In this document: positions 1 through 40,316 of the stretch, piece by piece
Layout: each line of letters opens with the position of its first letter
Position numbering within the stretch: the stretch's first letter is position 1
Source: an uncultured Lachnospiraceae bacterium
GTDB lineage: Bacteria > Bacillota > Clostridia > Lachnospirales > Lachnospiraceae
NCBI GenBank assembly: GCA_947624815.1
Contig: CANQME010000016.1
Location: 1-40,316, forward strand
Length of the DNA: 40,316 nucleotides
Direction of reading: 5' to 3'
Position numbers and translations under genes: made by a program
Notes under the pieces: generated by a model
What the model saw: the letters and a program-made list of their open reading frames with translations, nothing else
Databases searched by the model: none
Told to the model about the DNA's origin: nothing

Positions 1-7
1 TATGATT

Positions 8-50
8 GTCCCCCAACTGCTTTATGCGCCAGTTCGGGTACTTCGGGGAC
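8..50. repeat. Imperfect hairpin at the window edge, possibly a REP-like element
   Basis: Positions 8-13 (GTCCCC) can pair with 45-50 (GGGGAC), and 15-19 (AACTG) with 30-34 (CAGTT), leaving an asymmetric internal loop at 35-44. It follows the stop codon of the VTC gene on the minus strand. It could be a repeat element or a weak transcription end signal. No T-run follows on the minus strand inside the window. The window begins too close to decide. Confidence 0.25.
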
Positions 51-69
51 GGTCTTTTTCATACACGAG

Positions 70-825
70 TTATCTGTTTGTTTTCACTACACCGGCCAGC
101 GGGTCAGCCATATGGAAAGCCGCTTCATAGCATAGCGTATACTTACTCACTGCCGTGAACTCCTGCCCCGCGGAGGGCAGCAGCTTCTGGATAAGGGCCG
201 GAAGAAACTCTGTAAACTTCACTTCCAACACCAGCTTTCCGGGCTCCAGCGTCGCCAGCGTCGGAAGCGTTGCATCAAAGATATCAAAGCTTCCGATCGC
301 TGCCCGGACATCACTGTCAAAGGTAATGCGAACATTTCCCTCATCCAGGATCAACGGCACCCGGTCGTAATCCACGATCACCTTCGGCTTATACTGCTTC
401 GTACGGCACTCGTAAAAGAATTCCCGGCAGAGCGGGGCCGGATGATTCAACAGGAACTCATAATCCCCCGTGATAAGGGCATCCGTCTCCTGCCTCGTCA
501 GGGAAGCCGAATCCTTATGGATATAGGCTCCCCGCTTCAGCTTCCGCTCCAGTTTGATGGACTTATCAGAACACCCATAACAGCGAATGCGCCACTTGCA
601 GCGGTCCTGTACGCCCATCATCTTCTCATTGTAGGATGAATCCCACATATCGTCGAAATAAAGGCTGCGGATCATATACATCCCGTTTTCAGCATGAGGA
701 TCCGCCTGAAGAAACGGTCCCAGCCGCTGCTTCAGCACATATGCCTCCCAGTCTGATATCAGGTACTTCCATTCGTTTCGGAATTTCAGGCGGGGCTGAG
801 ATGCTTCTTCAGTCTTCTTCCCCAT
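70..825 (-). CDS. VTC-domain protein, polyphosphate polymerase family
   Basis: About 251 residues that match the VTC domain (yeast Vtc4-like, triphosphate-tunnel fold) over nearly their full length. Visible landmarks are RNEWKYLIS near the N-terminus, the basic strand around RCKWRIRCYG, the ERKLKRGAYIHK strand, KVIVDYDR and VLEVKFTEFLP. Such alternating Arg/Lys/Glu strands line the tunnel that makes polyphosphate from ATP in Vtc4. No membrane segment is visible, so it is probably cytoplasmic or works with a membrane partner. The ATG at 825 is preferred because GAGGAG lies 8 bases upstream; an ATG at 831 overlaps the stop of the upstream CotH gene. It is the last complete gene of the pel-cotH block. 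In relatives, VTC genes of this type often sit next to cotH and a DUF4956 membrane protein. The latter could lie just beyond the left edge, which is inference. The substrate in this organism is unknown. Confidence 0.85.
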   Translation of the reverse strand: MGKKTEEASQPRLKFRNEWKYLISDWEAYVLKQRLGPFLQADPHAENGMYMIRSLYFDDMWDSSYNEKMMGVQDRCKWRIRCYGCSDKSIKLERKLKRGAYIHKDSASLTRQETDALITGDYEFLLNHPAPLCREFFYECRTKQYKPKVIVDYDRVPLILDEGNVRITFDSDVRAAIGSFDIFDATLPTLATLEPGKLVLEVKFTEFLPALIQKLLPSAGQEFTAVSKYTLCYEAAFHMADPLAGVVKTNR

Positions 826-830
826 ATACA

Positions 831-2597
831 TCACTCCTCTGTATATCGGTTAACCTGAACAGAGCCGTCGTCCAGCACATAGAAACACAGCGTACTCGTG
901 ATGACCCGATCTGTCTCCGTCAGATAATATTCATAAGCATCCTGCGCGGAACCGTTCCCCGCTGTGGCCCTCACCCTCAGGAAATACTGCCCGGCAGGAA
1001 GCAGCTCGATCTGATAAGACGTCTCTGTCTGGACCTTCACATCCAGCAAATCCTGCCGGAAATTCGGATCCCGGCTCAACTCCACAGAATAGGACAGGTC
1101 CCCATCCGGATAAACATAGGAAGGATCCCATTTTAGGATCATCGTTCCCTCTCTGATCTCCGGCTCCCGGATATGGAACGGCCATGGTTCCGTCATGCTT
1201 GCCTTATATGCCTCATAGTTTGACGTGATCTCCTCCGGAACAGCATCTACAAGACGGTCGTAATTGCTGCTGGACACCCTTTGAAACATCGAATCCGGTA
1301 TATCATAGACATATGGTTTGATCATCTCTGCATAATTACGGACACGTTCCCTGATCTCATCCTCCGACAACCAGCTGTTATAGATATCGTCAACAACTTC
1401 ATTCAGAATAGCCCTGCATTCCCCATCTTTCAGGATACGTTCGAAAAGTCTTGCACTTACCAGCGGGAAAATGCCGTGACTCCACGACGGATCATAGTCT
1501 TCGTCTCTCAACCTTTCATATGCCTCCGACAGCATGCCGTCATTATCCCAGCTCAGAATATACCAAGTGTTCACACCCTGCGGGCTGTAGAGATAGAAAT
1601 TACTGGATTCCACGTCCCGGTTACCCATCAGGACATGAAACCCCATCCAGTAGAACAGGTTATCCCGGTTGAAATACATCCGAATAATTTCCCTGATAGG
1701 CTGCTTCTCATCATTAACCGCCTGAAGCATAGCCAGCAACTTCGTATGATCCACGTCCCCCTTGATCTCCAGCAACTCCTCAAATGCCTTCTGGTCAAAA
1801 TCTGCATCAGTCGCCAGCTTCAGAGTCTCGCTGTGCGGATACCAGTCAAATGTACCGGCCTTATAGATATTCCCGCCGGAATCCAGGTTTCGGTTCTTGA
1901 AGTACCGCTTGTTGATCTGCTCCACCGCAGTATAGAGTCCGTAATCCTCAAACTTATCGTCCGCTCCCTCCGTACGGTCCTTCACATACAGATGCACAAA
2001 CCATGTCCTGGCACTGAACATCTCCGGTATCTCTGCCATCAGGTCATAGGCCAACTTGTTTCGAAATCTCGTAGGATCCGGAACATGCTTGTTCAACACG
2101 ACGACCTTCTGTTCCTCCCAACTTCCTTTGCCCTTCTTTATATCAATACGATAACTCTTCTGAGGCTGCTCCGATGCGCCCGTTCCCCGCAATCGCACCG
2201 TAGCGTTGGGATTCAGTTCCCCATAACCGAACTGATCAGACAACGGTCCCAATTCATCGCCGACCTGCAGGAGCGCTTCACACATATAAGGATCCGTGCC
2301 CAACCCCTCATAGTAGGCGAGTGAGTGCTCGTTGACTTCCTTCCAGGTATGGTTCGTACCATCCTCCTCCGATCCCATGCCGACCGTGAGATACATTGTA
2401 ATGATCCCGTCCACAAGGTCAACATACATCTGATCACTGTCTTTCACGACATAAAGGGAAGATTCCGATCGTTTTTCATATGTCTCATCCGAACTCAGGA
2501 GAGTAGATATACTCTGTCCGTTTGAACAGCCGCACAAACAAACTGCCAATATAGCAATACTCGCACACCAAAATGTTTTATTGACCAGCAGGTTCAT
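831..2597 (-). CDS. CotH kinase family lipoprotein with C-terminal FnIII-like domain
   Basis: 588 residues from the ATG at 2597. That start has AAAGGAGG 9 bases upstream and produces a lipoprotein signal ending LCGC (lipid-anchored Cys24), so the protein is probably tethered to the outer face of the membrane. The longer open frame from 2756 lies inside the upstream gene and would destroy the signal. CotH features are RLRGTGASEQPQKSYRI near residue 135, HVLMGNRDVESSN at 321-333, and the acidic SWDND at 349-353. CotH proteins are atypical kinases; in Bacillus spore coat CotH phosphorylates other coat proteins. The last 120 residues (starting PWPFHIREPEI) look like one fibronectin type III fold. 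The gene overlaps the upstream CotH gene by 20 bases, and the two are clear paralogues. The target is unknown; pel-linked surface proteins or sugars are candidates. Confidence 0.9.
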   Translation of the reverse strand: MNLLVNKTFWCASIAILAVCLCGCSNGQSISTLLSSDETYEKRSESSLYVVKDSDQMYVDLVDGIITMYLTVGMGSEEDGTNHTWKEVNEHSLAYYEGLGTDPYMCEALLQVGDELGPLSDQFGYGELNPNATVRLRGTGASEQPQKSYRIDIKKGKGSWEEQKVVVLNKHVPDPTRFRNKLAYDLMAEIPEMFSARTWFVHLYVKDRTEGADDKFEDYGLYTAVEQINKRYFKNRNLDSGGNIYKAGTFDWYPHSETLKLATDADFDQKAFEELLEIKGDVDHTKLLAMLQAVNDEKQPIREIIRMYFNRDNLFYWMGFHVLMGNRDVESSNFYLYSPQGVNTWYILSWDNDGMLSEAYERLRDEDYDPSWSHGIFPLVSARLFERILKDGECRAILNEVVDDIYNSWLSEDEIRERVRNYAEMIKPYVYDIPDSMFQRVSSSNYDRLVDAVPEEITSNYEAYKASMTEPWPFHIREPEIREGTMILKWDPSYVYPDGDLSYSVELSRDPNFRQDLLDVKVQTETSYQIELLPAGQYFLRVRATAGNGSAQDAYEYYLTETDRVITSTLCFYVLDDGSVQVNRYTEE

Positions 2598-4419
2598 ATG
2601 TTCCATCCTCCTTTCGATTAAATACATAGCAACCATATCTCTTGCCGCGTTGGGTAGGATCATGAGCATAATAATCGAAACACTCCATGGTATAACCTGA
2701 TTCATTCGTTGCAACAACTCGTATATAGTACTGTCCCGGTTGCAGATCAACATCAAAATAGCACTCCGGTATCCTGATGTTGTCTGCCCGGGCGATCACA
2801 TCAGTGAAAGCCGAATCATTTGCCAGGATACAGGTGTAGGAAATATCCTCGCCATCCATGTCATAAGAAACATCCCACCCGATATGCATTCTCCCATCAT
2901 CTGCTGTTTCCGGTACACCAACATAAAACGGCCATGGCTTCTTCAACGACTCCATATAAACCTGATAGTTGTACTCAATCTCTTCCCACAAATGTGCCGA
3001 AACATATTCGTACTCCTCTGGAGTAATGTCCCAGTACAGACTATCCGGTTCCCGAGAAAGATATGGTAGGATTATAGTTTTATAACCTTCAATCAAGCTA
3101 TTTACGTTCTCCTTTTTGAGGTAATGATCCTTTAAATCCGCCACCGCCGCTGTCAGAGCATCCCGATATTCAGGAATACGCAACACACGATTGAACAAAA
3201 CCACACATGTGAATTGCGTAATGCCGCATTCCCAGGATTCTCCAGCTGATCGATTATGTAAACGATTTTTCGTTCTGATAAAACTACCGTCACAATCCCA
3301 AGACAAAAAATACCACTTCTCAGAATTCAGTGGACTATAGAGGTATTCATTACGAGGTCCCACATCTGTATTTCCAACCAATATATGGTATGCCATAAAA
3401 TAACTGAAATTCTCTACGTCAAAATATCTCTCTACGATATCCTCAATAGGAATCGTGTAATCATTGACCGCAGTCAAAAGCTCGCGCAACTTAGCATGGT
3501 TGGTATCGCCTTTGGGCTTTAGAATCTCCTCAAACGCCCATTGATCGAATTCCGGGTCGCTCTCCAGTACCATTAGGGGTTCATAATCATAAAATTCAAA
3601 AACAACGAGCTTATAAAAATATCCTCTTTTATCCAAACCATGATTCTCCAGATAATCTTTATTCATCTGTTCCAACCGTGTATACAACCCATAATCCTCA
3701 AACTCCCCGCTGCCGCCCTCAGTCTCATCCTTCACATACAGATGAACGAACTGGGTACGAATCGCCGTCATCTGTGGCACCGGCTGCATCAAGTCAAACA
3801 CAAGCTTATTCCGAAAGCGTAGTTCATCACTCATATACTTGTTTAATGGCAGGGTTTGCATATTCTTATAGGTTCCTTTGCCGTCCTTAATCCGAATTTT
3901 GTAGCTCTTCTGTTCATTCTTTGAAGACGTCTGCCCTCGCACGCATACCGTGGCATTAGGGATTGTTTCTCCATAGCCAAACTCACCCTCGAGTGGACCG
4001 TTCTCATCCCCAACCTGCAAAATTGCCTCACAGGCATATCGCTCGATATTATTCTCGGAGTAATAATACGTATTGTAAGTATTGACCTCAGTCCATGTAT
4101 GATTCGTACTGTCCTCGGCATTGCCGGAACGTACCGTCAGGTACATCGTAACCACCTGATCCCGCTCCGAAGTATCAGAGTAGATACTCTTGTCCTCCCG
4201 TAAGCAAGTGTCTTCCATAACGGCTGTTTTCTCTACAACATCGCCCCTCCGCGGCACAGTCTCCGGTTCTGTCACCTCTGGTTCACTCAGAATGTCAAAG
4301 CTCCTCTTCCGGTAAACCACAAACACACTGATGCAGCTTCCAACTGTCAAAACTGCGATCAGGAACCACACAGGGGCAAGCACATTCTTTCGTCTCACTC
4401 TCACCGGCTTTTTTTTCAT
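2578..4419 (-). CDS. CotH kinase family protein, membrane-anchored
   Basis: 613 residues. A basic start (MKKKPVRVRRK) is followed by one hydrophobic segment at about 14-35, giving a signal anchor with the catalytic part outside. CotH motifs are RGQTSSKNEQKSYKI at 161-175, HILVGNTDVGPRNEYLY at 345-361 and SWDCDG at 373-378, so both acidic positions expected for metal and ATP binding are present. The C-terminus, from PWPFYVGVPE, is an FnIII-like domain shared with its downstream paralogue. Start: GGAGG 7 bases before the ATG. It begins 3 bases after the pelG stop, so it is surely co-transcribed with pel. Having one lipoprotein and one single-pass paralogue suggests they are not redundant, or that they act as a pair. 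AT content is a little higher than in pelG, which may mean a different history. Confidence 0.9.
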   Translation of the reverse strand: MKKKPVRVRRKNVLAPVWFLIAVLTVGSCISVFVVYRKRSFDILSEPEVTEPETVPRRGDVVEKTAVMEDTCLREDKSIYSDTSERDQVVTMYLTVRSGNAEDSTNHTWTEVNTYNTYYYSENNIERYACEAILQVGDENGPLEGEFGYGETIPNATVCVRGQTSSKNEQKSYKIRIKDGKGTYKNMQTLPLNKYMSDELRFRNKLVFDLMQPVPQMTAIRTQFVHLYVKDETEGGSGEFEDYGLYTRLEQMNKDYLENHGLDKRGYFYKLVVFEFYDYEPLMVLESDPEFDQWAFEEILKPKGDTNHAKLRELLTAVNDYTIPIEDIVERYFDVENFSYFMAYHILVGNTDVGPRNEYLYSPLNSEKWYFLSWDCDGSFIRTKNRLHNRSAGESWECGITQFTCVVLFNRVLRIPEYRDALTAAVADLKDHYLKKENVNSLIEGYKTIILPYLSREPDSLYWDITPEEYEYVSAHLWEEIEYNYQVYMESLKKPWPFYVGVPETADDGRMHIGWDVSYDMDGEDISYTCILANDSAFTDVIARADNIRIPECYFDVDLQPGQYYIRVVATNESGYTMECFDYYAHDPTQRGKRYGCYVFNRKEDGTYEPAGQ

Positions 4420-4422
4420 CGC

Positions 4423-5994
4423 TTATCCTCCATTCCCCATTGGGGACTGCCCTGTATCCGCGAGATCACGTCCCAGCTTTTTCATCCGTTTCGCCCGGCG
4501 CTTATCCGCGATACGGTTTCGTTTCTCCTGACGCTTTGCCTCCAGACGGTTCTCACGGGCGTCCAGACGGTCCGCCAATACCACGAAAAGCCCTCGGTCC
4601 AGTCCGGGCACGACCGCCTGCCGACAGAGCAGGAAGTACGGCAGACGCCGGATGTACCACTCCAGACGGAGCCAGACGATAAAATAGAAGCACAGGCCGC
4701 CGGCTACGAAACCAAGTCCGTAGAAGTTCGTCGGCACACGCAGGATTGAGTAGACCGTAGCCGCCACACTGACCGCCGCGAAAGCCAGCGTCCCCAATAA
4801 CGCTCCGGTATAATCTTCAAAATACAGCAGGATCAGCATGATGGAATTGCTGATGGCATAAATTCCGTAGCCCGCGCACAGGAAGCGGAAGATACTGACT
4901 GCCAGGTCGCTGAACCCGAGATCCGCCCTCTGCATCACGAACGTACCGATAACCACGAACAGAACCGTACACATAAACTGTTTATACCCGGCATACACCA
5001 TCTCCTGACGGAGGACGCTGACCATCTCCTTGCCGGCCTGTTCGATGTCCTGAATGGAGCCGTTATCGTTGAACAGGCTGTAGTAGTTCCGGTATTTCGG
5101 ATAGAACCGGACCTCCACGGATGTCACGAAGTTAATCGTTGTGATCAGGATCGAGAAGAACGCCAGCAGGGCCGGGACATCATGCTCCGGGGCCCCGTAG
5201 AACAGTCCCTCCACCTGGACTCTCAGCGGGCCGAAGTACATGATGACCAGATGGGCGAACAGGCCGATGTTCACGAACCCTCCTGTCAGGGCCAGGCTGC
5301 GGTACTTGTCAAACCAGCGCAGCCAGCTGAACTTTCCTCCGCTGTTGTTCGGGAAATAATCCAGGAGCAGCTTGTAATACCATGTCATCAGGATCCCGTA
5401 GGCCACGATAACGCACAGCATCAGGCTGACGATGGTCGCCCGCCCCAGGATCACCAGGATCAGCGCCAGGATAAACCCGAGCATCAGCGAGATGGCGAAC
5501 GCCAGCACGATCCCCTTATAGTCCTTAAGGGCGGTCAGATAGATCATCTCCGTCCATACGACTACCAAAACCAGGGAAAACCACAGGCATTCCAGCTGAT
5601 AGATCAGACGGATGCCCGAAAAATGCAGGAAAATACCATAGCTTACCGCACCGATCACGAGCATGATGGACAGGCTGCCGTAGAAAGACGGCATGATCGT
5701 CTCCGGCTTCTCCTCATAAAGCATGTCGGACGTGTACCGCGTCACGATCATGTTGAACCAGCTGGTCACGGTCAGCGACCAGAGCAGGCTGTAGGTAATC
5801 ATGCAGTTCATCAGCTCCCGGTCATGGGAAGCGACGCCGGCCAACCGCGAGATGATCTGCATGCCCACGAGAAGGATCACCCCGAGGATCATCGGGCCGG
5901 CGCAGACGATACCCGCGTAACCGTATGCGCGGCAAAGCGGCAGAACGCCCTTCTTCGAAAACAGCCTCTTTAAGCTGAATCCAATGCCTGCCAT
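4423..5994 (-). CDS. pelG: PelG-like exopolysaccharide transporter
   Basis: 523 residues, polytopic, with about a dozen hydrophobic segments. The start MAGIGFSLKRLF is the hallmark of PelG, a MOP/flippase-superfamily protein that moves the Pel chain across the inner membrane together with PelD, PelE and PelF. Typical PelG proteins are near 450-460 residues. This one carries an extra C-terminal tail of about 50 residues that is very rich in Arg, Lys and Glu (DARENRLEAKRQEKRNR and following), ending in a Gly/Asn-rich tip. The tail probably lies in the cytoplasm as a charged helix. Start: GGGGAGGTG about 9 bases upstream. The first 25 bases overlap the 3' end of pelF, consistent with translational coupling. 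Confidence 0.9.
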   Translation of the reverse strand: MAGIGFSLKRLFSKKGVLPLCRAYGYAGIVCAGPMILGVILLVGMQIISRLAGVASHDRELMNCMITYSLLWSLTVTSWFNMIVTRYTSDMLYEEKPETIMPSFYGSLSIMLVIGAVSYGIFLHFSGIRLIYQLECLWFSLVLVVVWTEMIYLTALKDYKGIVLAFAISLMLGFILALILVILGRATIVSLMLCVIVAYGILMTWYYKLLLDYFPNNSGGKFSWLRWFDKYRSLALTGGFVNIGLFAHLVIMYFGPLRVQVEGLFYGAPEHDVPALLAFFSILITTINFVTSVEVRFYPKYRNYYSLFNDNGSIQDIEQAGKEMVSVLRQEMVYAGYKQFMCTVLFVVIGTFVMQRADLGFSDLAVSIFRFLCAGYGIYAISNSIMLILLYFEDYTGALLGTLAFAAVSVAATVYSILRVPTNFYGLGFVAGGLCFYFIVWLRLEWYIRRLPYFLLCRQAVVPGLDRGLFVVLADRLDARENRLEAKRQEKRNRIADKRRAKRMKKLGRDLADTGQSPMGNGG

Positions 5995-7394
5995 CTCGCA
6001 AACACCTCCCCGTACGCGTCCAGATAGTTCCGGACCATATCTTCATGCAGATAATACTTCCGTACTCTCTCCTTCCCGACCTGCCCCATGTGGAAGCGCT
6101 CCTCAGGATGGGTGCAGAGGTACTCCATCGCGCCGGCGATTGCCTCCCTGTGCATCGGCGGGACACAAAAACCCGCCCGGCCCAGGGTGTCTCCGGTCAT
6201 GCCTCCGATCAGCTCCTTGCAGCAGCCGACGTCTGTCGTCACACACGGCCGGCCGGCCGCGAAGGACTCCAGCACCGACAGCGGCTGTCCCTCGGACAGG
6301 CTGGTGAGTATCGTAAAGTCAAACTCCTTCATCTTCTCCAGTACGTTCACGGTTCCCGGGAACTCTACATCCTCAAGCTTCAGCTGCGCGGCAAGGTCGT
6401 AGCACTCCCTGGCGTATTCCTCGTCGTCCTCGGGGCCGCACACATGAAGCCTCACCTTCGGGACCCGCCGTTTCAGCTCGGAGAATGCGTACAGCAGGGT
6501 CTTCACGTCCTTGATCGGCGCGATGCGCAGCACTGCGCCGATATCCGTCCAGTCATCCGGTTTCTTATACGGGATCCCGCAGAACCGGTCATAATGGACG
6601 CCGTTCACAATGTACCGGCACTTGCCGGCCCCGCAGCCCATGCTGACCTGCAGCTGGCTCGCCCTCTCGAACAGGCTGGTCACCAGCATGGCCTTTTCAT
6701 AGGCTCCCATGGAGAGCATATAGAAAAAACGCACCCACATGCGCTTGAACGCCGGAAGCACCCACTTGGCGCGGATGATCTCCTCCTCCCGTTCCCGGGT
6801 ATAGATCCCATGCTCCGTGATCAGGTAAGGTGCATGGTATACATATGACCCCAGCCGTGCCAGGATCCCTGCATAACCGGTAGCGACCGCATGATATACA
6901 TCCGCCTTCGGGACTTCGGACTGAAGCGTATAGAGCACCGGCAGCATCATCGACCGCACCGTGTGGAACAGGTCCGAAAACGCGGTGTAGGGATAATCCT
7001 CCCGGCAGATAGTCGTAAGGATCGACAGGAAATCCTCGCTCATCAAAAAAGCGATCGGGGAGACGTGATTGTCGTGATAGATATGGAACAGCGTATCCCA
7101 GTCCGGATTCCCGCACTCGATAAGTCCGCGCAGCTGCGCCGTTTCCTCATCGCTGAACTTATACCGTTTCTTCTGAAATGCCATCCGCAGGGCGTCGTTC
7201 AGGAAAAGCTCCTTCACCTCCACCACATTTTCCGGTAGCTGATACTTGAACTTCCCGCGATCCTTCGAATTCGCCCCGATCGTCCAGAGCACAAATTCGT
7301 GCTGCGGCATCGCCTGGATGTACTGGTGCATCCAGGAGGACACGCCGCCTGTAACATAGGGATAGCATCCCTCCAGTATGACGCAGATCCGCAT
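5970..7394 (-). CDS. pelF: PelF glycosyltransferase (GT4 family)
   Basis: 474 residues. The start at 7394 (MRICVILEGCYPYVTGGV) is favoured by AAGGAG 6 bases upstream; the frame extends 8 codons further but lacks a ribosome site. It is a soluble GT-B enzyme. N-terminal glycine loop YVTGGVSSW, the PelF signature TEHGIYTRERE in the middle, and the retaining GT4 motif E-x7-E in EGQPLSVLESF followed by AAGRPCVTTDVG. PelF is the cytoplasmic polymerising glycosyltransferase of Pel synthesis, which docks on the PelD/E/G membrane complex. In Pseudomonas the polymer is rich in N-acetylgalactosamine; the sugar used here cannot be read from the sequence. It overlaps pelG by 25 bases and follows the second DUF2194 gene by 20 bases. 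Confidence 0.95.
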   Translation of the reverse strand: MRICVILEGCYPYVTGGVSSWMHQYIQAMPQHEFVLWTIGANSKDRGKFKYQLPENVVEVKELFLNDALRMAFQKKRYKFSDEETAQLRGLIECGNPDWDTLFHIYHDNHVSPIAFLMSEDFLSILTTICREDYPYTAFSDLFHTVRSMMLPVLYTLQSEVPKADVYHAVATGYAGILARLGSYVYHAPYLITEHGIYTREREEEIIRAKWVLPAFKRMWVRFFYMLSMGAYEKAMLVTSLFERASQLQVSMGCGAGKCRYIVNGVHYDRFCGIPYKKPDDWTDIGAVLRIAPIKDVKTLLYAFSELKRRVPKVRLHVCGPEDDEEYARECYDLAAQLKLEDVEFPGTVNVLEKMKEFDFTILTSLSEGQPLSVLESFAAGRPCVTTDVGCCKELIGGMTGDTLGRAGFCVPPMHREAIAGAMEYLCTHPEERFHMGQVGKERVRKYYLHEDMVRNYLDAYGEVFARWQALDSA

Positions 7395-7414
7395 AAGCAG
7401 CTCCTTCCTTCTGA

Positions 7415-9259
7415 TCATTCCAGGCCGATCGTCACGCGCTCCCTCTCCGCCTTCAGCAGATAGAGTCCGTCCGCCTGCCTTTTCAGCGTTCCGCCGGCCA
7501 CAGCGCCGGCCTCATATCCGTTAAGCCTCACCAAAAAACATGCCTCATCCTCGAAATTGCCAAGTTCCAGTACCAGCTGCCCTTCGTATATCGTCTGCCT
7601 CACGGTCACTGCATCATACCGCTGTACGGCCCCCGCCAGTTCACCGGCGGTCATGTTCCTGAGATCCGGGGCCGCTCCGTAAAGCCAGTCCAGATAGACG
7701 CAGAACGCATCCTTTAAGCCGCCCCATCCGAGGTCTTCTCCCTGTTCGTCCAGCACGTCATAGGGATGCTGGGAATGGGAATTCACATAATGGAAATTCA
7801 GTTCTGAGAAAGCAGCCAGGTACCCGGTTCCACCCGGCTGGCATCCGGACACGATACGCGGTACATTGACGATCCCGTCGCCGTCCACATCGAAGTCCTG
7901 TGTATAGCTGGGCCCGTCGGGCACATACACGCCGGAGATGACCCTGATCTCCGGGAATTTCCCGGCAATCAGCTGCCTGGCCTCGTCCGACAGGATTCCG
8001 GATGGCGGCACATAGGTCTGCATCCCGCTGTTCGGATACAGCCTGGAACAGAAGCCGGTCAGCTCCCTGAGTCCTGCCTCCATATCCGCCGTACTGGGCC
8101 AGGGGATATAATTCTCCTCCAACCCCTGATAATCAAAGCCCTCCAGTGCCAGCGGCATATGGTTATAACCATGGAATCCGATCTCCCCGCCCTGCCTGAG
8201 GATACCCATGCCATAACTCCGAAACGCCGCCGTATCCAGACCCGCACCGTCAAACGGTGCGCTGACATTCATGGAATAGTCTTCAATTACGGATCCCGTA
8301 TATTTCAGGCCGTATTGCCTTGCAATGGCCAGCATGTCAGGCCACCAGACCTGCGCATAGAACCTGCGCACGTTGACGCCGTAGTCTTCCTTGATTTTCC
8401 GGTCCACAGCATTCGATACCGGCCCGGGGAAATCATCCAGGAAAAACGCGGAACCGTTGATCACGGGCCACGCGAAGGCGTCCTCCAGCAGGCTGTAGCA
8501 CGACGCATAGATTCCCATAAGGTCTTTCGTCACACAGCCGAGATTCGCGGCCACGATCGTGCCGTCCCCCAGCTTCTTCCGCCATACCAGCGGGATAGAC
8601 CGTCCATCTGCAGATTCCAGATATACCTCGCACTCCCCGCCGAGAAGGATCTGGTACGAAGAACTGTAATGGTCCTGCAGGGAATACTCCCTGTCGGCCC
8701 CGATCATGAACGGCCTGGCCAAACGAAGCCCGGATACCTCCACGGGTTCCGTATCCATGCTGACGATCCCGAGATCCTGCGAGATCATATTGAGAAAGCT
8801 TCCCCTGTCATCTTCCACGGCGGCCAGGAAGACATGTCCGCCGCTCCTGACCCAGTCCATAATACCCCTAAGCTCCTCGCCGAATACGCTCAGGTCCGAA
8901 GTACAGATCATCGCGGACCTGCAGCCGTCCAGATCCGTCTGCCTGAAGGCCTCGCTGGTCACATCCAGATAGGTGACCTTCATCTGGTCGAGCATCGGTC
9001 CCAGCACACTCCTGTAGACCTCGCCGCTGCCGTCGCCGTCACAGATGAAAAGACAGTCCACAGAGCGGTTCCAGTCCCGTTGCGTCATCTGGCTCAGCCG
9101 TTCCCACCGGTCCCGGTCCATCAGTGCCGGCCCGCCGGTTTCACCGGCGGACCCCATTCCCAGCATCTCGCGTCCTGTCAGGGCGATCAGCAGCACCGCA
9201 AAACCTGCGGCCAGGACGATGATCCCCCAATAGACAAAACCATGCTGCTTTATTTCCAT
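7415..9259 (-). CDS. DUF2194 protein, PelA-deacetylase-like (second copy)
   Basis: 614 residues: one N-terminal membrane anchor (about 9-29), then an extracellular part. The N-terminal half looks like a Rossmann/flavodoxin-like fold (LFICDGDGSGEV; AMICTSDLSV). The C-terminal half is a NodB-like deacetylase. The acidic pair is at D275-D276 in FFLDDFPGP, the H-x3-H metal motif in FHGYNHMPL is at H363 and H367, and VPPSGIL and VNSHSQHP supply further motif positions. This layout corresponds to the deacetylase half of PelA, which partly deacetylates Pel, without the PelA glycosidase domain. A small beta-rich domain ends the protein. Start: AGGAGG 9 bases upstream; the gap to the first DUF2194 gene is 21 bases. 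Clear paralogue of that gene. Confidence 0.85.
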   Translation of the reverse strand: MEIKQHGFVYWGIIVLAAGFAVLLIALTGREMLGMGSAGETGGPALMDRDRWERLSQMTQRDWNRSVDCLFICDGDGSGEVYRSVLGPMLDQMKVTYLDVTSEAFRQTDLDGCRSAMICTSDLSVFGEELRGIMDWVRSGGHVFLAAVEDDRGSFLNMISQDLGIVSMDTEPVEVSGLRLARPFMIGADREYSLQDHYSSSYQILLGGECEVYLESADGRSIPLVWRKKLGDGTIVAANLGCVTKDLMGIYASCYSLLEDAFAWPVINGSAFFLDDFPGPVSNAVDRKIKEDYGVNVRRFYAQVWWPDMLAIARQYGLKYTGSVIEDYSMNVSAPFDGAGLDTAAFRSYGMGILRQGGEIGFHGYNHMPLALEGFDYQGLEENYIPWPSTADMEAGLRELTGFCSRLYPNSGMQTYVPPSGILSDEARQLIAGKFPEIRVISGVYVPDGPSYTQDFDVDGDGIVNVPRIVSGCQPGGTGYLAAFSELNFHYVNSHSQHPYDVLDEQGEDLGWGGLKDAFCVYLDWLYGAAPDLRNMTAGELAGAVQRYDAVTVRQTIYEGQLVLELGNFEDEACFLVRLNGYEAGAVAGGTLKRQADGLYLLKAERERVTIGLE

Positions 9260-9280
9260 AACCGGAGCCTCCTGTTTTCC

Positions 9281-11143
9281 TTACTTCAGTTCGACCACGA
9301 TCTCGCCGCTCTCTGCCTTCAGCAGGTACAGCCCCTCCTGAAGCTCCGTCAGTTGCCCCCCACGGACCTGGCCGGCCGAATGTCCGTTCAGCCGGACCAG
9401 CAGCCACGCCTCATCCGCAAAGCCGCCGAGGGCGATCGTCAACGTGTCCTCCGACACCGTCTGCTCCACCTGCAGGTTAAAGTAACGCTGGGTCGCGCCT
9501 GCCAGCTCCGTGCCGGTCAGGTCCCGGATATCCGGGGCCGCCTGCTTCAGCCAGTCCATATAGCTGTTCAGGCGCCGGCTCATCTCTGCCCATCCAAGGT
9601 CCGCGCCGCGGTCTTCGTCCAGCACATCGTCCGGATGCTGGAAATGGGTATTCACGAACCGGTAATTCAGCTCCAGAAGCGCCGACAGATAGGCGAACTC
9701 CGGCAGGATATAACCCGAGATGATACGGGGAGTCTCGACGACGCCGTCTTCAGCGACTTCGAACTCCTGGTCATAGCAGACGCCGTCCGCCAGATAGGTA
9801 CTCGCAACCACCTTGATCTGGGGGAACTGCTCATGCAGCATCCTGCGCCCCTCCGGCGACAGGATGTTGGACGGCGGCACATACACCTGGAATTCCTCGC
9901 CCGGATACAGGGAAGTACAGAACCGGTTCAGCTCCTGCAGGCTCGCGAACATGGCGTGTGTGCTGACCCATGGCGTATATTCGTCATATTCCCCCCGGTA
10001 ATCAAAGTTCTGCAGGACCAGCGGCATATGGTTATACCCGTGGAACCCGATCTCACCGCCCATCTGCAGCAGGCTGCGGCCGTAATACCGGTACCGGTTC
10101 AGGTCGTTATTCACCGGCAGCGGTTCGCTGACCTCATCGGAATACTGCTCGATGACCAGCCCGGTATAGCGGTATCCATGGCTCTTCGCCATCTCCTGGA
10201 CATCCGTCCACCAGATCTGGCTCATGAAATCCCGGACGGACATCCCGTAATCGGCCGTCACATGCCGGTCGTCGCCCTGGGGCACCGGAGCCGGGAAGTC
10301 GTCGATATAGAACGTCGAACCGTTGATGACCGGCCACGCAAACGCATCGCCCAGCAGGCTGTACGCCGACAGATAGAAGCCCCGGTAGATCTTATCCGTG
10401 AAATCCAGGTTCGACACCACCACGGTGCCTTTCCCCAGCTGCTTCCTCCACAGGATCGGAACCGGATCCGCGCCGGTTGATTCCACGTAAACCTCGCAAT
10501 CCTCGTCCAGCAGGACAGGGAGGGAGGACTCATAGGGATCCGTAATACCGTAATCCCTCAGGCCGGAACCCAGCATGAACGGGTTGCAAAAATGCAGCCC
10601 CTCTACTACACTGTAGGTATCTCCGGTACCGATGATACCCAGCTGGCTTTGGATCATATCCAGATAGCCGCTTTGAGAGGGCAGATCGAACAGCATCAGA
10701 TTGCCGCCGTTCTCCGTCCAGTTCATGATCTCCATCACACTTTCTCCAAGGGCATCGAGCTGTTCCGTGGCCAATACTACGGTTTTGTAGCCTTTCAAAG
10801 CAGTTTCCTCCAGGGCACCGGCCTCCCTTATTTCATACGGGACCTTCGTCTGGCTCATCACATCCGACATCAGTGTCAATGCAGCCCTTCCCTGCGGATC
10901 ATCACTCCAGAGGATCAGGCACTCGGGTTTCTGATCCGGGATCTCCGTTTTCTTCAGCCGGTCTGGCGGCAGAATATCTAGCGAGAGTGTTTCTACCTCA
11001 TACGATATACTCCGCTGCACCATAAACAAGGCAAATGTCAGCAGGATAAACAGGAGAATTACGATCTGCATCCGTTTGAACAGCAGCTTCCTGCGGTCAC
11101 CTATCGACATCAGCTCATATGTAGCATGCTTTCTCCTTCTCAT
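9281..11143 (-). CDS. DUF2194 protein, PelA-deacetylase-like (first copy)
   Basis: 620 residues with the same architecture as the gene that follows: a cytoplasmic basic stretch, one membrane helix at about 25-43, a Rossmann-like region (CLILWSDDPQG; TVVLATEQLD), then the NodB-like part with TFYIDDFPAPV (D281-D282), FHGYNHMPL (H368, H372), VPPSNIL and VNTHFQHPDD. All metal-site positions are kept in both copies, so neither looks dead. The strongest shared blocks surround AWPVINGS and GGEIGFHGYNHMPL. Start: GGAGGAGG upstream and an ATGA overlap with pelE. The likely role is deacetylation of the Pel chain outside the membrane. Why two are needed is unknown: they may form a heterodimer or act on different lengths or substituents. 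Confidence 0.85.
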   Translation of the reverse strand: MRRRKHATYELMSIGDRRKLLFKRMQIVILLFILLTFALFMVQRSISYEVETLSLDILPPDRLKKTEIPDQKPECLILWSDDPQGRAALTLMSDVMSQTKVPYEIREAGALEETALKGYKTVVLATEQLDALGESVMEIMNWTENGGNLMLFDLPSQSGYLDMIQSQLGIIGTGDTYSVVEGLHFCNPFMLGSGLRDYGITDPYESSLPVLLDEDCEVYVESTGADPVPILWRKQLGKGTVVVSNLDFTDKIYRGFYLSAYSLLGDAFAWPVINGSTFYIDDFPAPVPQGDDRHVTADYGMSVRDFMSQIWWTDVQEMAKSHGYRYTGLVIEQYSDEVSEPLPVNNDLNRYRYYGRSLLQMGGEIGFHGYNHMPLVLQNFDYRGEYDEYTPWVSTHAMFASLQELNRFCTSLYPGEEFQVYVPPSNILSPEGRRMLHEQFPQIKVVASTYLADGVCYDQEFEVAEDGVVETPRIISGYILPEFAYLSALLELNYRFVNTHFQHPDDVLDEDRGADLGWAEMSRRLNSYMDWLKQAAPDIRDLTGTELAGATQRYFNLQVEQTVSEDTLTIALGGFADEAWLLVRLNGHSAGQVRGGQLTELQEGLYLLKAESGEIVVELK

Positions 11144-12069
11144 TGTGCAACCTCCTCCCCGGCAGACAGGGTCGCCCTATTCAGATCCCTGCCCTCCCAG
11201 AACGCCGCTTCCGCACGCCCGTTCGGAGTCAGATACACATGCTCTTCCTTAATGGCCTTCAGTGTCCGGTCGATCCCGTCCCGGTCCTTTAACTGCGCAT
11301 AATACCGGATCTGGTGCAGATACCCCCGTTCATCCCGGGGCCAGGATTCTATCAGTTTCCGGATTCCGTTCCTCGCCGCGTCATATTCTCCCAGCTTTAA
11401 GTCCGCATCGACCTTCTTCACCAGAAGCGCCGCAGTCTCTCCCTTCTCCAGACGGCGGGCCAGCAGGTCACTGTAGCTCTTCAGCTGGATCATGCGCGCA
11501 TTGCCCTCCAGAAGGCCGCTGCCCAGGTAACGTTCCAGCAGGGAGATGGCCTCGTTCAACGTACTGTTATCTTCCGGATGAAGGGCCATCATCCGCTCCA
11601 TCCGCTGGAACTGCAGGTCATACTCCTTCTGCAGCTCCACCAGTGCCGTTACGGCATAGTGAACGACCTCAGTATCGTCATTCATACGGGCCGCCTGCAG
11701 CTGGCTCACGTAGTCCCCCGGATCGGCATACATGACCTCCATCATAAGTCCCCGCCTTGTGGATACGTCATTGACCAGCAGGGCCTCCTCCAGGGGCACC
11801 ACATCGGCCGACTGATCCTCATCCATCATGATGCTGCGATGGATCTCGTCATCCACATGGAGCCTCTCTACGCCCACGTCCTTATACGGAGCCGCATGGA
11901 GCCGGACGCGGATCTCCTGGACCGCCAGGCACAGCAGACCCCAGACAGGAACCAGGACCACGACAGACATCGAAAGCTGGCTGGCACGCAGAACATTCAG
12001 TTTTGTCAGAATATAAGCCAGCAGGCAGATCAGCAGGTGAACCATAAGCAGAATGATCTCGATCCTCAT
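11140..12069 (-). CDS. pelE: PelE-like membrane protein with TPR-like repeats
   Basis: 309 residues. Two hydrophobic helices at about 2-20 and 32-50 are followed by an all-helical soluble region. The signature is around PLEEALLVNDVSTRRGLMMEVMY, then YVSQLQAARMNDDTEVVHYA, typical of PelE. TPR-like helices continue from about residue 165 to the end. PelE is a membrane scaffold of the Pel synthase complex thought to link PelD and PelG and recruit PelF. The start ATG overlaps the pelD stop (ATGA), with AAGGTG upstream, and the stop overlaps the next start in the same way. Function is inferred from order (D-E-A-F-G) as much as from sequence, since PelE proteins are divergent. Confidence 0.8.
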   Translation of the reverse strand: MRIEIILLMVHLLICLLAYILTKLNVLRASQLSMSVVVLVPVWGLLCLAVQEIRVRLHAAPYKDVGVERLHVDDEIHRSIMMDEDQSADVVPLEEALLVNDVSTRRGLMMEVMYADPGDYVSQLQAARMNDDTEVVHYAVTALVELQKEYDLQFQRMERMMALHPEDNSTLNEAISLLERYLGSGLLEGNARMIQLKSYSDLLARRLEKGETAALLVKKVDADLKLGEYDAARNGIRKLIESWPRDERGYLHQIRYYAQLKDRDGIDRTLKAIKEEHVYLTPNGRAEAAFWEGRDLNRATLSAGEEVAQ

Positions 12070-14192
12070 GCGCCCACCTTCTCTGCAATTTGATATCGAA
12101 GCCCTTTCTCCGTCAGCCGTTGTCCGACGATGCCGAAATTGTGTTCCGTGATCTGCGTCAACAGCAGGTACATGTACCCGTCGCTGCCCTGGCCGAGCGT
12201 ATCGCTGGCGCGGACCATACCGGTCAGAGCTTCGCTGACACGCACAGGATCCTGATCCTCGAACCGCAGCAGCATATAATCCGCCGCGCCGGCCTGACGC
12301 ATCTCCTCCTGAACAGCCAGGATCTGCGCGAGATGCTCCGCCGTGACCGCCCGGGTTCCGGGTACGGTCATCTGATCATGGCGCAGCTGCTCGTACTCCA
12401 TCGCACGCAGGAACGAAGTCTGCACCAGTCCGCAGAGGATCTGGAAGATATTCGTATAGTGGGTGCCGTACTGCTCCGGGCTTGCTTCCCACAGAAGGAC
12501 AAGCATCACCACCTCTCCACTCCGGAACACGCCGCAGGCGTACATCGGCGTATCGGGAAACAGCTCCACATTGCGCCACACGCCGCCCCCCTTCACCGTC
12601 TCAAACATCTCTTTGTAATCCTCCAGCCGCATGGAGACTGAGGACCGGCGCAGCAGGCTGCCGGAACAGGCTACCAGGCGGGCGAAGCGCTGCCAGGAGT
12701 CCACCGTATAGATCGCCACCGTGTGGTTCTCCATGATCTCTTCCATGACCTCCAGCCCCTTCAGGAACACACTCTGCGGAAGCTCGCTGTCCAGTCTCTG
12801 GACAGCGTCAAAAATCTTGCCGAAGCTGTCCTTAAACCCCAGGATCTGACGTTTGTAATCGCCCTTGTTCTGTATGGCGCCGTGATAAACGTTGGACAGG
12901 AACAGATATTTGTCACGCAGCAATCCGTACTCCTTTTCCGAGAATGCGATCTGCTCCGTCGACTTATCCCGGATATAGCCGGCGATCGATCCGGCCATCA
13001 GGTACACCGCGAACGGGATCCAGTTCTCAATGTTGTAGAACAGCAGTGTCCCGGACACTCCGATGCGCGTATACTGAGTAATAAGCACCAGACCCTCCAG
13101 GACGGAAGCAAGCATGCCTATCCGCATACCGTAGATCGTACCCATGATGACGATAAAAGCCAGCCGTACGTCCACAAACCGAAAATAGACAGAATCCGAA
13201 GTATACCCGGCAATGTATTCCGTGAGCAGAAACATCAGGACCAGCTCGAAGTATTTAAACACATTGCCGCTCACCCACCGGAAGAACTTAAGAAGCAGGC
13301 TGTCCCTTTTTTTCTTGAACCCGGCCCTGAACCGCTCATAGTATTCCCCGACGTGTTCCAGTACCGGTACGATCGGGACAAAACCGTACCGGCGGCGCAG
13401 CTGAGCGGGGAAATCCGGCCACCGGATGTCCTCGCGCCGTTCCTCATAGCTGACCTGCAGGGAAGGCTCGCACGCTTTCAGTACCTCCTCCAGCTGCCCA
13501 TATGTACACGGATCCGCACTGACGGCAAAATAGCTCATTGTCTCGTCGTCCGTCTCATCGGTGATCTGCTGCAGCAGGTCAGAAAGATCGTATGCGGACA
13601 GGAAATCGGCGCGGGCGTCTCTTGTATAAGGAAACGTCACAGTCTTCTTTTCATACATCCTGCGGAATACCTCGCCCAGGAAATTGTTGTCATTGACTGA
13701 GTCCGCCACATAAGGCACCCACAGGGTAATGACCTTCATCCCGGTCTTTTCCGCGAAAAAGCCGGCGAGGGCTTCCATCTGGACCGCATTGAAGACCCGG
13801 CTGTCCGGATAATCCTTCCCGGTCAGTCCCTCCGCAGATGTATAGCGGTTCATATAGTTTTGCGTATCCACCGTCGAAAGCAGCACAAATTTGTCCAGAC
13901 GCGCTCGGCTGCTCTCATCAAGCGCACGTTCCAGCATCTGAACCTCGCCGAAGGTGCCGTCCCCTCCGTCAGCATAACCGCTGACATACCACACGGCATT
14001 GAAGGTATATACGTCGAACAGCTGGCCAAAGCTGTCCTCCATGGGAGTCATCCGGTAAACATGAATTCCGCGGAGTTTCCCTTCGTAGCCGGCCTCGCTT
14101 CCCGCAAGTACGACCATATTGTCCTCCGCGATCCGTTCCAGAGTCTCCTGTGTAAACAACGCGGTGTTACCAGCAATCAGTACCGTTGCCAT
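12066..14192 (-). CDS. pelD: PelD-like c-di-GMP receptor with N-terminal SDR/epimerase-like domain
   Basis: 708 residues, much longer than Pseudomonas PelD (about 455). Residues 1-270 resemble an extended SDR/NAD-dependent epimerase: a beta-alpha-beta start (VLIAGNTALF, a worn glycine loop), VWYVSGYADG, KFVLLSTVDT and a YTSAEGLTGKDY region. The usual Tyr-x3-Lys catalytic pair is not clear. Four membrane helices lie at about 312-406, then a GAF-like region to about 570, then a degenerate GGDEF domain. There RASD (661-664) stands exactly where the RxxD inhibitory c-di-GMP site of diguanylate cyclases stands, five residues before GSDGY (669-673), which replaces GGDEF. PelD is the c-di-GMP receptor that activates Pel synthesis. 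First gene of the operon. The ribosome site AGAGG lies about 12 bases upstream, so it is rather weak. Confidence 0.88.
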   Translation of the reverse strand: MATVLIAGNTALFTQETLERIAEDNMVVLAGSEAGYEGKLRGIHVYRMTPMEDSFGQLFDVYTFNAVWYVSGYADGGDGTFGEVQMLERALDESSRARLDKFVLLSTVDTQNYMNRYTSAEGLTGKDYPDSRVFNAVQMEALAGFFAEKTGMKVITLWVPYVADSVNDNNFLGEVFRRMYEKKTVTFPYTRDARADFLSAYDLSDLLQQITDETDDETMSYFAVSADPCTYGQLEEVLKACEPSLQVSYEERREDIRWPDFPAQLRRRYGFVPIVPVLEHVGEYYERFRAGFKKKRDSLLLKFFRWVSGNVFKYFELVLMFLLTEYIAGYTSDSVYFRFVDVRLAFIVIMGTIYGMRIGMLASVLEGLVLITQYTRIGVSGTLLFYNIENWIPFAVYLMAGSIAGYIRDKSTEQIAFSEKEYGLLRDKYLFLSNVYHGAIQNKGDYKRQILGFKDSFGKIFDAVQRLDSELPQSVFLKGLEVMEEIMENHTVAIYTVDSWQRFARLVACSGSLLRRSSVSMRLEDYKEMFETVKGGGVWRNVELFPDTPMYACGVFRSGEVVMLVLLWEASPEQYGTHYTNIFQILCGLVQTSFLRAMEYEQLRHDQMTVPGTRAVTAEHLAQILAVQEEMRQAGAADYMLLRFEDQDPVRVSEALTGMVRASDTLGQGSDGYMYLLLTQITEHNFGIVGQRLTEKGLRYQIAEKVGA

Positions 14193-14244
14193 AAGTAAAC
14201 ATCGCCTCTTTCTTCCTGTTATTTATAGAAACATTAGCCGGAAG

Positions 14245-14270
14245 AAAGGGGCTGCCGTGGCAGCCCCTTT
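14245..14270 (-). terminator. Hairpin between the RHH gene and pelD, terminator or attenuator
   Basis: A perfect 12-bp inverted repeat (AAAGGGGCTGCC at 14245-14256, GGCAGCCCCTTT at 14259-14270). On the minus strand the stem is followed by CTTCCGG, not a run of T, so termination may be only partial. It sits 40 bases after the RHH stop and 53 bases before pelD. No good sigma-A promoter is visible between hairpin and pelD, only an isolated TATAAA at about 14223-14228. This fits readthrough or attenuation control of pel. Confidence 0.6.
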
Positions 14271-14309
14271 GGCTCATCCATATTGAAAAGCTGTTCTTCC
14301 TAAAAAAGT

Positions 14310-14510
14310 TCATTCAGTAGAGCCCGCACTCCCTGCAGCACGGCTGCATTCCGATACGCCTGCTCTTCTAAGCTGCTCAAGCCCTAAACGTATCAGCTCG
14401 ACCGTCGCTTCCGAACGCGTCTGATAGCGGTGCTCAAACCGGAAATCTTCAATCTGCTGAAATAATTCGTTGTCTACGGATATCGTATAGCGCGGCCTGT
14501 CAGTCGCCAT
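14310..14510 (-). CDS. Small ribbon-helix-helix (CopG/Arc-like) protein
   Basis: 66 residues. The ATG at 14510 is chosen because AGAGG lies 8 bases upstream; a GTG three codons earlier is possible. PRYTISVDNELFQQIEDF forms the DNA-contacting strand and first helix, and TRSEATVELIRLGLEQL the second helix, the usual RHH pattern. These are small dimeric DNA-binding proteins. No toxin gene lies next to it, so it is more likely a local regulator than an antitoxin. It stands between the large surface-protein gene (62 bases upstream) and the pel operon (117 bases downstream), all on the same strand, and is a natural candidate for controlling one or both. Confidence 0.8.
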   Translation of the reverse strand: MATDRPRYTISVDNELFQQIEDFRFEHRYQTRSEATVELIRLGLEQLRRAGVSECSRAAGSAGSTE

Positions 14511-14572
14511 CGTTATCACCTCTTCTTCCGGTTTTCTCCGCTTTCTTCTCCCGTTGTTTCACTTCGGTTCCG

Positions 14573-17500
14573 TCAGCTCTCATCGTCCTCTTTCTTGAAG
14601 GACAGGATTCCGAACACTCCCATCATGCCCAGGGCGATCAGCCCGAACAACGCTGCTGCAACTGTCGGCGTATCATCACCAGTCATAGGAGCCAGGAACG
14701 CCAGCGGCACATCCTCATCTTCAATGTTCTCCAGCAGTTGGAGCCCGGAGAGAGGTGTCGGCTCATCCGAAATGTTCTCGATAAACGGCATCTCGGCTAG
14801 CGGGGTCGGATTCTCCGGAATTCCTTCCGTGAGACTCAGAGTAGGAGTCGTATTACCTGGCGGTGTAGTACCGCCCGGTGTATTTCCTCCCGGAGTATTG
14901 CCTCCCGGAGTATTGCCTCCTGGTGTATTGCCAGGTTGTGTCGGCTGTGTAGGACTCGTTGGCTGTGTTGATTCCGTCGGGTTTGTCGGGTTCATAGGTT
15001 GTGTTGGCTCAGTCGGATTTGTTGGTTCCGTCGGGCTCGTCGGATTTGTCGGCTCCGTCGGATTTGTTTCTTCAGAACTCGACTCCGTCTCCTCCGCACT
15101 CGGCTTCGTCGATTCATTCGGAGTGTAGGTATTCGTCACCGTCTTCACGGCATCCTTTCCTGCTTCTACCGCAACATCACCTTCACCCGTGACCACCAAC
15201 TTATATCCTTCGATCTCGGAATTCTGTTCCATCACCGTGTATGTGCCCGGTTTCAGGTCGTTCAGCGTCTTACTTCCGTTTCCGGTAATAGTTACGGTCT
15301 CGCTGTAGTTCTCAGGACCGGTTACTGTAAAGGTATATGTCTTTCTTTCCGCTTCATTAGCACCACCGTCTATGGCCTTGGTGATCGTCAGGGAGCCAAG
15401 CTGTGGGGTGTAGGTATTGGTAACCGTCGCTTCTGCGGTCTTCTCCGCCTCGACCGTCACTTCCCCTCCTCCGGGGACATCAAGCGTATAGCCTACGATA
15501 TCAGCATTCTGCTCCGCCACCGTGTACTCGCCGGGTACCAGGTTCTCCAGCGTCTCGCTGCCGCTTCCGGTCACCGTCACTTCATGGCTGTATCCGTTCG
15601 GTCCCGTCACGTCGAATGTATACGTCTTCCCAGCCGCTTCAGTTCCTCCGCCTTCTACCGTCTTTGTGATCTTCAGAGAGCCGATCTTCTGCGTGTAGGT
15701 GTTCGTAACCGTTGTTTCTGCGGTCTTCTCCGCCTCGACCGTCACTTCCCCTCCTCCGGTGACATCAAGCGTATAGCCTTCGATATTGGCGTCTTTTTCC
15801 ACCACCGTGTACTCACCGGGTGCTAGGCCCTCAAGCGTCTCACTGCTGCTTCCGGTTACCGTCACTTCATGGCTGTATCCATTCGGCCCCGTAACTTCGA
15901 ACGTATAGATCTTCTCAGCTGCTTCAGTCCCTCCACCTTCTACCGTCTTTGTGATCTTCAGCGAGCCGAGCTTCTGCGTGTAGGTGTTCGTAACCGTCGT
16001 TTCTGCGGTCTTCTCCGACTCGACCGTTACTTTCCCTCCTCCGGTGACATCAAGCGTATAACCTTCGATATTGGCGTCTTTTTCCGCCACCGTGTACTCG
16101 CCGGGTGCCAGGCCCTCAAGCGTCTCACTGCTGCTTCCGGTTACCGTCACTTCATGGCTGTATCCATTCGGCCCCGTAACTTCGAACGTATAGATCTTCT
16201 CAGCTGCTTCAGTCCCTCCGCCTTCTACCGTCTTTGTGATCTTCAGAGACCCTACTGGTTCAATCGGAGTATTCGGAACCGTCATCTCATTTTTAGAAAC
16301 CCCAATCTGCGCCGAACCATTTACCAGGCCACTCAGGATCTTAACAATTTCAGTCCCCTTCTCGACATTGAAAACGATAGGATCATCCAGCTTCTGATAT
16401 CCTTCCGGAGCAACGACTTCCGCTAAAGCGTAAACTTCATCTTCGCTAAGATATGGCCAAGTAACTTTAGCTTGCCCGTTCTCGCCCGTTGTCAATACTT
16501 CTGCGGGCCTCAAAACTTTGGATATACCATCAACTGTTATTCCAACTGTCTGTATTCCAAATTTTTCTGCTTCCTCAGCTGCTTTATTTTCCGTGGACGC
16601 GTTTCCCAGTTTGTACGCATATAGAATAAATTCGGCGCCAGAAAGCTTTCCATTATTACTGGCATCAACTTTATTCAATGTAAGATTTGTATAGGAACCG
16701 CTTGCTCCGGACTCAATTGCACTGGTCTGGAATACCCACTTATCGCCATCACTGATGGTCTGCAGACCACTAACACTCACTTTGTTTGTAATTGACACTT
16801 CAGCTCCGGCATAATCATCCGCTAATGTATATTCATAACGGATACGCAAATGAGTTTCATCAGGCAACGTAAGAGAAAACGTACCGTCGTCGTTTACAGT
16901 TTTCTCGTACAGAGTCTCGTCAAGGTTGCTCCATCCACCATTTTCATACTTATCAACTGTAACTTTTTCGTCAAACTTCAGTCCGACAGAATTACTTGGT
17001 TTATCCACTACAGTCAACTTATCCTCTGACAGATCTGCAGCAGCCTCGTTGATTTCCACATAGAACACAACATTGCCGTTCTCCAAAGTGGCCGCTTTCG
17101 TCAGGACACCAGTTGGAAACTCCAGCAATTCTCTCACTGATTCCAGTCTGCCCCCGTCCCATTCAAACCATGCCTCATTCGTTATTGTCTGTTTTGCTAC
17201 AAATTTATCATTATCCTTCTGTGAAAAATCCTTGCCAGCCAGAAGTTCATACGTAAAACAATATTGGCAGTGAGTTCCCTGATGATTAAAGTCATCCTGG
17301 AGGTTTTCTCCATCTTCCGCTATAAAGTTCGCAAAAGATGCAGTGATTGTATTTCCCTCCACAGGGTTCGCGTCCTGATACGTAAATACCTTTTCCGATC
17401 CTCCGTCCGGATACGTACGCGTGACCTTAAGAGATCCTGTTACAAGCTCCATCCTGCTGTCAAACTGATCCTTGAAAACAACGTTCTGCGCTCCTTGAGG

Positions 17501-20281
17501 GACAGCCCCGTCATTAGAGACACCATTGTTAAATGTTACGGAGTACACTGCTTTGCGCTGCGAAGTATTTGGATCGATGCTGACCTCGCCGTCCTTATTC
17601 AAAGGATTGACCACATTCAATTTCTCATGGCTGTCATCGCCATGGCCATTGACAATACCATACGCCTTATTGCTGATTACAGTATCCTCGTGCTCCTTCA
17701 GGAAATCACGCAGGGTCTGTCCTCGTGTATACGTATGAATTCTCCACCCTTTATAGTTATTGTCTCCACTTCCATGATCACCCTTAAGATAGCATTGATC
17801 CGGATCGATGCTATACTCGAGATGCAGAGTCACCTGCTTTCCTTTCCAGTCCTCAGGCCATTCTCCCTTCACGGTGCTGTTAGTCGAATCCTCTATGGGG
17901 TTGATCACAACTGCGGTCCATCCATACATATTTTCAGCAGGATTATCAAATTTAATCAGGCAACCATTTTTGTCAGTCACATGTTCACTGCTTCCACTAT
18001 CGGGGTATGGATAGACAGCATAGATTCCATATTTTATATCGTTGTCTTTCAATATATTGTGAGTTACTCCATCAACTTCTGCTGTAAATGACTTGATTGT
18101 CATTCCAGCCGATGTATCAACTCTTGTATCATCTGGAACCTGCATACGATCCAGGATGGCAGCACCAGCACCAAAATAAGCGTCTTTTTCTGCCAGATTC
18201 GCCCCAACCGTAACTGTAATGGTGTAATCCAGCTTTCTCCCGTCCTCAGAAAGCGCTCCGGTCTTATCCGTATCGACGCCCACGTTTCCGACAGGCACAC
18301 CGTCCTCCGCAGTACGTTCCACGTCACCTTCACTTGGAAGCTTTGCAGTTACAGTGTTTTTATAATTACCTTCTGCCCCAGCCTCGTAAGTAGTGTGAAT
18401 ACTGATTTTCACGATATGATTAAAGTCTTTATCATTCTCCTCACGTCCGTTTGAGCTGATTGTATCAGGAATCGTAATCGTCAATCTCCTGGTCGCCTCA
18501 TCATATTCAAAAAGGGAAGAAGAATTCCATTTGTCTGTTCCAAAGTAATAGGAATCTTTAAAACTCTTAGAGTCTTCACTCCCGTCCTTTGAATAGAATT
18601 TCACTTTATATATGGTGAGTCCTTCAGGAATCTCATCGGTAACAACTGTTCCATCGAGCCGCTGGTAAGGATCATAGAGCCGGATATCCCACCGGATACA
18701 ATTGGGGTTTTTTTCTCCGCAGTCGTAACATACTTCTCCTTCCTTCGTCAGATAACCCAGATATACCTTGTAGTCTTCGTTGTCAGTCACTGGAGTACCC
18801 TTTCCGGATACTTCCCCATTTGGCGTAACGCTGACCTGATTTTTCACATTAAACGACTCTTGAGACCCCGAGCTGGCATACTCCTCAACCAGACTGCTGA
18901 CATCAATATCGTACGAAAGAACAATTTCCTCGCCCGGCTGAAGCCCCACCTCGCTTAAAGACAAAGCAAAACTCTGTTCATCTTCATCTATAACGGCATC
19001 GACTGGTTTTTCCCCAACCTTGAAGCTGCCCTCAACAAACCGGGCTCCAGCTGTCTCGATTTTATCTTCTATTAACAGGGATTGAATTATGTCACCTGCA
19101 GGAGGATTAGAGACGGTTACCCTATAAGTAATGCGATGATTTTCAGGGTCATAGCTAGCAGCTGTCTTCCTTACCTTAATAGCATCATCCGGTTCCGGTG
19201 TAAAAATCCCGGTATCGCTTCCAACCACAATCTGTACCTGTTGCAGATTGGCATCTTCTTTTAATGTGCCGGTAAAAGTAATAAAGGCATTCCGCATATC
19301 TTGCTTATACGCAAACAAAATCGCTTCACCACCGTTTACGATCTTTACCTGACCGTTATCGCCGACGCTGTCCTGAACCATATCAGCCTTGATATCGCCC
19401 AATATAACATACATCCACTGACGCGCTGAATCTTCACTAGAAAGAATAATCCCTGCGTCACTAAGCTCCTCAGGAGTTGCAGCGCGCATATAATAGGGCG
19501 AAGTTTCATCATTAAAGTTCAAAGTTACTTTATAATGACCACCCCGGGTCATCATCCCCTTAACTTCTTCCTCACTCCCGTCATCCCTGATTTCAAGCAC
19601 TGTAATTCCCGTAAGGAAATCCGCCAGATTTCCCGAGGTTCTCTTCTCTTCACTGATCGTCAGCACCGTCGCCCCGCCAACCTGCGTCACTGTCTCATTG
19701 GGCGTTCCCGGGCCGGGCATCTCATCCGCATTGCCTCCGGTCGCAACTTCCAGCGCAGAAGTCAACATAATACCGTCGTCGCTCGCATTCGCGGGAGACG
19801 CTTCCGGCGTCGGCTCCCCGTCATTATATTCTGCCGTACCGCTGACGCAGACGGGTTCGCTTTCATCATCGCCGATTTCAACGATAAAATACCGTTCATC
19901 CTTATTTTTGTTGATGAACAGTGCAACAACCTGATCACTTTCACTGTCATAGAACACTCGCATTCCCGTGTTGTCCTGGCCGGTAATCGCCAGACGGCCG
20001 GACAGCTCATAGATGTCGGATCCGTCCAGAAGTATATCGCAGCTTCCGTCATCATCCATAATATCCAGATTCTCGTAGTTGAACTTCGAAAGCTCGGATC
20101 GCTTCGCCGCATCAACCGCATTCCTGACCGCCTCCGGATTCAGTTTGTAACGAATTATATTCTCCTGAAAGTCAAAGGCGTAGGCAGTCCCTACGTCTGC
20201 CAGAACGTTTACCAGCACCATAAACACAGCCACGATAAAGGCAAGGCCCCGACGGTACCTGATTCCTAATCCTTTCAACAT
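14573..20281 (-). CDS. Large Cna-B/SpaA-type surface protein with sortase signal
   Basis: 1,902 residues. Signal peptide at about 1-35 (basic start, hydrophobic core, cut near AYAF). A long N-terminal region of about 1,150 residues holds several isopeptide/adhesin-like beta domains, with a Cys pair motif around CYDCGEKNPNC. Next is a SpaA-type domain (LTLNKVDASNNGKLSGAEF to about EGYQKLDDP), then four Cna-B repeats of about 95 residues starting GSLKITKTVEGGG and ending TVTNTYTQ. After a Thr/Pro and GNTPG-rich wall-spanning stretch comes LAPMTG (1863-1868), a hydrophobic helix and KKEDDES, a sortase sorting signal of the APxTG kind. Lys/Asn pairs in such domains form self-made isopeptide bonds. 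It is probably a wall-anchored adhesin. Start: AAGGGAG 8 bases upstream. No sortase gene is present in the window. Confidence 0.9.
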   Translation of the reverse strand: MLKGLGIRYRRGLAFIVAVFMVLVNVLADVGTAYAFDFQENIIRYKLNPEAVRNAVDAAKRSELSKFNYENLDIMDDDGSCDILLDGSDIYELSGRLAITGQDNTGMRVFYDSESDQVVALFINKNKDERYFIVEIGDDESEPVCVSGTAEYNDGEPTPEASPANASDDGIMLTSALEVATGGNADEMPGPGTPNETVTQVGGATVLTISEEKRTSGNLADFLTGITVLEIRDDGSEEEVKGMMTRGGHYKVTLNFNDETSPYYMRAATPEELSDAGIILSSEDSARQWMYVILGDIKADMVQDSVGDNGQVKIVNGGEAILFAYKQDMRNAFITFTGTLKEDANLQQVQIVVGSDTGIFTPEPDDAIKVRKTAASYDPENHRITYRVTVSNPPAGDIIQSLLIEDKIETAGARFVEGSFKVGEKPVDAVIDEDEQSFALSLSEVGLQPGEEIVLSYDIDVSSLVEEYASSGSQESFNVKNQVSVTPNGEVSGKGTPVTDNEDYKVYLGYLTKEGEVCYDCGEKNPNCIRWDIRLYDPYQRLDGTVVTDEIPEGLTIYKVKFYSKDGSEDSKSFKDSYYFGTDKWNSSSLFEYDEATRRLTITIPDTISSNGREENDKDFNHIVKISIHTTYEAGAEGNYKNTVTAKLPSEGDVERTAEDGVPVGNVGVDTDKTGALSEDGRKLDYTITVTVGANLAEKDAYFGAGAAILDRMQVPDDTRVDTSAGMTIKSFTAEVDGVTHNILKDNDIKYGIYAVYPYPDSGSSEHVTDKNGCLIKFDNPAENMYGWTAVVINPIEDSTNSTVKGEWPEDWKGKQVTLHLEYSIDPDQCYLKGDHGSGDNNYKGWRIHTYTRGQTLRDFLKEHEDTVISNKAYGIVNGHGDDSHEKLNVVNPLNKDGEVSIDPNTSQRKAVYSVTFNNGVSNDGAVPQGAQNVVFKDQFDSRMELVTGSLKVTRTYPDGGSEKVFTYQDANPVEGNTITASFANFIAEDGENLQDDFNHQGTHCQYCFTYELLAGKDFSQKDNDKFVAKQTITNEAWFEWDGGRLESVRELLEFPTGVLTKAATLENGNVVFYVEINEAAADLSEDKLTVVDKPSNSVGLKFDEKVTVDKYENGGWSNLDETLYEKTVNDDGTFSLTLPDETHLRIRYEYTLADDYAGAEVSITNKVSVSGLQTISDGDKWVFQTSAIESGASGSYTNLTLNKVDASNNGKLSGAEFILYAYKLGNASTENKAAEEAEKFGIQTVGITVDGISKVLRPAEVLTTGENGQAKVTWPYLSEDEVYALAEVVAPEGYQKLDDPIVFNVEKGTEIVKILSGLVNGSAQIGVSKNEMTVPNTPIEPVGSLKITKTVEGGGTEAAEKIYTFEVTGPNGYSHEVTVTGSSSETLEGLAPGEYTVAEKDANIEGYTLDVTGGGKVTVESEKTAETTVTNTYTQKLGSLKITKTVEGGGTEAAEKIYTFEVTGPNGYSHEVTVTGSSSETLEGLAPGEYTVVEKDANIEGYTLDVTGGGEVTVEAEKTAETTVTNTYTQKIGSLKITKTVEGGGTEAAGKTYTFDVTGPNGYSHEVTVTGSGSETLENLVPGEYTVAEQNADIVGYTLDVPGGGEVTVEAEKTAEATVTNTYTPQLGSLTITKAIDGGANEAERKTYTFTVTGPENYSETVTITGNGSKTLNDLKPGTYTVMEQNSEIEGYKLVVTGEGDVAVEAGKDAVKTVTNTYTPNESTKPSAEETESSSEETNPTEPTNPTSPTEPTNPTEPTQPMNPTNPTESTQPTSPTQPTQPGNTPGGNTPGGNTPGGNTPGGTTPPGNTTPTLSLTEGIPENPTPLAEMPFIENISDEPTPLSGLQLLENIEDEDVPLAFLAPMTGDDTPTVAAALFGLIALGMMGVFGILSFKKEDDES
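14878..14934 (-). repeat. 15-bp tandem repeat coding for GNTPG units
   Basis: About four tandem 15-base units (plus-strand form GGAGTATTGCCTCCC with small changes) encode repeated GNTPG pentapeptides in the wall-spanning stalk of the surface protein. They join a longer Thr/Pro/Glu-rich stretch at about 14935-15120 built from TNPTEP-like units. Such repeats change in number by slippage and set the length of the stalk. Confidence 0.8.
15124..16255 (-). repeat. Four tandem Cna-B repeats of about 285 bp
   Basis: Plus-strand copies of the GATCTTCAG block that encodes the repeat start occur near 16240, 15955 and 15670, with a more diverged form near 15385; the spacing is about 285 bases (95 codons). 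The first two copies in protein order (near 16250-15690) are almost identical at DNA level, the third slightly less so and the fourth clearly diverged. This points to recent duplication or gene conversion. Confidence 0.85.
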
Positions 20282-20350
20282 TATTTTTTCTCCCTTTTAA
20301 TTTACCTGATTTTGTTATATACTATCCTATGCAACAGCTGTCCAAACGGC

Positions 20351-20920
20351 TTAACTCACCGCAACAGCCGCATTCTTCCTCTCATTTCTCGTCTTCGGTG
20401 ATACGGCCTCCGCCCCTTCCGATCTCGCTCCGTTGATCACCGAATGGATCAGAAAGATCAGCTCCAGACAACTTCGGAAATAAATCCTCTGGTTTCTCCA
20501 GCAGATCTCTCCCTGCCAGCTGGTGTGCTGGCGGCATATAACACGTACGAGGAAGGATTCCTTCTTCCTTGCCGCACCGCGGCGCTCCTTCCCCGTATAC
20601 CTCGGCGCATGGATCTCAGGCTGATCCGACCCGCTTCTGATCAGGCTTTCCTCCTCCTCTGCTGCAATATGCAGATGGGGCTCACGCTTCATATGGAACA
20701 TTCTCATCGAATCTGTCCCGGAATAACTCCCCAGTTCATCCATCCAACTGCTCATCTGAAGGATCGCCTGATCCAACCCAAAGAAGGGCGCCGCCGACCT
20801 CGGGCACAAACGGCAGATTGTTCCGTCTATGCCGCCATTACCGGCAGAACCCACATACAACATAAATGTATCAGCCGTATCGGACGATACACCCAGAGAA
20901 TTCCTCAGTTGCTCTGTCAT
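20351..20920 (-). CDS. Uncharacterised 189-residue protein upstream of the surface protein
   Basis: 189 residues from the ATG at 20920 (MTEQLRNSLGVSS), with GAGGGGAG just upstream. The longer frame to 21010 runs into the promoter at 21001-21029 and is not used. No signal peptide or membrane helix stands out. The N-terminal half contains TFMLYVGSAGNGG and CRLCPRSAAPFFGL. The C-terminal half contains FLVRVICRQHTSWQGEICW followed by FRSCLELIFLIHSVI. From memory this R-x-x-SWQG...FRS-LEL pattern recurs in small Lachnospiraceae proteins, often beside Cna-B surface-protein genes, but I know no function for it. It is the first gene after a strong promoter and ends 69 bases before the surface-protein start, so the two are probably co-expressed. 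It may assist or regulate that protein. Confidence 0.75.
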   Translation of the reverse strand: MTEQLRNSLGVSSDTADTFMLYVGSAGNGGIDGTICRLCPRSAAPFFGLDQAILQMSSWMDELGSYSGTDSMRMFHMKREPHLHIAAEEEESLIRSGSDQPEIHAPRYTGKERRGAARKKESFLVRVICRQHTSWQGEICWRNQRIYFRSCLELIFLIHSVINGARSEGAEAVSPKTRNERKNAAVAVS

Positions 20921-21000
20921 ATGCTCCCCTCTTTTCCCTTGCTGCCACCGCAGCCTGCGCAACAGATTGCCACAATTGTGCAGTTTCATTTTATAGTATG

Positions 21001-21029
21001 ATAATATCATTCAAATTGTATGATGTCAA
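21001..21029 (-). promoter_or_regulatory. Sigma-A type promoter for the 189-residue gene
   Basis: Read on the minus strand: TTGACA (21029-21024), a 17-base spacer, TATTAT (21006-21001). Transcription would start near 20994, leaving a leader of about 75 bases before the ATG at 20920. It may drive the surface protein, and possibly the RHH and pel genes too. Confidence 0.75.
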
Positions 21030-21137
21030 TTCATTTTGTTGTTTTCAATTTTAAAATTTTTATGAATCGTTTTTACTAATTGTCAGGAACATAAACAAAA
21101 ACAGACTCTTAGAAGGAACGATTTCTGAGGTGAATTT

Positions 21138-21500
21138 ATGAACGAGAGAAATGAACCCAAGAAGTTCGGCGATATTCTCCGCAAGCTGCTGGATGTCCAC
21201 GGGATCAGCCAGAAGCAGCTTGCCCTGGACCTTAATATCTCTCCCGGGGCGATCGGCAACTATGTCCGCAATAACCGCGAACCGGATTACCGTACCCTTA
21301 TGAGCATCGCCGCCTATTTCGATGTGACGACAGACTTTCTGCTGGATTTTCATTCGGATGACAAACGGGATTACAGGGACAAGTTTCTTCTGCAGGTCTT
21401 CCACCGCATGACAGACGAGCAGAAGGATCTGTTCCTCGAACAGGGCAAGGTATTTCTTCGCAGTAATCTCAAATCAAAAGAAAACGCTTCCGCGTCCTGA
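21138..21500 (+). CDS. XRE-family HTH regulator
   Basis: 120 residues. Residues 9-66 form a Cro/CI-type helix-turn-helix (KFGDILRKLLDVHGISQKQLA, then SPGAIGNYVRNNREPDYRTL and IAAYFDVTTDFLLDF), the common class that ends with DFLL. The C-terminal 50 residues are helical and charged (RDKFLLQVFHRMTDEQKDLF) and probably serve dimerisation. Start: GAGGTG 6 bases upstream of ATG. It is divergent from the 189-residue gene and the AT-rich 127-base gap between them carries that gene's promoter, so the regulator may act on that promoter. It is convergent with the SpoIIQ-like gene. Confidence 0.88.
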   Translation: MNERNEPKKFGDILRKLLDVHGISQKQLALDLNISPGAIGNYVRNNREPDYRTLMSIAAYFDVTTDFLLDFHSDDKRDYRDKFLLQVFHRMTDEQKDLFLEQGKVFLRSNLKSKENASAS

Positions 21501-21542
21501 AGTAAGGCGCGGAAGTCTCCTATGGTGGTGATGTAAGCCAAA

Positions 21543-21597
21543 CAGGCAGGTTCCGCGCGCTTTCCCGTACGCGGACCTGCCTGCTTTCTCATTTTTG
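21543..21597. terminator. Bidirectional terminator between XRE and spoIIQ-like genes
   Basis: A long stem pairs CAGGCAGG-T-CCGCG (from 21543) with CGCGG-ACCTGCCTG (to 21583). On the plus strand CTTTCTCATTTTT follows, giving a fair U-tract for the XRE gene. On the minus strand only TTTGG follows. A second inverted repeat (CTTCCGCG / CGCGGAAG, about 21487-21515) spans the XRE stop codon. Confidence 0.75.
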
Positions 21598-21600
21598 CGG

Positions 21601-22407
21601 TTATTCGAAGTAATCCAGCGGATCCACCGTCTCTCCGTCCCGGCGCAGCTCGAAGTATACGTTGCTGCCTTCAATGGAATAATACTTGGTAGGCTCGGCC
21701 ACGTAGCCGAGGATCTGGCCGGCTTCCAGGTACTCGTTCTCCACCGCCTGGATCTCCTTGAGCTGTCCGCAGGTGGCCACATAGCCGTTGCCCAGCTCCA
21801 TCGTCACGTAATTGCCGATCTCCTCATTGGCGCCGACGGCCGTCACACGGGCGTTGGCCGGGGCCGCGACCGGATCGCTGACCTCGCCCTGGATGATCAC
21901 CGCCGGGTTGCACTGGTACTGGGCCAGCGTCGGAAAGTAGATCGTAGAATCCATGCTGTAGTTCAGCAGGATGTTGCCGCGGATGGGCCACATCATCCGG
22001 CTGAAGTCGGAGAAATCAAGGGTCAGCGGCGTCGCCGCCTCGATCCCGGTTCCTGCCGGCGCAGCCGGCTCTTCCTCAGACCCGGATCCGGCCTCCTCCG
22101 CGAACGCGAAGGCCCTGGTCTCCCGTTCCGGAGTCTCCTCCTGCTGTTCGGACGGGGCAATGGTTCCGGCAGGCTCCTGCTCCGTCGCGTTGGCGTTGCC
22201 GGCTACCTGGGTGCCGGATGCGCCGCGGGTCTCCTCCGCCAGCAGGGAACCGGGATCCTCCATCTGGATGTACGGATTCTCCTCCCCCGGAAGACGTCCT
22301 CTCTGAATGGTGACGACGCCTGCCGCGGCGACGATCGTCAGCAGACCCAGCACCAGCATCACGAGAAACAGCTTGTCCTTGAATAATTGGTTCAGTTTCG
22401 CTTTCAT
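21601..22407 (-). CDS. spoIIQ: SpoIIQ-like LytM/M23 protein with lost zinc ligands
   Basis: 268 residues from the ATG at 22407 (GAGGTG 8 bases upstream); the longer frame overlaps spoIID. A basic N-terminus and one membrane helix at about 12-32 are followed by a Glu/Ala/Thr-rich linker (about 45-135), then a LytM domain from MMWPIRGNILL to the end (VDPLDYFE). In active M23 peptidases zinc is held by an H-x3-D and an H-x-H motif. Here the second reads NVYF in GSNVYFELRRDG, the Y-x-H-L motif reads TCGQL, and the first lacks His as well. The protein therefore cannot be a normal zinc peptidase. SpoIIQ on the forespore side binds SpoIIIAH to build the engulfment channel and does not need peptidase activity in all species. 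Position right after spoIID supports the call. Confidence 0.85.
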   Translation of the reverse strand: MKAKLNQLFKDKLFLVMLVLGLLTIVAAAGVVTIQRGRLPGEENPYIQMEDPGSLLAEETRGASGTQVAGNANATEQEPAGTIAPSEQQEETPERETRAFAFAEEAGSGSEEEPAAPAGTGIEAATPLTLDFSDFSRMMWPIRGNILLNYSMDSTIYFPTLAQYQCNPAVIIQGEVSDPVAAPANARVTAVGANEEIGNYVTMELGNGYVATCGQLKEIQAVENEYLEAGQILGYVAEPTKYYSIEGSNVYFELRRDGETVDPLDYFE

Positions 22408-22472
22408 TATTATCACCTCGGTAGTAGTTTTACCAGAGGCGATGGAGTTATTCATGGGAACGGTAAATATTT

Positions 22473-23624
22473 TCACATGTCCTTCGGAGATGTATCCTCC
22501 GGGAGATTCGCACGGTTCCATGACTCCACGGTGATCCCGTGATAATAATACCTGAGGATCTCTTCGGCGCTTAAGCCCTCCGAGGCCAGGTGATGGGCGC
22601 CGTACTGGCTTAAGCCGAGAGCATGTCCCTGTCCCTCGCAGACGGCCCGGATATTGCCCTCGTGGTTTTCGAAACGGAAGGACAAGGACGGCAGGCCGAA
22701 GAGCTGACGGATCTCCTCGCCGGTGTATACATGGCTCCCGATCTGGTATTCAGCCACATAACCGGAAGAATCCCGCGAGACCAGCTGCATCGTCTCAAGG
22801 ATCCGGTCGGCGCTGTCCGCACCTTCTGCTCCGTCGCCTGCAAAGCCGCCTCCCATGCCGTCTCCCGCTCCGCCGCCTGTAAAGCCGCCTCCCATGCCAT
22901 CTCCCGCTCCGCCGCCTGTAAAGCCGCCTCCCATGCCGTCTCCCGCTCCGTCTCCTGCAATCCTGCTGCCGCCCGCTTCCCGGTCTCCCGATGCACTCTC
23001 GCCGTCCGCCAGCGCGGCGAATTCCTCCGGCGTCCATTCCAGCACCGTCAGATACCCCTCCGCCTCCACGTCGAAGCTGCTGTCCGCCGCCTGCAGGTAC
23101 GGATGAGCCTCATCTCCTGTCCTGGTCCGGCCGGCGCTGGCCCGGTGGAACAGCGGCTCGATCAGACTGCCCTCATAGCAGATTACCTGTCCCGCCGTCT
23201 CCGTGACCGCCTGCCGGGCTTTCTCATAGTATTCCGGGAAATGCTCCTCCTCCCACAGCGATCCGTTTCCCACCTCCTGCAGATACCCCGGCTCCGCGGC
23301 CGTAACGGTGATCCTCCCGTCTCCGTCCGCCTGGCGGAAGAGCCAGGTGCGCGCCGCCATTGCCTGGGCTTTGATCGCCTCCATCTCGTATTCCATCGGG
23401 ATCTGGGCCGCCACGACGCCGGTTAAGTATTCCTCCGCGTCCACGTAACCGCCCTTCCCTTCCAGATAGACCCGCAGCCCGCTCTGCTGCTCCTCCATCG
23501 GAACCAGAACCGATTCTCCGCCGCTTACCGCCAGAGTAACCGCATACGGGAAGAGCAGAACAACCGCACAAACCAGCAGGAGCCGTCTAGCCCGGCCCCA
23601 GTTCCTTTTCCGGAAAATAGGCAT
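22473..23624 (-). CDS. spoIID: SpoIID lytic transglycosylase (stage II sporulation)
   Basis: 383 residues from the ATG at 23624 (GAGGGGG about 7 bases upstream). Membrane helix at about 14-32. Then the SpoIID domain: YLTGVVAAQIPMEYEMEAIKAQ (residues 67-87, with the glutamates of the active site), AMAARTW, FHRASAGRT, and near the end CEGQGHALGLSQYGAHHLA, the G-x-GHG-x-G-x-SQ-x-GA motif. SpoIID cuts peptidoglycan glycan strands during engulfment with SpoIIP and SpoIIM. Unusual is an insert of about 60 residues between the two halves of the domain, with three Gly-rich GAGDGMGGGFTGG units. It lies 65 bases upstream of the spoIIQ-like gene, a pairing usual in clostridia. Confidence 0.93.
   Translation of the reverse strand: MPIFRKRNWGRARRLLLVCAVVLLFPYAVTLAVSGGESVLVPMEEQQSGLRVYLEGKGGYVDAEEYLTGVVAAQIPMEYEMEAIKAQAMAARTWLFRQADGDGRITVTAAEPGYLQEVGNGSLWEEEHFPEYYEKARQAVTETAGQVICYEGSLIEPLFHRASAGRTRTGDEAHPYLQAADSSFDVEAEGYLTVLEWTPEEFAALADGESASGDREAGGSRIAGDGAGDGMGGGFTGGGAGDGMGGGFTGGGAGDGMGGGFAGDGAEGADSADRILETMQLVSRDSSGYVAEYQIGSHVYTGEEIRQLFGLPSLSFRFENHEGNIRAVCEGQGHALGLSQYGAHHLASEGLSAEEILRYYYHGITVESWNRANLPEDTSPKDM
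22831..22947 (-). repeat. Three 39-bp repeats inside spoIID
   Basis: Three tandem units (22831-22869, 22870-22908, 22909-22947) that differ at only a few bases encode a 13-residue Gly/Asp/Met/Phe unit. The repeat keeps the frame, so copy number can change without breaking the gene. Confidence 0.9.
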
Positions 23625-23677
23625 AAAAATCCCCCTCCGCAGCCTGTCTGTCACAGTCTATGAAGGGGGATCGGTTC

Positions 23678-26134
23678 TTATGCCTCTACCGTAATACGAT
23701 CCAGATGCCAGATATCCTTTACGTACTCCTCGATGGTCCGGTCGGAAGAGAACTTGCCGGAATGCGCCACGTTCAGGATCGCGGCTTTCGTCCACCACTC
23801 CCGGTTGCGGTACGCCTGATCAACTCTCTTCTGCGCGTCTGCGTAGGACCAGAAGTCCTTCAGGATGAAATAGGTATCCGCCCGGTCGCTGGACTTGGTG
23901 TTCAGGAGCGAATCGTAGATATCGCGGAACAGCTCCGGATTCTGCGGCGAGAAGTACCCGTTGATCAGCTGCATCAGGATCCGGCGGATCGTCTGGTCGT
24001 TGTTGAAGATATCCATCGGATTGTAGCCGCCGTGCTTCTCGTAATGGATCACCTCGTCCGCGGACATGCCGAAGATGAAGGCGTTCTCGATGCCGACCTC
24101 TTCCACGATCTCCACGTTGGCGCCGTCCATGGTTCCCAGAGTCAGCGCGCCGTTCAGCATGAACTTCATGTTGCCGGTACCGGAGGCTTCCTTGCTGGCC
24201 GTGGATATCTGCTCGCTGACGTCCGCCGCCGCGAAGATGATCTCTGCGTTGCTGACGCGGTATTCCTCGATGAACACCACCTTGATCTTGCCGTGGATGG
24301 ACGGGTCGTTGTTGATCACGTCGGCCACAGAGTTGATCAGCTTGATGGTCAGCTTCGCCCTCTTATAACCCGCCGCCGCCTTGGCGCCGAAGATAAAGGT
24401 TCTGGGCACCATATCCAGGTTCGGATCGTCCTTCAGTCTGCTGTACAGATACATCACATGAAGGATGTTGAGCAGCTGCCTCTTGTACTCATGAAGCCTC
24501 TTTACCTGCACATCGAAGATGGAATTGGGATCCACGTCGATATGATTATTTTCCTTAATATATTTCGCCAGGCGGAGCTTGTTCTGGTACTTGATCTCAT
24601 TGAACTCCTTCTGCGCCTGGGGATCCTCGGCGAATTTCGCCAGTCCCTCGATCCTGGGAAGGTCGGTGATCCAGGCGTCGGTTCCGATCTTCTCCGTGAC
24701 CCACTTGGCCAGCAGCGGGTTCCCGTGAAGCAGAAACCGTCTCTGGGTGATGCCGTTGGTCTTGTTGTTGAACTTCCACGGCGTCATCTCGTAGAAATCC
24801 CTCAGCTCCTGATTCTTCAGGATCTCGGTGTGAAGCTTCGCTACGCCGTTGACGGAGAAGCTGCCGGCGATGGCCATGTAGGCCATGCGGACCTGACCGT
24901 TGTAGAGGATGGCCATATTGGCCACCTTGCTCTCGTTGCCCGGGTACATCCGGCGGATCTGCTCGACAAAGCGGCGGTTGATCTCATCCACGATCTGGTA
25001 CACTCTGGGAAGCAGACGCTTAAACAGGTCGATGGGCCATTTCTCCAGCGCCTCGCTCATGATCGTGTGGTTGGTGTAGGCGCAGGTCTTGGTCGTAACC
25101 TCCCACGCCTCATCCCAGGTTAAACCTTCCTCATCGATCAGGATACGCATCAGCTCCGGTACCGCCACCGTCGGATGGGTGTCGTTTAACTGGAAGGAAT
25201 TCTTCTCATGGAAGCGGCGCATGTCGCCGTGATGCATCTTATACTTCTTCACCGCCCTCTGGACGCTGGCGGAAATGAAGAAATACTGCTGCTTTAAGCG
25301 CAGCTCCTTGCCTGCCGTATGGTTGTCGTTGGGGTAAAGGACCTCGCAGATGTTCTTCGCCAGGTTCTCCTGCTCCACCGCCTTCTGATAATCGCCCTTG
25401 TCGAAGGAATCCAGGTTAAACAGGTTGATCGGCTGGGCGTCCCAGATCCGCAGCGTATTCACCACGTTGTTGCCGTAGCCGACGATGGGCAGATCGTAGG
25501 GAACCGCCATGACCGACTGGTAGCCCCTCTGGATGAAGCGCTGACGTCCGCCCTCCCAGATCTCATCCACGTAGCCGCCGAACTTGACCTCGGTGGAATA
25601 CTCGGAGCGGCGCACCTCGAAGGGATTGCCGTCCGCCAGCCACTCGTCGGGAACCTCTACCTGGTAGCCGTTCTCGATCTTCTGGCGGAACATGCCGTAG
25701 CGGTAGCGGATGCCGCAGCCGTAGGCCGGATATCCCAGCGTCGCCAGGGAATCCAGAAAGCAGGCCGCCAGACGGCCGAGACCGCCGTTGCCGAGAGCCG
25801 CATCCGGCTCCTGATCCTCGATCACATTCAGATCCAGACCCATCTCCTCAAGCGTTTCCCTGATCTCATCGTAAGCCATCAGGTTGATCATGTTGTTGCC
25901 CAGGGCGCGGCCCATCAGAAACTCCATGGACATGTAGTAGACGATCTTGGCGTCCTGCTTGTCATACTGCTTATGGGTGGCGATCCATTCGTCCACGATG
26001 ATGTCCTTCACCGCATAGGCCACAGCCTGGAAGATCTCCTGAGACGTAGCGTCCTCCAGCTTCTTGCGGTACTTGCTCTTCAGGGTGTAGATCATCGCCT
26101 GCTTAAATTCTTCCTTATCAAATTTTGTATTCAT
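23678..26134 (-). CDS. glgP: Glycogen/maltodextrin phosphorylase
   Basis: 818 residues, full family length (GT35). It cleaves alpha-1,4-glucans with phosphate to give glucose-1-phosphate, in the cytoplasm, using pyridoxal phosphate. Landmarks: EWIATHKQYDKQDAKIVYYM, MSMEFLMGRALGNN, DAALGNGGLGRLAACFLDS, YGCGIRYRYGMF, FQLNDTHPTVAVPELMRIL, and the PLP lysine block ASGTGNMKFMLNGALTLGTM followed by DGANVEI. No frameshift or loss is visible. It stands between spoIID and ileS with no other glycogen genes in the window. The 57-base gap to ileS holds no clear promoter, so readthrough from ileS is possible. An AGGAG about 15 bases before the ATG is rather far. Confidence 0.97.
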   Translation of the reverse strand: MNTKFDKEEFKQAMIYTLKSKYRKKLEDATSQEIFQAVAYAVKDIIVDEWIATHKQYDKQDAKIVYYMSMEFLMGRALGNNMINLMAYDEIRETLEEMGLDLNVIEDQEPDAALGNGGLGRLAACFLDSLATLGYPAYGCGIRYRYGMFRQKIENGYQVEVPDEWLADGNPFEVRRSEYSTEVKFGGYVDEIWEGGRQRFIQRGYQSVMAVPYDLPIVGYGNNVVNTLRIWDAQPINLFNLDSFDKGDYQKAVEQENLAKNICEVLYPNDNHTAGKELRLKQQYFFISASVQRAVKKYKMHHGDMRRFHEKNSFQLNDTHPTVAVPELMRILIDEEGLTWDEAWEVTTKTCAYTNHTIMSEALEKWPIDLFKRLLPRVYQIVDEINRRFVEQIRRMYPGNESKVANMAILYNGQVRMAYMAIAGSFSVNGVAKLHTEILKNQELRDFYEMTPWKFNNKTNGITQRRFLLHGNPLLAKWVTEKIGTDAWITDLPRIEGLAKFAEDPQAQKEFNEIKYQNKLRLAKYIKENNHIDVDPNSIFDVQVKRLHEYKRQLLNILHVMYLYSRLKDDPNLDMVPRTFIFGAKAAAGYKRAKLTIKLINSVADVINNDPSIHGKIKVVFIEEYRVSNAEIIFAAADVSEQISTASKEASGTGNMKFMLNGALTLGTMDGANVEIVEEVGIENAFIFGMSADEVIHYEKHGGYNPMDIFNNDQTIRRILMQLINGYFSPQNPELFRDIYDSLLNTKSSDRADTYFILKDFWSYADAQKRVDQAYRNREWWTKAAILNVAHSGKFSSDRTIEEYVKDIWHLDRITVEA

Positions 26135-26191
26135 ATCCTGTCTGCACTCTCCTCTGCCAATAATAATGACGTTCTGTTCTTCCTGCCGCGA

Positions 26192-29100
26192 CTAGCCGCG
26201 CTTCTTCACGCCGAGCGTAACCTGCTCGCCGTTGATGCTCCACTCCTTGACATATCCGTCGGTCTGTCCGGAGACGATCTCCTCCGCCAGGACCTCCGAC
26301 CGGATCTCGTCTGCATGTCCCGCAAAGATCGCGGAAATGTGTTCGTTGCCCTGCTCGTAGACCGTGATATGGTCCATGACCTCGAAGCCGGCCTCCTTGC
26401 GCATGGTCTGGATCTTGCTGACCAGTTCCCGCACGAAGCCTTCCTCGATCAGCTCAGGCGTCAGATTGGCGTCCAGAACGACCGTAACCACACTGTCCGC
26501 CTCGGTCACATAGCCGGGCTTCTGGGACATGTCGATCAGCAGATCCTCCTCCGCCAGTACCACCGGGCCGTTTCCGAAATCAAAGGTCAGGGCGCCGGTG
26601 CTCCGAAGCGTATCCATGGCTTCATTGCCGTCCACCTCGGAAAGCGCCTTGCGGATGCTGCCAAGCTGCTTGCCGTACTTCGGGCCCACCGTCTTCAGCT
26701 GGGGTTTAAAGGTGTAGGTGGTAAATTCACGCACATCGTCCGCAAACACCGCCTTCTTCACGTTCAGTTCGTCCTCGATGATCTCCACATAGAAATCAGA
26801 AAGGGCGTGATCGGCCTTCACAAACATCTGTTTAAGCGGCTGGCGGTTCTTCAGGTTGGCCGTATTGCGGGCCGCGCGGCCCATGACGACCACATGAAGG
26901 ACCTCCGCCATATCCGCCTCCAGCTGCCTGTCGATATGGCTCTCCTCCACCGTCGGGAAATCGCACAGGTGGATGCTCTCCGGTGCCGTCTTATCGATGC
27001 TGCGCACCAGATTCTGGTAGATCGCCTCGGTCATGAACGGGATCATCGGAGCCGCTGCCTTGCTGACGGTCACCAGGGCCGTATACAGGGTCATGTAGGC
27101 GTTGATCTTATCCTGCTCCATGCCCCTGGCCCAGAAACGCTCCCGGCTCCTGCGGACATACCAGTTGCTCAGATCGTCCACGAAGTCCTCCAGCGCCCTG
27201 GCCGCCTCCGGCACACGGTACTGGTCCAGATTCTCATCCACATCCTTTACCATTGTATTCATGCGGGAGAGGATCCATCTGTCCATGACAGGCAGTTTCT
27301 CATAATCCAGCGTATATTTTGTCGCGTCGAATTCGTCAATATTCGCGTACAGCACGAAGAATGCGTACGTGTTCCACAGGGTGCCCATGAACTTGCGCTG
27401 TCCCTCGGTCACGGCCTTGCCGGAGAACCGCTTGGGCAGCCACGGAGCGCCGCTGGTATAGAAATACCACCGGATCGCGTCGGCGCCGTAGGTCTCAAGC
27501 GCTTCGAACGGATCCACGGCGTTGCCCTTGGACTTGCTCATCTTCTGGCCGTTCTCATCCTGGACATGGCCCAGAACGATCACGTTCTCATAGGGGGACT
27601 TGTTGAACAGCAGGGTCGACTCGGCCATCAGGGAATGGAACCACCCTCTGGTCTGGTCCACGGCCTCGGAAATGAACTGGGCCGGGAACTGCTGCTCGAA
27701 AAGCTCCTTGTTCTCAAACGGATAATGGTGCTGGGCGAACGGCATGGCGCCGGAATCGAACCAGCAGTCGATAACCTCCGGCACCCGGTGCATGGTCTTT
27801 CCGCACTTTGGGCAGGGGAAGGTCACTTCGTCAATGTAGGGACGGTGCAGCTCCACCTTCGCAGCGTTCGGATCGCCGCTTAAGTCCGCCAGCTCCTGCC
27901 GGCTTCCCACGCTGTGCTGATAGCCGCACTCGCACTCCCAGATATTCAGAGGGGTGCCCCAGTAGCGGTTGCGGGAGATGGCCCAGTCCTGGATGTTCTC
28001 CAGCCAGTTGCCGAACCGGCCCTTGCCGATGGAATCGGGGATCCAGTTGACCGTATTGTTGTTCCGGATCAGATCGTCGCGGACCGCGGTCTCCTTGATA
28101 TACCAGGACTCGCGGGCGTAATAGATCAGCGGCGTATCGCATCTCCAGCAGTGGGGATAGCTGTGCTCGAACTTGGGCGCGTCAAAAAGCAGCCCGGCCG
28201 CGTCCAGATCCCGCAGGACCATCGGATCGGCCTTCTTCACGAAGACGCCCGCGTAAGGCGTCTCCGCCGTCATCTCGCCCCTGGCGTCCACCAGCTGGAC
28301 GAAGGGCAGGTCGTAGACGCGGCCTACCTTGGCGTCGTCCTCACCGAAGGCCGGAGCGATATGGACCACGCCGGTACCGTCGGTCAGCGTGACATAGGAA
28401 TCGCAGACCACGTAGAACGCCTTCTTCCCCTGCTTTTGGCAGGTCTCCACCGCGCAGTCGAAGAGAGGCTCGTATTCCTTGTATTCCAGCTCCTTGCCGG
28501 TGCAGGTCATAAGAACCTCGTAGGCGGGCGCTGCCTCCCCTGTCTCCGTCTTCCCAGCCAGCTTCCCCAGGACCGTATCCAGAAGGGCCTGGGCCATATA
28601 ATAGGTATAGCCGTCGGCGGCCTTGACCTTGGCATAGGTCTCCGCCGGGTTCACGCACAGGGCCACGTTGCTGGGCAGCGTCCAGGGCGTGGTGGTCCAC
28701 GCCAGGATATACGCGTCCTCGCCCTTCACCTTAAAGCGGGCGACGGCGGAACGCTCCTTAATGTCCTTATAGCCCTGGGCTACCTCCGCCGTAGACAGTG
28801 GGGTCCCGCACCGCGGGCAGTAGGGTACGATCTTAAAGCCCTTGTACAGAAGGCCCTTGTCCCAGATGGTCTTAAGGGCCCACCACTCGGACTCGATGTA
28901 GTCGTCATGATAGGTGACGTACGGGTTGTCCATATCCGCCCAGAAACCGACGGTGCCGGAGAAATCCTCCCACATGCCCTTGTATTTCCAGACGCTCTCC
29001 TTACACTTGTCGATGAACGGCTCCAGGCCGTACTCTTCGATCTGATCCTTGCCGTTCAGCCCAAGGAGCTTCTCCACCTCGATCTCCACCGGGAGTCCGT

Positions 29101-29368
29101 GGGTGTCCCAGCCGGCCTTGCGGGGAACCATATAACCCTTCATGGTCCGGTAGCGGGGGATCATGTCCTTGATAACGCGGGTCTCCACATGGCCGATGTG
29201 GGGCTTGCCGTTGGCCGTAGGCGGCCCGTCATAGAAGGTGTAGGTCGGGCACCCTTCCCGCACCTTCATGCTTTTCTCGAAGATGTCCTGGTCCTTCCAG
29301 AACTTCTCCACTTCCTTCTCACGCTCCACGAATTTCAGATCCGTGGAAACTTTCGCATACTTCGGCAT
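26192..29368 (-). CDS. ileS: Isoleucyl-tRNA synthetase, eukaryote-like type 2
   Basis: 1,058 residues. Class I motifs are PHIGH (HIGH at 57-60) and KMSKS (609-613, in ENGQKMSKSKGN). The CP1 editing domain includes WTTTPWTLPSN. Cys pairs YCPRCGTPLS and FPCPKCGKT can bind zinc in the insert regions. Length and C-terminus (IQTMRKEAGFEVMDHITVYE, no terminal Cys4 zinc finger) fit the longer eukaryote-like IleRS2 type and not the roughly 930-residue bacterial type 1. IleRS2 enzymes are known to be less sensitive to mupirocin, though this has not been shown for this one. Start: GGAGG 8 bases upstream. Regulated by the T-box leader just upstream. Confidence 0.97.
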   Translation of the reverse strand: MPKYAKVSTDLKFVEREKEVEKFWKDQDIFEKSMKVREGCPTYTFYDGPPTANGKPHIGHVETRVIKDMIPRYRTMKGYMVPRKAGWDTHGLPVEIEVEKLLGLNGKDQIEEYGLEPFIDKCKESVWKYKGMWEDFSGTVGFWADMDNPYVTYHDDYIESEWWALKTIWDKGLLYKGFKIVPYCPRCGTPLSTAEVAQGYKDIKERSAVARFKVKGEDAYILAWTTTPWTLPSNVALCVNPAETYAKVKAADGYTYYMAQALLDTVLGKLAGKTETGEAAPAYEVLMTCTGKELEYKEYEPLFDCAVETCQKQGKKAFYVVCDSYVTLTDGTGVVHIAPAFGEDDAKVGRVYDLPFVQLVDARGEMTAETPYAGVFVKKADPMVLRDLDAAGLLFDAPKFEHSYPHCWRCDTPLIYYARESWYIKETAVRDDLIRNNNTVNWIPDSIGKGRFGNWLENIQDWAISRNRYWGTPLNIWECECGYQHSVGSRQELADLSGDPNAAKVELHRPYIDEVTFPCPKCGKTMHRVPEVIDCWFDSGAMPFAQHHYPFENKELFEQQFPAQFISEAVDQTRGWFHSLMAESTLLFNKSPYENVIVLGHVQDENGQKMSKSKGNAVDPFEALETYGADAIRWYFYTSGAPWLPKRFSGKAVTEGQRKFMGTLWNTYAFFVLYANIDEFDATKYTLDYEKLPVMDRWILSRMNTMVKDVDENLDQYRVPEAARALEDFVDDLSNWYVRRSRERFWARGMEQDKINAYMTLYTALVTVSKAAAPMIPFMTEAIYQNLVRSIDKTAPESIHLCDFPTVEESHIDRQLEADMAEVLHVVVMGRAARNTANLKNRQPLKQMFVKADHALSDFYVEIIEDELNVKKAVFADDVREFTTYTFKPQLKTVGPKYGKQLGSIRKALSEVDGNEAMDTLRSTGALTFDFGNGPVVLAEEDLLIDMSQKPGYVTEADSVVTVVLDANLTPELIEEGFVRELVSKIQTMRKEAGFEVMDHITVYEQGNEHISAIFAGHADEIRSEVLAEEIVSGQTDGYVKEWSINGEQVTLGVKKRG

Positions 29369-29386
29369 CTCTCAACCTCCAAACTG

Positions 29387-29676
29387 CAATGAAAAAGACA
29401 GGCCCTCATCCCCGGAAATGAGGACGAAGGCCAAAATGTACTTCGCTGTACCACCTATTACCATACTGACATATGCTTCCGTATAACGGCGGGAACCGGC
29501 GGGGCCTACCTGATGCCGGAAGGCGCCAACCGCGCTCCGAACCCTTCAGCCTGCGACTCGGGAGTGATCTTCGCCTCCTGTGCTACTGGTACCGGCCTTG
29601 CACCCTCGCCGGCTCGCTGGGACGTTCCCACAGGGCTACTGTCTCCGTCTGTGTCTTTCTGTCATTAACATGTCTT
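29387..29676 (-). promoter_or_regulatory. T-box leader of ileS (specifier ATC)
   Basis: A T-box riboswitch read on the minus strand. The T-box sequence AGGTGGTACAGCG is at 29455-29443. It is followed by the terminator: stem CCTCAT/ATGAGG (29404-29409 with 29418-29423) closed by GGCC pairs, then a CTTTTT run near 29397-29392. In the 3' side of stem I a candidate isoleucine specifier ATC is at 29568-29566, in the context GCGAAGATCACTCC. Uncharged tRNA-Ile would stabilise the antiterminator and allow ileS transcription. This region fills the gap upstream of ileS; 29710-29776 beyond the promoter holds nothing I recognise except a GC-rich inverted repeat next to the preceding stop. Confidence 0.92.
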
Positions 29677-29680
29677 TCCC

Positions 29681-29709
29681 ATTATAGACAGAAGCCGGCT
29701 TCTTGTCAA
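29681..29709 (-). promoter_or_regulatory. Consensus sigma-A promoter of ileS
   Basis: On the minus strand TTGACA (29709-29704), a 17-base spacer and TATAAT (29686-29681): both boxes perfect. Transcription would begin near 29674, directly before the T-box stem I. Confidence 0.92.
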
Positions 29710-29776
29710 GAAAAATATCTCGAAAATCCTTACGTGCAGATACGCCCGCCGGAGTCGCCCGGCGCCGGACCGGCGC

Positions 29777-30412
29777 TTACGCCAGCATCTTCTCGATCCG
29801 CTTTCGCACCTCACCGATCACCGGTCCCAGAAAGAACGCCATCACGACCGTCACAAGCCCGAGGCGGGCGCCCATCAGCACGCCGCCCGCCGTAAAGGCG
29901 ATGTCCCAGAGCATGCGCAGCGTCCGAAAGGACATCCGGTTCTGCCTTTCCGAAAGGATGAACGGCAGGGAATCATAGGGCGCGGATCCCAGCCCGGCGC
30001 ACATATACACGGAGGCCGCCAGGATAAAGAACGCCAGAACCGGCAGAATCAGGATCCACTCCACCGGCTTCTGGGACAAAAACCCTGCCGGCAGAACCGT
30101 CTGCCAGACCCAGCAGAACAGATCCGACGTATAGCCTACGATCACCATATTTCCCAGGGTTCCGTAGCCGATAAAGCTGGCGTCCATGGCCAGGACGAAC
30201 ACCATCATGACCAGATTCGTAAGCAGCTGGCAGGTGCCGAAGCTGAAGGGCAGATGATAGGTCAGCCCCGTCGTAAACAGCGCGCAGGGATCTGTTCCGA
30301 AATCAAACTGCCGCAGAAGCGACAGGCAGAACCCCTGAAAGAACACGCCCGCGAGCATCATTACAAGCCTCTTCCTGAAATGAGGCGGGCGCTCAAACCA
30401 TCTTTTCTTCAT
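29777..30412 (-). CDS. YczE/YitT-like integral membrane protein
   Basis: About 211 residues from the ATG at 30412 (MKKRWFERPPHFRKRL). AAAGGA lies about 14 bases upstream, so the start is not certain. Five or so membrane helices follow: MLAGVFFQGFCLSLL, a segment around QLLTNLVMMVFVLAM, GYGTLGNMVIVGYTSDLF, ILILPVLAFFILAASVYM and the terminal FTAGGVLMGARLGLVTVVMA. The motifs GTDPCALFTTGL and GLGSAPYDSLPFIL are typical of the YczE family, whose transport function is not established. It follows the double-Nudix gene by 44 bases on the same strand and is probably co-transcribed with it. Confidence 0.8.
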   Translation of the reverse strand: MKKRWFERPPHFRKRLVMMLAGVFFQGFCLSLLRQFDFGTDPCALFTTGLTYHLPFSFGTCQLLTNLVMMVFVLAMDASFIGYGTLGNMVIVGYTSDLFCWVWQTVLPAGFLSQKPVEWILILPVLAFFILAASVYMCAGLGSAPYDSLPFILSERQNRMSFRTLRMLWDIAFTAGGVLMGARLGLVTVVMAFFLGPVIGEVRKRIEKMLA

Positions 30413-30456
30413 AACAATCGATCGATTCCTTTCCCGGTTCTTCCCCCGATACCCGG

Positions 30457-31479
30457 CTATGCTTCTATCCCCAGGTGTTTTCCCAGCATCCGGAATTCGT
30501 CCTCGTAGATGCAGTTTTGCAGACTGCCGATGCGGATCGCCTCCAGACATTCCCCGTAGTCCATCCAGACGACCTCCTCCACCTCCGATTCCTGCAGCGT
30601 CAGAGACGCGGCGTCCACCGGTTTCCGGTACACATACAGCTGGGACAGCTCCGCGTCCTTAAACGGCCTTCCGTAAAACACATCCTCCGTATAGCCCTTA
30701 TGCAGTCCCGCAGGCTCCAGCTCCTCCGGCGCGGCCTCGATCCCCAGTTCCTCCCTAAGCTCGCGGACCGCAGAGGACAGGAAATCGTCTCCCGCCGGCA
30801 CATGACCGGCGGACGAGATGTCGTAGCAGCCCGGATAGGAATCCTTGCCTGCGCTTCTCTTCTGCAGCATCACATCGAACCCGCTCTTTTTGTTGGGCCT
30901 CACGATCCAGATATGGGCCGTCGGATGCAGGCTTCCTTCCCGGTGGGCCACGCCCCGCTCGCGGACGATCCCGCTTTTCGTTCCGTCCTCATTCAGGATA
31001 TCGAACAGCTCCATGGGGCTGCCGTTCAGGGTGGCGCTTACCAGCCTGCCGTTCCCGTCGTAGACCAGCTTCAGCGAGAAAAACGGCGCGTCCTCGTCCA
31101 GAAGCCGGAAGAAGATCTTGTCCCCTTCCCAGAGATTCAGTCCCCATACCTTCTCGACGGGCACCCACTCCAGCACACCCTCGTCGCAGGGAACCTCTTC
31201 TCCCGTAAATCCGTCCGCGGTAAACAGCGACATATACTCCGTCACGCCGTCTCCTGACACGAACGTGACCAGTCCACGGAAGCGGTAGGACGTAAGCGTG
31301 TAGCCGGTCTCCTCCTTCACCTCCCGCAGCACGCACTCCTCCGGACTCTCATCCGCCTCGAAATGCCCGCCGACGCCGATCCATTTGTCCTTATTCACAT
31401 CGTTCTTCTTCACGGTGCGGTGCAGCATCAGCCAGCTGCCCGCCCGCTCGATATAGCAAAGGGTACTGAAGCTCGTCAT
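30457..31479 (-). CDS. Protein with two Nudix hydrolase domains
   Basis: 340 residues from the ATG at 31479 (GGAGGAG 4-6 bases upstream). Domain 1 (about 1-135) is MutT/8-oxo-dGTP-like, with a full Nudix box GHFEADESPEECVLREVKEE at 38-57 then TGY, and starts in the usual way with TSFSTLCYIE. Domain 2 (about 175-335) is of the isopentenyl-diphosphate-isomerase-like/YfcD group: AHREGSLHPTAHIWIV, SYPGCYDISSAGH, and a box with RELREELG at 239-246. The first acidic position of the second box is Asp instead of Glu; the catalytic REx2EE is intact. Two Nudix enzymes fused in one chain may clean up two kinds of nucleotide or diphosphate. The substrates are not deducible. Confidence 0.9.
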   Translation of the reverse strand: MTSFSTLCYIERAGSWLMLHRTVKKNDVNKDKWIGVGGHFEADESPEECVLREVKEETGYTLTSYRFRGLVTFVSGDGVTEYMSLFTADGFTGEEVPCDEGVLEWVPVEKVWGLNLWEGDKIFFRLLDEDAPFFSLKLVYDGNGRLVSATLNGSPMELFDILNEDGTKSGIVRERGVAHREGSLHPTAHIWIVRPNKKSGFDVMLQKRSAGKDSYPGCYDISSAGHVPAGDDFLSSAVRELREELGIEAAPEELEPAGLHKGYTEDVFYGRPFKDAELSQLYVYRKPVDAASLTLQESEVEEVVWMDYGECLEAIRIGSLQNCIYEDEFRMLGKHLGIEA

Positions 31480-31526
31480 AATCTCCTCCAATCGTGCCGG
31501 CGCGGATTCGCCCGCACATCTTCTTA

Positions 31527-31566
31527 ATCATACCACAAAATTCCGGAATGAAAAGTATAACTTTTC
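31527..31566 (-). promoter_or_regulatory. Promoter of the Nudix gene with overlapping palindrome
   Basis: A 17-bp perfect palindrome GAAAAGTATAACTTTTC (31550-31566) lies between the divergent Nudix and DUF2383-like genes. On the minus strand a -10 box TATGAT (31532-31527) stands 16-17 bases after TTTTCA, so the palindrome overlaps the -35 position. A repressor or activator bound there could control the Nudix gene, or both genes. No -35 consensus is present. Confidence 0.45.
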
Positions 31567-31611
31567 GCGTTTTGCACAGACTATGAGAAAATCCTTCTGG
31601 AGGTGACGACA

Positions 31612-32046
31612 ATGAAAAGCAGCGATACCGTAGAACTCTTAAAGGAATGCGACGCCGGCGTGAAGATGGCGGTGGCCTCCTTCGACGACGTGCTGGAGAA
31701 GATCCAGAATTCCGATATGAAGGACCTGCTTAAGAAGAGCAAGTCCAGCCACGAGGAGCTGGGCGGCGAGATCCACTCGCTCTTAAGCGAACACGACAGC
31801 GGCGAGAAGGACCCGAATCCCGTGGCCAAGACCATGTCCTGGATGAAGACCACGATGAAAATGGGCCTGGACGAAAGCGACTCCACCGTGGCCGGCCTGA
31901 TCACCGACGGCTGCAATATGGGCGTCAAGTCCCTGCAGCGCTATCTGAACCAGTACCGGGGCGCGGACGAGACCTCCCGCGACATCTGCGAAAGACTCGT
32001 AGGCATGGAAGAAGACCTGTGCAAAGACCTGCGGGAATATCTATAA
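31612..32046 (+). CDS. Small helical protein, DUF2383/ferritin-like
   Basis: 144 residues from the ATG at 31612, with GGAGGTG 6-8 bases upstream (a GTG at 31603 overlaps the ribosome site). Almost entirely helical: TVELLKECDAGVKMAVASFDD, MKDLLKKSKSSHEELGGEI, a Met-rich MSWMKTTMKMGLDESDSTVA and a final ICERLVGMEEDLCKDLREYL. The four-helix pattern and length match DUF2383-type proteins, which are related to ferritin-like bundles; Glu and His are sparse, so metal binding is not assured. Two or three Cys are present. Role unknown. It is transcribed alone from a divergent region shared with the Nudix gene. Confidence 0.75.
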   Translation: MKSSDTVELLKECDAGVKMAVASFDDVLEKIQNSDMKDLLKKSKSSHEELGGEIHSLLSEHDSGEKDPNPVAKTMSWMKTTMKMGLDESDSTVAGLITDGCNMGVKSLQRYLNQYRGADETSRDICERLVGMEEDLCKDLREYL

Positions 32047-32070
32047 CCGGCGGTCTGCGCAGGCTCCCCG

Positions 32071-32280
32071 GTTCATGCCCGCACACCGGCCGCGCCGGAT
32101 GGACAGACCCGCACCGGACACGCGCCGGACGCGCAGACCTGCTCCGGACACGCGTCGAATGGACAGACCTGCTCCGGACACGCTCCGAATGGACAGACCT
32201 GCTCCGGACACGCTCCGGATGCGCAGACCTGCTCCGGACACGCTCCGGATGCGCAGACCTGCTCCGGACACGCTCCGGAT
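32071..32280. repeat. 30-bp tandem repeat, seven units
   Basis: Six clear 30-base units run from 32101 to 32280 and a degenerate one covers 32071-32100. The core of each unit is CAGACCTGCTCCGGACACGC. The two units at 32221-32280 are identical, and divergence grows towards the left. There are no unique spacers, so it is not a CRISPR array. It starts 24 bases after the DUF2383-like stop and ends 13 bases before the mntP promoter. Because 30 is divisible by three, several frames stay open; one on the minus strand would repeat SGACPEQVCA. No ribosome site supports translation. Confidence 0.9.
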
Positions 32281-32293
32281 ACACAGGAAAGCA

Positions 32294-32322
32294 TTGACAA
32301 AAAGGCCGGAATCGGCTACAAT
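32294..32322 (+). promoter_or_regulatory. Sigma-A promoter of mntP
   Basis: TTGACA (32294-32299), 17-base spacer, TACAAT (32317-32322). The start point would fall near 32329, at the 5' end of the riboswitch. Confidence 0.88.
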
Positions 32323-32324
32323 CT

Positions 32325-32435
32325 TCCTCAGATGAGGGAGTAGTCGGCGCGGCCCTCCTCCGCGCGATAGAGCCAACATACTGGCGGAAGCGCTGCGGCG
32401 CCGCCTGGCTCTATTTGAAATGATGAGACTTATCT
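32325..32435 (+). promoter_or_regulatory. yybP-ykoY (Mn2+) riboswitch
   Basis: The hallmark loop sequences are present: GAGGGAGTAG at about 32334-32343, GAGCCAACATACTGGCGG at about 32370-32387, and TGAAATGATGAGACTTA at the 3' end. The outer arms pair through TAGAGCC/GGCTCTA. This riboswitch binds Mn2+ and turns on export genes. It lies between a consensus promoter and an intrinsic terminator directly ahead of mntP, the expected target. Confidence 0.95.
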
Positions 32436-32467
32436 GCAGTTTTGCGGCTGCGGATAAGTCTTTTTTT
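32426..32467 (+). terminator. Riboswitch-controlled terminator ahead of mntP
   Basis: AGACTTATC (32426-32434) pairs with GATAAGTCT (32453-32461), and GCAG with CTGC inside the stem; a run of seven T follows (32461-32467). The 5' arm overlaps the riboswitch 3' end, so Mn2+ binding can prevent the hairpin. Confidence 0.92.
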
Positions 32468-32532
32468 ATCGCGGCGGCCGTCCGTCCGGATGGATGGGTC
32501 CGCCGGTTTTCTGGAAGAAAGGAGCACATGCC

Positions 32533-33090
32533 ATGTCGCTAACAGAACTGTTTCTGATCGCCGTCGGTCTGTCCATGGACGCCTTCGCCGTCTCTGTCTG
32601 CAAGGGGCTGTCCATGCAGAAGCTGAATCCGCGCCACGCCGTCATTATTGGCCTCTATTTCGGCGGGTTCCAGGCGTTCATGCCTCTCGCGGGCTATCTG
32701 ATGGGCGTCCGTTTCCAGGCGGCTATCACCGCCTACGACCACTGGATCGCATTTATCCTGCTGGCGCTCATCGGCGGCAATATGATCCGGGAGGCGCTGA
32801 ATCCCGAGGAGGAAGCCTGCAGCGACTCCGTCGCCTTCCGGGAGATGATCGTCCTCGCCGTAGCCACCAGCATCGACGCGCTGGCCGTTGGCGTCACGTT
32901 CGCCTTCCTGCGCGTACATATCCTTCCCGCCGTGTCCTTCATCGGCGCCGTCACGTTCTGCCTGTCCGTCGTCGGCGTGAAGGTCGGCAATGTCTTCGGA
33001 ATCCGCTATAAGGCGAAGGCGGAGATCGCCGGCGGCGTGATCCTGATCGCCATCGGGGCCAAGATCCTGATCGAGCATCTGTTCTTCTGA
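32533..33090 (+). CDS. mntP: Manganese efflux pump MntP
   Basis: 185 residues, the normal length of the family, with six membrane helices. The start at 32533 ([20 protein letters not shown]) has AAAGGAG 8 bases upstream; the longer frame from 32494 is only leader. The two half-repeats each carry the acidic transport motif: [10 protein letters not shown] in helix 1 and [10 protein letters not shown] in helix 4. A hydrophilic loop [16 protein letters not shown] lies between the halves. It exports excess Mn2+ across the cytoplasmic membrane. The Mn2+ riboswitch directly upstream agrees with this function. Single-gene transcript, with hairpins following the stop. Confidence 0.97.
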
Positions 33091-33142
33091 ATGCGTGAAG
33101 CCGAACCGAAGAAGCTTTATCCGGCGTCTTCATGAATCGATT

Positions 33143-33200
33143 AGGGCGGATTTTCTCCGCCCTCTCACACAACCGGCCCGGCAGTAAGCTGCCGGGCCGG
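33143..33200. terminator. Two hairpins between convergent mntP and the small membrane gene
   Basis: Stem 1 is AGGGCGGA (33143-33150) with TCCGCCCT (33156-33163). Stem 2 is CCGGCCCGGCAG (33173-33184) with CTGCCGGGCCGG (33189-33200), 12 perfect pairs around a TAAG loop. U-tracts are short on both strands (TTTG on plus, TTGTG on minus). They probably stop transcription from both sides. Confidence 0.7.
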
Positions 33201-33220
33201 TTTGCGGGAATCGATCCCGC

Positions 33221-33370
33221 TCAGAACGGTTCTGTCTCATAGACTGCCGTCACAGTCTCCGTTGCGAAGAATTCTTTTATCATATCCGCGGCCATGTATC
33301 CCGTTCCCATCAGCAGAACCAGGATCATGATCACCACGATCAGGTCGGTTACAAAAAAACGTTTCCGCAT
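33221..33370 (-). CDS. Small membrane protein, 49 residues
   Basis: An open frame of 49 codons with a strong ribosome site, AAGGGGG, 9 bases before the ATG at 33370. The product starts MRKRFFVTDLI, has one hydrophobic helix (LIVVIMILVLLMGTGYMAA) and an acidic tail ending TEPF. The positive-inside rule puts the N-terminus in the cytoplasm and the tail outside. No family recognised. Its own upstream region carries a symmetric TGACC/GGTCA site and its downstream side a strong hairpin, the outline of a complete small gene. It could be a stress-induced or regulatory membrane peptide; this is only a guess. Confidence 0.65.
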   Translation of the reverse strand: MRKRFFVTDLIVVIMILVLLMGTGYMAADMIKEFFATETVTAVYETEPF

Positions 33371-33455
33371 ATCTTAAGTCCCCCTTTGATGTTTCTCTGG
33401 CGTTTGCCACGAATATAGGATACCATAAGAATATGCGGTTGATTAGACGTTCTAT

Positions 33456-33482
33456 TGACCAAAAACTGGGTCATTTTTGACC
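33456..33482. promoter_or_regulatory. Three alternating TGACC/GGTCA half-sites
   Basis: TGACC (33456-33460), GGTCA (33469-33473) and TGACC (33478-33482) form two overlapping inverted repeats with 8- and 4-base spacers. They lie 86-112 bases upstream of the 49-residue gene and about 100 bases after the SDR gene. This may be an operator for a dimeric regulator. The matching promoter is not clear. Confidence 0.4.
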
Positions 33483-33579
33483 TTACAGGGGTGTTGGCGC
33501 CGGGTGTGTCCCCTGCATCCCCTGCTTTTCGCTCGGACAAACACGGCCTGCGCTGCGGCACGGACGCGGCACAGACAGA

Positions 33580-34317
33580 TCATGTGTCCGTGTTGCCGGC
33601 CACGTTGATATTGGCCCCGTTGATGTACGCCGACCTCTCTGAGAAGAGGAAATCAATGGCCTGGCACGCCTCCCGCGGCGCCACATACTGCTTCAGCATC
33701 GTTTCCACCTCCAGCTCCTCCCGGCTCATCGGAGGGGCGTCCTCCGGAAACCGGATGTTCAGCGCGCTGGGGGATATGCCGTTCACCCGTATCCCATAGC
33801 GGCCGTACTCATGCGCCGTCGAGATGACAAGTCCCAGCAGGGCGTACTTCGCCATCACATAGCTGGTCATCCGCTCAGGCGGTAGGCCAAGGGTACAGGA
33901 GGACAGCAGAACGACCACATTTCCCATCTGCTTCTCCGCCATCCGCGGCAGGTATTCCTTCAGCAAAAGCGCCAGGGAACGTACCTGAACGTTCACATCA
34001 TTCTCGAAAACGGCCCAGTCGAAATTCTCCAGCTTCGCGCGGTAAGGCGGCACGGCCACCAGATGCAGGATGTTGGTGGGAACAATGTGCTCCTCCCTTA
34101 AGGCGCCGATCCACGCCTCCGTCTCCTCCCCGCTTCTCAGGCCGCAGTAATACAGCTTCAGCTTCACATGCCTGAGACTTCTCTGAAGCTCCTGAAGCGT
34201 CTCCTGGTTGCCGCGGTACTGACCGTATACGACGCAGTCCTCCCTGCGGTTCTCCAGCAGGCGGATATAGTCCTGCGCAATATCAGACGCGCAGCCGGTT
34301 ATCAGATACGTTTTCAT
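33580..34317 (-). CDS. Short-chain dehydrogenase/reductase (classical SDR)
   Basis: 245 residues from the ATG at 34317 (GGAGG 5-7 bases upstream). The cofactor strand is YLITGCASDIAQDY, a variant of TGxxxGxG with the last glycine replaced. Further landmarks are the central LHLVAVPPYRAK in the NAG-motif position, the catalytic Ser in VVLLSSCTLG, the Tyr-x3-Lys pair in SYVMAKYALLG and the C-terminal RVNGISPSALNI and YINGANINVAGNTDT. All catalytic residues are present. The loss of the usual glycines and of NNAG suggests a specialised substrate or cofactor. It is 23 bases downstream of a small HTH gene and probably controlled by it. The substrate cannot be named; similar proteins sit in surface-sugar loci. 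Confidence 0.88.
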   Translation of the reverse strand: MKTYLITGCASDIAQDYIRLLENRREDCVVYGQYRGNQETLQELQRSLRHVKLKLYYCGLRSGEETEAWIGALREEHIVPTNILHLVAVPPYRAKLENFDWAVFENDVNVQVRSLALLLKEYLPRMAEKQMGNVVVLLSSCTLGLPPERMTSYVMAKYALLGLVISTAHEYGRYGIRVNGISPSALNIRFPEDAPPMSREELEVETMLKQYVAPREACQAIDFLFSERSAYINGANINVAGNTDT

Positions 34318-34340
34318 ATGAGCCTCCATCCTGTCAGCCT

Positions 34341-34583
34341 TTATTCCACGTCAAACTCAATGTTCTTGAATTCCTCTGAACTGAACAGCTCACTGATCGT
34401 GATCCCCAGTCCGTTACATATCTTCGCGACCGTGAACACGCCGGGATTTCTCGTGGTGCAGTGAATGATATGCAAAAGCGTATTCAGCGGAACCGCAGAA
34501 TTATAGGCCAGCTCATAGTAGCTCATATTTTTCAGGCGGCAGTAATATACAATTCGTTCGGACAATATCTTCTGTTCTTTCAT
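34341..34583 (-). CDS. Small Cro/CI-type HTH regulator
   Basis: 80 residues, essentially only a DNA-binding domain: LSERIVYYCRLKNMSYYELA, then NSAVPLNTLLHIIHCTTRNPG as the recognition region, and FTVAKICNGLGITISELF. GAGGG lies 6-7 bases before the ATG at 34583. A -10 like TATACT (minus strand, near 34622-34627) stands upstream without a good -35. The pair HTH-SDR with a 23-base gap looks like a small self-regulated operon. Confidence 0.85.
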   Translation of the reverse strand: MKEQKILSERIVYYCRLKNMSYYELAYNSAVPLNTLLHIIHCTTRNPGVFTVAKICNGLGITISELFSSEEFKNIEFDVE

Positions 34584-34675
34584 CGATCAACCCTCATCCG
34601 TACTGCATAAGCGTTAATCCAAGTATAGTACGATTGAAATTGCGATTACTCCCGAATATGGCACCAGTGCATGAA

Positions 34676-34710
34676 AAAAAGCATCCCCGCTCCGTACGGG
34701 AATGCTTTTT
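34676..34710. terminator. Terminator of the PadR-HAAS operon
   Basis: AAAAAGCATCCCCG (34676-34689) pairs with CGGGAATGCTTTTT (34697-34710) with one mismatch. On the minus strand it is followed by a run of seven T in total, 10 bases after the stop of the 190-residue membrane protein. It can also act in the plus direction. Confidence 0.88.
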
Positions 34711-34720
34711 CATGGCCGGT

Positions 34721-35293
34721 TTACCGTCCTGTCCGGTTCACCACCCGGTACATCGTCACCGGATTCACCCGGATCTTCACGCCGGTGATATCCGCGGCCG
34801 TATAGCTGGACAGCCGCCCCGCCTTCAGATCATCCAGAATGGCGTCCTTATTCTCCATAAAGATCTGGAAGCTGTCGCTGAAATAGGACGCCCTCAGATA
34901 CAGCTCTCCATCCTGGACCGGTTCGGAAGACGCCGTCTCCTCCGGCTGATCCTCCGATTCCGTCCTGTCATATTCCGTATAGTCGAGAAACGGCTCCACC
35001 CACTCGCTGTTATAGGTCACCTGGAAACGAACGACGCCTTCCGGAACGGACGGATCCTCCACGACGCCTTCCATATAGCGGTTCGAATAATATCCGCGCT
35101 TCAGAACGATCGCGCTTCCGTCGTCCTTCATCTCAAAATCGAAATTCTCCGTCACCAGATGCTCGCTGCCGAGCAGCTTCGTTCCCATGTATCGCAGGGA
35201 GGACCATTCCACCATCGTAAGTCCGGCTCCCGCGCCTCCCAAAAGCACGCCGGACAGGAATACCACGATCAGAATGATTCTTAGTCTACGCAT
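34721..35293 (-). CDS. Uncharacterised membrane-anchored protein downstream of the HAAS gene
   Basis: 190 residues. The ATG at 35293 has GAGGAGG 8-9 bases upstream and overlaps the HAAS stop by 8 bases; the longer frame lies inside that gene. One N-terminal hydrophobic segment (IILIVVFLSGVLLGGAGAGL) is a signal anchor, followed by an extracellular part of beta character with an acidic insert (DRTESEDQPEETASSEPV). No domain recognised. In PadR-DUF1700 operons this third place is often taken by a DUF4097-type beta-helix protein. This gene takes the same position but I cannot confirm the fold. Confidence 0.75.
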   Translation of the reverse strand: MRRLRIILIVVFLSGVLLGGAGAGLTMVEWSSLRYMGTKLLGSEHLVTENFDFEMKDDGSAIVLKRGYYSNRYMEGVVEDPSVPEGVVRFQVTYNSEWVEPFLDYTEYDRTESEDQPEETASSEPVQDGELYLRASYFSDSFQIFMENKDAILDDLKAGRLSSYTAADITGVKIRVNPVTMYRVVNRTGR

Positions 35294-36599
35294 GTTCTTT
35301 CGCCTCCTCTCCGTCATTCCTCTCCGGTTCTTTCGCACCGCCGTCTTCCGGCGTCTGCCTGCGGTATGCCGGCTGCCCGCCCATATCCGGAGCCGGAACC
35401 GGAACCGCAGCAGCGGTCTCCTTCCCCTTTCTCCAGAGCAGCGTCATGATCAGTCCCGCTGCCGCGAAGAGGCTGCAGGACGCTCCCAGAGCCGCGATCA
35501 CCAGACCCGCCAGCGGATAGCCGCCGATCATCAGGATGACCAGCATCCCGAACGTGAACAGAGCGCCTGCTCCGATCATGCCGACCGTCGCTGCTGCGCC
35601 GATGCAGCAAGCATTCCACGCCATGCGGACGCACCAGACGCATACGTCTGCGCACCACCGGAAGAATCCGGCGATCCCGCACCCTATCTCTGCCCAGATA
35701 CTTCTTCTGCCTTCCACATAAACACCGCCTTTCTTCCTCACGGGAAATACCGTTCTCCTCGCGGCCGGCGCCCGCCGGTTCCCCCGGCTGTCCGCCTGCC
35801 CGTTCCGTGCGGTCCGCTCTTCTGTCTGTCCGTTCCGCACGGTCCGCTCGTCCAACCGTCCGCTCCGCGTGGTTCCCTCATCCGCCAGTCCGTTCATCGA
35901 AGTCTTCTCATCTGCCTGTACGTTCCACGCAGTCCGCTCGTCCGCCTGTCCGGCCGGATCCGCCCGCGTCCCGCTCCTCTCATATGCTTCCTCCGCATCG
36001 CCGTCCTGTCCGTACGGATCCTCTCCGCCGTCCAAAGCCGCACCTGCGCCTGCGCCCAGAAGTCCCGCTATCCACACGAAGGGACGGCAGATCAGCCTCC
36101 AGCACCACCGGACGGCCTTCCACGTCCATCCGGCCGCTCCCTTCACGATCCTCCAGAGCCATCCGGCCGCCGCTTTCGTCCAGTGCCAGAGAGACCGGCA
36201 CGCCCCGGCGGTCATGTTCCGCAGGCCGGTGAAAGCTCCTGCGACCCTTCCGGCCGCGCTCGTTCCCGTCCCCTCCGAGTCCTTCGCCTCCCCGCTCTGC
36301 CCGTCTTCGCCGGCCGCGGCTTTCCGGGCCTGTCCGCCCGTATCCGCCGTCCGGGGGCCGCTTCCGTTCTTCGGAATCTGCGCCTCTGCGTAATCCACCC
36401 GCACATGATATGCGTCCAGCAGCTCCGCGGTCAGCTCCTTAAAGTCGCCGAAATCCGCGATCGCTTCCTCCTCCGTAAGCCCGCTGGCCGCCTTCATATC
36501 GATATGCTGTTCGTATTCGTCTATGATATCCTGCAGCTCCGTCTCGTCCAGAACCGCCAGCGCCTTCCTGAGCGCTTCCAGGAATTCCTTCTTGTTCAT
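35286..36599 (-). CDS. HAAS/DUF1700-domain membrane protein with low-complexity linker
   Basis: 437 residues from the ATG at 36599 (AGGAG 6 bases upstream). Residues 1-65 are the HAAS domain (NKKEFLEALRKAL, DIIDEYEQHIDMK, LTEEEAIADFGDFKELTAEL), found almost always next to PadR regulators. A linker rich in Gly, Ala and Arg follows, and a Trp-rich amphipathic part (SLWHWTKAAAGWLW) repeats a KGAAGWTWKAV-like pattern. Then comes a hydrophilic stretch of about 120 residues built of degenerate 12-residue units (DERTVRNGQTEE). At least two or three membrane helices follow (AATVGMIGAGALFTFGML, LVIAALGASCSLF). HAAS proteins are thought to work with PadR in envelope-stress or size control, but the mechanism is unclear. 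The length is well above the usual 180-330 residues because of the linker. Confidence 0.85.
   Translation of the reverse strand: MNKKEFLEALRKALAVLDETELQDIIDEYEQHIDMKAASGLTEEEAIADFGDFKELTAELLDAYHVRVDYAEAQIPKNGSGPRTADTGGQARKAAAGEDGQSGEAKDSEGTGTSAAGRVAGAFTGLRNMTAGACRSLWHWTKAAAGWLWRIVKGAAGWTWKAVRWCWRLICRPFVWIAGLLGAGAGAALDGGEDPYGQDGDAEEAYERSGTRADPAGQADERTAWNVQADEKTSMNGLADEGTTRSGRLDERTVRNGQTEERTARNGQADSRGNRRAPAARRTVFPVRKKGGVYVEGRRSIWAEIGCGIAGFFRWCADVCVWCVRMAWNACCIGAAATVGMIGAGALFTFGMLVILMIGGYPLAGLVIAALGASCSLFAAAGLIMTLLWRKGKETAAAVPVPAPDMGGQPAYRRQTPEDGGAKEPERNDGEEAKEHA
35790..35965 (-). repeat. Degenerate 36-bp repeats in the HAAS gene
   Basis: About five units of roughly 36 bases (plus-strand core TGTCCGTTCCGC or close variants followed by GGTCCGCTCGTCC) encode the R-N-G-Q-x-D/E-E-R-T linker. 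Units differ from each other at several positions. The frame stays open in several phases, which explains the many overlapping open frames here. Confidence 0.75.
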
Positions 36600-36721
36600 C
36601 TCATGCTCCTCTCCGCGGCAGCGCCGCATTCTGCCCCGCCATTCCTTCCGGTCTTACGCCGTCGCCGGCGTATGCCGCCGGTCCGCCTCCAGCCGGTCCG
36701 TCACCGGCCGTCCCGCCGTCT

Positions 36722-37042
36722 CTACCGCTTCTTCTGCTCCTCCAGAAATGCCCCGACCCGGTCCGCGAATTCCGTCCATTCCGCCTCCAGCCGGTCGCGG
36801 TACAGGATCCCCGCCACCGTCAGATGGTAATACTTCCGCGGCGGACCCTCCGTCGATTCCCGCAGATACGTCTCAAAATACCGCTCATTCGTCAGTCTCT
36901 TAAGCAGCGGGTAGATCGTTCCCTCGTTCACATCCACGACCTTGGAAACCTCCTCTACCAGCTCGTACCCATACATATCCTTCTGCCGCACCGATTCCAG
37001 AACGATCAGCTCCAGGACTCCCTTTTTGAACTGCGCATTCAT
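36722..37042 (-). CDS. PadR-family transcriptional regulator
   Basis: 106 residues, a typical short PadR protein (winged helix plus one dimerisation helix). Landmarks: FKKGVLELIVLESVRQKDMYGYELVEEV, where YGYEL is the family signature; VNEGTIYPLLKRLTNERYF, the recognition helix; and GPPRKYYHLTVAG, the wing. The C-terminal helix EAEWTEFADRVGAFLEEQ is the dimer arm. GAGGAG stands 5-8 bases before the ATG at 37042. The promoter just upstream contains a perfect palindrome between its boxes, as expected for self-repression released by a ligand or stress. It is followed by the HAAS gene after 122 bases. Confidence 0.95.
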   Translation of the reverse strand: MNAQFKKGVLELIVLESVRQKDMYGYELVEEVSKVVDVNEGTIYPLLKRLTNERYFETYLRESTEGPPRKYYHLTVAGILYRDRLEAEWTEFADRVGAFLEEQKKR

Positions 37043-37065
37043 AATGCTCCTCGCTTTCTATGGAT

Positions 37066-37094
37066 ATATTATACCAACTACTTGGTAATGTCAA
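37066..37094 (-). promoter_or_regulatory. PadR promoter with operator palindrome
   Basis: On the minus strand the -35 is TTGACA (37094-37089). The -10 is TAATAT (37071-37066, 17-base spacer) or TATAAT (37073-37068, 15-base spacer). Between them lies TACCAAGTAGTTGGTA (37087-37072), an inverted repeat with 6-bp arms, placed to block RNA polymerase. Confidence 0.82.
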
Positions 37095-37114
37095 GTACTA
37101 ATTTTTAAAAAATA

Positions 37115-37145
37115 CCGCCCTGCCGCATTTCGGCCGGCAGGGCGG
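37115..37145 (-). terminator. Terminator of tyrS
   Basis: CCGCCCTGCCG pairs with CGGCAGGGCGG (37145-37135 and 37125-37115 on the minus strand), 11 perfect pairs, followed by TATTTTTTA. It lies 12 bases after the tyrS stop. Confidence 0.95.
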
Positions 37146-37157
37146 AACCGGTGCAGT

Positions 37158-38387
37158 CTACGCCGTCACCTTCATGAAATTCTTCTTTCCGCGCTTGACG
37201 ATCATGCCGTCTCCCGCGAAATCATCCTTCGTGTACGTCTTGCGGATGTCCTTCACCTGCTCGCCGTTCACGGACACGCCGCCCTGCTCCACATTTCTGC
37301 GGGCCTCGGCGCGGGACGGAGCCAGACCGGATTTCTGAAGGACCGCCAGGATATCGATGGTTCCCTCGTCGCTGAAATCGCCGGCTCCCAGAGCGAACGC
37401 GGGCATATTCTCCAGGCTTCCCTGTCCCTTAAACAGCGCCCTCGACGCTTCCTGGGCTTTCTTCGCTTCTTCCTCGCCGTGAACCAGATTGGTCAGCTCA
37501 TAAGCCAGGATCTCCTTGGCCGTGTTCAGCTGGCTGCCCTCCCAGTGATCCATCTCGTTGATCTGCTCAAGCGGCAGGAAGGTCAGCATCCGCAGGCACT
37601 TCAGCACATCGGCGTCGGCCACATTTCTCCAGTACTGGTAGAAATCGAAGGGCGACGTCTTATTCGGATCCAGCCAGACCGCGCCGGACTGGGTCTTGCC
37701 CATCTTCTTGCCCTCGGAATTCAGAAGCAGCGTGATCGTCATCGCGTAGGCGTCCTTGCCCAGCTTGCGGCGGATCAGCTCGGTGCCGCCCAGCATGTTG
37801 CTCCACTGGTCGTCGCCGCCGAACTGCATGTTGCAGCCGTACTTCTGGAACAGCATATAGAAATCGTAGCTCTGCATGATCATGTAGTTGAATTCCAGGA
37901 AGCTTAATCCCTTCTCCATCCTCTGCTTGTAGCACTCGGCGCGGAGCATGTTGTTGACGGAGAAGCACGCTCCCACCTCCCGCAGCAGCTCCACATAGTT
38001 CAGGCTCAGCAGCCAGTCGGCGTTGTTGACCATCAGCGCCTTGCCGTCCGAGAAATCGATGAAACGGCTCATCTGCTTCTTAAAGCACTCGCAGTTGTGC
38101 TCGATCGTCTCCACGGTCATCATCTGGCGCATGTCGCTGCGGCCGGACGGGTCGCCGATCATGCCGGTACCGCCGCCGATCAGGGCGATCGGCTTATTGC
38201 CTGCCATCTGGAGGCGCTTCATCAGGCACAGCGCCATGAAATGGCCCACATGAAGGCTGTCGGCCGTCGGGTCGAAACCAATGTAGAATACGGCCTTGCC
38301 CTCATTCACCATCTTCCGGATCTCGTTCTCGTCAGTCACCTGGGCGATCAGTCCGCGGGCGACCAGTTCTTCGTAACACTGCATCAT
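37158..38387 (-). CDS. tyrS: Tyrosyl-tRNA synthetase
   Basis: 409 residues, a class Ic enzyme of normal length. HIGH motif HVGH at 46-49, after YIGFDPTADSL; GGGTGMIGDPSGRSDMR in the Rossmann fold; KMSKS counterpart KMGKT at 228-232. The residues QFGGDDQWSNM contact tyrosine. A C-terminal S4 RNA-binding domain includes SRAEARRNVEQGGVSVNGE. AAAGGAG stands 6-8 bases before the ATG at 38387. Its leader is a tyrosine T-box, so expression follows tRNA-Tyr charging. Nothing unusual seen. Confidence 0.97.
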   Translation of the reverse strand: MMQCYEELVARGLIAQVTDENEIRKMVNEGKAVFYIGFDPTADSLHVGHFMALCLMKRLQMAGNKPIALIGGGTGMIGDPSGRSDMRQMMTVETIEHNCECFKKQMSRFIDFSDGKALMVNNADWLLSLNYVELLREVGACFSVNNMLRAECYKQRMEKGLSFLEFNYMIMQSYDFYMLFQKYGCNMQFGGDDQWSNMLGGTELIRRKLGKDAYAMTITLLLNSEGKKMGKTQSGAVWLDPNKTSPFDFYQYWRNVADADVLKCLRMLTFLPLEQINEMDHWEGSQLNTAKEILAYELTNLVHGEEEAKKAQEASRALFKGQGSLENMPAFALGAGDFSDEGTIDILAVLQKSGLAPSRAEARRNVEQGGVSVNGEQVKDIRKTYTKDDFAGDGMIVKRGKKNFMKVTA

Positions 38388-38441
38388 TCATTCTCCTTTT
38401 CTTTTCGATCTGATCAAATGTTTTCCTTTCATACGCGCGAC

Positions 38442-38812
38442 AACGCCCCATCCTAACTTCTTAGGACGGGGCGTTCACCTCGTGGTACCACCTAATATTC
38501 ACAGAAAGACTCGCGTCTCTCCGCCTCTTCGGGTACGTCCGGCTCCGGGAGAGAACCCCTCGGCCGTCCGGTGCGGCTCGGATCTTCTCCGGCCCCCGGC
38601 ATACCCTAGCACGATAACGTGTGCAGGAATCCGTCACAGCCTACTAAGCGGCGCGTCCTTCGGATCTCTTCCCGGCCGCTGCCTCCGTTCGGTGTGAAGC
38701 TCAAAGATGTATTCACAGCAGACTTTCCACGCGCCTCTCACCGTCCGGCTGCTCTCTGTGTGCTTCTGCCTGCTGCTACTTGTTCTTATCGTCGCTTTTC
38801 GTCATGAAATTA
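38442..38812 (-). promoter_or_regulatory. T-box leader of tyrS (specifier TAC)
   Basis: On the minus strand the T-box AGGTGGTACCACG lies at 38493-38481. It precedes a terminator stem of 15 pairs (38475-38461 with 38456-38442, AACGCCCC-GTCCTAA against TTAGGAT-GGGGCGTT, one G-T pair) with a weak U-tract. In stem I the tyrosine codon TAC at 38711-38709, in GTGAATACATC, is the probable specifier. Open frames on the plus strand across this leader are by-products of its GC-rich stems. 38388-38441 between the stem and tyrS holds only the ribosome site. Confidence 0.92.
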
Positions 38813-38817
38813 TAGAT

Positions 38818-38846
38818 ATTATAGAGGGCGGTACGGCATTTGTCAA
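38818..38846 (-). promoter_or_regulatory. Consensus sigma-A promoter of tyrS
   Basis: TTGACA (38846-38841), 17-base spacer, TATAAT (38823-38818) on the minus strand: both boxes perfect, as for ileS. Confidence 0.92.
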
Positions 38847-38856
38847 GCCCCTTTCA

Positions 38857-38876
38857 CTGCGCGTTTCACCGCGCAG
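38857..38876 (-). terminator. Short hairpin after capA
   Basis: CTGCGCG pairs with CGCGCAG around a six-base loop (38857-38863 and 38870-38876), directly between the capA stop and the tyrS promoter. There is no U-tract, so it is a weak end signal at best. Confidence 0.4.
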
Positions 38877-38890
38877 CCGGCGCGGCATAC

Positions 38891-40060
38891 TCACTGTGCA
38901 GGCCGCACGACCCCGTCCGCGCCGACGGTCACGCCCCTGGAAATGCTCTGCATAAACGAAAGCACCCGCTGCCGCTCTCCCTCGTCCGTCACCAGCGACG
39001 TCCGGCAGCCCTTCTGCAGGCAGGGCACGAACCGGAATTCGGAGATGCCGTCCTTCGTGATATCCACCTCCGCGATGCCGGTATCCAGCGTGCTGCTGTT
39101 GAACCAGAAATTCCCCAGGCTGTAAAGGATCGGCACGCCCTTATAATACTCGATCCCCTGCAGGCGGTGCGGATGGTCTCCCATGACCAGATCCGCTCCC
39201 GCGTCGATATACTGGCGGCCCAGGCTCTGCTGATCCGCCTCGAACTGATTCGTTCCCTCCGTCCCCCAGTGCACGTAGACCACCACGAAATCGCTGTTTG
39301 CATCCGCCTCGCGGATCACCTCCAGGAATTTCGCCGGATCGTAGGTGCGCAGTACGCCGGCGGACGTGGCGGTGGCCTCTTTCGTAAATACATAGGAACG
39401 CTCCACCTGGGTGGCGCTGACATAGGCGATCTTGATTCCGTTCACGCGGAAATACACGATCTTCTTCGCCTCATCCAGATTCCGTCCGGCGCCCACATAG
39501 GGGATCCCGTACTGATCCAGCGTGTCCAGCGTATCCACAAGCGCAGTCTCGCCGTAATCGTAAATGTGATTATTGGCCACGGAGACGATATCCGCGGACA
39601 TCTTAAGAAGGTCGGCCGCCGTCTCCGGCTTCGTCCGGAAGGTATAGGTCTTGCCGGACAGGGGCTTCCCGCGGTTGCTGTAGGTATACTCGTTATTCAC
39701 CATCATGATGTCGGCCGCGTCCATCCGCTCAAGCACCTCCGGCAGGATGCACTGCTCCAGCCGGTCTCCGGTACTGTGGTAATAATTCATGATCGCATAC
39801 CCTTCTCCGAAGCCCAGGTCACCGACAAAGGACAATGTCACCTTATCCGGCGAATGCGCCTCCTTGCGGATCACGCCCTCCGCCGCGTCGCGGGCGATCT
39901 GCTCCGCGCTCTCCTGCTCCGCCGCCGTGCCAACCGGCCCGTACCCGGCGCCGCTTAAAGGCCCCCGCGGCATCATCGTATCGATCCCCGCCGCCATACT
40001 CTCCGACGCGGTTCCCAGAAGCAGAACCGCCGCCAGAATCATCGCTGCATGTCTTCTCAT
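38891..40060 (-). CDS. CapA-family (PGA_cap) metallophosphatase-like secreted protein
   Basis: 389 residues. The signal peptide at 1-23 (MRRHAAMILAAVLLLG, cut near SMAAG) exports it. The CapA domain shows SFVGDLGFGE near 77, VNNEYTYS, SVANNHIYDYG, VVYVHWGTEGTNQF, GDHPHRLQGIE and YSLGNFWFN, which are the metal and active-site positions of this calcineurin-like family. The founding members take part in poly-gamma-glutamate synthesis or anchoring, but most Clostridia members stand alone and their substrate is unknown. No capB or capC gene is near, so a capsule role cannot be claimed. GAGGGGG lies about 7 bases before the ATG at 40060. It could act on the cell wall. Confidence 0.9.
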   Translation of the reverse strand: MRRHAAMILAAVLLLGTASESMAAGIDTMMPRGPLSGAGYGPVGTAAEQESAEQIARDAAEGVIRKEAHSPDKVTLSFVGDLGFGEGYAIMNYYHSTGDRLEQCILPEVLERMDAADIMMVNNEYTYSNRGKPLSGKTYTFRTKPETAADLLKMSADIVSVANNHIYDYGETALVDTLDTLDQYGIPYVGAGRNLDEAKKIVYFRVNGIKIAYVSATQVERSYVFTKEATATSAGVLRTYDPAKFLEVIREADANSDFVVVYVHWGTEGTNQFEADQQSLGRQYIDAGADLVMGDHPHRLQGIEYYKGVPILYSLGNFWFNSSTLDTGIAEVDITKDGISEFRFVPCLQKGCRTSLVTDEGERQRVLSFMQSISRGVTVGADGVVRPAQ

Positions 40061-40208
40061 CGCGCATCCCCCTCGTTATCCCCGCAGCGCCGCTGCGGTC
40101 CTTTCGGTCGTACAAGACTATCTTAACACAAAGAAAACCCGCTGTAAACACTCACAGAATCTCCCTGATCCCCGGCGAAAAATTTTTGAGAAGTTTTCAA
40201 AAAATCGG

Positions 40209-40237
40209 TTGCCATTTCACGGAAAATGTGCTATACT
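40209..40237 (+). promoter_or_regulatory. Promoter of the tRNA-Leu gene
   Basis: TTGCCA (40209-40214), 17-base spacer, TATACT (40232-40237). The tRNA begins 10 bases after the -10 box. The upstream gap 40061-40208 is AT-rich in its right part (A and T runs at about 40178-40206, UP-element-like) and holds nothing else recognised. Confidence 0.8.
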
Positions 40238-40247
40238 AGCAAGGCTT

Positions 40248-40316
40248 GCGGGAATGCTGGAATTGGCAGACAGGCTAGACTAAGGATCTAGTGATTGTAT
40301 GATCGTGTGGGTTCAA
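40248..40316 (+). tRNA. tRNA-Leu (anticodon AAG), cut by the window end
   Basis: A class II tRNA. The acceptor 5' arm GCGGGAA, then TG, the D-arm with TTGGCAGAC, and the anticodon stem CTAGA/TCTAG around CTAAGGA with AAG at 40282-40284 (reads CUU). A long variable arm follows, and the window ends inside the T-arm at GGTTCAA. The last ~18 bases lie outside. AAG is a less common bacterial leucine anticodon; an unmodified or inosine-modified A34 cannot be told from sequence. Confidence 0.9.

Follow-up and report, generated by a model that had tools for sequence, protein, structure and literature searches.

The window, the whole stretch of 40,316 nucleotides analysed here, almost certainly carries a Gram-positive Pel operon of the pelDEADAFG type with the cotH/VTC/DUF4956/DUF4832 accessory set, in which pelADA and cotH are each present in tandem and which is cut after VTC by the contig end. 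The best overall explanation, to which we give a probability of about 55%, is that CotH1 would be an extracytoplasmic kinase acting where Pel is exported, accompanied by a polyphosphate unit of VTC and DUF4956. The host is an uncultured bacterium, probably gut-dwelling. Nine back-to-back minus-strand genes in the order pelD-pelE-DUF2194-DUF2194-pelF-pelG-cotH-cotH-VTC had been proposed by the first-pass annotation, and all of them were confirmed as open frames, in place and in order. Neighbouring genes overlap by 4 to 25 nt or stand 3 and 21 nt apart. The features are as follows.

14245-14270, minus strand: perfect 12-base GC-rich inverted repeat upstream of pelD, its arms 2 bases apart, read by eye
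12066-14192, minus strand: pelD, open frame of 708 aa, extended form
11140-12069, minus strand: pelE, open frame of 309 aa
9281-11143, minus strand: pelADA copy 1, DUF2194 polysaccharide de-N-acetylase (PF09960, 492.6 bits)
7415-9259, minus strand: pelADA copy 2, DUF2194 (PF09960, 413.4 bits)
5970-7418, minus strand: pelF, GT4 glycosyltransferase, the Pel polymerase (PF11997, DUF3492, 270.8 bits)
4423-5994, minus strand: pelG, membrane exporter (PF16933, 441.4 bits, cut-off 29)
2578-4419, minus strand: cotH1, kinase-like, with one N-terminal membrane anchor (PF08757, 218.8 bits)
831-2597, minus strand: cotH2, predicted lipoprotein with a CotH domain (PF08757, 195.8 bits)
70-834, minus strand: VTC-domain polyphosphate polymerase (PF09359, 123 bits, cut-off 23)
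1-69, minus strand: contig end directly past VTC, carrying the 12-mer GTCCCCGAAGTA

PelF also matched NCBIfam NF038011 (332.2 bits, cut-off 100). PelE was without a Pfam or NCBIfam hit at E 0.01; its name follows from its position and its likeness to same-place genes in related pel loci. The sole Pfam match of PelD was DUF4118 (E 0.00034, below the cut-off), and neither a PelD-profile match nor a PDB sequence match was found; it was named by its position and by the homologous PelD proteins that related loci carry there. Its C-terminus, read by eye, shows a degenerate GGDEF-like end, an RASD motif resembling a c-di-GMP-binding inhibitory site (RxxD) and a later Arg. PelADA copy 1 matched PDB 9zau (E 1.5e-64) and keeps the catalytic set D, D, HxxxH, P, R, H, D, and copy 2 shows the catalytic columns DDHHPRHD, the set being intact in this genome (11 of 105 pieces, shorter than 560 aa, were set aside in this residue analysis). 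The catalytic residues named in PMC13254593 are conserved in both copies.

The window stops 69 nt beyond VTC because the contig stops there. The 12-mer at this end also occurs where contig C138 of the same genome begins; that contig opens with DUF4956-DUF4832, the order also seen in an intact sister locus, and both genes follow VTC intact in loci L051 and L083. An operon ending with VTC was judged unlikely given the shared 12-mer and the two genes at the start of C138, and the operon probably continues past VTC into genes beyond the contig end, out of sight of the first-pass annotation.

At the other end of the accessory set, cotH1 lies in the frame of pelG, from which it is separated by one stop codon: the junction reads TAA-GCG-ATG, and GGAGG lies inside the end of pelG. 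Because this one-frame spacing leaves no room, a terminator between pelG and cotH was ruled out; promoter-like matches (8 against a shuffle mean of 11.7) and terminator-like matches (11 against 10.6) in positions 1-15000 were at chance level. Among unfused loci, pelG and cotH overlap or lie at most 11 nt apart in 52 of 53, with starts assigned mechanically.

Moreover, PelG and the first CotH share one reading frame in 15 of 80 pel loci, one of which comes from Claveliimonas bilis strain c-25, whose genome (NZ_AP024845.1) is complete. The lipobox Gly-Cys (G513-C514) is invariant at all 14 complete fusion junctions. On the PelG tree 6 changes of fusion state were counted, 5 of them forced by starred branches; locus L139 was scored as unfused although its pelG is cut, and the changes may be one or two fewer. 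Ahead of the junction, the tail of PelG runs from a K/R-rich into a hydrophobic stretch (simple hydropathy), so that CotH is predicted to lie outside. A structure model of PelG-CotH (pLDDT 63.0, pTM 0.45) contains a helix at 492-511 with low confidence. These shared frames tie CotH to PelG. The word "fusion" is absent from the main text, supplements aside, of PMC7112168 and PMC12345266.

CotH of Bacillus subtilis is an ATP-dependent enzyme. Both CotH proteins of the window match PF08757 and carry the catalytic Asp pair. In CotH1, aligned to 5jd9, these are D352 and D375, which correspond by spacing and by this alignment to D228 and D251 of the B. subtilis protein in the literature, likewise 23 residues apart. 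PMC7821199 describes the latter as a spore coat protein Ser/Thr kinase, whereas the proteins here are predicted to be extracytoplasmic, with an anchor or a lipobox, and their C-terminal part is fibronectin-like (fn3 at E 0.003, under the cut-off). For CotH1, with a hydrophobic segment at 17-35 (simple hydropathy), an extracytoplasmic position is predicted. For cotH2, GGAGG precedes ATG 2597 and the mechanical TTG start at 2756 is unlikely; because the ATG is the likelier start, cotH1 and cotH2 overlap by about 20 nt. CotH2 carries the lipobox LCGC, read by eye; the overall lipobox count was 67 of 85, a figure understated by mechanical starts. CotH2 falls in a separate paralogue clade and keeps its catalytic residues in this genome. 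Both catalytic Asp were found in 68/68 first or lone CotH copies and in 28/38 later copies, the pair being missing from the other 10 of the 38; this count omitted 8 of 114 pieces shorter than 540 aa, and its lone-copy class, like that of PelADA, includes loci cut by a contig end (L104 and L105, and for PelADA L139, where the first copy is cut). In L094 and L136, fragments of broken genes enter the copy numbers of cotH and pelADA. In L087, the first cotH groups in the CotH2 clade and the second stands after DUF4832.

The gene set was then compared across related pel loci. A chance run of genes was rejected, since 57 of 62 loci share the set; cotH, VTC and DUF4956 are all present in these 57, and the same 5 loci lack all three (the count omits 18 of 80 loci with less than 5.2 kb after pelG, includes 14 of the 15 fused loci and enters L051 and L085, which are the same contig, separately). 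Adjacency of cotH and VTC to pel, for which a neighbourhood survey had been proposed, is therefore common in the closest relatives. Of the chosen rows of pel-linked VTC, 29 of 30 fell in one starred clade. The view that the Pel and phosphate genes form a joined set is borne out by these loci and by the shared PelG-CotH frames, but the accompanying idea that a Pel-CotH-VTC link had not been described is not supported: Whitfield 2020 (PMC7112168) reports that Gram-positive pelDEADAFG is followed by cotH, a polyphosphate polymerase gene, DUF4956 and DUF4832, and suggests that CotH may control Pel through phosphorylation, and Raju 2025 (PMC12345266) deals with the same kind of cluster. The association is already published, and the window is a variant of it with doubled pelADA and cotH. 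It resembles the Whitfield operon in its core genes, their order, the contiguous downstream accessories and the extended-length PelD, and differs in its two pelADA, its two cotH, the assembly break between VTC and DUF4956, and the PelG-CotH1 fusion in some of its relatives. New here are the all-or-none trio, the PelG-CotH1 frames, the loss of CotH2 residues and the VTC-DUF4956-CotH groups away from pelG.

Each accessory gene of Streptococcus intermedius (SIR_1591-SIR_1594) was deleted by Raju 2025 (PMC12345266). That cluster likewise has cotH, a polyphosphate polymerase, a four-TM/ACT gene and a hydrolase gene as pel accessories, with one cotH and one pelADA compared with two of each here; we equate its four-TM gene with ACT domain with the DUF4956 position. 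All four mutants still produced Pel. The cotH mutant made less Pel and the four-TM/ACT mutant more, both aggregated less in 10% artificial sputum medium, and for the polyphosphate polymerase mutant no change is reported in the available text (PMC12345266). Because of these phenotypes, a polymer that must carry VTC polyphosphate is not favoured.

The VTC protein matched the yeast Vtc4 structure 3g3q (E 1.9e-19 with a profile) as well as PF09359. In a 10-way alignment, most of its basic tunnel residues align with those of Vtc4 polymerases, residues which we take to serve in the polyphosphate polymerase tunnel. No hydrophobic segment was found, the protein being soluble, and Pfam found no SPX domain. 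In a DUF4956 model (pLDDT 75.6), the C-terminal domain found its matches in ACT domains and in the C-terminal domain of MgtC; its membrane part had no match among the listed structures, which does not show a new fold. As in the yeast VTC complex, a Vtc4-type catalytic domain stands beside a membrane partner, although here the two are separate genes, SPX was not found by Pfam and DUF4956 has an ACT-like domain. VTC and DUF4956 co-occur in 64/64 genomes among 398 surveyed (DUF4956 being below the family cut-off in 2 of the 64), and DUF4956 lies within 2 kb of VTC in 73 of 79 VTC rows, among which are one gene entered as two pieces and one short match under the cut-off; the six rows without it come from G000 and G102, both at contig starts, from G309, from G347 with two pieces, and from G422.

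In the proposed mechanism, PelF would polymerise GalNAc under PelD, PelG would export the chain and PelADA would deacetylate it. CotH1, outside the membrane at the PelG exit, would phosphorylate a target in contact with the emerging polymer; the most likely target is a surface partner or a member protein of the export/deacetylation complex, and the glycan itself is less likely. Action of CotH1 at the export site is rather likely. CotH2, presumably an old lipid-anchored paralogue, may be a scaffold or regulator, because its catalytic residues are lost in several relatives. Cytosolic VTC and membrane DUF4956 are very likely one unit, and the chances are about even that this unit synthesises polyphosphate, which it may also transport or sense; the unit is present at loci without Pel as well. 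The net effect would be on the amount of Pel and its cell-holding quality, not on whether Pel is made. The fusion, the all-or-none trio and the CotH2 residue loss turn a gene neighbourhood into a testable proposal of an export-site kinase, with one active and one partly degenerate paralogue.

It is rather unlikely that VTC-DUF4956 exports polyphosphate as a surface polyanion which cross-links partly deacetylated, cationic Pel, with CotH acting separately. The inseparable VTC and DUF4956 genes, a labour split like that of the yeast polymerase and its membrane part (seen in the Vtc4 match, while the membrane-part comparison is inferred), and the DUF4956-position mutant with more Pel yet less aggregation all agree with such a role. 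However, the polymerase mutant is without reported change in the available text, the DUF4956 matches are to ACT and MgtC C-terminal domains, with none for the membrane part, and S. intermedius Pel is described as GalNAc-rich and therefore weakly cationic (PMC12345266). That the VTC protein is instead another triphosphate-tunnel enzyme, making or breaking a phosphate signal that DUF4956 would read with its ACT-like domain, is unlikely, since among solved structures its sequence matches Vtc4 polymerases best, and most basic tunnel residues align.

VTC, DUF4956 and CotH lie within 2 kb of each other in 40 of 79 VTC rows, and 38 of these 40 are not near pelG (proximity being scored to 13 strong PelG rows only, strand ignored); strong PelG (E <1e-50) occurs in 12 genomes. 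VTC-DUF4956 was also found with a Cthe_2159-type protein in place of CotH. The non-pel loci examined were chosen from matches, not at random. Five of them (L053, L054, L058, L059 and L060) form a second context like NELoc-2 of Clostridium perfringens (Lepp 2010, PMC2879425), in which VTC, membrane genes of 222-226 aa called tubulin/FtsZ, and CotH adjoin a 685 aa protein, a HEAT protein and a GT2 synthase rather than pel; by size and place, we equate the tubulin/FtsZ genes with DUF4956. Raju 2025 (PMC12345266) states that no such synteny was found outside pel, whereas here the trio is widely together away from pelG. Such wide occurrence indicates that the unit is portable, so that several loci, and not Pel alone, should be examined for its chemistry; recurrence beside other loci, together with the shared PelG-CotH frames, narrows the possible roles of these genes.

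These groups, the joint presence or absence of the three genes in pel loci and the predicted outside position of CotH would also suit exported polyphosphate as the phosphoryl donor of CotH, acting on Pel or a partner where ATP is absent. We consider this improbable: the B. subtilis CotH is an ATP-dependent Ser/Thr kinase, and VTC-DUF4956 also accompanies the Cthe_2159-type protein instead of CotH. The donor role was not adopted because no change is reported for the VTC-type mutant in the available text, while the cotH mutant has a phenotype (PMC12345266). Similarly improbable is that the genes are neighbours by descent only, each with a general surface or phosphate role that has nothing to do with Pel. 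The 38 of 40 groups away from pelG and the continued Pel production of the accessory mutants would be expected from it, but the all-or-none presence in 62 loci, the 29 of 30 pel-linked VTC rows in one clade, the recurring PelG-CotH fusions, the tight pelG-cotH spacing and the altered Pel levels of the cotH and DUF4956-position mutants (PMC12345266) argue against it. Least probable is a combined scheme in which a PelG-CotH single chain with an internal lipoprotein signal puts the kinase at the exporter mouth and phosphorylates the emerging glycan or deacetylase with polyphosphate exported by VTC-DUF4956, as a portable unit common to Pel and a GT2-type surface locus.

In the window, no Rfam match at gathering thresholds and no tRNA were found. 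For a 66-aa frame upstream of pelD, neither Pfam at E 0.01 nor tblastn against the loci from L049 on gave a match. The inverted repeat at 14245-14270, seen by eye and not reported by the terminator/promoter scan, is a possible boundary to the genes before pelD.

The pel operon of the window and the features discussed with it are as follows.

14192 to 70, minus strand: nine-gene pel operon, in the order pelD, pelE, pelADA, pelADA, pelF, pelG, cotH, cotH, VTC
14310 to 14510, minus strand: 66-aa frame (MATDRPRYTISVDNELFQQIEDF...) 5′ of pelD, ribbon-helix-helix regulator-like by eye; neither Pfam nor the related loci gave a match
14573 to 20281, minus strand: 1902-aa surface protein adjoining the operon; it carries repeats of the SpaA and DUF5979 types, its end (PMTGD) looks LPxTG-like by eye, and it could be a matrix partner
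38891 to 40060, minus strand: PGA_cap family protein of capsule-synthesis type (PF09587, 231 bits)
Contig C138 of the same genome, 85 to 768: DUF4956
Contig C138, 749 to 2149: DUF4832

Genes within the operon overlapped by 4 to 25 nt or were separated by gaps of 3 and 21 nt, and the nine-gene order and junctions described in the first-pass annotation were borne out. The pelG stop TAA is followed by a single codon, GCG, and then in the same frame by the ATG of the first cotH (cotH1), ahead of which GGAGG is located within the end of pelG. The second cotH (cotH2) most likely starts at 2597, preceded by GGAGG, rather than at the mechanical TTG at 2756. That the combination of Pel, CotH and the VTC-domain polyphosphate polymerase was undescribed did not hold. 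Whitfield 2020 (PMC7112168) describes streptococcal and clostridial loci where cotH, a poly-phosphate polymerase, DUF4956 and DUF4832 form one contiguous run with pelDEADAFG; the paper links these accessory genes to the extended PelD and suggests phosphorylation as regulation. In Raju 2025 (PMC12345266), the accessory genes were deleted in S. intermedius and all four mutants still made Pel. The cotH mutant made less and the mutant of a four-TM plus ACT-domain gene made more; in 10% artificial sputum medium, both showed reduced aggregation. For the polyphosphate polymerase mutant no change is reported. We equate the four-TM/ACT gene with DUF4956, a name absent from the paper. Compared with the published arrangement, the window is a new copy in which pelADA and cotH are doubled. 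What its relatives add makes the question testable: PelG fused to CotH, a pattern among the paralogues, and an occurrence beyond the published one.

Position 1 of the window is the end of its contig, C16. One DUF4956 of the genome adjoins a second VTC on another contig (C111), and another opens C138, with no VTC nearby. The 12-mer GTCCCCGAAGTA was found at both contig ends and nowhere else among 162 loci, and by eye an inverted pair, AACTCGTGTA / TACACGAGTT, lies on either side of the gap, suggesting that a small repeat broke the assembly. An unbroken run pelG-cotH-cotH-VTC-DUF4956-DUF4832 is present in a sister genome (locus L051) and in locus L083. We infer that the pel operon was cut by assembly and probably continues into DUF4956 and DUF4832 of C138. 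In the sister genome, pelD (L051, 15872 to 17997) is broken into two frames of 302 and 360 aa.

The best 80 of 479 PelG relatives in named genomes, taken from the PelG alignment, were surveyed; by title or genus most are Lachnospiraceae. The assemblies of the closest relatives are named Lapin, which from the name would mean rabbit. Among the 62 loci with at least 5.2 kb past pelG, cotH, VTC and DUF4956 were each found at 57 and DUF4832 at 59, so the cotH and VTC adjacency that the first-pass annotation proposed to count proved common in this set. The same five loci (L119, L127, L129, L131 and L132) jointly lacked cotH, VTC and DUF4956. These form a clade, made up of Sarcina sp. DSM 11001, one assembly from sheep duodenum and three whose names begin with RUG, in which PelD is shorter (608-617 aa) and pelG is followed by DUF4832. 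Counting pieces of broken genes in L094 and L136, 5 loci had no cotH, 22 had a single copy, 33 had two and 2 had three. pelADA was twofold in 18 of the 71 loci having pelE and pelF (at L136 by two pieces), and L094 had four pieces. With mechanical starts, pelG and cotH overlapped or lay within 11 nt of each other in 52 of 53 unfused loci, window included.

More widely the combination thinned out: strong PelG was found in 12 of 398 genomes of the phylum, with VTC within 8 kb in 3 of them, and PelG was present in 3 of 41 relatives. VTC was found nowhere in one of these three (G024, 78% complete). The extended form is typical of the window's branch, not of all pel loci. Genome G176 (L072, 4272 to 7385, and L071) carries a pel operon without accessory genes and a DUF4956-CotH-VTC cluster on a separate contig.

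PelG and CotH shared a single open frame at 15 of the 80 loci (best 80 of 479 relatives). Fourteen full fusions measured 1069-1103 residues and L135 was cut by a contig end; one fusion is from Claveliimonas bilis strain c-25, whose genome is complete. PelG ends there in a K/R-rich tail that leads into a hydrophobic stretch and a lipobox at the junction of the fusions, and Gly513-Cys514 was invariant in 14/14 full ones. In the L089 fusion, ATG, GTG and TTG are all absent from the 45 codons ahead of the Cys. Other fusions have such codons within the hydrophobic stretch or close to it, and there CotH might be translated separately. The conserved lipobox suggests lipidation and cleavage, by which two proteins may be delivered as one. 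In a low-confidence model of the fusion, PelG is helical, residues 492-511 form a helix, and CotH stands apart. Mapped on the PelG tree, the fused state needs six changes, five forced by starred branches, and the fused L160 and L125 fall outside the main fusion group.

In a CotH tree of 58 rows from loci of our choice, CotH1 (support 92) and CotH2 (99, starred) formed clades that trace to a duplication within this branch; the L069 pair is an independent duplication. D352 and D375 of CotH1 were equated with the catalytic D228 and D251 of B. subtilis CotH (PMC7821199), the 23-residue spacing being the same in 5jd9. With short pieces left out, and with counts that are not independent since the loci are related, this putative pair was intact in 37/37 first, 31/31 lone and 28/38 later copies, one or both Asp being missing in the other 10; catalytic residues of pelADA were lost in 10/18 later, 1/18 first and 2/58 lone copies. 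The second pelADA of L090, L092, L096, L097, L101, L138 and L139 has DGYQ or DGFQ for the metal-binding DDHH, and is likely a pseudo-enzyme retained beside the first copy.

In the window, catalytic residues are present in VTC and in both copies of PelADA and CotH. CotH is predicted to lie outside the membrane, no membrane segment was predicted for VTC, and DUF4956 is modeled as a helical membrane part with a C-terminal domain whose ACT-like fold is a common one. CotH1 may act at the export site, with CotH2 assisting or regulating, and VTC and DUF4956 would form one polyphosphate unit. The S. intermedius mutants of PMC12345266 are consistent with tuning and do not point to VTC as the source of the phosphate donor.

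VTC was found in 64 of the 398 genomes and DUF4956 in the identical 64 (62 above its cut-off). Among 79 VTC rows, DUF4956 lay within 2 kb in 73, CotH in 41 and both in 40; strong pelG was absent within 8 kb for 38 of these 40 groups (36 genomes). These groups argue against PMC12345266, which states that synteny of the three genes was not seen away from pel. Contexts read from loci of our choice were:

L053, L054, L058, L059, L060: recurrent cluster in the order VTC-DUF4956-CotH, weakly GH72-like gene, HEAT gene, GT2 synthase gene
L055, L056, L061, L063, L064: VTC-DUF4956-CotH with a histidine kinase and a response regulator
L050 (window's genome), L067, L068, L082: VTC-DUF4956 with a Cthe_2159-type protein replacing CotH

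The first context looks like a further surface-polymer locus that carries these phosphate genes. Its order is that of NELoc-2 of Clostridium perfringens (Lepp 2010, PMC2879425), if the tubulin/FtsZ genes there are DUF4956. At L062 the three genes even stand in the pel order, CotH-VTC-DUF4956, and that genome gave no PelG match. VTC of pel loci fell in one starred clade for 29 of 30 chosen rows, L069 being unplaced. At L050 (C111, 6583 to 10098), the second VTC-DUF4956 pair of the window's genome is followed by the Cthe_2159-type carbohydrate-binding protein.
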